Origin: Sipunculus nudus
Taxonomy: Eukaryota; Annelida; Sipuncula; Golfingiida; Sipunculidae
NCBI GenBank assembly: GCA_026874595.1
Contig: CM049306.1
Span: 43,586,019-43,650,018, forward strand
Length of the DNA stretch: 64,000 nucleotides
Reading direction: 5' to 3'
Numbering within the stretch: position 1 is the stretch's first letter; every line of letters begins with the position of its first letter. The notes below the pieces were generated by a model. The model saw only the letters and a program-made list of their open reading frames with translations. It did no database searches and was not told the DNA's origin. This document shows positions 1-64,000 of the stretch, piece by piece. The position numbers and the translations under genes are program-made.

Positions 1-75
1 ACGGACGGACAGACGGACGGACGACGGACAATGGACCACGACTATAGCTCAGATGACTTATAGTCAGCTGAGCTA
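1..75 (+). repeat. 3' end of a hairpin-ended interspersed repeat (family H)
   Basis: This is a GACGGAC-rich tract followed by a near-perfect 31-nt hairpin at 45-75, with arms TAGCTCAGATGACT and AGTCAGCTGAGCTA (13 of 14 pairs) around a TAT loop. The same 75 bases recur ending at 59218, and close relatives end at 59452, 60338 and 37850. The element body lies left of the window. It is followed directly by a variant B repeat fragment. Confidence 0.85.
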
Positions 76-465
76 AAAACTAGACCTCTCTAACTTGAAT
101 AATGAGAAATTTGGAGGGAAATTTTCGAATTTTCTGAATTTCCCCCAAAAATACGTTACCATGGTAACCATTGACCGGAAAAATTTGCCAGCACTTGGAA
201 AGCTAACATAGTGAGGAATAAAATGAGCTACAGATTATGCGGCTACGATTATTATTGACAAAGATATGAAGAAAGTAAAAATTTTAGGTTTTTTGGTGAC
301 CCTGACCTTGACCTTTGACCGATCATGACCAAAAACAATAGGCTCCGAGGAGAACCAATCTTACACTTGATGCATAAGTTTCAGAGCGATTGCTTAAAAA
401 CTGTGGCCTGTAGCGCGTGTACATACAGACAAACAGACAGACAAACAAACAAACAAACAAACAAA
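76..465. repeat. Partial variant B unit of the 1.28-kb tandem repeat
   Basis: From the AAACTAGACC motif onward this segment matches the tail of the complete B unit that follows (repeated from about 1347). It includes the palindrome GTTACCATGGTAAC near 155-168 and the TGACCTTGACC run near 300-320. Its left edge is cut at the family H end. Confidence 0.9.
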
Positions 466-1720
466 CATACGCGGGTGATCAACATGCTTGCGAAAATCGA
501 AGATTTCCGGCAAGCAATAAAGTTTGGATTGACTGTGCCTCCAACATGTATGATCATAGACAGGGCCCGGAGAGGCCGTCACGCACCGCTGCACACGCCG
601 GCCGCCCACCGTAAGGACCCTGTCGCCACTTGCGGCAATTGCGCGGGTCTTCGTGGTTTGGCGAAAAACGGCGCGAGATTTGACGAGACTTACAATATGA
701 CCCCTGAATGTGACTGCGAGTGTCAGGCGCTACCCAACGCTGAAAACCATGTGTCTGTAGCGTAAAAAACGACAGAATTATAGGCATTTCTTTGAATGGT
801 CTCGTGTTCTCGTTTCACGAGAAACGGTGCGAGATATGACGAGCCTTTCTATTGAATGACTAAGAAGTAAACTAATGCTATCTAACGCCAAAAACCAGAG
901 CGTTCTATCGCAAATATTGACAGAGACAGAAGCAGGAACACTCCGTATTTCAGATTGTCAAGTTTAACCCCAAAATTTGGTAACCATGGTAACGGCAGCA
1001 CAAGGCTAAATGTACGAAGGAATAAGGCAATGATCCTAGTTTTAGATGCGACAAAAAAAATTCTTCTATGCTAAATATTTTTTTAGATATTGCGGAAAAA
1101 TGATACGTTGTAGTGTTTCCAGTACCACGCCCCCTGGTGGCTATTTCCGAAAAATGAAAAAACAAGTTCGAGATAATACAGAACAACAGAAAATATGTCA
1201 CTTTCAGAACCTTAGCTGTAAAAACTGCCACCTGTAAATCGTATTTAATGAAATCTCGAAAAGTCTCATTTGACGACAAATGGCACGAGATTTTGCGAGA
1301 CTTACATTAATTTCGCATAGAGCATATTAAATGCTACGCAATACAAAAAACTAGACCTCTCTAACTTGAATAATGAGAAATTTGGAGGGAAATTTTCGAA
1401 TTTTCTGAATTTCCCCCAAAAATACGTTACCATGGTAACCATTGACCGGAAAAATTTGCCAGCACTTGGAAAGCTAACATAGTGAGGAATAAAATGAGCT
1501 ACAGATTATGCGGCTACGATTATTATTGACAAAGATATGAAGAAAGTAAAAATTTTAGGTTTTTTGGTGACCCTGACCTTGACCTTTGACCGATCATGAC
1601 CAAAAACAATAGGCTCCGAGGAGAACCAATCTTACACTTGATGCATAAGTTTCAGAGCGATTGCTTAAAAACTGTGGCCTGTAGCGCGTGTACATACAGA
1701 CAAACAGACAGACAAACAAA
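466..1720. repeat. Variant B unit of the 1.28-kb tandem repeat (left copy)
   Basis: It runs from CATACGCGGGTG to the next CAAACAAAC tract, about 1.26 kb. B differs from A by consistent substitutions (for example CAGGCGCTACCCAACGC against CAGCCGCTATCCAGCGC, and GATACGTTG against GATAAGTTG) and is nearly identical to the right-flanking copy at 17344-18613. The unit ends at a CAAA tract where the array phase is lost. Confidence 0.9.
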
Positions 1721-2300
1721 CTAGACGACCAGAGGTCGAACGCTTGCCGGAAATGGCTGGAAATAAGACAGCGAAACAAGCAGGAGAAACTGTCGCTTTT
1801 CTATAAATTGAATGACTTTCAGAGCGATTGCTGGAAAGTGTTGCATGTTGAATGACATATATCACACAAAAGATCATGAAAGTAGACTTGGCTCAAAACA
1901 GACAGATATACTGACACATCTGAGATAACAGACTACCAGAAAAAAAGTTGGGAACGTAAATAGAAGCAAAATGAGTAGGTAGAGTTTATAGTGTCGGAGG
2001 TATGGCCAATATATGGTAGCGGCCATATCCCAAACATTAAAAATTTCTTTTGAGACTTTAATGTAAGAAATAAGATGTTGTTCCAGTTCCAAAAGGATTC
2101 CCTGAAAACTGTGTCCTGAAAATTGCTAACTGCAAGAAGCAAGGTCCAGCAAAGCAGGCGAAATTTAGGATCACTGACAAACAGACAGACATACTCAAAA
2201 AATGACACAAGAATAAGACCAGATGACCTACTCAGATTATCGAGTAGACTCAGAGGAAGAAAATAAATCATAGTTTTCAATTGGCTACACTGCTTTTTTA
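1721..2300. repeat. Degenerate relatives of the tandem repeat family
   Basis: The segment holds scattered blocks shared with 5090-5733 and with the array unit: a CAGAGCGATTGCT block, ACAGACAGACATACT, and GACTCAGAGGAAGAAAATAA. An inverted copy of the array motif ATTTCCGGCAAGCG lies at about 1741-1754. No gene is visible. Confidence 0.6.
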
Positions 2301-2395
2301 AAGTTGCATTTACCCAATCTCTTCTTATAAAACTGGCAGAAACCTACCATAGAATAATTCTTGTAAAGTTTAAACCAATCAGCTTAACAGTTTCA

Positions 2396-2900
2396 TCATA
2401 AAACAGAGTATAACCTGGAGACTAAAATTACATTTTTTTCTTGTAAAAAACAGATCAATGCAAGTGGCGCCACCAATACCTCAATTTCAGATATGACATA
2501 TGAGACAAATATAGGTATAAAATTTGGTAATGACAGCTCTAGCCGTTTCTGAGATTTTAATTTTAGTTTGCTTTTTTGGCAGATGACTAAGTTCAACCTC
2601 CTGTTTAATCTCCGAACTGAAACCAATCGAACAAACTTGAGATAGATTGATCAAGAGGTCATTTCTTAGAAATATTGGCCTATTTGGCCGGACAGTTTCG
2701 TAGAAGAAAATTTTTAAAGTTTTTTTTAGCTTTTTCCCTATAAAATCTCAGTAAATGCAGAAAGCCAAAAAATAAACAAAATCCGATAGTGCTTTTCAGA
2801 TGACTGTTCATTTACAAAAAAATTGGTAATGCTAGTTCCTGCCGTTTTTGAGATAACTATGGTTAACCTACAGACGACGGACGACGCTGCACCATAGGGG
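2396..2900. repeat. Degenerate interspersed repeat with GACGGACGAC end
   Basis: It contains a block (AAGTGGCGCCACCA and following bases) that resembles the interior of the element at 36149-37850. It ends with GTTAACCTACAGACGACGGACGACG near 2856-2886, the same style of end as family H but without a clear hairpin. The long minus-strand reading frame across it is part of the repeat. Confidence 0.5.
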
Positions 2901-4733
2901 ACTCTTAAATTCTATGCATGCCACACATACCAGAGGCCAAAGCGAGGCCAATGGGGAATAACAAAGACACGTGCTTACTTGTCACAGCAGTAACACATGT
3001 GCTGATACAGTTTAGCCCAGCAAGGCAGGTCGTGTCACAGCCTATTCTGTTCTCTCATCCTACTCATTTACTAATTGGACATCAGATTTGATTTTTCATA
3101 AGTTTTCATAAGTGATCCAGGTAGAAAGAAACAGTGGAAATTACTAATTAATTCATACATCTGGACGAGGGACTCTTTGTGATTGTGTATTCATATGTTC
3201 CTGGTTTGGTCTGCTGTTTGTTATATTTGTTCATAGAATTAAGTAAATGAACAACCATTTTAGAACAATGATTTTTAATGATCTGTATCAATTTATAAAG
3301 GCACATATTAAAATATCATTTTTACATGGTCCATGCCCTCATTTGGTTTTGCCTTACCTTTTTTATGTACGTGTCAATATATTTTAAAATACTGTGCTGT
3401 TTCACAAAATCTGTTTCCATACACATGCAATTAATTGTACTTTATTAAAATAAATAAATAACATAAATAAATAATGACAGAAGACTACCAACATATTTAA
3501 CTTGATGGTGACATTTAGCAAAGATCTGCATATAGTTTTTACCAGCGAAGCATTGATCCCCTTACTGGTTTATAGATAATAGATACATTGGTATGTCTCA
3601 ATTGGTTGAAGGGGCTTATATTTTGTATTACCAAAACTTATTGTCATCATTTCCTCATTTTTACTTGAGGCCCTCTAAGATGGCCTCTGTGGATAGCTTT
3701 AAGGCCCTTAAATTACATGATTGCGAAACAATTATAGATATATCCCCACATGACCGGCCTAGACCCACTGCAATTTAAAGAATATTTAACTCATGCAATT
3801 CTTGTGTCACCGTTTCCATTGTTTGTCAATGCAGTTTATGTCTACAGCTGTAGGACACGCCGTCAGTATATTTTAACTCTTTATTCATAACAAATATGAA
3901 GTTTTAGTATATGAGACATTACTTTTCATATTCGATTTATAAAGAATTTTTGAAGTAACTAACCTGAGTTAAAAGGATTGGAGCTGGTGAAGTGTTGAGC
4001 ATTAATTAAAATGAATATATTATTCCATAATTCATACCTTACATATTTTTATAATTTTTTCTCAAATTATGTAAAGTCTTGCGGGAAAAAGGTATCATTT
4101 ATAAAATTCTGTTTCTGCCCATGCACTAATATAATCCTTGCCATGCCTAGGAACTTACCATATCACTATCTAATGAGGAGCGATATATTTTTTTTAAAAT
4201 GACCTGTGACATAGTGTTTCACTTGAAAGCTATGTGTTGGTTATGCCACTAAAAATACAGAGTATTTTCTATTGGTGCCAGATACAGCATACCTACATCT
4301 ATATTTTTAATAGGCTTGTGAATAGAAAACATTTCATAATTTCATTTCAGAACACTTTTAACAATCACAGAGGCAGACATGTTTCATTTATGCTTTATTA
4401 GTCTTTATTAAGTTAATGACTTTATAATGGCAGTATAAGCAGCGTACTGCCGAAAGTGTTTTGGTGTGTGTGTCTCTTGGTGCCTACTGTGCATGAAACA
4501 AGAAACTTAGTATTAATGTACACCATCAGAGGAACCATGCACAGACCACCTCATTCTGTGCCGTCTGGAATGTGTATCAGTCAGCACCTGTGCCCGACAC
4601 TTGTATATCTTGATATTTTAATTGACCTCGGGCAATTAATGGCATCCTGTGGTTTGATTCATAGCTAGCATAGACCGTAGAGCCAAGTAGATGTGAGCCC
4701 AATTAAGGGTCTTTAACTTTATTATGTTAAGAG
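2901..4733. other. AT-rich unique sequence, nothing recognised
   Basis: No exon with convincing splice sites, no inverted-repeat element and no RNA gene was seen. Reading frames of 60-70 codons here look like chance. Confidence 0.5.
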
Positions 4734-4927
4734 TCACTGGAAAGTACCTCCCTTACAAGTCGGGTTCTCATTGTGCTCATAGCAGCAGATTCCTTTGGAT
4801 TTACACTTCTTTCCAGATGTTTTTAACAAAATTTGTTTGTAAGCATCCACAAATTTGAAGTGGATAAATGGAACAACTGACAGGTCTGTGTTGCTGTACA
4901 TAGCCATGGTGAGTGAGCACATGCTCC
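4734..4927 (-). CDS. Possible terminal exon of an unidentified minus-strand gene
   Basis: On the minus strand an AG acceptor at 4928-4929 precedes an open frame of 64 codons, read after two bases (phase-1 entry). It ends at a TGA at 4736-4734 and is followed within 20 bases by AATAAA (4723-4718). The C-terminal part is Cys-rich, with GKKCKSKGICC and then a CKGG motif. The opening MCSLTMAMY is weakly reminiscent of the Met-Cys copper-ligand segment of ascorbate-dependent copper type II monooxygenases (PHM/DBH family). That is only a resemblance and I do not assign the family. The polypyrimidine tract is poor, and the phase does not fit FANK1 exon 4, so it is not the end of that gene. It could be chance. 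Confidence 0.25.
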
Positions 4928-4943
4928 CTGTTATTCCCAGTAA

Positions 4944-5089
4944 GCCTCGCTTTCGCTAGCTGATTAATTATTCATGAGGAATATTAAGAATCCCCTATAG
5001 CATAAGCTCACAGATTCGCTAATAATCTATTTCGAGATATAACTGTAAGACATAAGATTTAATAGTTTAAAAAAGATTCTTTCAAAATT
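4944..5089. other. Short AT-rich unique spacer
   Basis: Nothing recognised between the possible exon and the degenerate repeats. Confidence 0.4.
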
Positions 5090-5733
5090 GTGGCCTGTAG
5101 AATTCTATTAGTGAGACGGAAGAACAAACAAGCAGGTGAATTTGAGGACAACTGACAAACAAACAGACATACTGACAAAGGGACACAAGATGAAGACAAG
5201 ATGACTTAACCAGGTCATGGGGAAGACTCAGAGGAAGAAAATAAGGTATAGTTTATGTAATTGAGGTTTCCAGTTTTGGAGATATGGCCAAATAATGATA
5301 TATTGGGGATGTTCGACTGCAGCGCCCTCTAGTGGACATATCCTGGAGACGACAGATGCGTTTCGTGATATTAGTGAATGGCATAAGATGTAATCGTTTC
5401 AAAAGGATTCCTAAAAAAATCTGGCTTGTTGATTGCTATATGTGAGATGCAAGAACCAGCAAGTAGGCGAATTTGAAGATAACTGACAAACAGACAGACA
5501 TACTGAAAAAAGTAACACAAGATGTACACCAGATGACGTTACCATATTTTGCAGAAGGCCAAGAGAAAGAAAATAAGTTACTGTTTGTGTAACATAGGTT
5601 TACTCTTACGGAAATATGTTTGGATGTTTGATTTGTTTGGATGTGTCTAGTGCAACGCCCCCTAGCAGCCATATCCGGAAAATGAAACATAAGTTTTGAG
5701 ATATTAGTGTAAAACATAAGAAGAAGGAACAAA
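5090..5733. repeat. Two degenerate ~330-bp repeats leading into the array
   Basis: Two successive copies share the order CTGTRGCCTGTAG-like block, ACAGACATACTGA, GAGGAAGAAAATAAG, then a CGCCCYCTAG core with GCCATATCC. The core matches CGCCCCCTGGTGGCTATTTCC inside the array unit. The second copy runs directly into the array through an ACAAACATACGCGGGTG junction at 5728-5743. Confidence 0.65.
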
Positions 5734-7015
5734 CATACGCGGGTGAACAACATACTTGCGAAAATCGAAGATTTCCGGCAAGCAATAAAGTATGGACTGT
5801 GCCTCCAACATGTATGATCATAGATGGGGCCCGGAGAGGCCGTCACGGACCGCTGCACACGCCGGCCGCCCACCGTAAGGACCCTGTCGCCACTTGCGGC
5901 GACGGCGAGTGTCTTCGTGGTATGGCGAAAAACGGCGCGAGATTTGACGAGACTAACAATGTGACCCCTGAATGTGACTGCGAGTGTCAGCCGCTATCCA
6001 GCGCTGCAAACCATGTGTCTGTAGCGTGAAAAATGACAGAATTATAGGCATTTCTTTGAATGGTCACGTGTTCTCGTTTCACGAGAAACGGTGCGAGATA
6101 TGACGAGCCTTTCTATTGAATGACTAAGAAGTAAACTAATGCTATCTAACGCCAAAAACCAGAGCGTTCTATCGCAAATATTGACAGAGACAGAAGCAGG
6201 AACACTCCGTATTTCAGATTGTCAAGTTTTACCCCAAAATTTGGTAACCATGGTAACGGCAGCACAAGGCTAAATGTACGAAGGAATAAGGCAATGATCC
6301 TAATTTTAGATGCGACAAAAAAAATTGTTCTATGCTTAATATTTTTTTAGATATTGCGGAAAAATGATAAGTTGTAGTGTTTCCAGTACCACGCCCCCTG
6401 GTGGCTATTTCCGAAAAATGAAAAAACAAGTTCGAGATAATACAGAACAACAGAAAATATGTCACTTTCAGAACCTTAGCTGTAAAACTGCCACCTGTAA
6501 ATCGTATTTAATGAAATATTGAAAAGTCTCATTTGACGACAAATGGCACGAGATTTTGCGAGACTTACATTAATTTCGCACAGAGCATATTAAATGCTAT
6601 GCATTGCAAAAAACTAGACCTCTTTAACTTGAATAATGAGAAATTTGGAGGGAAATTTTCGAATTTTCTGAATTTCCCCCAAAAATACGTTACCATGGTA
6701 ACCATTGACCGGAAAAATTTGCCAGCACTTGGAAAGCTAACATAGGGAGGAATAAAATGAGCTACAGATTATGCGGATACGATTATTATTGACAAAGATA
6801 TGAAGAAAGTAAAAATTTTAGGTTTTTTGGTGACCCTGACCTTGACCTTTGACCGATCATGACCAAAAACAATAGGCTCCGAGGAGAACCAATCTTACAC
6901 TTAATGCATAAGTTTCAGAGCGATTGCTTAAAAACTGTGGCCTGTAGAGCGTGTACATACAGACAAACAAACAGACAGACAGACAGACAGACAAACAAAC
7001 AAACAAACAAACAAA
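5734..7015. repeat. First, most diverged unit of the A array
   Basis: Compared with the inner units it carries GGGTGAACAAC for GGGTGATCAAC, GATGGGGCCC for GACAGGGCCC, GGCGACGGCGAGTG for GGCAATTGCGCGGG, GTATGGCG for GTTTGGCG, and TATTGAAAAG for TATCGAAAAG. This is the pattern expected of an array edge that escapes homogenisation. Confidence 0.85.
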
Positions 7016-8297
7016 CATACGCGGGTGATCAACATACTTGCGAAAATCGAAGATTTCCGGCAAGCAATAAAGTATGGACTGTGCCTCCAACATGTATGAT
7101 CATAGACAGGGCCCGGAGAGGCCGTCACGCACCGCTGCACACGCCGGCCGCCCACCGTAAGGACCCTGTCGCCACTTGCGGCAATTGCGCGGGTCTTCGT
7201 GGTTTGGCGAAAAACGGCGCGAGATTTGACGAGACTTACAATATGACCCCTGAATGTGACTGCGAGTGTCAGCCGCTATCCAGCGCTGCAAACCATGTGT
7301 CTGTAGCGTGAAAAATGACAGAATTATAGGCATTTCTTTGAATGGTCACGTGTTCTCGTTTCACGAGAAACGGTGCGAGATATGACGAGCCTTTCTATTG
7401 AATGACTAAGAAGTAAACTAATGCTATCTAACGCCAAAAACCAGAGCGTTCTATCGCAAATATTGACAGAGACAGAAGCAGGAACACTCCGTATTTCAGA
7501 TTGTCAAGTTTTACCCCAAAATTTGGTAACCATGGTAACGGCAGCACAAGGCTAAATGTACGAAGGAATAAGGCAATGATCCTAATTTTAGATGCGACAA
7601 AAAAAATTGTTCTATGCTTAATATTTTTTTAGATATTGCGGAAAAATGATAAGTTGTAGTGTTTCCAGTACCACGCCCCCTGGTGGCTATTTCCGAAAAA
7701 TGAAAAAACAAGTTCGAGATAATACAGAACAACAGAAAATATGTCACTTTCAGAACCTTAGCTGTAAAACTGCCACCTGTAAATCGTATTTAATGAAATA
7801 TCGAAAAGTCTCATTTGACGACAAATGGCACGAGATTTTGCGAGACTTACATTAATTTCGCACAGAGCATATTAAATGCTATGCATTGCAAAAAACTAGA
7901 CCTCTTTAACTTGAATAATGAGAAATTTGGAGGGAAATTTTCGAATTTTCTGAATTTCCCCCAAAAATACGTTACCATGGTAACCATTGACCGGAAAAAT
8001 TTGCCAGCACTTGGAAAGCTAACATAGGGAGGAATAAAATGAGCTACAGATTATGCGGATACGATTATTATTGACAAAGATATGAAGAAAGTAAAAATTT
8101 TAGGTTTTTTGGTGACCCTGACCTTGACCTTTGACCGATCATGACCAAAAACAATAGGCTCCGAGGAGAACCAATCTTACACTTAATGCATAAGTTTCAG
8201 AGCGATTGCTTAAAAACTGTGGCCTGTAGAGCGTGTACATACAGACAAACAAACAGACAGACAGACAGACAGACAAACAAACAAACAAACAAACAAA

Positions 8298-11200
8298 CAT
8301 ACGCGGGTGATCAACATACTTGCGAAAATCGAAGATTTCCGGCAAGCAATAAAGTATGGACTGTGCCTCCAACATGTATGATCATAGACAGGGCCCGGAG
8401 AGGCCGTCACGCACCGCTGCACACGCCGGCCGCCCACCGTAAGGACCCTGTCGCCACTTGCGGCAATTGCGCGGGTCTTCGTGGTTTGGCGAAAAACGGC
8501 GCGAGATTTGACGAGACTTACAATATGACCCCTGAATGTGACTGCGAGTGTCAGCCGCTATCCAGCGCTGCAAACCATGTGTCTGTAGCGTGAAAAATGA
8601 CAGAATTATAGGCATTTCTTTGAATGGTCACGTGTTCTCGTTTCACGAGAAACGGTGCGAGATATGACGAGCCTTTCTATTGAATGACTAAGAAGTAAAC
8701 TAATGCTATCTAACGCCAAAAACCAGAGCGTTCTATCGCAAATATTGACAGAGACAGAAGCAGGAACACTCCGTATTTCAGATTGTCAAGTTTTACCCCA
8801 AAATTTGGTAACCATGGTAACGGCAGCACAAGGCTAAATGTACGAAGGAATAAGGCAATGATCCTAATTTTAGATGCGACAAAAAAAATTGTTCTATGCT
8901 TAATATTTTTTTAGATATTGCGGAAAAATGATAAGTTGTAGTGTTTCCAGTACCACGCCCCCTGGTGGCTATTTCCGAAAAATGAAAAAACAAGTTCGAG
9001 ATAATACAGAACAACAGAAAATATGTCACTTTCAGAACCTTAGCTGTAAAACTGCCACCTGTAAATCGTATTTAATGAAATATCGAAAAGTCTCATTTGA
9101 CGACAAATGGCACGAGATTTTGCGAGACTTACATTAATTTCGCACAGAGCATATTAAATGCTATGCATTGCAAAAAACTAGACCTCTTTAACTTGAATAA
9201 TGAGAAATTTGGAGGGAAATTTTCGAATTTTCTGAATTTCCCCCAAAAATACGTTACCATGGTAACCATTGACCGTAAAAATTTGCCAGCACTTGGAAAG
9301 CTAACATAGGGAGGAATAAAATGAGCTACAGATTATGCGGATACGATTATTATTGACAAAGATATGAAGAAAGTAAAAATTTTAGGTTTTTTGGTGACCC
9401 TGACCTTGACCTTTGACCGATCATGACCAAAAACAATAGGCTCCGAGGAGAACCAATCTTACACTTAATGCATAAGTTTCAGAGCGATTGCTTAAAAACT
9501 GTGGCCTGTAGAGCGTGTACATACAGACAAACAAACAGACAGACAGACAGACAGACAAACAAACAAACAAACAAACAAACATACGCGGGTGATCAACATA
9601 CTTGCGAAAATCGAAGATTTCCGGCAAGCAATAAAGTATGGACTGTGCCTCCAACATGTATGATCATAGACAGGGCCCGGAGAGGCCGTCACGCACCGCT
9701 GCACACGCCGGCCGCCCACCGTAAGGACCCTGTCGCCACTTGCGGCAATTGCGCGGGTCTTCGTGGTTTGGCGAAAAACGGCGCGAGATTTGACGAGACT
9801 TACAATATGACCCCTGAATGTGACTGCGAGTGTCAGCCGCTATCCAGCGCTGCAAACCATGTGTCTGTAGCGTGAAAAATGACAGAATTATAGGCATTTC
9901 TTTGAATGGTCACGTGTTCTCGTTTCACGAGAAACGGTGCGAGATATGACGAGCCTTTCTATTGAATGACTAAGAAGTAAACTAATGCTATCTAACGCCA
10001 AAAACCAGAGCGTTCTATCGCAAATATTGACAGAGACAGAAGCAGGAACACTCCGTATTTCAGATTGTCAAGTTTTACCCCAAAATTTGGTAACCATGGT
10101 AACGGCAGCACAAGGCTAAATGTACGAAGGAATAAGGCAATGATCCTAATTTTAGATGCGACAAAAAAAATTGTTCTATGCTTAATATTTTTTTAGATAT
10201 TGCGGAAAAATGATAAGTTGTAGTGTTTCCAGTACCACGCCCCCTGGTGGCTATTTCCGAAAAATGAAAAAACAAGTTCGAGATAATACAGAACAACAGA
10301 AAATATGTCACTTTCAGAACCTTAGCTGTAAAACTGCCACCTGTAAATCGTATTTAATGAAATCTCGAAAAGTCTCATTTGACGACAAATGGCACGAGAT
10401 TTTGCGAGACTTACATTAATTTCGCACAGAGCATATTAAATGCTATGCATTGCAAAAAACTAGACCTCTTTAACTTGAATAATGAGAAATTTGGAGGGAA
10501 ATTTTCGAATTTTCTGAATTTCCCCCAAAAATACGTTACCATGGTAACCATTGACCGGAAAAATTTGCCAGCACTTGGAAAGCTAACATAGGGAGGAATA
10601 AAATGAGCTACAGATTATGCGGATACGATTATTATTGACAAAGATATGAAGAAAGTAAAAATTTTAGGTTTTTTGGTGACCCTGACCTTGACCTTTGACC
10701 GATCATGACCAAAAACAATAGGCTCCGAGGAGAACCAATCTTACACTTAATGCATAAGTTTCAGAGCGATTGCTTAAAAACTGTGGCCTGTAGAGCGTGT
10801 ACATACAGACAAACAAACAGACAGACAGACAGACAGACAAACAAACAAACAAACAAACAAACATACGCGGGTGATCAACATACTTGCGAAAATCGAAGAT
10901 TTCCGGCAAGCAATAAAGTATGGACTGTGCCTCCAACATGTATGATCATAGACAGGGCCCGGAGAGGCCGTCACGCACCGCTGCACACGCCGGCCGCCCA
11001 CCGTAAGGACCCTGTCGCCACTTGCGGCAATTGCGCGGGTCTTCGTGGTTTGGCGAAAAACGGCGCGAGATTTGACGAGACTTACAATATGACCCCTGAA
11101 TGTGACTGCGAGTGTCAGCCGCTATCCAGCGCTGCAAACCATGTGTCTGTAGCGTGAAAAATGACAGAATTATAGGCATTTCTTTGAATGGTCACGTGTT

Positions 11201-13425
11201 CTCGTTTCACGAGAAACGGTGCGAGATATGACGAGCCTTTCTATTGAATGACTAAGAAGTAAACTAATGCTATCTAACGCCAAAAACCAGAGCGTTCTAT
11301 CGCAAATATTGACAGAGACAGAAGCAGGAACACTCCGTATTTCAGATTGTCAAGTTTTACCCCAAAATTTGGTAACCATGGTAACGGCAGCACAAGGCTA
11401 AATGTACGAAGGAATAAGGCAATGATCCTAATTTTAGATGCGACAAAAAAAATTGTTCTATGCTTAATATTTTTTTAGATATTGCGGAAAAATGATAAGT
11501 TGTAGTGTTTCCAGTACCACGCCCCCTGGTGGCTATTTCCGAAAAATGAAAAAACAAGTTCGAGATAATACAGAACAACAGAAAATATGTCACTTTCAGA
11601 ACCTTAGCTGTAAAACTGCCACCTGTAAATCGTATTTAATGAAATATCGAAAAGTCTCATTTGACGACAAATGGCACGAGATTTTGCGAGACTTACATTA
11701 ATTTCGCACAGAGCATATTAAATGCTATGCATTGCAAAAAACTAGACCTCTTTAACTTGAATAATGAGAAATTTGGAGGGAAATTTTCGAATTTTCTGAA
11801 TTTCCCCCAAAAATACGTTACCATGGTAACCATTGACCGTAAAAATTTGCCAGCACTTGGAAAGCTAACATAGGGAGGAATAAAATGAGCTACAGATTAT
11901 GCGGATACGATTATTATTGACAAAGATATGAAGAAAGTAAAAATTTTAGGTTTTTTGGTGACCCTGACCTTGACCTTTGACCGATCATGACCAAAAACAA
12001 TAGGCTCCGAGGAGAACCAATCTTACACTTAATGCATAAGTTTCAGAGCGATTGCTTAAAAACTGTGGCCTGTAGAGCGTGTACATACAGACAAACAAAC
12101 AGACAGACAGACAGACAGACAAACAAACAAACAAACAAACAAACATACGCGGGTGATCAACATACTTGCGAAAATCGAAGATTTCCGGCAAGCAATAAAG
12201 TATGGACTGTGCCTCCAACATGTATGATCATAGACAGGGCCCGGAGAGGCCGTCACGCACCGCTGCACACGCCGGCCGCCCACCGTAAGGACCCTGTCGC
12301 CACTTGCGGCAATTGCGCGGGTCTTCGTGGTTTGGCGAAAAACGGCGCGAGATTTGACGAGACTTACAATATGACCCCTGAATGTGACTGCGAGTGTCAG
12401 CCGCTATCCAGCGCTGCAAACCATGTGTCTGTAGCGTGAAAAATGACAGAATTATAGGCATTTCTTTGAATGGTCACGTGTTCTCGTTTCACGAGAAACG
12501 GTGCGAGATATGACGAGCCTTTCTATTGAATGACTAAGAAGTAAACTAATGCTATCTAACGCCAAAAACCAGAGCGTTCTATCGCAAATATTGACAGAGA
12601 CAGAAGCAGGAACACTCCGTATTTCAGATTGTCAAGTTTTACCCCAAAATTTGGTAACCATGGTAACGGCAGCACAAGGCTAAATGTACGAAGGAATAAG
12701 GCAATGATCCTAATTTTAGATGCGACAAAAAAAATTGTTCTATGCTTAATATTTTTTTAGATATTGCGGAAAAATGATAAGTTGTAGTGTTTCCAGTACC
12801 ACGCCCCCTGGTGGCTATTTCCGAAAAATGAAAAAACAAGTTCGAGATAATACAGAACAACAGAAAATATGTCACTTTCAGAACCTTAGCTGTAAAACTG
12901 CCACCTGTAAATCGTATTTAATGAAATCTCGAAAAGTCTCATTTGACGACAAATGGCACGAGATTTTGCGAGACTTACATTAATTTCGCACAGAGCATAT
13001 TAAATGCTATGCATTGCAAAAAACTAGACCTCTTTAACTTGAATAATGAGAAATTTGGAGGGAAATTTTCGAATTTTCTGAATTTCCCCCAAAAATACGT
13101 TACCATGGTAACCATTGACCGGAAAAATTTGCCAGCACTTGGAAAGCTAACATAGGGAGGAATAAAATGAGCTACAGATTATGCGGATACGATTATTATT
13201 GACAAAGATATGAAGAAAGTAAAAATTTTAGGTTTTTTGGTGACCCTGACCTTGACCTTTGACCGATCATGACCAAAAACAATAGGCTCCGAGGAGAACC
13301 AATCTTACACTTAATGCATAAGTTTCAGAGCGATTGCTTAAAAACTGTGGCCTGTAGAGCGTGTACATACAGACAAACAAACAGACAGACAGACAGACAG
13401 ACAAACAAACAAACAAACAAACAAA
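8298..13425. repeat. Duplicated dimer (2,564-bp higher-order repeat) inside the A array
   Basis: Units at 8298 and 10862 share GACCGTAAAA (near 9271 and 11836) where the others have GACCGGAAAA. Units at 9580 and 12144 share AAATCTCG (near 10361 and 12925) where the others have AAATATCG. The two private variants alternate with a 2,564-bp spacing, showing that a two-unit block was copied as one. Confidence 0.85.
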
Positions 13426-14658
13426 CATACGCGGGTGATCAACATACTTGCGAAAATCGAAGATTTCCGGCAAGCAATAAAGTATGGACTGTGCCTCCAA
13501 CATGTATGATCATAGACAGGGCCCGGAGAGGCCGTCACGCACCGCTGCACACGCCGGCCGCCCACCGTAAGGACCCTGTCGCCACTTGCGGCAATTGCGC
13601 GGGTCTTCGTGGTTTGGCGAAAAACGGCGCGAGATTTGACGAGACTTACAATATGACCCCTGAATGTGACTGCGAGTGTCAGCCGCTATCCAGCGCTGCA
13701 AACCATGTGTCTGTAGCGTGAAAAATGACAGAATTATAGGCATTTCTTTGAATGGTCACGTGTTCTCGTTTCACGAGAAACGGTGCGAGATATGACGAGC
13801 CTTTCTATTGAATGACTAAGAAGTAAACTAATGCTATCTAACGCCAAAAACCAGAGCGTTCTATCGCAAATATTGACAGAGACAGAAGCAGGAACACTCC
13901 GTATTTCAGATTGTCAAGTTTTACCCCAAAATTTGGTAACCATGGTAACGGCAGCACAAGGCTAAATGTACGAAGGAATAAGGCAATGATCCTAATTTTA
14001 GATGCGACAAAAAAAATTGTTCTATGCTTAATATTTTTTTAGATATTGCGGAAAAATGATAAGTTGTAGTGTTTCCAGTACCACGCCCCCTGGTGGCTAT
14101 TTCCGAAAAATGAAAAAACAAGTTCGAGATAATACAGAACAACAGAAAATATGTCACTTTCAGAACCTTAGCTGTAAAACTGCCACCTGTAAATCGTATT
14201 TAATGAAATATCGAAAAGTCTCATTTGACGACAAATGGCACGAGATTTTGCGAGACTTACATTAATTTCGCACAGAGCATATTAAATGCTATGCATTGCA
14301 AAAAACTAGACCTCTTTAACTTGAATAATGAGAAATTTGGAGGGAAATTTTCGAATTTTCTGAATTTCCCCCAAAAATACGTTACCATGGTAACCATTGA
14401 CCGGAAAAATTTGCCAGCACTTGGAAAGCTAACATAGGGAGGAATAAAATGAGCTACAGATTATGCGGATACGATTATTATTGACAAAGATATGAAGAAA
14501 GTAAAAATTTTAGGTTTTTTGGTGACCCTGACCTTGACCTTTGACCGATCATGACCAAAAACAATAGGCTCCGAGGAGAACCAATCTTACACTTAATGCA
14601 TAAGTTTCAGAGCGATTGCTTAAAAACTGTGGCCTGTAGAGCGTGTACATACAGACAA

Positions 14659-14659
<1 letters not shown>

Positions 14660-14692
<33 letters not shown>
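14660..14692. repeat. (CAGA)n expansion by one tetramer
   Basis: The GACA/CAGA tract in this unit is four bases longer than in its neighbours. It shifts the recurrent 150-codon frame, which opens in every other inner unit, and makes this unit 1,286 bp. The same unit also has CACATGCCGG where others have CACACGCCGG. Confidence 0.85.
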
Positions 14693-14693
<1 letters not shown>

Positions 14694-17343
14694 AACAAAC
14701 AAACAAACAAACATACGCGGGTGATCAACATACTTGCGAAAATCGAAGATTTCCGGCAAGCAATAAAGTATGGACTGTGCCTCCAACATGTATGATCATA
14801 GACAGGGCCCGGAGAGGCCGTCACGCACCGCTGCACATGCCGGCCGCCCACCGTAAGGACCCTGTCGCCACTTGCGGCAATTGCGCGGGTCTTCGTGGTT
14901 TGGCGAAAAACGGCGCGAGATTTGACGAGACTTACAATATGACCCCTGAATGTGACTGCGAGTGTCAGCCGCTATCCAGCGCTGCAAACCATGTGTCTGT
15001 AGCGTGAAAAATGACAGAATTATAGGCATTTCTTTGAATGGTCACGTGTTCTCGTTTCACGAGAAACGGTGCGAGATATGACGAGCCTTTCTATTGAATG
15101 ACTAAGAAGTAAACTAATGCTATCTAACGCCAAAAACCAGAGCGTTCTATCGCAAATATTGACAGAGACAGAAGCAGGAACACTCCGTATTTCAGATTGT
15201 CAAGTTTTACCCCAAAATTTGGTAACCATGGTAACGGCAGCACAAGGCTAAATGTACGAAGGAATAAGGCAATGATCCTAATTTTAGATGCGACAAAAAA
15301 AATTGTTCTATGCTTAATATTTTTTTAGATATTGCGGAAAAATGATAAGTTGTAGTGTTTCCAGTACCACGCCCCCTGGTGGCTATTTCCGAAAAATGAA
15401 AAAACAAGTTCGAGATAATACAGAACAACAGAAAATATGTCACTTTCAGAACCTTAGCTGTAAAACTGCCACCTGTAAATCGTATTTAATGAAATATCGA
15501 AAAGTCTCATTTGACGACAAATGGCACGAGATTTTGCGAGACTTACATTAATTTCGCACAGAGCATATTAAATGCTATGCATTGCAAAAAACTAGACCTC
15601 TTTAACTTGAATAATGAGAAATTTGGAGGGAAATTTTCGAATTTTCTGAATTTCCCCCAAAAATACGTTACCATGGTAACCATTGACCGGAAAAATTTGC
15701 CAGCACTTGGAAAGCTAACATAGGGAGGAATAAAATGAGCTACAGATTATGCGGATACGATTATTATTGACAAAGATATGAAGAAAGTAAAAATTTTAGG
15801 TTTTTTGGTGACCCTGACCTTGACCTTTGACCGATCATGACCAAAAACAATAGGCTCCGAGGAGAACCAATCTTACACTTAATGCATAAGTTTCAGAGCG
15901 ATTGCTTAAAAACTGTGGCCTGTAGAGCGTGTACATACAGACAAACAAACAGACAGACAGACAGACAGACAAACAAACAAACAAACAAACAAACATACGC
16001 GGGTGATCAACATACTTGCGAAAATCGAAGATTTCCGGCAAGCAATAAAGTATGGACTGTGCCTCCAACATGTATGATCATAGACAGGGCCCGGAGAGGC
16101 CGTCACGCACCGCTGCACACGCCGGCCGCCCACCGTAAGGACCCTGTCGCCACTTGCGGCAATTGCGCGGGTCTTCGTGGTTTGGCGAAAAACGGCGCGA
16201 GATTTGACGAGACTTACAATATGACCCCTGAATGTGACTGCGAGTGTCAGCCGCTATCCAGCGCTGCAAACCATGTGTCTGTAGCGTGAAAAATGACAGA
16301 ATTATAGGCATTTCTTTGAATGGTCACGTGTTCTCGTTTCACGAGAAACGGTGCGAGATATGACGAGCCTTTCTATTGAATGACTAAGAAGTAAACTAAT
16401 GCTATCTAACGCCAAAAACCAGAGCGTTCTATCGCAAATATTGACAGAGACAGAAGCAGGAACACTCCGTATTTCAGATTGTCAAGTTTTACCCCAAAAT
16501 TTGGTAACCATGGTAACGGCAGCACAAGGCTAAATGTACGAAGGAATAAGGCAATGATCCTAATTTTAGATGCGACAAAAAAAATTGTTCTATGCTTAAT
16601 ATTTTTTTAGATATTGCGGAAAAATGATAAGTTGTAGTGTTTCCAGTACCACGCCCCCTGGTGGCTATTTCCGAAAAATGAAAAAACAAGTTCGAGATAA
16701 TACAGAACAACAGAAAATATGTCACTTTCAGAACCTTAGCTGTAAAACTGCCACCTGTAAATCGTATTTAATGAAATATCGAAAAGTCTCATTTGACGAC
16801 GAATGGCACGAGATTTTGCGAGACTTACATTAATTTCGCACAGAGCATATTAAATGCTATGCATTGCAAAAAACTAGACCTCTTTAACTTGAATAATGAG
16901 AAATTTGGAGGGAAATTTTCGAATTTTCTGAATTTCCCCCAAAAATACGTTACCATGGTAACCATTGACCGGAAAAATTTGCCAGCACTTGGAAAGCTAA
17001 CATAGGGAGGAATAAAATGAGCTACAGATTATGCGGATACGATTATTATTGACAAAGATATGAAGAAAGTAAAAATTTTAGGTTTTTTGGTGACCCTGAC
17101 CTTGACCTTTGACCGATCATGACCAAAAACAATAGGCTCCGAGGAGAACCAATCTTACACTTAATGCATAAGTTTCAGAGCGATTGCTTAAAAACTGTGG
17201 CCTGTAGAGCGTGTACATACAGACAAACAAACAGACAGACAGACAGACAGACAAACAAACAAACAAACAAACAAACATACGCGGGTGATCAACATACTTG
17301 CGAAAATCGAAGATTTCCGGCAAGCAACAAACAAACAAACAAA

Positions 17344-18613
17344 CATACGCGGGTGATCAACATGCTTGCGAAAATCGAAGATTTCCGGCAAGCAATAAAG
17401 TTTGGATTGACTGTGCCTCCAACATGTATGATCATAGACAGGGCCCGGAGAGGCCGTCACGCACCGCTGCACACGCCGGCCGCCCACCGTAAGGACCCTG
17501 TCGCCACTTGCGGCAATTGCGCGGGTCTTCGTGGTTTGGCGAAAAACGGCGCGAGATTTGACGAGACTTACAATATGACCCCTGAATATGACTGCGAGTG
17601 TCAGGCGCTACCCAACGCTGAAAACCATGTGTCTGTAGCGTAAAAAACGACAGAATTATAGGCATTTCTTTGAATGGTCTCGTGTTCTCGTTTCACGAGA
17701 AACGGTGCGAGATATGACGAGCCTTTCTATTGAATGACTAAGAAGTAAACTAATGCTATCTAACGCCAAAAACCAGAGCGTTCTATCGCAAATATTGACA
17801 GAGACAGAAGCAGGAACACTCCGTATTTCAGATTGTCAAGTTTAACCCCAAAATTTGGTAACCATGGTAACGGCAGCACAAGGCTAAATGTACGAAGGAA
17901 TAAGGCAATGATCCTAGTTTTAGATGCGACAAAAAAAATTCTTCTATGCTAAATATTTTTTTAGATATTGCGGAAAAATGATACGTTGTAGTGTTTCCAG
18001 TACCACGCCCCCTGGTGGCTATTTCCGAAAAATGAAAAAACAAGTTCGAGATAATACAGAACAACAGAAAATATGTCACTTTCAGAACCTTAGCTGTAAA
18101 ACTGCCACCTGTAAATCGTATTTAATGAAATCTCGAAAAGTCTCATTTGACGACAAATGGCACGAGATTTTGCGAGACTTACATTAATTTCGCATAGAGC
18201 ATATTAAATGCTACGCAATACAAAAAACTAGACCTCTCTAACTTGAATAATGAGAAATTTGGAGGGAAATTTTCGAATTTTCTGAATTTCCCCCAAAAAT
18301 ACGTTACCATGGTAACCATTGACCGGAAAAATTTGCCAGCACTTGGAAAGCTAACATAGTGAGGAATAAAATGAGCTACAGATTATGCGGCTACGATTAT
18401 TATTGACAAAGATATGAAGAAAGTAAAAATTTTAGGTTTTTTGGTGACCCTGACCTTGACCTTTGACCGATCATGACCAAAAACAATAGGCTCCGAGGAG
18501 AACCAATCTTACACTTGATGCATAAGTTTCAGAGCGATTGCTTAAAAACTGTGGCCTGTAGCGCGTGTACATACAGACAAACAGACAGACAAACAAACAA
18601 ACAAACAAACAAA
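17344..18613. repeat. Variant B unit of the tandem repeat (right copy)
   Basis: This 1,270-bp unit carries all the B-specific substitutions of the left copy, 15 kb away, with a few private changes (CTGAATATGAC here, CTGAATGTGAC on the left). It is joined to the A array through a CAAACAAACAAACAAA bridge at 17327-17343. Confidence 0.92.
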
Positions 18614-18726
18614 CATACGCGGGTGATCAACATGCTTGCGAAAATCGAAGATTTCCGGCAAGCAACAAACAGACATCCGCGACTGACCAACCTGCTTGCA
18701 GAAATCGAAGATTTCCGGCAAGCAAT
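18614..18726. repeat. Two tandem ~60-bp copies of the CGGGTGA...CCGGCAAGCAA segment
   Basis: The segment ending CGAAGATTTCCGGCAAGCAA occurs at 18614-18665 and, more diverged, at 18667-18725. The array phase ends here and a 141-bp repeat begins immediately after CAAGCAA. Confidence 0.85.
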
Positions 18727-19277
18727 GAAATTGGATAATATTTAGGAAAGTTGTCGCACGGAAACAAAAACCTGACAGACAGACAAAGTGACAGACAGAA
18801 GCCAGACACTCCAAAACCAATCCCAACCAAGGTAAGCATGAGAGCAATTACTGAACAAAATTTAAATGAAATTGGATAATATTTAGGAAAGTTATGGCAC
18901 GGAAACGAAAACCTGACAGACAGACAAAGTGACAGACAGAAGCCAGACACTCCAAAACCAATCCCAACCAAGGTAAGCATGAGAGCAATTACTGAACAAA
19001 ATTTAAATGAAATTGGATAATATTTAGGAAAGTTATCGCACGGAAACGAAAACCTGACAGACAGACAAAGTGACAGACAGAAGCCAGACACTCCAAAACC
19101 AATCCCAACCAAGGTAAGCATTACAGCAATCACTGACCTAAATCTGGAAGAAATTGGATAATATTAAGGAAAGTTATCGCACGGAAACGAAAACCTGAGG
19201 AATGGACAGAGAGATGGACAGACAGACAGACAGAAAAACCCAAATCAATGTCCCCCGCATCTGCGGAGTAGGGGACA
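18727..19277. repeat. 141-bp tandem repeat derived from a TIR element
   Basis: Units start with GAAATTGGATAATAT at 18727, 18868, 19009 and 19150, exactly 141 bp apart. The last is truncated into the element's terminal hairpin TGTCCCCCGCA...TGCGG...GGGGACA ending at 19277. The unit (AACCTGACAGACAGAC, CCAATCCCAACCAAGGTA) matches the interior of the single-copy elements at 20186-20560 and 42676-43063. The minus-strand open frame of 168 codons simply runs through the repeats. Confidence 0.9.
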
Positions 19278-19543
19278 AAAAATTAACCTACTGGTAATAT
19301 TGTAGCTTAGGACTTTTTGTTGTCCATAATTGTATGTTTATTTGTTGGGATGTTTGTCTGATTGTATGACTGCACAAAAATACTGAACAGTAAATTCTAA
19401 AAAAAAAATGTGTGTGTGTGTGCGGAGGGGGAGGGGATGGACCTAAAAATACCCCATTAAACTTTGGTCCAGATAAAAAGCTAGATTTAGCAAGATTGTT
19501 TTCTCCCCTTTGTTAACTGTTAACAAGTGAATTACTCTTACAG
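19278..19543. other. Unique spacer with short (TG)n tract
   Basis: It contains an A run, a TGTGTGTGTG run and a GGAGGGGGAGGGG stretch near 19401-19440. The last ~15 bases form the acceptor of the plus-strand exon candidate. Confidence 0.5.
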
Positions 19544-19646
19544 ACTATTACCTGCGGCCATCAGTCAACTGATATTGACAGTAAAGGATCAAGGCATTAC
19601 AACAACATCGCACAGAATTGGACTCACAAGAGTACAACTCTATTTG
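19544..19646 (+). CDS. Candidate internal exon, unidentified plus-strand gene
   Basis: An acceptor (ATTACTCTTACAG) and a donor (TTTG|GTAGGT, with an alternative four bases later) bracket 103 bases that are open in two frames. The first frame includes HYNNIAQNWTHKSTTLF and leaves one base that joins the next exon in phase. The second includes LPAAISQLILTVKDQG and joins in phase 0. I recognise neither product. Its neighbour 273 bp downstream looks like the terminal exon of the same gene. Upstream exons were not found; the tandem array lies directly on that side. Confidence rests only on splice signals and open frame. Confidence 0.35.
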
Positions 19647-19918
19647 GTAGGTATCATAGGTATAGGAATTCTATGCCTACAGTGCATGTGGATTCTTGAT
19701 ACACAAGTTGTGTAGGTATAAATGTAGTGAAGTGGGTAATGTAGTCCGTTCAAATATACTGGATAAGAAAGGTTTTTTAAGACAAATCATATAAATGGGA
19801 GTTTTACTTTATGTTGCAAGGGCTTACGAAATAAGAAAAGTTTTTAAGCATGTGTATGTGAAATGTATAAAGAAGGTGTTTCCTTGAAATGTAACATTTT
19901 TATTTTAAAGTTTGACAG

Positions 19919-20055
19919 CTGAGACAAGTAGTCCTATCCATCCCAACAATTCCAAACTGGGAGAGGTTCGTTTTGAGCAGGTACATCTTCTAGCAGAAAG
20001 GATCATTACAACAAACATCACAACCACCATAAAATTTTGGTCCTTATCCAGATAA
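19919..20055 (+). CDS. Candidate terminal exon, unidentified plus-strand gene
   Basis: The acceptor ATTTTAAAGTTTGACAG ends at 19918. In the frame continuing from the previous candidate (G|CT), the exon is open through IHPNNSKLGEVRFEQ and LLAERIITTN to a TAA at 20053-20055. In the alternative phase-0 frame it stops earlier, at 19991-19993. An AATAAA lies about 100 bp beyond the stop. A possible GT at 19981 could also make part of this an internal exon. I do not recognise the protein. The gene would run toward FANK1 (convergent) or lie within its unseen 3' region. Confidence 0.35.
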
Positions 20056-20155
20056 TGTATTGAACACTTGGATAATGCAGACTGTTTTGACTGGTGGAGG
20101 CTTACTACTCTACTGAGTTACCTTCTAGTTCAAATAATTTGCTGTGGACCTAAAG

Positions 20156-20161
20156 AATAAA
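20156..20161 (+). terminator. Polyadenylation signal AATAAA
   Basis: A canonical hexamer lies 101 bp after the TAA of the candidate plus-strand terminal exon. The TIR element begins 24 bp later, at 20186. Confidence 0.4.
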
Positions 20162-20185
20162 GAACAAGCAAATTTGTAGAATTTA

Positions 20186-20560
20186 TGTCCCCTGCTTCTG
20201 CTTCTAATTACGTTTTAGTTTTTACTTGTCCCCTGAAGATGTCTCCACATGTCAGAGTGGCTGTGTTTTAGGTTTCGTTGTCTCCTGAAGATGTCTCTGC
20301 ATGTCATAAGTTTTGTTGTGAATTCAGAACAAAAGGAGAAACTTTTTTGTTTTGGAGCTAATGATAACAGATTTTCAGACAGACACTCAAAAACCAATCC
20401 CAACCAAGGTATGCATAAGATCAATCACTGAGCCAAATTTAAATGAAATCAGATAATATTAAGGAAAGTTATCACATAGAAATGAAAACCTGATGGGCAG
20501 ACAGACAGACAGACAAATAAACCAAAATCAGTTTCCATCATTCTGTGGATGTGGGGGACA
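20186..20560. mobile_element. MITE-like TIR element, TGTCCCC type (375 bp)
   Basis: It starts TGTCCCCTGCTTCTG and ends GGATGTGGGGGACA, imperfect inverted termini. It is homologous over its length to 42676-43063, including CCCTGAAGATGTCTCCACATGTCA, the CCAATCCCAACCAAGGTATG block and a GACAGACAGACAGACA tract. No transposase frame is present. Confidence 0.8.
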
Positions 20561-20696
20561 ATAATATATGAGGAGCATAAAATGACTGAACCTACTCAAT
20601 ATAACCTTTCTGAGAGGCTTGCATCAGAGGGCTGGAACCATATTTGTCTGGCGTATCCACATGAACATCACTGAAAAAGAAGTAAAAATGCCAGTA

Positions 20697-20698
<2 letters not shown>

Positions 20699-20769
<71 letters not shown>

Positions 20770-20785
20770 ATATATGTATATATAT
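20699..20785. repeat. (TA)n microsatellite
   Basis: About 30 TA dinucleotides are followed by TGTGTGTG and further TATATA. Confidence 0.97.
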
Positions 20786-23700
20786 AATACATAAGAATCA
20801 TACAACATTCCTCTATATTAAACAAAGTTTAAGACAGAAAACATGTTTGAAGGCTGCTTTTTGTATTAACATTGTTATGTTGTCTGCACAATGTATATTC
20901 TTACAATAATCCTAGATGCAATAGCTGAGTATTCCAACATAACAATGCAACAATATCAAATCTGATTTGATACTTTTTTTATTTAACATACAACTTTATC
21001 ACAATGTATTTAAAAAAAATGTAAAAGGGATAAATATATAATACACAAGAATAAGTAGGGAAACACAAAAGCTGTTAAAATGGGGTGAGGGAATAAATGA
21101 GGTAAATTTGGTTAGCCCACAAAATTAATTATATATGACGATTTACAGAGTTTTAATGTTCGACAGGTCAAGCACATGGGAGTGAAATGGAAAAAAGGAA
21201 AAAAGATACTCTTTCAAAAGTTAAAACAGCTTGATCAATTATTTACCAATGAGGTCAGAGTAGAACGTCTTAGAGCACTGTAACATTTTATATGCTTGGG
21301 ATAAAAATCATCTCTCCCATTCCAGCTAATTAATGATTCTGTTTTCCTATAAGCTGCGCATGATCATGTGATCATACAATGACCATGTGTTTCTGATCAT
21401 GTGATCATATAATGATCATGTGATCCTGGCAATGAACTTAAATGCATGAACAGACAAAACTTGTTTCAACAATTCCAAAAACACTGGAAACTCACCACAT
21501 ATTTATGTCAATTAAAAGAAATTGCTCCTTTAATTTGTTTACCTGTGAACCAGTTACATGCATTTAAGTGATCACTTCACAAGGTTAATATAACAGCATT
21601 ATCTTTAACACTGTACATAAACTGTAATAAATGTGCATATTAGTCGGCAAGTTTGTCTGGCAACTGTATAGAGAACATCCTTTTCCTGAACCCAAAGGTG
21701 ATCAGAAGTGGGTAGAAAAGTTATCATATATTTCTATGGTAATACTTTGTTCAGTATAAACTTCTATGATTTTTCTGGATAATATTCTGTTGATGCTATT
21801 AAAAAATGAATTGGAGGGTTACAAATTTTATAGAAATGTGTAAAACATATAAAATGCTTTAAATGGTAATTTGCATATTTTATGCAACTGAAATAACAGT
21901 GTAATCCATTTTGTCTGTGAGACTGATAAGAAATTTTTTTAATGCTAAATCAGTGTATTTATGGCTTTAACATTTATAAATTTAGTCCTGTTAATATTCA
22001 TTACCATGATAGACAAATGGGACCAGTGGAAGAATTGTCATCACTATAGCTCTTAGCTGATGTATGGTCAGCTTTGCTGAAAACTTTTGTTGCGAAATTT
22101 TTTTTAAAATGTTATATTTTACCCCATTTCTGAAACCTTTACCTAAAAAAGGATGTGTGGCATTATGATCACCATGGCAACAATCTGCGACAATCTGATT
22201 GGAAGATTAATACTTTTACCCAGCTTTATCATAAAGCTCTTAAGTGCAGTCAGCCTAATGCTGTCACTTCTTCACACACAACAAACACAGCATGAAATAT
22301 AAATTGTGTGTAAAAGCCCAAAGTCAAGTCAACACCAAATTAATACCTAATTCGATAAGATCTCCCAAAACTGAAACAAAACAAGAACGTTGTGAGGTAA
22401 GCTGCGGAACGCACTGTGGAACAATGTGGACAATATAGAAACTTTAATGTCTCTGCCTACCCATACGAAGAAAAATTGCTCAACACAGAAGATTCCTCAC
22501 TAGGCAGAATTCTGCATCTGTAGGATATTTATTTTTTTTATAGTTTAATCATTTTTAATGATAATTTTTTTTTCACCAGATCACATTTCATTCCTCACTC
22601 TTGACTCAACTGAAATGTTCTTTAAAAGATTTCTCATAAATATACATATAATTGTATGAGCAATGTAATACAATATTATAATATACTGTTATATTTACTC
22701 ATTCAGCCTAGAAAAGAGGGGATTTTATGCTTCTTTTTGTTTAAATTAATATTCGTTAAACAAATCACAAGTCATCATTACAAAAATATGTATTTTACAC
22801 AAAGACTACAGAAATATAAGTACAGTACCAATAATACTATTTTCTCAAATAGTTAATTAATTATTACCTGTATAACTTGTAAACACATTTTTTACCATCT
22901 GTTACTGTAACTACACACCTTTGGTTATTGTGACAAAATATGCACAGATAAAAGAAAACATTGAGGATTAGCCCAGCTATTATTCACAGCATGTGATTTA
23001 ATTTACAGTAAATTAAACAACATGGGACAGACGTGAGAAAATAAAATGATAAATCATGCAATATTTAAGTTTTATTTGTTTGCCTGAAGAATTTTATTTA
23101 TTTTATATATGAACAGCTGATGCATATTAATGCCTGATCAGGCTAGAACACTTTATTTACTCTGCCTGATAGTTCCTATGTTTTTTCTCTGGAAAATATC
23201 AGGATTACAGTATCTGTGTATCAAATTGTTCATTTTTTTTTGTTTAAATCCAATCATGTCTTTTTCTAATAATCTATATAGATCCAGGCTGTTGAAATTT
23301 TTGTTTTATTAATTTGGAATAAAACAATATACATTTAAATGGTGATAAATTATATATCTTATTTTCAAGTCCAAGTCTCGAGTAAGGTAATTTTTGTGAT
23401 GTGCTTCATGTTTTTCATCTTTCTTGTTATTATCATGTATTCACATAACCAATTTCTCTTACATTAAGATGCTTATGCATAAATTCTTCAAAGACAAAAT
23501 TTCCTGTTTTCAAATAAAAGTCTTTATCATGTGCATGTACAAACCGCCATCACTCTAATATTGGTAATATAAATAGTGTATCACAAATTCTGGAATGCCA
23601 TTCAGAAGTTACAAAGTTTTAGACTTGCCAAAGTCATGGACTGCATTATCAATATTTACATAGTTCATATACATATACAAGATAATGACTGTCAGGAATA

Positions 23701-24536
23701 CTTATTGGTATTGTTATTCCCAGTACATAAAGGGGATAAAAGTGCATTATGGGTGCATTAAGAAAATGATTTACATTTATTAAAGCGATGTGAATAGTTG
23801 AGATCCATGGTCCCTTCATTAATGCTTATGTGGATAAAGATTCACAATAAGCTCAGGCAACCTAAAACTACATCAGGTTTGTGTACAAGTATTTGACGAG
23901 GGTTAAACATATGATCAATAAAAAATTGTAAGTTATGTAATAAAAAAAAATCATCATTCTTGGGGTTGTTTTAGCATTATTACATAAATAATAATGGTTA
24001 TATCCTGGTAGATAAACAAGAAACTGAGAAAATGTAAAGGTCTATCAAACTGCGCCAATACATATAACAAGGTTTGTAAGGAGAGATGAGAACTTGTTAC
24101 TTGTGTTACCTACATGTTTATAAGGATTAACTAAGGATTGGCATTATATTTTAAATGTTTAACATTGTAGTCAATAATAAACATTCTGTAAAACAAACCA
24201 ATGCAATTAACAGTATTTGTCATCAAATATACTGATATAGCATATTAGATGATGTCATAGTCACACAGAGTCTTAGAGGATGAAAAATACATCATTAACG
24301 CCTATATTCCTGTAGTCAACAAGACTAAATGAAACCTAAATAGTAAAATATTACAGAACACAAAATTATAAAGGAAAATTAGCCTGTATTAGATATCCAC
24401 TATTATCACTATCAGAAAATATGATTTAGCATAATTTTAAGCTACTGATTTTAACACAGGTAATCTGTTATTGTAATAATGTAAATAGTGTTGGCAGCTT
24501 TAAAGTTCAGGTATTTTGACAAAAGAGTGACCTTAC
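20786..24536. other. AT-rich sequence, FANK1 intron 4 side
   Basis: No ankyrin-repeat exon or other convincing exon was found on either strand. A palindrome-rich GATCATGTGATCATA repeat at 21361-21427 and a one-mismatch X-box (ATCACCATGGCAAC near 22169) are the only structures noticed. Confidence 0.55.
21361..21427. repeat. Short tandem of GATCATGTGATCATA palindromes
   Basis: TGATCATGTGATCATA occurs twice, each followed by a TGAYCATGTG block. The result is a cluster of overlapping TGATCA and CATG palindromes. Confidence 0.8.
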
Positions 24537-24618
24537 CCTGAATCTAAAACTCTCTCAAGCCCTGCCAGGTCTTCCAGGTTGATGGCTCTGTGTAAGTGTT
24601 CCCCCGTTAAGGGTTCCT
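24537..24618 (-). CDS. FANK1: FANK1 exon 4: linker and start of ankyrin region
   Basis: On the minus strand an acceptor (TTTGACAG, AG at 24620-24619) and donor (GTAAGG, 24536-24531) bound 82 bases. They read on from exon 3 as K followed by EPLTGEHLHRAINLEDL. Vertebrate FANK1 has REPISSEHLHRAV directly after its FN3 domain, so position, content and order all agree. The exon ends two bases into a Gly codon. In the family this linker leads into about six ankyrin repeats; none is visible to the left in the window, so the next intron probably exceeds 24 kb. The exon is open only in this frame and shows no break. A 9-bp inverted repeat spans its acceptor (see findings). Confidence 0.9.
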
Positions 24619-24639
24619 CTGTCAAATTAAACAGAGGAA
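24614..24639 (-). other. Hairpin across the exon 4 splice acceptor
   Basis: TTCCTCTGT at 24614-24622 is perfectly complementary to ACAGAGGAA at 24631-24639, separated by 8 nt. In the minus-strand transcript the stem includes the AG and the first exon bases. Confidence 0.8.
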
Positions 24640-25189
24640 TCCACAGTGAAGAGGCATGGTGAAGGTATGTGTCACTCTAGAGTAAATCTTATATTTACTT
24701 GTGTATAAACCCTGATTCAGATATTTCATAATATCACCAGTGTGCTTAAGACTGGAAGTTTGAAGATTAAATATTTATATAATTAAAGACATTAAATAAT
24801 GGTGTGCATCATAGAATAAAAAGATATATGACAGAATAACAAAGACACATATCATGTATTTTGAAGTAACTTTTAGTATAATCTTATATTTTTGATAATA
24901 AGTTATAACATTAAATGTAATTTAATATAGTGCAATATAATATAATACAATATGACATAATGCTAGCAACTTTTTTTCCTACTCAAAGACACAACAACAA
25001 AAAATTTGACCAATTTAACAGTTTGGTAGAACTGACATAACATTAGATAAACCTTGAAATAGTGTAATACCATAAAATAATAACTGATGACCACCATTAC
25101 TAAAGGACTGAATAATTGACTCATTTAGTGGAACACGGTTTAGTATTCTTGCTTTAAAGCCCTTGTAGACCAACCATGAGATGTAAAGG

Positions 25190-25576
25190 AGCATTCCATA
25201 TGTGTGTATGCAGTACATATGTATTATGTATTTATGTATGCATATGCAGCTAAGATAAGAATCACACACATATTCTCTAGGAGTGATTCCATACATGTGT
25301 TTGCAGTACATATGCATATACATGTATGTGCCTGCAGCATGTTTCAATCACTCAAGGTAGCAATTGAAAACGCATACGCATGGTAATGGCTGGGGGAATT
25401 CCTAACTTCAGTGTTAGGGAATTCCTCTAACAGATGACATCTCTACACTATGACAGCTCTGAACTATAGGCCCGCATATGCATACCTATTAATGGAATCA
25501 CAGCATCCGTTTTCTAGCTGAATTATGTATACATACTGCATATGCATACATACAAAATACGCATATATGGAATGCT
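25190..25576. mobile_element. MITE-like element beside FANK1 exon 3 (387 bp)
   Basis: It begins AGCATTCCATATGTGTGTATG and ends in the inverted form ...CATATATGGAATGCT. Internal TATGCATATGCAG blocks also recur in both orientations, and an inner GGAATTCCTAAC/GTTAGGGAATTCC hairpin lies near 25396-25425. It has no coding capacity. Its right end is 18 bp from exon 3. Confidence 0.7.
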
Positions 25577-25594
25577 AGCTTAAGAAATACTTAC

Positions 25595-25719
25595 TTGTTG
25601 TGGTGACTGTAGTTGCAGGGCTCCATTCACTGTTGCCATGCTCGTTCATGAAACGTATGCGGTACGTGTAGGAGGTCCATGCCTCTAGGCCCTCTATAAT
25701 GTGCTTCTTAGCATACCCT
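25595..25719 (-). CDS. FANK1: FANK1 exon 3: C-terminal half of the FN3 domain
   Basis: The acceptor GTTTTCCAG (AG at 25721-25720) and donor GTAAGTAT (25594-25587) bound 125 bases. They read TGYAKKHIIEGLEAWTSY across the junction, then RIRFMNEHGNSEWSP, and end with Thr residues. This is the E-F-G strand half of a fibronectin type III fold: the Leu before the loop, the Tyr-x-Tyr/Arg core, the NxxG turn and the Trp-Ser-Pro end. It aligns with vertebrate FANK1 TGYATKHVVEGLEP. Exon 2 ends with AC and this exon supplies A, restoring the Thr codon. It ends after one base of the Lys codon completed by exon 4. FANK1 in vertebrates is a testis-enriched nuclear/cytoplasmic protein; here only the domain is visible. 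Confidence 0.95.
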
Positions 25720-26534
25720 CTGGAAAACGTAAACCTCACAGTCAAGATCCAGTAACATGATGTGTATTAGTAACTACTCAGAAAGCGTTAACCTTTGCCA
25801 AGAAGGTTTGATTTATTATTCAAATGTGAGGATCTTTCCTTAAAAATTGTGAACCATGCCTGCCTAACAGTACAAAATTTGTATAAGAATGTTCAAGATT
25901 GTGATGTCAGAAAAACAATGACAAAATATATATATATATAGCACTAAAGAGTGCAAATCTTTCTAAAAAAAGTTTGGTTTATAACCCCAACACGCAGAAA
26001 CCCTCAGACAGACCATGAAATACGCCTGACTTATAAGTTATAGTACAAAATTTGTCTGCCAGATGCCAGCACCTGTGGTAGGATATTCTGATATAACAGA
26101 TACAAACAGACATATAATGATACCACAGTTTTTTTGTTGATCCAGATCAGCTCTGGAATATATTCCTAATTTACTTGCCTCACGACCCATCTGTCCACAA
26201 AGTGTCGCTGTAATCTAGCCATAACTACACAGATAAACAAATAAATTAGATGGTAAGAGGTCAAACACACGCTGTTGTTGGTTTTCTGTGACCCTGCATC
26301 TCACAACCTTTGTAAGGAATCATTTAAGAAAATTATAAGGAGAAGTTTTTGTGTATACAATCAATTTGACAAAAAAAAAAAAAAACAACTGGTTAATTTA
26401 CACAATCCCTTGCAAAACTCTCAAAACAATCATATAAATTTGTTACCAGCAGAGTGAAGAGAAATATACAAACAGAAAGACTTCAAACCGATAGGCAGGC
26501 ACACAAACATATCTTACATAGAAGGCCGTTAACA

Positions 26535-26905
26535 TGGGAATTCATTTAGTGGAACCTGCCTGAAAGACCACATATCTAATAAGACCACCTCTCTATTAGT
26601 AGAATATTTAGCCCCCCCCCCCCCCCCCCCAGATGAGGGGGAGGGGTCCAAGGAGTAACCTTTTTTTAAAGGATTTTTTTAAGGATTTCAGAACAATTTC
26701 TACGGCCTGGATCACCCTAACCCTGCCTCAGGACCTCACTATAGGTTTTATCATTAGTCCTCATATAGGTAGGACCCCTCCCTTCCATAAAAATCCTAGA
26801 TCTGCCCCTGCTTAACTGAACCGAAAGCATTCACATTGGTCATATCTGACCTGTCTAATAAAATTTGACATTTTTCAGCTAGTCCCACAAGTGGTTTTGT
26901 TACCC
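26535..26905. repeat. TTAAAGACCACC-type repeat interrupted by a second repeat
   Basis: The left part has GTGGAACCTGCCTGAAAGACC and AATAAGACCACC, and the right part has GAAAGCATTCACATTGGTCAT and GACCTGTCTAATAA. These are the same blocks, in the same order, as in 41385-41556. Between them lie a run of 19 C (26612-26630) and a ~185-bp sequence from AGATGAGGGGGAGGGG to CCTAGATCTGCCCCTGC, consistent with a nested insertion. Confidence 0.7.
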
Positions 26906-28129
26906 AGATTTCAATGTTTCATATCGGTTTAAATTCACTGAAAGTGATAATATACACTGATGGTAAAATTACATTAAAGTATAGCTCTGTTTAACATTGT
27001 GCACTTTGTGATTTATGCCTATTGGTGAACAAGGGAATAAAGATAAGAAAACAGGTATAGGACACTGAATGAGCATGCAAAGTGGCTCACTGCAATAGCA
27101 GGAGCATTTCATGTGGGCACTTAAAGGGTTAACAGCTCATCATTGATCCTGAGAGGGCTAACGACATGGTTCGAATCTCTCAGCTGATTTATAAACAGAA
27201 TCATACCTTCTTTGCTATGAGGTGGCCATCTCGGCTACAGAAAGACTTATGTGTGTATTATCTCATACCATTTAATAGCTCATTTTGACTGAACCCAAAG
27301 TTTCCAAGTAAAACCATTCGAGCACATGGAATTACTATCTCCTATTCGCCTGTTTTTTACTTTGTTATGGTTCTGTGTCTGACTAATCACAGTCCATGTG
27401 CACTTGTTCAACAAAACTAGACTACATGAACAGAGGTCTGATGTTACCCATGTGTGACAACTCCCAAACATGGAGACATAAAATGGAAGAAGAAACACAG
27501 GAGAAACACCTGTCAGAAGCTAGAAATATCTTGATTTGTGAAGTTGCCACCAGGTAGCATGTGTGCTTTGTCTACATTTGTATCACTGTTTGCACCTGGT
27601 GAAAGCTATTTTCCTCATGTGTACAGAAGTAAGCACATGGTTTCAGAACATAATACTGTGAGATACCATATTATTTTAAGAAGAAAAAAATATATATTTC
27701 TTGTTTATTTATCACAAACTTAATATTATACAAATAGCGACCCTTTAAGGGAGGATTCAAGGTAAAAATAGCTGATTTAATGTTAAAATTTCCTACCCTT
27801 CATACATACATTACCCAGTGGTATCTGATCAATTTCTCATTTTAGCAATCAAATACGATAATTTGTAAAATCATATATAAATTGACCAAAGGGTCATGAT
27901 GTTTAGCCTGCAGAAATGGGACAATTTATTGAGGAAGCTTTAGAAACCTGCATTTTTTTGCAATTTACCATTCCTTGCATTCATAAGAATAAGCAGATCA
28001 ACCTGAAAAATACGCTCTTTACCCAGCTCTTTAACTATAGTCCTACTTCCATTATGGTAAGCGCTGTTTGTTTTGACCTCGTATCCTGAATTGCTACACC
28101 AGAGGGGAGCACTGTATTTTTGTCCAATC

Positions 28130-28690
28130 AGATGAGACCTTGTGCTGGAAGACATGGCCAAGCCAGGAATACACAGAGCCTGGATCATGTTCATTTCGTT
28201 TTGAGTGACAGCTCATCGCCCCGGTTACCGTATGAACAGGCCACAGGCTTAGAGAGAATTGCCGCAGACGTGGTTTACTTAGGGCCTTGGGCACATAGGA
28301 TGCCCAGTCAGTGAGCTGTAATTCAAACGAAACGTAACAACAAAGGCTGCGTGCACACCTCGCTGGCTGGTTTCAGTTCTGCAGACACCAGACATATGGC
28401 TATGCTAACACAGTCATACTGTCAGAATCGAATCGGTCGATGATGCGAGAATGCAGAGGGAGCAATTAAAATTTGAACTTAAACTTGTCTTCAAACGGCA
28501 CTTGAAGCGCAGCTATGGGTGGAGCCAGGATGCCTGTCACATCATACGCAAGTTTTGTTCAGCGGACAACAAACCACCATCTGGTGTCTAAATATATCAT
28601 AAATGGTCAAAGCTGGCAGCGTGAAAATCAGTTGCTTCTTTAGAAGCGTAATATTTCCTCTGCCTCGGGAGCGTACCTGAAAAACATCCA
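28130..28690. other. CpG-rich island within FANK1 intron 2
   Basis: CpG dinucleotides are frequent here (ATCGCCCCGGTTACCG, GAATCGGTCGATGATGCGAG, CTCGGGAGCGTAC), whereas the flanks are AT-rich and CpG-poor. No exon with good splice sites on both sides was found. It could be a regulatory island or a young insertion. Confidence 0.45.
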
Positions 28691-31562
28691 AGGAGCAATC
28701 TAGTCAGTAACAGTTAAGAGCTCTTATAGTGATAGCATTGTTTGATTGGAATCTGCAGTTTCAGAATATGATGTGATGAAAGGACATCAATTAATTTAAA
28801 TATAATGAGGCAATATCTGCTGATGGAACATTGAGTGCTGTTCTGATTGACAATAATATCATCCAGGTTGACTGGTTGATCAAATCTTTATCTGACCACA
28901 CTGACACACCTGATATTCATTAACAATGACACCTACATGGGCAAGAGATTGGCAGCTGATTAAATGTTGTATGTCTCAACAAGATAGAAACCCTTCAGCT
29001 GAGCCCATTTGATCCTAACTTACATATGATTAACTTAATAGCCAGGGAATAGATCTTGGCCATTTTATAGGCATGTCACAACTCTATGCTTTACAATTTG
29101 CTTAATCTTGTTAATTTTTCATATTAGCATCATCCATGTATGAACCATGTAGTCTGTCTTTTGGTGAATGACTGCTTTTGGTTTAAGAACTGTGGAAGGA
29201 AAATCTGACAATTTTTTTTTAAAAGAAGAAATCTAAAGATTATTTCTAATACACTAAAATATTGCCCTTTATTTGATATAAAAGTTTAAGTAGAAAAAAG
29301 TTATGAAAATTTGAAAACCTTCATCCATTTTGTCTAATATATATCTCAAAGTAATTTTTAATTCTTGATATTATGCAAACTCACTTTGATAGGAGTCATA
29401 GATTGAAGTTTTTTTTGTTTCAGTTCTACCATTTATGTACATACTAGTACATAGGGAGGTCTGGGCCACTAAAAGTCAGTAATGAAATCCTATTCTGACT
29501 ATGTGAACAAAAGGTCTATCGAGAATGAAACCCTCATAGTTAAGGCTCAATTTTCTTTAATAAATAATGAGATCAAACACATTAAGATCCTAGACGCTTT
29601 GGTTAAAGAAACAAATACACCTCTTATGTACACATATTTTACACAAATAAGGTTTAATTTTTTACAGAACATTTCACATTGAAGGCTACTTTCCATAATA
29701 CATCACTAAAAGACCTCTCTTAACATAACAAATGTTGAGTCACACACCCAAAGTATCCTGTAAGTGAATAACTGGTAAACCAAAAGCTATGATTACAGAC
29801 TAAGCAAGTCTGTGAATAAGGTTAAACTATGGAATAAAATTCCTCTTATCTTCTCTGAGGTGTGTGATTACACTGAGCCCTGTGGAGAAGGTGACATGCT
29901 TTCACAGTCTCAAGAGGTACAGTATGCCCAATTAGTAAAATCCACTGAAAACTAATCTTCTCTCTGGCAGGAACTTGTAATCAAGCATGAAATAAGTCAA
30001 TATCACATTTAGCAGTGAGAGTCCAGGTGTGCAGAGGTAAACAAATGCTACCGTCTGTTGTTGAGGTAAGTCAGGATTCCTGCAAGGCTCATGAAGACAA
30101 TGTAGGAATTTTATAGAAGCACTTGAGACAAAATTACAGAGTTTAAAGGGGTCTTCAGGAAAAGTACAGGAGTTTCCACAGCACAACCATGTTTTGCATG
30201 GTTACTTACCATGACAATCTGTTCTCTGAGCAGATTATGAAGGTCTGTTTGATTGGTTTAGAGGGCTGTACATTAAACACTGCAAGGCTTTAATACCTGG
30301 ACAGCCACACTCTGTATACAACATTTATGACCATCTTTTGGTAATGTCTTATGGTGGGATGAACAATGGAATGACAAAGGCAACAGGACTTATGATCTGT
30401 TGCTATTTCTTATATATAGGCATTGTATTTAATCTGTTTAACTTATTTTTATGTTTTAATTGGTTCATCAAGTTTACAAATCACATTCATAGCATGGAGG
30501 CATTGGTTGTAGTCTTGCACAGCCGAGAGCCATGATACTTGAAATTCCATAGCTACCAGGTCAATAGGTGGGATACCTGTGAAGTTTGGGTGCGTCTTGT
30601 ATTATGGACTTTACCAGAAACAAAACTTGACCAGCTAATCTCCATGAGGAATCTTAAAGTTAGGATGCAGCTTGTTATAAGGATGCAACTTCTGTTAGGA
30701 ATTTTTCGGTACATTTAAATTTGTCACCATGACGTCACAGATGTGGTTAACACACTTTCTCTGTACCCCAATTCAAAAGGCATTTCTATGTCACCAATAA
30801 TTTGGGTCCAACCAAAATACCAATCCCTGATTACTCCAGACTAGGTTCTAGACCTTGACATTTCCATTAAAAGGAAAAAAATAATAGACAAAAAATATCT
30901 TGAAATTCAATAGGTTTTGTATGATTATAGATAAGAGAAAATGACAGAGACACAAAAAAAACCCCAGGAATATGGCAAATAAATGACATATTCAAGTAGA
31001 ACTAACTAATAAATGAAAGTGGTTTGTCGTGACGATGATGATGCCCCTCAACACTGGGGCATGAGTGATATAATTGCTGCTACTTGATTGATACAATCCT
31101 CATACAGGCACGAGGGCCTTCAATAGTCAAGGCTGGCCAAGTTTACACTCCTCTCGATACCGGTACTCAAGTCTGGTGATTATGGAAGCCAAAACACATA
31201 ACCTCCTGTGACAGGGACAGCGCGGGGTGAAACCGAGGCAAGGCTTCGTTTATAAGCCGAGGATGATCAGCTGGAGATGTAACAAAGTTCAGATAAACCA
31301 AACAAACATATGACCTCGTATCATATCATATCTGTGTGTGCTTTGACTATTAAAATATACCCTTGCTTCCAACGGTTCTTTGGCTGATGTCTGACATTGA
31401 CTTTATCTCATATATAATATCAAGAGCTAAGGTTAGTGTTGGGAATCAGTTGTCATATCGAGATCAACTATCAGTCATTTATAATTAAAGAAAATTTACC
31501 AATGTTTTTACCTGGCATTGCAGGAAATGCAAGTAATCAACAATTCCTTAGGGTTATTATAT

Positions 31563-32425
31563 TACAGTGAAACTCCTCAAAGCCGGACACTCAAGGGGCT
31601 TGAGAATTTTGTCCGTATTAGTAAGTTGTCCTGTTCAGAGGAGTTCAGCATATTGTGCAATTCATCATTGAATGTTACTGATATCTTTTGAAAATAGCTT
31701 AAATATGAATTTAAAATTTATAAAATATAATTATTAAAAAAGGAAAGACAAACACTTTCTTTCTCTCTTTCAACTTCATTAGCTAGGCCTCACACATTAA
31801 TCTAGGCATTTTCACTTTGACATACCATGCTTCATCTTCTAAATATGCATAGTTCATGGCTGGTTGCACTAGGTTACTGAAGACTGATTATTGACAGCAC
31901 CCAGACAGCATGATTATTTGATAAAGGATAGTCTTCACAGCTCATTCACCATAATAAAGTGCAAACTGTCGCGAACTAGTTGAGGCTCCCTCGGCCAGAC
32001 GCCTATAACAATGCACAAACTTTAGTCTTTGATGGTGGTCTTGTTAAATGAGAAGCTGTTTGAAAGCTTAGTTTTTTTCCTGATTGACCAGCCAATCTTT
32101 ATAAAGTAATGCTTGTGATATCTACACGTATTCAGAAATAAACAACAATTCCGACTGTATATTCACATGTAACGTCACCAAGGTTAACCAAATTATGCTT
32201 ATCCTCAGGCTGTTGCTTTGAACAAAACAGGACATACGAGGTCATAACCTCGGGACGCCATTTCCCGGCAGATATATGAACAAAAATAGAACTCGCGATG
32301 CCTGTCCGCTTGAGAGGGTCGTAATATGTACTGGATATGCTGGTGGGACGGGAAAGTCTATCCGTTGTCTGGGAGAGTGAGTTGTCCGCTTTACTGAGGT
32401 ATTTGCAAGAAGGAGTTTCACTGTA
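31563..32425. mobile_element. TIR element, TACAGTGAAACTCCT type (863 bp)
   Basis: It begins TACAGTGAAACTCCTCAAAG and ends AAGGAGTTTCACTGTA. The subterminal AAGCCGGACA and its inverted counterpart TGTCCGCTTTA extend the symmetry. The TACAGTGAAAC terminus is shared with the element at 60931-61118. No transposase is recognisable, so it is non-autonomous. Confidence 0.75.
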
Positions 32426-33774
32426 CTGCAAACTTTAATTGCATTGGTGTTCAAGAGTGGAACACAAAACCTGATTTATGTGGAAGAGCTCTGATATCAG
32501 TCTCTGATCAGGTCTGCAATGACTGGTGACTCTCAAAATAAATCTCCCTTAGTATGCCCGCACTATTATAGTTTACCTTAAACTATAAAATAATTCTATT
32601 TAATGTGTGACATGAATGCTTTTTCTGTTCTCCATCTGGGCCAAAACCAGGTCGGAATTTTATTTCACCCAAGTAAAAGTAATGGCAGAAAAGCATTGAG
32701 ATTCATAAGTCACAATGTTACTTGAGTTTAATAAAAGTTTCAAAACAGATTAGATAAGTATAATTCTAATTACAGCACAATTCATGTAGTTACATTATTT
32801 TTAAATCTTATTTTGAACAATCTTAACAAAAGCAGAAACTTTTTTTCTTGTTGGTCTTCAAAAATATTTTAATGTAAACAGTTGGTGGCACTTATTTAAT
32901 CAGGGGATCTTCTCTCTATATTTCTAACATATCTAAAGTATAATATTCTTGAATTCTCCACATAAAGGATATATTGAAAATATTATAAACTGTTTTGTGA
33001 ACAAATCTGTGATTTCTGATTTAAGCACAGGATCCAATAATAGGATCCCTTACATTAAATAGCTATATATTAGGCCACTTAGTGCAAAATATCAATCGCT
33101 CTCAGCTATCCAAGACATGACACAGGGAATCAATATACTCAGTCCCATAAGGACCATAAGTTAACAAGTGTTGAGGTTGCTATATTTGCTTCACACAGGA
33201 TTAGATATAACAAGAGGAAAATAATCTGCTGAAATTGCACTCTGCCATCTAAATTTCCTGGTGAAAACATATTGATATCATCCAGAATGATTTTCAGCTT
33301 CAGCTGTGTTTGGAAGCATCATCAGTGTCCATGGCAACCAGATGTTGAGCCATCAGCCGCAAGAAAAGCTTCAATAATGTGAAACACTTGCAGTGGGATT
33401 CCTCCATATCAGCACCTCTAGCAGGTCAAAGGTAAACTTTTTTTTAAAGTAATCACACTTAAACTCAAGTACTTTCCAAGTACAGGCAATGTTCCAATTA
33501 AAAGAGATCAATGATAAATGAGACTAATAACAAACATTACTTTGGTTTTTATTATAGTTTTTTTACTGTGAATAAGAAATGCTTTTTCTGTGGTTATATA
33601 TGCATTGCCATCTTTCACATGGTAACGTTCATTAATTACTGAATCAAGTGACTGACATATAACTGTAATCATCATAGGCACTTGACTATAACATCTGTTA
33701 GGTTTAATCTCACTGACACTTAATCAGATATGTTTGACACTGACATGAGTGCAAGGTCATAATTACTGACAAAA

Positions 33775-33845
33775 ATACTGTATTCAACGTAATAAGCTCC
33801 TCTCCCAAAATAAGCGCCTCCCCCCCCCCCCCCCCCCCCAACCAA
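33775..33845. repeat. GTAATAAGC repeat with 20-nt poly-C tract
   Basis: ACTGTATTCAACGTAATAAGC is followed by TAAGCGCCTC and 20 C residues (33820-33839). Related heads occur at about 51064 (TATTCGACGTAATAAGC) and 54797 (TATTTGATGTAATGAGC), and in inverse orientation near 60405-60450. Confidence 0.7.
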
Positions 33846-36148
33846 CCCAATTTGGGAAATCACTTTAAGAAAAGTAAGGAATGGGCCATCCTTACCTCAC
33901 TTTTCACCCTAGCCAATATAACATGGGGCAACATAATGCTTTCATATCACACCGCCAAGCTTAAAAGTTACCACCAGATTTTATTCTTTCTCTGTTAGGC
34001 TTAATCATATAATATAATACTATTATTAGTTACACACAACAGAATCAGTGGTCAAGTGTGTCACAGATAACACTGAATGACTGTCCGTGAAGGCCGACCC
34101 TGCAGGCGGCCATGCTGACCGGGTGACCTGAATTCATGTATCTATGTGGATGTATTATGCCATAAAATATACATACATACCATATTTGCTCCTGTGCAGG
34201 ACGATAAGTTTTATCCTAAAAATATTTGGCAAGAAGGGTGACCGTCTTATAAACAGGTACAAGTTTTTCAGCGTCCTCAGAACTGCCAAGGATAATTTAC
34301 GGCAATCAGCATTATAACGTCGGTCGAACTGGACGACGTGAATATTGATGATCATGTCCGTATGGTGGTAATATACACTCAAGAACATTACAATGCTTTG
34401 TTTTTGTTTAAATTGATCATTTATACATCAGATTTATATGTGCACATAGTTATATAATTTGTAAGAAATGGTTTGCCCTTGACACATTGAAACAGGGATT
34501 TTAACTGAATCAATTTATAAAAGGCCTTCTGACAGTAGAGCAGTGATTTTCCGCGATCACAGACGGAATTGTGGATCTGACAGACGGAAAATCCCAATAT
34601 ATAAGTTTTAATGTATTTTTTGGGCAAAACTATCTTGGCAATTCACATGAAACATGTATACAATGATATAATTGTCGATGCCGCTGACAGTGTGCGGGGC
34701 TTACCCGTGTTCTCAAGATCCCAGAGCCCTGGGTTAAATTGTGTGTGTAACATTGCTCACGCAAGGGATGCTGGGAACTTGCCTTAATGCCATCCAATAG
34801 CACGTAATATGGATGATTTTTTTCTTATGGTGCCGTATTTACCACATAAAATGTTCAAGATTCCAGTGAATGCGAACCCTGTCAGCTGGCTTTCACACTG
34901 ACATACACGGAAACTTGCACATGGCACTTTGATTACAAAACAACCATTAGAGCGTTATAATTATAAATATGAAGTGGCCTTTCCTCATGTGACGTGAAAT
35001 TCAATGTTTGTCAAGCTTGTATTATTGGACTACTTCAAGAAATGAATGTATTATAACGGGCTAACAAAGGTCCAGAAAGAGAGCGCATTTCCGCTGGATA
35101 AAAATATGACAAATTTTCACACAATTTTAAAACAAAACCCCAGATTTGGTGCGTATACATACTGAAGTTAATATAATATGCTGGAGTCTGAAGGACAGTC
35201 ATTCAGCTTTTTTTTTTTTTAAATTTTTACATGTAATATCATGCACAATGAAGGACAAAATGAACAATTATTGGTGATGCCATTCCATGTCATACATCGG
35301 CTCAGCTGTCAAAGGTTTTTGCGTGAGGTGACTGACATAATCATGGTACCGGCGTCCTGTATTATATTTTTTCATCTTTCAATTAAATATTGTTTAACAT
35401 ACCTTTAAATGAAGTTTTATACATTCTACTACCCCTTATTAGGCGGTAACTTTTATTAAAGAGTTCATTTATTACCATCCTTATTTTTCCTCTTTACCTG
35501 CAAAGGAAATCTCGAACTGCAGTCATCCATACAATTCTCTCATACAAAACAAAATAAAATTGTCTGCAAATCGGTATTACTTGGATTAGTAATTATTTTT
35601 GAAAAACTTCACACAACCATCGCTAAAAGATCATTGGTTTTTCTGAATTGTCCTGAATGTGCTGTGAAGTCAAACACATCTACACATGCCGCAGTGTTAA
35701 ATAAAGAGGATTGTAACGCATTTTGGAAAATGACAGAATTTGGGTTGGGGGGGGGGGGGGCTTTTTAGGGCATAAACAATATTTGGAAAAATATTACTTG
35801 GAATACACTAAGCCTCAATAATGAAAATGGCTTGTATCCCTGAAAACAACATTTTATAGACTTATCATGGGCTCTCTGTTATCCCTGTCACCTTCAAAAG
35901 ATATATGAAGTGGATATTTTTCAAAATTCATCAACACATTTTTTACTTCTGCTAATGAAACACCAAAAACAGCTGGTTCACCTAAAGATATTTGATGACT
36001 TATAGCTGGTACTGGACAGGACTGACTATGTTTCCTTTACATGAAATCTGATTCTGTGTTCACTGGCAGACACAGATCAGTGGTGAGATTTAGGAAGGAA
36101 ATTATGAAGTCACCAATACCATCACCCCTTATAGTTCCCTGCTTACAA

Positions 36149-37850
36149 CAAGTGACCCATGGGTCATGACGCTCAGCCGACTGACAAGTTGACAATATTT
36201 CCTTGCACAGACAACTAATGAAGATAATGTATGTGGCATCATTGTTCATGCATATTAGCTCAAGTTCATCAAGACCCATCAGCACAACAAATTTGATGAC
36301 AATCCAACCAGCCTTTCCTGAGGAATCTGGCAATTTCTGTGTATTTTGCATTATTTCTGGGGTGCTCAAACATACCTGAAAAGAATATAGGTCACATTGA
36401 CCAAATTTCAGGTTTCTAGGGAGAACTTTTGAGGAACTCTCAGGATGTCAAGTTAGAAGATTCTGGGACCAATGGTTATGATTTGTGCCCTACTTTCAAT
36501 TATTCCGAGGGCTGCTTATAGGCCCCATAGCTTAGAAAATATGGGTAACAGAGACCTCAATTCAAGTTTCCAAGGAGACTTTTCATGAACCTTCCTGGAT
36601 TTTAGGATAGAACATTCCAGGTCCAATGTTTATGATTTGTGCCAAACTTTGGTATCAAATTTAAATTATGCTGGGGTGCTTATAAGCCCAATAGCTCAGA
36701 ATATTGTTAACAGAGACCTAATTTCAAGTTTCCAAGGATATTGTTTACAGACCTCTCTGGATTCTAGGACCAATGGTTACAATTTGTGTACTGTTAACGG
36801 AAGACCACATCTTTGAAGGTCTCAAAATAGAGGGGGAAAAAATGTGTTTACATTTTTTTTTTAAATCCAGGTAGCGCCACAGTCTGCAAGAACTGATGAC
36901 ACATTCCATGATGAATATGCATGCAAAGAATAATGCCGATCAATGCATTAGTTGTTCAGATACTAGAGCTTTTGTATCAAATTTTTAGTTATAGCTATAA
37001 TTCGGACAATATAGATGACAGAGACCTAATTTCAGGTTTCCAAGGAGACTTTTCATGGGCCTCCCAGCATGTCAAGAAAAAAGATTCTAGGTCTAGTTGT
37101 TACGATTTGTGCCCTGTTAACACATGATGGCATCTTTTAAGGTCTCAAAATAGAGAAAAAAAATCGTAAAAAATTGTAAAAATACAAGTGGCGTCACCAG
37201 TCAGCATAAACTGATGAAACACTCCATGACCAATATCCATGCAAAGAATCATGGTGATCAATGCATTAGTTGTCCAGATACTTGAGTTTTGTATTAAATT
37301 TTTTATTATTCTAGGGGGTACCTCGGTGCCCTATAGCTTGAAGAATATGGGTTAAAGGGACCTAACTCCAGGTTTCCACAGAGACTTTTCATGGGCCTTT
37401 CTGGAAGTAAAGTTAAAAGATTCCAGGTCCAGTGGTTATGATTTGTGCCCTGTTAACAGATGATGGCATCTTTTAGAGTCTCAAAAATATAGAAAAAAAT
37501 GGAATAAATACAGGTGGTGCCACCAGTCTGCAGAAACTGATGAAACACTCCATGATCAATATCCATGCAAAAAATCATGGTGATCAATGCATTCAGATAC
37601 TTGAGCTGTTGTATCAAATTTTTCATTATTCTGGGGGGTACTTCGGAGCCCCACAGCTTGAAGAATATGGGTAACAGAGACCTAATTCCAGGTTTCCTAG
37701 GAGATTTTTCATGGACCACTCTGGATCTTAAGTTAGAAGATTCCAGGTCCAGTGGTTACAATTTGTGCCATGTTAACGGACAGATGGCCGGATGGCCGAC
37801 GGACAAAGAGTGATCGCAATAGCTCTGATGACTTACAGTCAGCTGAGCTA
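36149..37850 (+). repeat. Hairpin-ended element, family H, apparently full length (1.7 kb)
   Basis: It starts CAAGTGACCCATGGGTCATG, the family head seen at 55041 and 56601, and ends with the GACGGACAAAG tract and hairpin TAGCTCTGATGACT / AGTCAGCTGAGCTA (37820-37850). Inside, a block with AGAGACCTAATTTCAGG and a CTTTTCATGGG-like block recurs about five times (near 36549, 36711, 37019, 37356 and 37675). The 110-codon minus-strand frame at its left end belongs to the repeat. Confidence 0.75.
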
Positions 37851-39899
37851 AAAAGTTACAGTGACCAAAATTGGCTCACAACTCAGTGAATATCAAACAT
37901 GTATACTTACCCTATGGGTTAATTCATGTTAAAATATCAAGTGCTGCTTCCTGTTTTAATGCTGTTTGTTGTTTTTATTTGGTTATTTCAATTCTTTTAA
38001 TACTGTGGACAAATTAATAAATTTTGGGGAAACCACCATTACATCTAGAACCATTTTTAGCCATGTGACTCTGAAAGCAGTCATGGGACTAAATAATACA
38101 TATATATGCATGTTTATATACATAACAATAATTGATGTGTGTCATTTTAATCTCATCATTCACTCGTAAACAGTCATTCTTATTTAAGCTTAAAAGGACA
38201 AAGATTTATGCCACATGGTTTAAATCTTGCAATGTCAGTGAGTAAAATATTCTGATGCAAGAAGGGCCACATATCAATGGATTACTAAACAGGATAAAAT
38301 TTACATCCTTGTTTACCTGTCATAAATCTAAAGAAACTCCTGAATAATTAACAAACGAACACACACAATCTGAATCAGGTAAAAAATCTTCAGGTAAGGA
38401 AAGAGCAAACTGTAAGAGTAGATACAATGAAAGGTCACTCAGTGTTCAACCTAATATTTAGCCAAACACATCAACTTACGAGGAAAATTAATAATAAAGT
38501 GCTAGAAATCACTCAACGTTCATCGATGAAGGCTAGCTTATGAATCCATACCATGACAGTGTCTCCCAAGCTAATCTGCACCTTCCCTGACAGTGTGATA
38601 TTAAATTGTATTATTCACTGAGGTTACATGTGTACCAGTATACATAATTACATTATTTTTCATATATAAACTTCGCAAAGCCTGCTATAAGAATCTTAAA
38701 TTTGAACCAACAGCCCTTTTTATGGCCCCAGTATCAGGTATATGCATTGGTTTTTGTTATAATGATGAAGGTCATCTAGAATCAATGGAAAACCATTAAT
38801 TAGCAGATGTATCACCATCAACCAAGGTATATTCAGGACTCTCAGTGCTGCCACTCTACATTTTATGAAAAAAAAGTATATATCTTGCAAGTAAAGTCTG
38901 GAAAAAATAAGAAAAAAGTATAAATTAATGCCTTATTGCAGAAAATGTGTACAAAGTTACTGTATGTGATACTTTTAAACGAAGTACAGCAATTAAATGT
39001 TCATATAGGGTTAGTAAATGCAAGATGTTACTTTCCCGACATGGCAAGTAGTTTCAAAGGTTAATGTAGAGCCCTGTACATCAGGGGTAGATTTTCCTGG
39101 CAGGGAAAACACAATACGTCCCTTTAAACTATGATCCTTTATAAATACAGAAATATTTAGAAAATATTTACTTGATAAAAAAGGTGAACATTAATGCATC
39201 ATTGTGTAATAAGACTGTAATTGCTGGGGGCATGGCCATCAGGTGTTCCTAAGCATTTTGTGGAAAGTCTTATATATACATTGGGCAGGTGAAGCCTTAT
39301 ACTGCCGGTAGTGCTCGGAGAGAACCCACCATATATTGAGTTAATAGAGTGATATCAATACCACAGTATTTCCTCAGCACATAGGAGCTTCCAGAGCCAT
39401 TCAAAGTACAGCGCGGATCACCAGTCAGCAAATATTTGCAGTCACAAATCCAAATCACCATTTCTCAGAGTGTTGACGATATCCTTTAACTCTGATGAGA
39501 CGCAGCAAAAGTGCCAGCCCATAATACATATGCTTCAATTCCTTCAGTGTATAGCAGCCCGAGTCTTATTCACCTGGTGGAGATCATAATGAGAGAACAG
39601 AGAGGTGCCGAGCATGGTCTGGATAGATAAGCATAACTCAATTTCCTAAAGTCAGAGTATGCTATTAACTAGTATTCTGTGTGCACAGATATGAATAAAG
39701 ATCATTCCCTAAAGTGATTGTTTGAATGACTAATTATGGTTGGTTTGTGTTGAGCATTTTAAAGGGGTCCTCAAAGCCAGGGTACTTAAAGCATTTAATT
39801 GGAAAAAAATCCTTTAATTTTTTCCTCATGAAAATGAAATTCTGTTTTTTTTCCTCTAAATTTGTTCATATTTTCCAGATTTTTTTTTTATGCTTCACA

Positions 39900-40315
39900 C
39901 CTAGGTACGAGGGTTCTTATCAAGATGGAAAGCAACATCAACCCTTATCCCAGTAGTTACTCCAAGCCAAGCCAAATGAGGTTTACGCTCATCGAGCAGC
40001 TACAGGTTGCTGCGGTCAAGACCTCAGCCCAGTGCGCTCCTTAAGCATGTTCTCTAAGTCAAGAGTCGCATTGCCACGCCAAGCCAAGCAGGGAGCGTAG
40101 AGGGCGCCACCGTCCATCCCAAGCTGTTGTCCTTTTAAGAAAGCTACAGTATCCACAGCCACAAAGCCAGAAGCAACCCACATTCCCTCCAACGATCTCA
40201 GCAGTGGAGACCCAGCCATGTCATTCGAGAGCCGAACTCGATCCTGTGAACGACACTACTTCAAGACCCATAGCCCTTGTACTTGCGGTTTCGGCCATTT
40301 GGACCATATTAACCG
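39900..40315 (-). repeat. Interspersed repeat, copy 1 (inverted relative to 63703-64000)
   Basis: The reverse complement of this GC-richer block (CGGTTTCGGCCATT, GAGCCGAACTCGAT, CCATCCCAAGCTGTTG, CTCAGCCCAGTGCGCTCC) matches 63703-64000 over about 300 bp with scattered mismatches. A 67-codon minus-strand frame is open here, but the other copy has an early stop in the same frame, so it is not called a gene. Confidence 0.85.
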
Positions 40316-41384
40316 TTACTCCATCTTATTGTATCTCCATGGTCTTATTGTACAGGTTTCACAGTAGTTTTTCTTAAATAATATCACATGATTCTAGTCA
40401 GAACAGTTCTACTAGATCTGTCCCTTTATGAAGATCGGCATCAGAAATAAATGGGTGTTTCCCCATTGCCCTGTCCAGCACTCCACTCTATGCAAACATA
40501 AAAACTAACAAACAGAGCGAGGTGAAAACATAGCCTCCTTGTCTTATGTAACTCCTTTTATTCGAAATTTATGACAACACATGGCAATAAAATTGTAGTT
40601 ACAAATGTGCAAAATATACAGAAAACTTAGGGAGGTAATATGGATTGTGGGTTATTTGTGTTTGTTTTTAACTTAATCCTTGTCAATAAACCATGTAATC
40701 ACATTTTCTTCATTCGTTTTACAACTATAAGCTTGTAGAGTAAACAACATTCCCTTTAATTCCGTCCCCCTGTGTGTGGGGCAAACAGGACCAAATTTCA
40801 TGCTCCATTCTAAGTAGTCCCTCCACTAAGAGTTGTAATTGGTAACCTGAGCTTGAATCAATAGATTACATCTCCAGTACACTATAAAGGAACAGCTGAT
40901 TGAATGCGATATGAAGAATACTGTTGTAATTATGCATTTACATATCCTAACCCCAGAACACCCTTACCTCCCCTGTGACTGCATCATCATGATTTAAACA
41001 TAGCCTGCCTTCTGTTCATGTGAACATACTCATTTAAAACCATAGTGAATCATGTACTAAAAGAGCTCTCCTAGTATTTATTAAAATTTACTACATCCTT
41101 GCTACTGACAGATGACTGTGTCACTATTAAACTGATGACATAAAACTTACTGTAGGAAAACACTTCAGATACATTACTTATTTGTATTTCAATATTCACA
41201 GGAAGGAATGTTAATATTATATCAGACATCATACTGGGTATACTTAAGCGAAATGCAAATAATGGAAGTCAGTTACCCTTCATTGAAAGATTTCCTCAGA
41301 AGTCATTTTTAACATGTACAGTAAAGGATCATTCTGGATGGCATCAAACAGCCCAGCATTACTCCAAATACAAAGCATTTTCAT

Positions 41385-41556
41385 GGAGCGGAACTTGGCT
41401 TAAAGACCACCTGTGTATTAAGACCAACCCTTGAGTGACCTGAAAGCATTCACATTGATTATAACTGTAAAAGACCTGTCTAATAAGACCAGGCCTGTGA
41501 TTTAAGAGCACCTTCTGTTAGTCCAATAGGTGGTCTCTATCACAGGTTTCACTGTA
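41385..41556. mobile_element. MITE-like TTAAAGACCACC element
   Basis: It runs from GAGCGGAACTTGGCTTAAAG to CAGGTTTCACTGTA, imperfect inverted termini. It shares TAAAGACCACCTG and TAGGTGGTC blocks with 42368-42512 and 26535-26905. Confidence 0.6.
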
Positions 41557-42367
41557 CTTCATTTCAGATATTTAATTATCACACTCTTTTGAATGATAAG
41601 CTATTGAAGATTAAGACTGGCACATTAAATTATATATCCATCTATGGGTCTTAGAACTCTAGCTAAGTGTGCTATGGGTATGTTGATTACAAATAATTTT
41701 ATACTGTCAAGCCTGGCTGAGTTCCTGACTACAACAATCTATTTTAGCTGTCAGTGTTGTGTTGACAGCTTTTGATATACTGAAAACAGCCAGGTGATCT
41801 GACTTCATATCTTCTGTTCAGGTGAACTCTTTGAAGTCTACACATTACTGACAAATGGATTTGTTTCCCAGTCACTTAATCATTCAATGCAAATGCATTT
41901 CTGTCAGAAAATCAAAATGAACTGTATAAAACATAATCAAAACATCAATTTTGGAAACTAATTCCCTGTCAAACTGGTCTAACTTGCCTCTACCTGAATA
42001 ATTTGTTTTTTTTTCTCATAGTGAGGATAATTATAAAAACTGCTTACTGACTGATATACTGAACTGAACATTAAACAGGAGTCTGCATGAAAGAAAAGGC
42101 TGGTTATAGAAACAAAAAGTTTAATTCAAATGTAATGAAAGCATATTTTTATGATGACTGGCCATGTTACCACATAGAACCAATCATGTTCACCTTAATC
42201 TAAATGTATGTAAAATATAATTTTAAAATATCAAAAAACTGCATTTTCTGACAGCCATGTAGGTTTCACTTTATATTCGAATTCAGATTTTCTTTTATGT
42301 TAGACTATGTATATTTTTTAAACTTATGTTTGCTGAAAGTTATATAATTCAACTGAACCATTTCTTA

Positions 42368-42512
42368 TACAGAGGAACCTGTCTTAAAGACCACCTACCT
42401 TATATGACCACCCTTAAGTAAAAGCAATTTCGCATTAGTGATAAAACCACCTGTGAATTAAGTCCATTTTGGCCAATCCCATGGGTGGTCTTATAACACA
42501 GGTTATACTGTA
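42368..42512. mobile_element. MITE-like TTAAAGACCACC element (145 bp)
   Basis: It starts TACAGAGGAACCTGTCTTAA and ends CACAGGTTATACTGTA. The ends are imperfect inverted repeats. Inner CTTAAAGACCACCTACC and GGGTGGTCTTATAA are also roughly complementary. Confidence 0.65.
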
Positions 42513-42675
42513 TCTAAAATTTTATGGTTGTGAGAGTTAAACACATTATGTCTACTGTTAGGAAATGTCCATTCACAAAGCAAAGGAATGTAAAAGTATT
42601 CAAAAATATGATTTTCATAACAAGAGGAAAGGCTCCATCAAAATTAAGCAACTACAATAAACTTTGTGGAATTTA

Positions 42676-43063
42676 TGTCCCCTGCTTCTGTCTCTTGGTA
42701 TTTTAGATTCCTTTGAACTTGATGCTTCTCAATAATTTAGTTTTTATTTTTCCCTGAAGATGTCTCCACATGTCATAATTTTAGTTGTGAATAGGGAACA
42801 ATAGGGAATTTTTTGGTTTGTTTAGGAGCTGGTGATAAAAAATATTCAGATAGACACTCGAAAACCAATCCCAACCAAGGTATGTATGAGAGCAATCACT
42901 GACCCAAATTTGAATGAAATCAGATTATATTTAGGAAAGTTATTGCACAGAAACAAAAACCTGATGGATGTACAGACAGACAGAGGGAAGGACAGACGGA
43001 CAGGCAGATGGACAGACAGACAAACCCAAATCGTTGTCCTCCATTCCGCAGAAGCGGGGAACA
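42676..43063. mobile_element. MITE-like TIR element, TGTCCCC type (388 bp)
   Basis: It begins TGTCCCCTGCTTCTG and ends CAGAAGCGGGGAACA, 13 of 15 terminal bases complementary. This is the best-preserved copy of the family also found at 20186-20560, and it is the source type of the 141-bp tandem repeat at 18727-19277. A GACAGACAGA/GACGGAC tract lies at its 3' side. It has no coding capacity. Confidence 0.85.
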
Positions 43064-45081
43064 ACAACTTAATTGTTTAACAACTGAAGCAATGTAATGG
43101 ACCAGCAAGTAAAATCTATGCTATCCTTGAGTTAAAAGCATCTACTACACTGGTCATGTACAAGCTGTTCCTAACACTTTGGAAGTGTTCAAAAAACAAA
43201 AACACAATGTGTTTTGATGTATCAGCAAACATTTTTGGAATCACCTTCTGACCAGGTGGTTTATCAGAAAACTTCAAGGGCATTTTGCATTGTCAAGTCG
43301 AACAAGTATTTGAAAGAATCATTTCCCTTTGGTGTTGTTCAATTCAGTGCTCCCAATTTTCTAAACTATTAACTGCTCAGTTTGAAGCAACCTTTAAATA
43401 ATACTGAACAGGTAGAACAACCTGCTTACAAATATTCCTTAGTTTGCTACCCAGTTTTTGAATCTATAAAATCGTTTGGTGACATCTGTTACGATGATAA
43501 CATTCTTCCACAAGGCTTGTTATAGTTTCTATTGATTATAGGGGAAGAAACATCTGTGCACATGATGTTGTCTTGCTGTCATAGAGATCCACTATTTCTA
43601 GCACAGGTTGGTCTTTTTTCCTCCTAGAATCAGGTTTTGGCTTATAGATTTATCAGTGTTTAACATGCCACAATTCTTTCTTTAACAAGGTTTCGATCAG
43701 CAGGCACTGGTTTCTAAATAAGGTGGTTAATACAACAAGCAACTGTGTCTACAGTCAATTTATTCCTGTCTCAATATAACAGTTAGAACCTCAAGTAACC
43801 ATTTTTTATACCAAGTGCAAAAGTGAATATGGCCCACTCAACACAGCCAACCAAGTCAACCCTTCTTGATAATGTAACACCAGAGTCTGGTGACGTGACC
43901 TCTGACCTAATAAAACATGAATGGTGTTTGCGATGAATTGAACTAAGGATAGATATTATATATTAGTTAATAAATTATGTATGCACATTCAAAGAAGTTA
44001 CATTATCCCAAAATATGTCAGAGATATAAGAAAGACAGGGCACTAAAATAGCGAACAGTATTAACATTTATCCTTGTACATCAAATAAGTAGCAACAGGT
44101 CGGCCATTACCTTAACCTTTCAGCTCGATGTACACTGAATTCACTCAGTCAATATTTTATGTATAATTCTATACAGCAAATTTCACTTCTATATACAGGG
44201 CACATAAATTAATTCTTTGATAATTGATCATCTGTTGCTTTTTTTTACCTTTCAACCATAGAATATATATTTTACAACTGATACCTACCACCAGTCATAT
44301 AAATGCAAGTGTGACACCTGTGATGAAGCAGATACCTAAACACATCTATAACAGAGTAACAGGCAGCCACAAAAACTAGTGAGGACACCAGTATGTCCAA
44401 TAGGTCAACCTTGAGATCATACACATAAATATCACCTTCTCCATAAGATAAGTGGGTGGGGTTGTCTGGAATCAAACACTGACCACTGGTCAGCATTGTA
44501 AGGAAAACAGAACAAGTGGGGGGGCTATATGTTTTCTCAGTAAATATGCCATTCACTGGACCTGTATATACAGTCAATTTCCCATTACCGCTGCTTGTTC
44601 TCCATACCGAACCATGCAATTTCAGTCACCACAGTGATGCGTTGTGACATTGTGCAATCAATTTCCACACAATCATCTAAATGAGTCTGCTGTATTATAA
44701 GCATAGTAACCATTTCCTTGTTTTCAGGGGTGATCAATCCATGTTCATACAGACAGATCCACAGGAAGCTGCCTAAGTCAGTTCTTCTTTTTCTTCTATT
44801 CTACCACGAAACAGCAACTAAACACACAAGACTTGCTTTACAAAGTATATCACTAAATACCACTGGCAAAGCTTGTCACATGAAACTGATGTGCCTGATA
44901 AAGGAACGTCTGCCAATCACCTGTAATAATCCCCAGGTATTATAACAAGAGACTTTGCATGTCTGTACCATGTTTATAAGAAAATCACTATAATTAAATA
45001 AACCTTAAAATATGTTTGTGAGTCCACAAAAGACAATGAAACTTGTCTACAGCTGAAACAGGTGGTGCTACTAGTGTCCTT

Positions 45082-46485
45082 TACTGTAAAATCTCCACTT
45101 AAAACCGCGGTTTAATCAAGAAATTCAAACTCTTGAAATCAGGTTGATTTCCTGAAAGCACTGTGCGGTTTATACTAGAAGGGTTTCCTGAATATCTTCC
45201 TGACAGACATCGTTTTTGGGCTGGTGAGTGGGCGATAATATTGCAACTTTTGAAGGCCTTCTTAGCAGCAGTCTCGCATGCATGGGAGCCGTGTGTATTA
45301 CGATTATTTGTTATTTATAAATGAAATATTTGCTGATTAGTTTTTCGTGTGATATATAACTTGTTATAAAATCTTGGTAACTGTCACCAAATAATACGTT
45401 TACAACAACCCTGCTGTAACACACAGCGGCCCCATTCGTTGGGCATGGTCAAGCAAAATTGAAATAAAAGCCTACTTTAAACCCATTTTCGGCATTATTT
45501 AGCAATAATTATTTGTTTAAAACGTAAAATGAATAAAAAGCTGACATCGTAAAGAGTCACACAATGGCAGACGATGGTTTTAAAATCAAGTCTGAGTGCC
45601 GCCATGTGCTGAAACGCCCCGGTATTCTGCTAAGAATATTTTGAACGGCTGTATGCGGTGGGTGGTAAACAGAACAGGCACCTATTTCGTCCCAGCGTGC
45701 CTTGCGCGAACCACCTTGACAAAATGGCTCCCCACACGGAAACTTTCTTCAGGAAAAAAAATTGCTTACCCCGACTGGCCACTTTAATTTACCTTAAAAT
45801 CACTCGTTTTCAAGCGTCATGTTTCCTATCCATGCGTATTTCGACAAGGTAACTTCAGTTACTTTGATATTTAGTTAAGTTGACCAGCGATGTTTTCAAA
45901 CGCACCAGCAAATTGTGACATGGAACGAAGTCAACGTATGATGTGACGATGATAATACCGAAGTTACCGGTATGAAAATGATTTGAATCTTCCGAGTAAT
46001 TCCAGAAAATGGAATTTTCATAAAAAAATTAAGATTTCAAAATGTTACTTTTAAAATTAAAATATACAGTGACTTGAAATGGATCAGCAGAATATTTTTT
46101 CTGAAATAATGACAAATCAGTAGCAAACAAGAATACGGCACGGAATATAAAATCTGTATAAACAGGCACAGGTTCACCGGCCCTTGTGTCTTCCCAAACT
46201 TCATGCTTGAGTGACCCTGCAAAAAAGTGTTATGATGTGTTTAAATAAAATGCCCAAGGAATTTTAAAAGTGGACAGGAATGGCCAAGTCGCAACCGACG
46301 CGTGTTCATTTCTAGATGATAGCTTGATTGTGTCTTATGTCAAATCAATCCGTAGCGAAAGTTGGTTCGGTTTTAAAGGGGGGTTCTTAGTATTTGAGCC
46401 CCTCGCGGTGTCTCACCTGGAATTTCGGCGAAGTCTGGGTGCGGTTTTAATTGGAAGTGCGGTTTTAAGTGGAGATTTTACGGTA
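45082..46485. mobile_element. TIR element with CCACTTAAAACCGC ends (1.4 kb)
   Basis: TACTGTAAAATCTCCACTTA plus AAACCGC at 45082-45108 is inverted at 46459-46485 (GCGGTTTTAAGTGGAG, then ATTTTACGGTA), giving about 27-bp termini with few mismatches. The interior is richer in CpG than its surroundings. A 26-codon frame from ATGGCAGACGATGG at 45564 is too short to call. It may be one large non-autonomous element or a smaller one enlarged by an insertion. Confidence 0.7.
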
Positions 46486-47215
46486 TGCTGAATAATACAA
46501 AAGGAAAAGAACTCCATATATGCAAACCAAATTTTAAGGCAATTCATACATTAATTGTTGAGTTGTTGTAGGTTTATATGAAATTTTACTCTAAAAAATA
46601 AACACAGTAAAATGTCACAATAGTTAATGAAATTTCTATTTGGGTTTGCAATTTCTGTTCATAAGTTTGAATGCAGACATATTTTAAGATCCAATGGAAT
46701 ATTTTTATGCAGCAACCTTGGTTACTATGAAGAGTAATTTTCAAGGAGTTAACAAGTGTGTATTTTGTTCAACAGCTCACAAGATATATGTCTCTATGAA
46801 CTTTTTTTTGGTTCCTACAGTTTATATTTCATGCCCTGTTAATTACATGATGAATAGCCGTCAGTCAGCCAGTCAGATGACAGAAACATAACCAGTGCTA
46901 CAGCCCTGGGGATTTGATTATAACAATATTTTTGAAAGACATTTGGATAACCTAATATGTGGAGATACAGTTAACACAGTCATGACTCTTAAAGTATTAC
47001 AGGAGACCCTCTTCCAGAAAATAACCCATTTGCGAATGATTAAATTTTAACAAGTGGTATTGCAAGACCGCAAAAATACTGGCTCTTTTGTAACCTATTT
47101 AAAAATTTAAGGTCAAGCTTACTTCAAAATGTGTCACATTCTAACACTTTGTACTGATCATTCAGAATGGGTAAGGAAGTATTTTGATAATAAACAACAA
47201 GTGTCCCTGACTCAC

Positions 47216-47390
47216 GTGTAAACGTTCCCCCATCCTCCAAGTTTCTCTTCCTCCTGCACTGTGACACGCGTCCTCGTGTCTCCTTTACTCTTCTTGTTCT
47301 GGTTGACCTTGGACAGAGCCTCCTCCCAGTACAGCTCTATACTATGATGGGTGACCTTGCCCACCACCGGTGGTGGAGGTCGTTCAGGAG
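47216..47390 (-). CDS. FANK1: FANK1 exon 2: N-terminal half of the FN3 domain
   Basis: The minus-strand acceptor TTATTTCAG (AG at 47392-47391) and donor GTGAGT bound 175 bases, that is 2 + 57 codons + 2. The product contains PPVVGKVTHHSIELYW, a near-exact match to the start of the FN3 domain of vertebrate FANK1, then a charged Lys-rich loop (NQNKKSKGDTRTR), an EEE cluster and GGWGNVYT. The Pro-rich start, the first Trp of the FN3 core and the VYTGY junction into exon 3 all fit the family. The charged loop is where the family varies. The first two bases complete an Ala codon begun in exon 1. No frameshift or stop is present. Confidence 0.97.
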
Positions 47391-50300
47391 CTGAAATAAC
47401 AACAATATTTTGTCAAAATACTAAAATTACTCAAAACATGTTAATACTCCAAAGAATATATATTTGCTTAAAGCTGTATATACATGAACCAGTAGTCAGT
47501 GTATTTGATTAAGAGTGGATCTGATCCTATTTAGAGGTGTTAATATATTATCAAAAGCCTAGGGTTACCCATTCATTATTTTACTCTTTCAGATCAGTTT
47601 CATGCAAAATACAACAGATGGCACTGCACAGGTGAATTCATCTCTAGATATAGACAGACTGAAATTTTTTTTTTCTGATCAGTGGTCCAGCAACAGGTTC
47701 TTTGTGAAATGTCAAATTCTTCAAGACTTATTGGGAAAATATGGAAAATGAACCCCTTAGGACACACTTGGCATCATTCTCAACAATGCAAGACCAAAAA
47801 CGGGCATTTCTGAGGTGTAGCCACAGAGGAGTTGCATGACAACAATTTAGTGGCAGCACCATTATGGCATTAATAATCATTCAGACATTTAACTGAGCAG
47901 GACTGTCAAGGATATACTGCATGATTTTCACGTCAAACCTGATGTTTTCTTTTTCACCTCTGTAACAGTGGCATATATTAATGTTTCCAGAAGACCTTGC
48001 ATGTACAGCTTTATGCTTTTTGTAGTGGTCATGTTGCATTCATGCCAACTCATTCTACATGTAACCTCATTCCTTGCAGAGGCTGCCTTTGCCTTATATT
48101 CCAGCCAGGGTGCTGGCACAAGGTTAAGAATGTCCTAATCAGTGACAGCAGGGTACTGCAGATGTTCTCTTTCACTTACAATGAGATAATTTGTTGAAAC
48201 AATACTGTGGCCTCATAAATTCCTTGTTGCTTTTGTCTATTTTTAACAAGATCAAGTAGGCCAGGGTAGACAGATGAATCCTTCATCTGTTACACTGCTA
48301 CAGGTTGCAAGATTTGTTTCTTTCCTAAAATATTACCCAAAGACAAACCTCCATGATTATATTTGATACCGTTCACTCAGTTGCCTGCAATGGAAGAGTC
48401 TTAGTGAATAAATTTTGGAACAGTACAGAAACTGCATGGTGCCCTGGTTGCCATATAAAGCATACCCTTCCTTTGCAAGCAGTGAGCAAGTGGAATGAGT
48501 TAAAGCAAATGTAGTATGACCAGTGTTTAAAGAGTGTAGCCTCAGGCTATTCACATGAGTCACAACTTTCTAGCCCTTCCAGGAACAACACAAGCTTTAC
48601 AAGTATCCTGATAGCAAGCTGAGAGGGCAGGGGTGTCAGTCAAAGATTAATCATGATAATTTCGCATGACTGAAAGTCAAGGAAGCTAATGATAGAAAGC
48701 ACACTGTGTAGTATTTATCAAGAGACCAGCAGTAAACCCAATGATCCAAACAGTTACTGTGGCCCTGGGGTAATCATGTGAAACATGACACAAGTTGTGT
48801 GGAATAAAGATGCACTGTCTCAGAGGATTGTTATATTTTTATTTATATTTAATCAGGTCGGGCAGGAATTAATGAACCTCAACTGAAACCTCATAAGACT
48901 TTCATTGGAACACTGGGAGTGAGCATGGAGTGACCTTTGCATGTTGTTTGAAAATAAATCTTGTATAAGAAAGACACATCGTGCTTTGGACTGTTCAGCT
49001 CCTGTGAAAGTTCCTCAGGCAGTTATTCTAGTTAAAAGAAAAGACTAGATCGATGTCGACTCATCAGATCATTCAGAGAAAGAAGGATGATTTCTGTCAA
49101 CCCTCATGCTGTGTGATATGTATTATGTTCCACCAAGGCCATACTATGTCCTTGATAATGTATGAAACTTTTATAACTGGTATAGATTTGTTTCTTTTAC
49201 AACTGGTATATATTTGTTAAGCATTAAATTTTAAATTATTTAAATCCAATGAAAAAATGAGACACTTGCCTTATCGTGGAGACAAAAATAGACAAGAAAT
49301 AAATATCTTGACATGAAAAGGTTGTTTTTAATGCAATTGATGTTTACTAGAACATATTTTATTATTTGTTGATAGGTGAGCAATGAGAAACTGTCACTGG
49401 ATGCTGGTCTTACAATTTCCTAAAATGTAATTGACCAGAGTGAGGTTGATGGTTCATAGGTTATTTCATATCAAGGGAAGAGATGGTGAAGTATCCATAA
49501 AAAGTGACCTGTGGGTCATGATGCTAAGCTGAAAGACAAATAAGAAATGTTTATAGCTCATAATAAAAGATGTAAGGCCAAAAAAAGACAAAAAGGTACA
49601 GTTCTCAGGCAACACCCGCAACAATTTTAACCCCCCGCATCAAAAATTTTGATTTTGATTTTCATCTTTCAAGTAGATAAAAAAATACAATTTTGGTCAG
49701 ATTTGCTTTGTTATGTAGTCTGCTTTCCTGATTATATGACTTTTTTATCAAAACTACAAAAAAAGGTAAAACAAATAAAAGAACGCCCGTCCGCACTGGT
49801 TTCTTGAAAAAAGTGCCTGAGAACCTTTTTTTGGGAGGCCTAACTTGTAAAGTTATATTTGACATGATTTAAGGATTAATTTAGTGTAAAAGAACTTGCC
49901 ACAAACTATATATGCAAACTGTAGATTCTATTCTTTAACAATTTCCAGCTGACATGAAATCTTTCAGCTACAAACACCAATTCAGTCTGCTGTGATTTTA
50001 AATTTTATCTTGTTGGGCTATTGCTCTTAAATCTAGACAATTTTTGACTTTACAAAAGAAAATCTTTTGAAATAATTTTCATCAAAATTGAATGACCTCC
50101 CTCCTGGTGAGGTGACATATCTGGTGTAATATACAGTAGTAGCTACTGAGTATTGCTGCTTAGTATTAATATACATATATGTTGTGTTGCATATATCATA
50201 CTCAATTCAATGTTTTAACTCAAACTAAAATAAACAATGCCTGTCATCTGATACAAAAGTCCAGTTTTTAAGTTATTATGAAACAACAAAGCAAGACTAA

Positions 50301-50517
50301 AATGTATCCTAAAACTGGTAAATTACACTCAGACATGTATAACCTTTTGATGAGAAACCCTGTATGAAACTGACACTCGCAAACAGTGCAGGTGCCCTGT
50401 GTAGCAAATGTAATTGATTTAAGGTACTGTACAAAACTGGCATCTATGTACATTGACAATACAAGCTTATTTAAATACAATACGGCCTGTATTAAAATGC
50501 TACATATATCCATTTAC
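47391..50517 (-). other. FANK1: FANK1 intron 1
   Basis: Bounded by GTAAATG (50517-50511) and TTATTTCAG. It is AT-rich and holds the degenerate family H head near 49502 (AAGTGACCTGTGGGTCATG). No other gene was seen. Confidence 0.65.
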
Positions 50518-50545
50518 CTGGTGATGTTTTGTCTCCAAATGTCAT
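50518..50545 (-). CDS. FANK1: FANK1 exon 1: probable start codon exon
   Basis: ATG at 50545-50543 in a favourable context (GTTGCCATGA) opens a nine-codon reading, MTFGDKTSP, plus one base, ending at a donor GTAAATG. The leftover G joins the CT of exon 2 to make Ala, giving TSPAPERPPPPVVGK across the junction. Vertebrate FANK1 likewise has only a short Pro-rich leader before PPVVGKV, so length and phase fit. No start exon closer to exon 2 was noticed. The frame remains open upstream of this ATG, so a longer N-terminus or upstream exon is possible. The call rests on phase, donor and leader length, not on leader sequence similarity. Confidence 0.6.
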
Positions 50546-53330
50546 GGCAACGCACACAAAAGACCAACCAGGATCTATAAACACACCGTTTTTGTAGAAC
50601 TGTTGCTGTACTGAATAAACTACCTGATACCAGCTAGCGTACATATATAATATGTCTCTCCTGTACCCCAGTAAGGCAGACAAATAAACAGACACTCTAT
50701 GGTGATTAACAAGAGAGGTCACTGGGTGCAGGGTGAATCTCTTGTGGGTAATCATGATTCTAAATAGCTAACCACTCATGTGGTATTTACGTTGCTGATG
50801 TAAGTCTGGTGCAGTTGTAACAACCCGGTGTGGAACAACAAACTACACACACAGTCATATAATACATGATGTAGTACCTACAGCACTGAAAAGTTGAGCA
50901 CAGACCACTTGTGTGTTGTTAACAAACATTGCCAGACTAGGTTTAAGTATTATAGTTTATCTAATCCAGTTTGTTCATGGGATCTTTATATAGCTCAGTA
51001 ATAATTTTGCATACCTACTGCACCAAACTCTTAGTTGGCTCTTACATATGGCCCTAGATTTATTGTATTCGACGTAATAAGCTTTTTAATTTTATTCTTT
51101 TGTACCCCAAAAAGCACACCCCCCCAGTCTATTATGTTCCAGTTGTGTCACCTCTTACGATCCCCTGATATTGACACTTTTTACATCCAGCACGTTCGTG
51201 ACAATCCTGGGAAGCAAAAGAGCCCAAATGATGATTGTGTAAAATTAATTAAATGATAACTAATCCAAACAATAAATTTAGTGTATTCATCATCTTAACA
51301 CCAACATATTACATAAGAATGGTACTTGCATATCATACACCTACCATTAATATAAACAGGCTGACACATTTCTGTAGCTGATGTCAACTGCCACTTTTCC
51401 AGGATTGAAAATCACAGAAACGGATGCCAAAACCCTAAACAAGCCGTCCTTATTATTATAAATAAATATCCACTGAACAAACTTAATTTATTATGTGTAA
51501 CCATCTTTCACAAGTCACAAACACTGAACTCTGCGAGTTTGCTGACCCGCAAACAGCAAATTAACAGGTAACTATAACTTTACCCAATATGTTCCAAGTA
51601 GCCAGTGCTCATATTAGACGAGCGTTTTTTCCTCCATGCATACTGTTTATATTCCGTGAATTTAATACACATATGAAGATGTTGTCACCCAGATTAGAGC
51701 TCTGTGGATATGGTCAATTGAACGGACCAAGAGACAATTCATATCCTAAAGTTTCTCAGCAACAAGGCAATCGGACGTCAGCTGTTAATTGCTTTTCTGA
51801 AAACTGATGCGGTTTCCATGTGTCAAAAGAATCAAACGTTAATTTAGCCTTGAGGTGCTGGCATGTTTCAAACTTCGGTACATTTTTTAACGACAACTTA
51901 ATTTTACAAGTGAATCTGGCCAAACTGTCATATATTGATGTAACACTCAGCAAAAGTTAGTGAACTGGCTTGACCTCAAAATTAACACAACTGGCCAAAA
52001 ACCCTGATAAGTCAATGGGAGAACACAGAAATTCCTTTCGACAGTACAGATGGTTTATATATATTTGTGATGGAAAGCCAAGATGTTAATAGTAAATACG
52101 GTATGGACGATTCCATCGTATAAATGTGGTGCTGTTCTAAGTTTAGAAATGGCTTTATTTTGAGGATTATGGGGAAAATTTTAGGTGCTAATTTAGGGGA
52201 AATTTCCTGTCGCTAGTCAATATGTTTGGGATTGGGATACCCTGACATAATTTCATGCCCTCAAAATCATCAAGCGAGGCAGGGAAAATGACTGTGACTA
52301 CCAAAACTTTTTAGGTGAGAATCACTCATTCCTTCAGTTTTCTTAAGAAGAGCCCTAAAAAATCGAGAGGGGAGGGCTAATTACAGTGGGGGCCCTTGTT
52401 ATGTCCCCTTCCAATTTTATGGAAGGGGAAGAGTTGAACTTTAACTTAACCCTTAATTACATTTGTATATTATGTTATTATATTATGCATGATACAATTT
52501 AGTTTGGAACTGAGAAATTTAATAAAAGTGTCTGTGACAATATAAACAATGTTGATGAGAATCATATATGATCAAAATCAAGATATCTGACTTCTCATTA
52601 TTAGTTAACAGGCATGAGTTTTCTGATAATGAAATTGACACTTAGATAGAGACATAGTCGCAGCCTCACAAAAAGGGCACAAATATGCACCAGAAAACTC
52701 TATTTCCACATTTTTTTAAAAAATTTCCACATGATCACTAGACATGTTGGTACCCCCCTTTTAATATTCCTGGATCTGCTACTTGTGAAGCCATATTGAC
52801 ATAATATCAGGTATATACTAAAAGACCGCTGAATAAATATTTAACTATGGTACTTATCGTGGTTTCAAAAAATATTTTTATTCATTGGGTGACTCAACAC
52901 ATAAACCTATATGCTATTTCTAGTTATCACTGCTTTAACAATATGATAATGATAATTATTATAATTATAATCATTATACTAATAATCAATAATAATTATT
53001 ATAAAAAGAGTACATATCTAAAATCTTTCATTGCGTGTCCTTTAGAAAAGTAAAAATATAAAAATAAATAAAAAGCACATGTCCCATCAACTTGAAATAT
53101 GATCATGAAATGCAAATATCAATATGTTATATCTATAAGTTATCAAGAAACAAGGGCTAATCATCAATGTTGCTCCTGAATTAAACAACCCCTATTGTTA
53201 GTGAGGTTCAGTGTGAAATTTTATATAACTGTGGCATCCCCCCCCCCCCCCCCCACTGCTTCCCTACCTAATTGTATTCAGTGATATACTAAACTTTAAC
53301 ACAATATTCATAACTGAAATAAAGACCTAC
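50546..53330. other. Region upstream of FANK1, largely unassigned
   Basis: No TATA box or perfect X-box was found within about 350 bp upstream of the proposed start. A GTAATAAGC repeat head lies at 51064, and fragments of the GGGGG/GGATCTGC-type repeat lie near 52360-52440 and 52750-52790. Confidence 0.5.
53238..53254. repeat. 17-nt poly-C tract
   Basis: An uninterrupted run of 17 C. Confidence 0.95.
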
Positions 53331-53413
53331 CATAGTCTCCAGAAACATCGCCTGACACAGGATTAATAATACATTTGTAACCATTGTGGCATGCAGGTAG
53401 GGGATGTATCACA
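53331..53413 (-). CDS. Candidate 83-bp exon of an unidentified gene
   Basis: On the minus strand an acceptor TTTCTTACCATAG (AG at 53415-53414) and donor GTAGGTC bound 83 bases open in the frame VIHPLPACHNGYKCIINP followed by Val-Ser-Gly-Asp-Val-Ser-Gly-Asp-Tyr and one base. The CxxxxxC spacing suggests a small secreted or extracellular Cys module, but I cannot name a family. It would end in phase 1, which would formally also fit FANK1 exon 2. An extended FANK1 N-terminus of this kind is unlike the family, so a separate gene or chance is preferred. Confidence 0.25.
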
Positions 53414-55040
53414 CTATGGTAAGAAATAATTCATAAGCACATGTTTTATCTGCCAGGCCATGTTTAAATCCCTAGAATCAGACTCTCTGTCTGTGTCTCA
53501 GTATGGGACCAAGTCATGATCCTACTGTACTGACCACTTGGCAGTCATACACATACTTTACAGGGAAATCACAACTGTCATGCTATATCACAGACTGATA
53601 TGCAGGGATTGAAATATCCTAGGGTCAACAGGCATGATGCTTGTTTTTTTAAGAAAATATATTAATGTTGGCTTGGCACAAAATTAAGCTATATTGTGTA
53701 GAAACATTAAAGAAAAGACAAGATTGGGTATGGAAATAACTGGCCAATTTATTAAGACAACTAAACATGAACTTACAAACAGAAACAAACATGTTTTTAG
53801 AAAAATTATCAATCATGCAACAGAGATTTTGTAAGTCTTTAAAATATTTCAAAGTATCTTAACATGGAGCTTTTTATTGGCAATATCATGAAAACCATGC
53901 CATGTCTTCTATTATTCTTAAATGAAAGGTATGCTGCATCCAGGTAAGTTTATTTAAATAGATTAAACAGACTCTACCTCCTGCCACAAAAATACTGATA
54001 TTTTATCAGTTATCTTATGTTGATGATTGATAAAAAATTACTCCCAATTCTCTGCCTTAATTTTAACAATGCTTATTTTCTAAATAGAGAGGATAACTAG
54101 CCCTTAGTACAATAATGTATATGTAAATGAAGTTATTCCTCTTGGATAAAAAACACACCAAAAAATAATATGAAAGGCTGTTAACATGTTTTAATTGAAT
54201 GAAACAAAATCTAATGTAAATTTATTGAAGCTGGTATGCACCACCATAAGCCAGATAATGCACACTGATTTTACGGGAGAATTCAAATAATGGCTTCTAT
54301 GCAGATGTGATAAATACACTGACAATGTGGTTCACTTATAATGACAAGATGAAAGGACACGGATTGTAGTGATGGTGAAAGTTACCTGTATTTTATTGAC
54401 AAGGTAATTAGTGCACACAATGGTGTGTCAATGATTAAGTTACTTTTTAAAGGCTGCTTTGGTATCAGCGCTCAGAAATGCTTCCCTCCCATTAGGGTGG
54501 GTTGTATAATGGAGTCTTTAAGAGAATTTCAGAATTTGAGCCCTAATAGTAATAACATGCATTCTGAGGGTATTATAACATCATAACTTAAAAAATACAA
54601 TATATGAACTAGAATAATTTTATTTAGACTGAAACTACAGATGAAATCTCTAAACTGAAAAAGTAGTTTACTGTAAAATAACTCTTTGTAGCAGTCTTAT
54701 TTACATAATGTAAAGGTTTTTAGTTAGCATTTTTTTAAAAATGTGAAGAGATGCACATGACTGAACAATCTGAATTTCTATATTTAATAAAAAGAATACT
54801 GTATTTGATGTAATGAGCACCCCCATGAACTTTTTAGAGATATAATCATTCATAAAAACGGAAGAGATGAGCCATTCTCTCCTAAAAAAATTTCTGCTGT
54901 ACTTATGGTCACAGTTATTTTGCCACCTCGTTTGATGATTTTGATGGTGTGAAATTAAGCTGGGTGTCCCAATAAATATTGGCTTAGGAGAGGAAATTTT
55001 CTTAAAATTAGTGACTAAAAGTTTCTCCAGAATCCTCAAA
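53414..55040. other. AT-rich sequence, one degenerate repeat
   Basis: A diverged GTAATGAGC repeat lies near 54797. No gene was seen. The 112-codon minus-strand frame at its right end runs through that repeat. Confidence 0.5.
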
Positions 55041-58000
55041 CAAGGGACCCATGGGTCACGGCGCTCAGCTGAAGGTGACAGTTATAACTGCATCACCATA
55101 GATTTTTTTAATTGCAATAAAATTTAAAATTACTATCCTCAGTGCTCAGGAACAAGGGCTCAATGATTGGGGATTGGGGGGGGGGGGGGTTACAACACCT
55201 CTGGATATAAACACAGAATACGGAATTAAATTCAATGGTGCTTACAGGGACTGGTGGGAGTTACAGCACCTCTGCATATACGTAAAGGATAAAATTTAAT
55301 TTAAATGAAATTATTTTTTATATATTTAAAAACAAGCAGAGAGATGGAAAACAAAGCAAATAACTTTAATTTCCATTCTACTGAGACAGGAAAATAATAA
55401 ACAAATATTTGCATTAGATCCTATTTTTTCTTTTGTTAAGTCATTTTTTTAAGTTTATAAATTTTACTTTATATTTACAATATATCATATATATCTGAAT
55501 ATTTAAATTGATTCACAAATCTATATTGCATCAACATTTATACTTTATTTAGTCAGGTATCATGACATTATGCACACAGATATATTTCTTTTTTTTTTTA
55601 ATATTTTTTAAATTGGCAAAGCAATAAATATATGAAAATATCACTCCAGAATTCACAATTTTTAATTACACCTTTATTTATCCATGATTTGTTTCATATA
55701 TTATCAAATTATGCATACTGATGGGTTAAATTATATTTTGTTTAATTATTTAAAAGGAAATTATTTCTTAAAAATGCTACATCAGAGCAAAGTGGCATCT
55801 CTTGGATTACTTCTTGAATTAACATTTCAAGAAAAGTTGTGCACATTGGATCAAAAACAGCTTTACATTTAAGGGAATACAGTTGACAATAACAAACCAT
55901 GTATTGCAATATAATTGGTGATGGTGGTGGTGCTTGGGGGGGGGGGGGACCTGGGGGGTGGGTGGGTGTTAGGGTAGGGCCCATGAGAATAAGTGTATGT
56001 TTATTACAGCAGAGGTGTTTTGCCAGTGCTGCATCACAAAGAAGGATACCTAGGCAAGGCTGTAGTAAGCCTGCATGGGGATATACAAAATGCAAATACA
56101 TTTGAGCATCTGAAAAACTTCAATAATTAGAATAATTTTAAAGCTTTTACTTTCAAATTCCAGAATTCAACAGATTAAATCCACATGTATCCTGGCTGTG
56201 AAAAGTAAATTAAATATACTTATGAGAAAAAAACGTGCAATGGTCAAATTTGGGCAAAATTTAAGGTACCAATTTTATATTTTTGCTAATATTTTAAAAA
56301 AATTAAAAGATTCTGATCTAATTTTGGGTATACAATTAAATTTTGATTAATTAAAGTTATATTACTGAAAAAAAATCCTAGCTTTCACATTTGTTTGTGT
56401 TAAGTGACCAAATATTTTTCCTGATTTTTTACAAAGTGCAATATGTTTTGGCCCATAACTTTTTTAAATTATACAATACAGACCTAATTTCTGGCATGTA
56501 CATAGGAACTATATAGAGGAATATTTATGGTAAATATGAGGAAAAACAAATGAGTGGTTTTGATATTAGATGGCCCTGAAGTGTGAAAATAGGTTTTTAA
56601 CAAGGGACCTATGGGTCACGACGCTCAGCTGTTATATATGATAAAAAAATATTATTTAGAAATGAGGCACATGCTGGTTTTGTGTGGTAATAAATATAAG
56701 CTGTATTATGAGTTGTTGTTGTTTAGCTTATGTATGATTTTGATAGTACCTTTGGAGACAGGGAAGAGGATTGATTTCATTTATTTTATTAACAAATGGA
56801 GTACTATTGTCACACAGATTTTGACTTGGCCATATAACTTATAAGCAGAACAAATAATATAAGAGTTTAACGATTTATTAAAAAAAATTACAAATATTGT
56901 CCCAAATATAATTTTTATAAAAAATAATAAGAGAATCATATGATTTTTTTAAATGAAATATAAATGATATGATTATTAAAATAATATTAAAGAATATATT
57001 CATGAATGCATTCATGAATACATTTTGAAAGTATTTGCACGAGTATTCATATACTTTCATTTTTACCTGAATTCCTATTCTTTATGCAAGAAATTTTATA
57101 ATGGAGTACATAATCATATTCGTATTTAAATACAATTACAAAGTATTCGCACCATGTCTGGTATTTATTCAGTTTCACCAACCAATGATGTTGAGAATCC
57201 AGAATATACAAAATTCACACATTTAAATAATGATCATAAGTACCTGGTTTTATGGCTTTTATTTATATTAAAAAATAACTGTACAAAATTCATTTTGGAC
57301 TAATTTCACATCAATGTACACACTAGACACAGTAGGAATCTAGATTAATATTATCAACTGCATCTTTGTCTATCATTAATTTCCTTCATATGATCCCTAA
57401 TGATTAGAAATGAATAATATGATTTACTTCTTTATCATTAAAATTGAACTGAAAAATGCCATAGGTGACTGCATGGTGTTATTTGGAATATGTGACATTC
57501 TACCCATCGATACAAGATTCTTATATCATCAGTAACTGCAAGTTAATTTACTGTTATTATAAACTAACAAATTCCTTTTCTATTTTTCTTTAATTTGTTA
57601 TTAAAAACCAATAAAAATTTATTAATTTATTGTTTATTGTTATGTTGTTGGTTAAAACTACTAGATGAGTTGGGTTGGACACCTGGATCAACTGTGGCTG
57701 GCCATAAGCTGCCTGGATTCCTGTATGCCTCGCCTCAAGCGTGCATAATTTGATGAAAGGTCAACAAGGTCAACATACAGGTGACTCAAGAGGGGCTGGA
57801 GAGAGCCAAAGTCTGACAGGGTCTCATAAAAACATTAATAAAAGCTACAATTTTTGGCCAATTTCTTTCAGCTTTCTAAACTAAAAAGCTGAAATCCGAA
57901 TGTGTGCATGATATGAAAATTATATCAACAGTGCTCACAAGACACAAATGTGCCATGGTCACAGTTGGGCAAAATTTAAGGTACTAATTTTATATTTATA

Positions 58001-59453
58001 CTTATAACTTATAAAATTTGAAAAATTCAGAACTAATTTTGGGTATTCAATTGAATCTTGATTAAATAATGTTACATCCCTGACAAAAAAATCTCTAGCT
58101 TCAGCAATGCCCTTGTTAAGGGAGTAAATATATTTCTTGATTTTTTACAAAAGTGCATTATGTTTGGGCCCTTAACTTAAAACAATTACACAATACTGAC
58201 ATCATTCTGGTATGTGCATAGAGAATGAAAAATATTTATATTATTTATGATTAAAGTCAGATCAGTGGTTTTGATATTAGGCAGTCTTGAAGTGTAACAA
58301 TGGGTTTTTAATGGAAAAATGAAGTTTTTCATTAATATCTTGAAGGTATTAAGTCCTAGTGACCAAATTCTTGGCATGGTAGGGGATTTTTGAGACATCT
58401 AACTGTATGCCGAATTTAAGGAACTAAGAGCTGAAGCTGGGGAGCTGAGCTCTTGCAAACTGCATAACACTAGCTTGATGTAAACAATATGTTACATGGT
58501 GCTTGAAAACTTATTAAAATCTACAGTTTTTGATCAACTGGTTTCAAATTTTTGGTGTTAACAGTTGAAATGCTAACAAAAACATGCTGTGAAAATTAAA
58601 TCCACAGTACTTACAGGAAAAAAACGTGCCATGGTCAAAGTTGGGCTAAATTTAAGGTACCAATTTTTTATTTTTTTTTAATATTTTAGAAAATTTAAAA
58701 GATTTTCATCTAATTTTGGGTATACAATTTAATTTTGATTAATTAAAGTTATATTACTGGAAAAAAGGTCGATAGCTTTAACATTTTTTGTGTTAAGTGA
58801 TCAAATATCTTTCCTGATTTTTTAAAAAATGCATTATGTTTGGGCCCATAACTTTTTTAAATTAAATAATACAGACATAATTTCTGGTATGTACATAGGA
58901 AATATATAGAGGAATATTTATGGTAAATATGAGGAAAAACAGATGAGTGGTTTTGATATTAGGCAGTCCTGAAGTGTGAAAATAGGTTTTTAATAAAAAA
59001 TTGAGGTTTTTCCTTAATTTCTCAGAGGAACGAAGTTGCAAAGACCCAGTTTTCGGCTTGGTAGAAGATCTTGGGGACATCTAACATTATGCCGAATTTT
59101 GGATTCCTAGGTCTTACGGTTTCAAAACGTGCCACATCTACGGACGGACGGACAGACGGACGGACGACGGACAATGGACCACGACTATAGCTCAGATGAC
59201 TTATAGTCAGCTGAGCTAATAAAAAATTGAGGTTTTTCCTTAATTTCTCAAAGGAACAAAGTCACAAAGACCCAGTTTTTGGCTTGGTAGGAGATCTTGG
59301 ATGCATCTAACATAGTGCTGAATTATGAATTCCTAGGTCTTATGGTTTCAAAACGTGCCACTTCTAAGGACGGACAGACAGACAGATGGACGGACGGACG
59401 ACGGACAATGGACCACGACTATAGCTCAGATGACTTATAGTCAGCTGAGCTAA
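55041..59453 (+). repeat. Older family H element, interrupted by a younger one
   Basis: The head CAAGGGACCCATGGGTCACG lies at 55041-55060 and the hairpin end at 59422-59452. Sequence up to 56600 (ending GGTTTTTAA) resumes at 59220 (TAAAAAATTGAGG), which is exactly how the uninterrupted copy near 58986-59004 reads. Removing 56601-59219 leaves an element of about 1.8 kb. GCTCAGCTGA near the head (55063-55072) is inverted as TCAGCTGAGC in the end hairpin. Confidence 0.75.
56601..59219 (+). repeat. Younger family H element nested in the older copy (2.6 kb)
   Basis: It begins CAAGGGACCTATGGGTCACG and ends at the hairpin 59188-59218, just before TAAAAAATTG of the host copy. It contains two internal copies (from about 57930 and 58600) of the block TTTAAGGTACCAATTT, TAATTTTGGGTATACAATT and GTGGTTTTGATATTAGGCAG. 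No protein-coding gene was recognised in it, so it is non-autonomous. Confidence 0.75.
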
Positions 59454-59739
59454 AATCATAAAATTTATCTAGTTTATGCACCAGCTGGGGGAGGGGGGGG
59501 GGGAGGGGTAGTGAAGGGCGGAGGGGAAGCCTGCTAGTAGTGGCCAAGCTGAGCCAAGGCAAGCTGCCTGGAGTAGGTTACATAACACAAGAGAAGGCTG
59601 TACCACTAGGTGGACTTGATGTAAACAACACTTGACATGGTGTATAAAAACTTGAGTAAAAGCTTCTCTTTTCAATCAATTCCTTTGAAATATCAGATTT
59701 TAAAAGATTAAACCTTTAAATCAACAATGCTTATAGGGA

Positions 59740-60338
59740 AAAAACATGCCGTAGCCAAAGATGGACAAAATTTAAGGTATTGATATTTTATTTATGCTAA
59801 TAACTTAAAAAATTTGCAAAATTCAGATATAATTTTGGGTAAACAATTGAATCTTGATTAAATTAAGTTTTATCCCTGAAAAAAAAGTCTCCAGCTTCAG
59901 CAATTCTCAAGTTAAGTGAGTAAATATATTTCCTGAATCTTAAAAAACTGCATTATATTTGGGCCCATAACTTCAAAACAATGTACAATACTGACTTAAT
60001 TTTTGGAATGATCAAAGAAAATATATGGGAGAATATGAATACTAATTATGATTAAAAAAAAGATTGGTGGTTTTGATATTAGGCAGCCGTGAAATGTTAC
60101 AATGGTTTTTTATGGAAAACAGGTTTTTCCTTTATATTTCAAAGGAACGAAGCCGTAGTGACCCAATTTTTGGTATGGTAGGAGATTTTGGGGACATTAA
60201 ACTGTATGCAAAATTTTACATTCATTGGTCCAACGGTTTAAAACGTGCCCTGTTAACCGACGGACAGCCGGACTGACGGCCGGACGACGGACATTGGACC
60301 ACGACTATAGCTCAGATGACTTATAGTCAGCTGAGCTG
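59740..60338 (+). repeat. Third family H end with partial body
   Basis: It repeats the TTTAAGGTAT, TAATTTTGGGTA and GATATTAGGCAGCC blocks and closes with GACGGCCGGACGACGGAC and the hairpin at 60308-60338, whose last base is G instead of A. No matching head was found, so it is truncated or a tandem piece. Confidence 0.7.
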
Positions 60339-60930
60339 AAAAGAGGTAACATCTGAGCCTAGCACAGCACAGAAAGGGTGTTTTTTGGGGTACAATTTAA
60401 ACAAAAAAATTTGAGAGCACCCAGGGCCTTCATTACTTCAAATACCATACACTATAAATATTATAGTTCTGTAACGTGTAGTACATGAACATGTGATATG
60501 AACAAAATAACAGAGTAAGCTGTGGTCCAGGAAAACAAATTTGCATGTGACAAAGGGTGTATATAAACAGTCCAGGTGATGTTTAACAAAATGATCAAGC
60601 CTGCAGGGATGATCAAACCAGACCCTTAATCTACTTGTAAGAAGGTGAGTGTATATGAGAAGTCATGTTCCCGTAATACCAGATCTACATGACAGTTTAC
60701 ACAAGCCAGCCTAGTCTTTCATGGATGTGTGAGCATGGCTTATTTTAACACAGTAAATACAAGGATTTAGAAATCACCTGTGGTGGAATCAGGTCGGAAC
60801 GGTTCAGTTTGGTAGACCCATAGGTCTAGGGTATGCATTTTGGGCTTAAGCATGTGTACTGGATTGGATTTGTAGAAATCTACCCCTACCATGAAAATCC
60901 CCCTCCTAAAGCCGGGTTTAAATGGGAATA

Positions 60931-61118
60931 TACAGTGAAACTTCGTTGTGTCGAACTCTCTTAAGTCGAATACCCTGCTTATGTCGAAGTTACAGACTCA
61001 ATATTCTGGACAACTCTAGATAAATTAATACCAAATAAAACCCTTTTGTGACGAACCTCGGATATGTCGAAGTTTTCTCAGGGTCCCTTCGATTTCGACA
61101 TAATGAGGTTTCACTGTA
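60931..61118. mobile_element. MITE with TACAGTGAAAC termini (188 bp)
   Basis: It starts TACAGTGAAACTTCGTTGTG then TCGAA, and ends TTCGACATAATGAGGTTTCACTGTA in two parts. The 25-bp ends are inverted with four mismatches. Internal GTCGAA motifs repeat in both orientations. Termini of this kind with a TA target are typical of Tc1/mariner-pogo relatives; that assignment is an inference. Confidence 0.85.
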
Positions 61119-61793
61119 TTATATTAAGGTGCTTTGGTTGATCAGATATTTGCATTCAAGCTTATGTTTATTTCCTCTTTTGAAAAAAATAAACCACACT
61201 GCAACTTAAAAGAGTTTAAATCCTTTAGTGAAAATGTGGCACATAATGTGAAAAATAAAATTTGTCTAGCACAGGCTAGCCGGACTATAAAAATCGTAAG
61301 CCCCGGGTTATGCTGGCTTGTATTTTCAAAATTAAATTTGCCACCCTGATTAAAGGTATTTAATTAAGCATTTTGATATATTTTAGAAATCGAAACTTTC
61401 CTGAAGAGTTCATCTAGTTGATGAAATAAAACCACAAGTCTTAAATTACAAAAAAAATATACCAAACAAATTTGAGACAGCTTTATATATGGAAGAGTTT
61501 TAACTGTTCTTTGTAACTGTTCTCCTAAGTTATATTTACCACAACCAAGGAGGTCATGTTTGCACCCTGTTTTTTTTTTTTTTGTTTTTGTTTTTCTGTG
61601 CAGGATCATGAGTAATGAACAACTGAGATGATTTCATGAAACCTATGGAGGGTGGAGACCCAGCCTGGGTATGGATCCACATTAGTAAAGTGGTAGATAC
61701 AGTAAAGTAGTTTTGTCTTGTCCAAGGTATGTGCTCTATCGATTACCCTCTAGTTTGACCATCTTGCTGTGTTAACCCCTAACAGCCTGATGC

Positions 61794-62427
61794 CCACTGG
61801 CGATTTTTCTGCAACTGGTCATCAATTAGTATTTTTGCATCTGAATCACAAGTGGGACCACAAACATACAGGATCACAAGGTTTTGGGCAAATCAGAAAA
61901 CCTGAGATTCACTGCGACTGTTGCGATCAACTATGATTGCTTGTGCTACAATTTGCAGCTGAACATCATCCAGTTGGTTTGGGTTATTTTGGACAGGTGA
62001 CAGAGTCAGCGACCAATCAGTGACTAGTCGCAGACTGAGCTTGGACTTGTGAAACCTAGTGTCGGCCCAAAACACCTTTTCTGGTCCCTTGAAAAGCAAA
62101 AGGAATTGATGGCGATGTGAGAATTAAAACACTTTGTCCGTACAACCAGTCAAAATACCACCACCAAAACCAGAAAATATGGGCATGTGAAGTCATAAGT
62201 GTGGAACTGGGCTATTCTGGTCAGTTGTGGCTGCTATTGTTATAGTTTTTATTATTCATATTTGTAGTTACACAAGTTAATCATCTCCAAATTGAATAAA
62301 CAACCCAGGAAACTGTGAAGTCTGCAATGATCACTGAATGGCAGTCACAAGCAGTCGCAGGCAACTGCACACTGTCTGTCTGGTCACACATAAAAATTGC
62401 AGGAAAACTGCCAGTGGGGGGCAGGCT
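61794..62427. mobile_element. TIR element with AGCCTG...CACTGG termini (634 bp)
   Basis: AGCCTGATGCCCACTGGCGA and the following TTTTTCTGCAA are inverted at the right end (TTGCAGGAAAACTGCCAGTG then GGGGGCAGGCT), about 31-bp ends with several mismatches. The interior has ATCAGTGACTAGTCGCAGAC and GCAGTCGCAGGCAACTGC hairpins and no coding capacity. Confidence 0.75.
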
Positions 62428-62444
62428 TAAAAGCCTGGACATGA

Positions 62445-62463
62445 CCCCCCCCCCCCCCCCCCC
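62445..62463. repeat. 19-nt poly-C tract
   Basis: An uninterrupted run of 19 C, 17 bp after the AGCCTG element. Confidence 0.95.
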
Positions 62464-63702
62464 AAAGATACATGTGGAATATCATGTTCAATAGCAGGGT
62501 GACCTCAATTAATGATCCTTGTCCTTGGTGAGTTCATATCAAAATACATCGTTCTTAATAACCACTTCTTTAGCCATGCAATCATCATCCAAGGCTGCTT
62601 CAACCATCTTTAATTATTCAATCAATGATTACTCACTGAATCATTAATTGTATCATCACAGGTCATGATGTTCTGAATGACTGATACAGGACTTATGCAC
62701 CATGAGGCCTGCAGCATATATCAGAACATTTTGACTCATGGATACCTCAAACCTTTTTACATAAGAGCCTGCTCTGTCAAAATCAACAACAAAATCACAC
62801 CCGACCCCTCTTGTACATTAATGTAAGCTAATAAATCAATGTATCTCAGAACTATAACTCCAAATCCTATAAATAAAGATCAACTTTAATATTTTATTTA
62901 AAGTATCGATATGCAGTTAAATTAAGCCTTCACCTCACTGGGCCATTTTCTAGAAAAGAACTGTCCTAACTTAAGTATTTCGACAATATTTTCACACATA
63001 ACATGTGCGGGTGTCCTTATTTATTTATTGATTGATTCTTCCCATGCCTAACTGGATGATATCGGTGCCATCACCTTAGCAACACCACAACCAATGTGTG
63101 CATAAGGAATTCATGATACTGACTCAGGCATGGGAGTCTGCACTTTTTCGCCAATTTTTCATACAATTGCATCTGACTAACAGATAGAAGTTTTCCAGTA
63201 CACGATAATATCTCAATATATATATATATATATATAGCTACCAGTTTAAAAGTTATATAAAAGATGGGTATATCTATAAAAAAATACAAAGTTATAAAAA
63301 ATAAAATTTTAGTACGAGAAGATAACTCTTTGCATAAGGTATTTAATCCATTTTGAAATTTTTTTAATATGTTGATTAAAACCAAAGTTATTGGGGAATA
63401 AATGAGAGATAATAACAGGGAATATGTACCCAGATTTGAGCAACAAAACTGTGTCCACTGGTCCAGGGCCCAGCCTGGGCATCCAGTGCAATTAGCTCTG
63501 ATCTTTGTCAGCAGTCCTCTGATTGGCCAGTAAGGCCAGACTTGTGGCCACTGGGACCACACCTTGAAATAGGGATAGGAATAGGGATTTAATTAATGTT
63601 TTATTGTGAGCAATTAATACAATAAAATTACAAAAGAAGTTTTCCAGTACACTATAACATCACTTGCTGATGACAAAAAAATTGCTTGCATAACTGGGAA
63701 AA
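62464..63702. other. AT-rich sequence with a (TA)n tract and a short direct repeat
   Basis: (TA)n lies at about 63217-63236. AGAAGTTTTCCAGTACAC occurs near 63187 and again near 63639. The 163-codon minus-strand frame crossing this region runs through the TA tract and has no family signature. Confidence 0.5.
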
Positions 63703-64000
63703 TGGTTATACGGTCCAATGGCCGAAACCGCAAGTATAAGGGCATTGCGTCTCGAAACACTGTTGTTCACAAGATCGAGTTCGGCTCTCGAATGACATGA
63801 CTGGGTCTCCGCTGCTGGGATAGGTAGAGGGAATGTAGGTTGCTTCTGGCTTTGTGGCTGTGGATGCTGTAGCTTTCCTGAAAGATCACCAACTTGGGAT
63901 GGACGGTGGCGGCCTTTGTGGTGCTCTGCTTGGCTTGGTGTGGCATTGCGACTGTTGGCTTGGAGAAAGTGCTTAAGGAGCGCACAGGGCTGAGGTCTTG
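63703..64000 (+). repeat. Interspersed repeat, copy 2 (cut by window end)
   Basis: It matches the reverse complement of 39940-40315: GGCCGAAACCGCAAGTA, GATCGAGTTCGGCTCTCG, GCTTCTGGCTTTGTGGCTG, TTGGGATGGACGGTGGC, AAGGAGCGCACAGGGCTGAG. It continues beyond the window. Confidence 0.85.

Follow-up and report, generated by a model that had tools for sequence, protein, structure and literature searches.

Structure of the locus

The window analysed here is a whole stretch of 64,000 bp from Sipunculus nudus. Four FANK1-like exons were found on its minus strand, using a query that we take to be the human FANK1 sequence. An exon search with consensus ankyrin found none, and no further ankyrin exon was found in the window past these four. 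Since the exons lie on the minus strand and the search of the window gave no later one, the tandem array and the nest of elements around it, which a preliminary description placed downstream of FANK1, are most likely located in a FANK1 intron. Rfam and tRNA searches of the window found nothing. The features are as follows.

1..74, minus strand: 5' end of family 1 (HINE-like, about 2.6 kb), inserted at an A/T run within a B unit, with its other end in L029
75..1720, minus strand: B units belonging to the sister element, left half of the target
1721..17327, minus strand: element A, a Helentron/HINE-like insertion of 15,607 bp, with its 3' end at 1721, its 5' end at 17327 and an exact 13-bp inverted repeat
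1721..1754, minus strand: 3' end (RF) with CTAG terminus, palindrome and inverted subTIR (1742-1754), where the 13-mer has its sole copy on the plus strand of the window
1721..5727, minus strand: tail of 4,007 bp with diverged repeats of about 330 bp, also present in L013, L015, L016, L017 and L025 at 98.6-99.7%
2898..4996, no strand assigned: passenger of 2,099 bp in the tail, with inverted ends, missing from short-tail relatives
5728..17327, minus strand: nine A units in tandem, with ten 5'-end hairpins as boundaries
17297..17327, minus strand: outer 5' end (LF) of element A, with subTIR, spacer and inverted repeat
17328..18665, minus strand: right half of the target, a B unit and the outer 5' end of element B
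18666..18725, minus strand: 5' end of a third relative, C, with the microsatellite that received B
18726..19285, minus strand: family 2 remnant with 141-bp repeats and an end hairpin, marking the right edge of the nest
20586..20666, minus strand: last FANK1-like exon found in the window, with the nest beyond it in the direction of transcription

The array is bounded by a transposon

The array lies inside a HINE insertion on the minus strand (element A), in which a 5' end stands at every unit boundary, ten in all, along with a 4-kb tail and only one 3' end. The subTIR match between the two ends is exact over 13 bp, 2 bp from the 5' terminus and 21 bp from the 3' terminus, and the 13-mer occurs once on the plus strand and 14 times on the minus strand of the window. 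As a control, 19,835 pairs of 60-bp segments were drawn at random from elsewhere in the window, and 7 of these pairs have an inverted word of at least 13 bp in common. Identical copies of the LF 29-mer are located at 5755, 7037, 8319, 9601, 10883, 12165, 13447, 14733 and 16015. In each 5' end a hairpin is followed by a (TTTG/TCTG)n microsatellite, of which the innermost 5' end (5755) has just a very short tract. The 3' palindrome has a 5-bp stem (CGACC TCT GGTCG) followed by TCTAG. Hairpins are predicted to fold at the element ends. The folding energy of the 3' palindrome alone is not significant, and for the two ends of A itself, 13 and 12 of 200 shuffles fold equally well (z -1.5 and -1.7).

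Together, these are the marks of a HINE: a subTIR (about 11-15 bp expected), a 5' inverted repeat with a microsatellite, a 3' palindrome, a T-rich target without target duplication, and identical ends at many loci with differing flanks. A classical satellite, by comparison, is a long array without transposon ends, which is not what is found here.

An exact empty site in a nest of sister elements

When position 1720 is joined to 17328, an intact B unit is restored, which across the join aligns gap-free to the neighbouring left B unit with 99.9% identity over 1,048 bp and measures 1,271 bp against 1,270 bp. Therefore, the two edges of "variant B" are the two halves of a target. Element A inserted without target loss in the TTTG/TCTG microsatellite beside the 5' hairpin of its sister B. 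Joining 1721 to 17326 leaves extra bases, while 1720 to 17328 is exact. Insertion between two T residues is compatible with the junction, and stays unproven because the junction is ambiguous by 3 bp.

Element B sits in C in the same way. The flanks of B in C agree with intact relatives, and the site is of the same type as that of A in B. The 3' end of B is taken to be C1:43578145, outside the window, an assignment that rests on the fit of the two sides because 320 bp between L031 and L029 are unread.

Copies across the genome and self-nesting

The same element, with one or more units and a full or short tail, recurs at other loci with its parts in unchanged order and with different flanks. The 34-mer of its 3' end has 2,285 genome copies (up to 3 mismatches), against 0 for the backward control. 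We sampled 38 exact matches, made up of the first 30 on C1-C3, some of which lie only a few kb apart or have similar flanks, and 8 hand-picked ones, one per contig, on the plus strand only. In 33 of the 38 (28 of 30 and 5 of 8), the 3' end lies directly against the microsatellite at a relative's 5' end, and all 33 share one orientation, with 0 in the opposite one. The flank test for nesting called 0 of 147 control stretches. Two of the 28 nested ends (L032, the window itself, and L033) matched references containing their own flank, and both flanks match the A unit too; the end in L033 coincides with one in L012. Five of the 38 sampled ends are not nested, and neither are 3 of 29 among hand-picked loci. 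Other 3' ends lie in A-rich sites or microsatellites.

There is about an even chance that this nesting reflects a preference for (TTTG/TCTG) microsatellites anywhere, the family being hit as the supplier of many of them. With a strict pattern and overlapping registers counted, 2,471 of 11,484 tract matches sit before a family 5' hairpin; the backward count of this search is the same microsatellite and hence no control. Because the target microsatellite is partly made of the family, a plain microsatellite preference would also yield much self-nesting. One of the five non-nested ends (L060) lies in a (CAGA)n tract with surroundings that look family 2-like by eye, as this preference would allow. 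However, the nested share (87%; 33 of 38) exceeds the 22% of tract matches that adjoin a hairpin; the latter figure is a minimum, as relatives that are interrupted or diverged escape the count.

More tentatively, the 5' end of the family may itself be a landing pad. New copies would land in sister 5' ends with the T-rich microsatellite as preferred target, possibly due to transposase already on the adjacent hairpin, so that hairpin-bound transposase on resident copies would steer newcomers into the neighbouring microsatellite in one orientation. If so, copies would stack as nested dolls and spare unrelated DNA, and the resulting direct 5' ends would seed kilobase-scale tandem arrays.

As for the enzyme, the genome contains 143 Helitron_like_N matches, some in open frames of more than 2,000 codons, against 0 in 14 control genomes; none of the 143 was linked to the ends of the element, and no autonomous partner with such ends was identified. 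The unit has no match in phages, the 5' hairpins of the element's family and of family 1 have none in prokaryote genomes, and the family-1 hairpin and a unit 24-mer have none in viral contigs. A 21-mer match in viral contigs was taken as chance, since nothing else in that contig matched the window at E 1e-3.

Variation among units and growth of the array

Cut at the repeated hairpin in the assembly sequence, the array divides into nine A units, numbered A0 to A8; A6 is 1,286 bp long and each of the other eight 1,282 bp. The lag-1,282 self-identity is 0.996-1.0 across most 500-bp steps from 6001 to 16000, with a dip at about 13.0-14.5 kb because one unit is longer by 4 bp. The mean substitution difference among A1-A8 is 0.11%. 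The left edge unit, A0, differs from A1 by 12 substitutions, 11 of which lie within 5825-5961. There are identical dimers in the array, with A2 = A4 and A3 = A5. Within the unit, positions 476-605, 633-822 and 1092-1267 align pairwise at 62-66%. Between the two B units, of which one is pieced together from both sides of the A insertion, the differences are 1 substitution and 1 indel. B units lie on both sides of the array (75-1720 and 17328-18665) and differ from A units by 1.95% on average with 23 fixed substitutions; 23 of the 24 sites separating B from most A units are fixed, with A and B abutting. At one site the base of B is found in A3 and A5, which could be due to exchange. A 152-aa open frame of the unit was rejected as a gene: it reads through the microsatellite, the unit that has gained 4 bp carries an altered version of it, and differences between A and B occur in it at every codon position.

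From the above, the preliminary description was right about the unit lengths, the diverged left edge unit, the distinct flanking variant and the internal duplications. The array that it gave as 5734..17326 is real, with proper limits at 5728-17327 and a left B block that begins at 75. Its unit length was called unusual, but monomers above 1 kb are not exceptional, for example the Helitron-linked monomer of 2,077 bp tabulated for the Pacific oyster (PMC8268682). Recent amplification is supported as well, since units within a locus are closer than units between loci and CpG is undepleted. At C47 full units differ by 0.79% within the locus, and by 0-0.31% at C5, C6, C15, C34 and in the B array that lies left of the window, while A1-A8 of the window differ by 0.78-0.86% from the nearest unit of another locus. 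The CpG observed/expected ratio is 1.1 in the units and 0.34 over 19301-64000, where single 1-kb windows are as high as 1.11.

The array might have grown as follows. The basic element would consist of a 3' end, tail, 5' end, unit and 5' end, with two direct 5' ends 1.28 kb apart. Rep/helicase supplied in trans would start at the 5' hairpin and move one strand. Replication restarting from a 5' end, or passing it without reaching the 3' end, could multiply the unit to nine; alternatively, unequal exchange between the direct repeats could do so. We give slightly less than an even chance to growth by unequal exchange or replication slippage between the direct 5'-end repeats instead of rolling-circle replication before insertion. 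The identical dimers A2-A3 and A4-A5 indicate a two-unit duplication, and same-locus units are closer to one another than to units elsewhere, both as exchange or slippage would have it. On the other side, adjacent A and B units have hardly mixed, and plant arrays that combine many 5' ends with a single 3' end have been attributed to rolling-circle amplification (PMC12628747, citing Xiong et al. 2016).

An assembly error, by expansion or misjoin, is an improbable source of the nine copies: the differences among units are order-specific, the ends and the empty site are exact, and multi-unit copies are present at other loci.

Possible role in a probable FANK1 intron

If the nest is in a FANK1 intron, as is most likely, its effect there is probably neutral or mildly harmful. 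We regard it as very unlikely that the array is a chromatin or enhancer element of FANK1, a reading that starts from one putative CTCF-core-like and two putative X-box-like motifs per unit. The former, CCACCAGGGGGCG, occurs once per unit in 11 units, on the minus strand throughout, and GTTACCATGGTAAC-like palindromes occur about twice per unit; both are above shuffles, which overstate the significance because unit copying multiplies the motifs. A CTCF-bearing macrosatellite (DXZ4-like) would have CTCF bound in each unit; here each unit has a core-like motif. In a squid, a CCCTC-like motif is reported to be enriched at TAD boundaries (PMC9023564). Against such a role, the A insertion is young.

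Origin of the array and implications

Taken together, we consider it very likely that the array is the inside of one recent non-autonomous Helentron-like (HINE) insertion in a sister element, with its growth and targeting inferred as set out above. A free-standing satellite with variants A and B, shaped by unequal crossing over only and without transposition, would fit the tandem order, the near identity, the dimer A2-A3 = A4-A5, the more diverged edge unit and the B base in A3 and A5, but it is scarcely credible given the exact empty site with inverted terminal repeats, the recurrence of the bounded element and its tail between different flanks at other loci, and the 23 of 24 B-versus-A sites fixed despite abutment. 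As a full account, a satellite alone is refuted; unequal exchange is possible for growth of the array within the element. What had been described as an unrecognised satellite is thus a transposon interior with recognisable ends, an exact empty site and copies elsewhere in the genome.

Usually described separately, the nesting of transposons, Helitron arrays in which many 5' ends share one 3' end, and satellites with long units come together in this HINE insertion, on the strength of an exact empty site and of copies sampled from the whole genome. If sister 5' ends are regularly chosen, the family would have an inbuilt safe harbour as well as a path by which a transposon becomes a satellite. 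Some caution is also suggested, in that kilobase "satellites" of animal assemblies may be interiors of transposons.

Comparison with known systems

The element resembles Cg_HINE of Crassostrea gigas (PMC7492417), which has a 5' subTIR with inverted repeat and microsatellite, a 3' subTIR with palindrome, a T-rich target without target duplication, internal tandem repeats and a single orientation of the array to the ends. That survey covered monomers of 100-500 bp between the ends, mostly 140-180 bp, compared with about 1.28 kb here, and unlike Cg_HINE a full 5' end lies inside each unit here. Insertion in repeats or other transposons is mentioned for Cg_HINE, whereas near-regular targeting of relatives' 5' microsatellites is not described in the available text of the survey.

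Many 5' ends with one 3' end are also known from plants, in tandem Helitron arrays (Xiong et al. 2016 via PMC12628747) which consist of truncated Helitrons and come from a paper on centromeric Helitrons, to judge by its title. In contrast, the array here is Helentron-like, is most likely intronic in an animal gene and has an exact empty site in a sister. FoHeli of Fusarium (PMC5148889) likewise has Helitron2-type ends and several 5' ends with one 3' end, for which self-insertion was proposed as the cause; there, a number of copies are reported, with 5' duplications that are typically short (<200 bp), compared with 2,285 3' ends genome-wide and 33 of 38 sampled ends nested here. The shuffled loci of oysters (PMC12628747, PMC11136912) are similar in that tandemised, truncated Helitron parts are inserted in one another, with Helitron-linked satellites and satellites with monomers above 1 kb; in the available parts of these sources no single preferred landing site in sister copies is named.

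Array and nested insertions

The 1,282-bp array (5728-17327) reported in the preliminary description is real and lies close to the position proposed there: in most steps across ~6-16 kb, self-identity at a 1,282-base lag approaches 1, and one unit matches the others in tandem. The count of nine units (A0-A8) also stands when the array is cut at the repeated hairpin; eight units are 1,282 bp long and the other is 1,286 bp. Units A1-A8 show a mean substitution of 0.11%, four substitutions being polymorphic among their 10,256 bases, and A2 is identical to A4 and A3 to A5, which is a duplicated pair of units. The left-edge unit is diverged as described, since A0 differs from A1 by 12 substitutions (11 of them within 5825-5961), and the internal duplications are found at unit positions 476-605, 633-822 and 1092-1267, mutually alignable at 62-66%.

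The flanking "variant B" units are present at both edges. If 1720 is joined directly to 17328, the B unit becomes continuous: it aligns gaplessly at 99.9% with the neighbouring B unit along the 1,048 bp that span the join, and measures 1,271 bp (1,270 bp in the neighbour). Therefore, these edges are two halves of the target of insertion A (1721-17327, minus strand). The A/B junction is ambiguous by three bases, the T/T boundary being one option. B is set apart from most A units at 24 sites; the difference is fixed at 23 of them, and at the remaining one the B base is present in A3 and A5.

The B array extends leftward beyond the window (L029, a stretch of the same assembly). A 3' end was found at C1:43578145 (L031); when its outer flank is placed directly against window position 18666, the product is a microsatellite and hairpin start as in intact relatives. 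We take this 3' end as probably B's own; the short-tail distance fits, judged from sequence on either side of a 320-bp interval between L031 and L029. A ~2.6-kb family-1 copy (another HINE-like family) interrupts a B unit at an A/T run; one of its ends is at window 1-74 and the other in L029. As the junctions read, A is in B, B is in C (a third relative) and family 1 is in B.

Other families also occur in the window. Family-1 5' ends with (ACGG)n microsatellite and hairpin are located at 56605-60337 and 37776-37850; two of them (59144-59218 and 59378-59452) are 234 bp apart, possibly another case of many 5' ends. Tandem repeats of ~320 bp (36371-37850) terminate in a diverged family-1 end. Short, seemingly complete copies of family 2 (the 141-bp-repeat family), with inverted ends around GTCCCCTGCTTCTG, are at 20184-20560 and 42674-43063.

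Terminal structures

Every unit boundary carries the same minus-strand module, in which a 13-bp sequence is followed, after a short loop, by a near-complementary inverted repeat, then by ~21 bp and a TTTG/TCTG microsatellite. The 13-mer GCTTGCCGGAAAT has 14 minus-strand copies in the window and one plus-strand copy (at 1742), which adjoins a small palindrome and CTAG. Among 19,835 pairs of 60-bp stretches drawn at random from 20-64 kb of the window as a control, 7 share an inverted word of at least 13 bp. Oyster HINEs (non-autonomous Helentrons) are described as having a 5' subterminal inverted repeat (subTIR), an inverted repeat and a microsatellite at one end and, at the opposite end, a palindrome with an inverted subTIR (PMC7492417; PMC4067079); the boundary module and 3' end of A follow this plan. 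The hairpin energy is weak at A's own two ends (z -1.5 and -1.7) and stronger for C, family 1 and family 2 (z -3.0 to -4.4).

Insertion into relatives

The 3'-end pattern (34 bases, at most 3 mismatches) has 2,285 copies in the genome, and the backward pattern has none. In 28 of 30 3' ends, the first exact matches by genome order with the window's own included, the outer flank is a relative's 5'-end microsatellite, as it is in 5 of 8 additional ends, which were hand-picked on the plus strand alone, a single end from each contig between C4 and C12. These 38 ends are not all independent, some being a few kb apart or having like flanks, and two of the 28 (the window, L032, and L033) matched a reference built from their own locus, both flanks matching the A unit too. 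The flank test called 0 of 147 control stretches from window DNA outside the array. Orientation is identical in all 33 nested ends, with none reversed; L034 differs from the rest of these in that its tract lies outward of the relative's hairpin. As for the un-nested ends, L050 and L054 have a common flank, which terminates in an A run; L061 and L062 are in A-rich sites; and L060 is in a (CAGA)n tract with surroundings that look family-2-like by eye. Among hand-picked loci and the window, 26 of 29 ends adjoin family sequence.

In places, 5' ends are clustered at 52-60 bp spacing (seven in L010), consistent with repeated insertion into one tract. Under a strict pattern with overlapping registers counted, 2,471 of 11,484 tract matches adjoin a hairpin. 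The transposase may recognize the sister hairpin or may simply favour the microsatellite.

Copies elsewhere and local amplification

A unit search of the assembly (1.43 billion bases, 153 contigs) gave at least 141 matches. We examined 20 stretches, 19 from unit matches (each of three pairs among them representing opposite edges of a single array) and one from DNA left of the window. The order of 3' end, tail, 5' end, unit(s) and 5' end was found again at other loci. The full 4,007-bp tail (98.6-99.7%) is in L013, L015, L016, L017 and L025, the short form without the 2,099-bp passenger in L010, L011, L012, L014, L018, L019, L021, L023 and L027, and partial or more diverged tails in L020, L022, L024 and L026. 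The passenger (2898-4996, 2,099 bp) lies inside A's tail and has inverted ends; one set of copies has it. A single unit is flanked by two 5' ends in L011, L013, L016, L017 and L019, and two units lie between them in L014 and L021.

Units of one locus diverge by 0-0.31% in five cases and by 0.79% in another, while the closest unit of any other locus stands 0.78-0.86% away from A1-A8. This indicates that every array was amplified on the spot or in its immediate source. At C1:290232-307143 lies an array of a different subfamily, with 5' ends ~1.3 kb apart. In C9:39713-64227 (minus strand) and C9:472223-521792 (plus strand), unit relatives are spaced ~9.72 kb apart as a higher-order repeat.

The CpG observed/expected ratio is 1.1 in A units and 1.1-1.2 in B units, 0.43-0.59 in parts of A's tail, and 0.34 for 19301-64000 (1-kb windows there: mean 0.33, maximum 1.11). 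The undepleted CpG of the A and B units suggests young or unmethylated DNA. These units thus look young and A's tail seems of greater age, so that a younger array may be carried by an older body.

Genomic context and unit motifs

Using a human FANK1 sequence as query, we found four FANK1-like exons:

47397-47215, minus strand, first exon found, match to human FANK1
from 25718, minus strand, second exon found, match to human FANK1, donor outside the stretch inspected
24637-24536, minus strand, third exon found, match to human FANK1
20666-20586, minus strand, fourth exon found, match to human FANK1

Splice signals were seen by eye at these exons, except for the second exon's donor, and no later ankyrin exon was found at E <1 within the window. 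The four minus-strand exons with no later one in the window indicate that the nest most likely lies in the intron following the fourth, and not downstream of the gene.

Eleven units each contain one CTCF-core-like motif (e.g. 8956-8968) and about two X-box-like palindromes (e.g. 8808-8821, 9253-9266). A cluster of TGACC half-sites is also in the units, and an extra CTCF-core-like match is in the tail at 5323-5335. A regulatory role of these motifs has a low probability.

Possible mechanism and comparison with known systems

Helitron_like_N has 143 matches in the genome, some within open frames of >2,000 codons, which makes movement in trans by a candidate genome-encoded Helitron Rep plausible. 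Nesting would place 5' ends in direct repeat, and the DNA between them would then be multiplied by replication or unequal exchange. Because of the identical dimers (A2-A3 and A4-A5), we favour at least one exchange step in the growth of the array.

Plant Helitron arrays that combine many 5' ends with a single 3' end, a form that the A array shares, have been ascribed to rolling-circle replication once the 3' terminator is lost (Xiong et al. 2016, as cited in PMC12628747). In Fusarium, self-insertion was proposed to account for copies in which several 5' ends accompany one 3' end (PMC5148889). Both processes, self-insertion and replication or exchange, may act at the A locus. Nested and tandemised Helitrons are already known. 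A family with copies mostly in sister 5' microsatellites was not found in the portions of open-licence literature searched.
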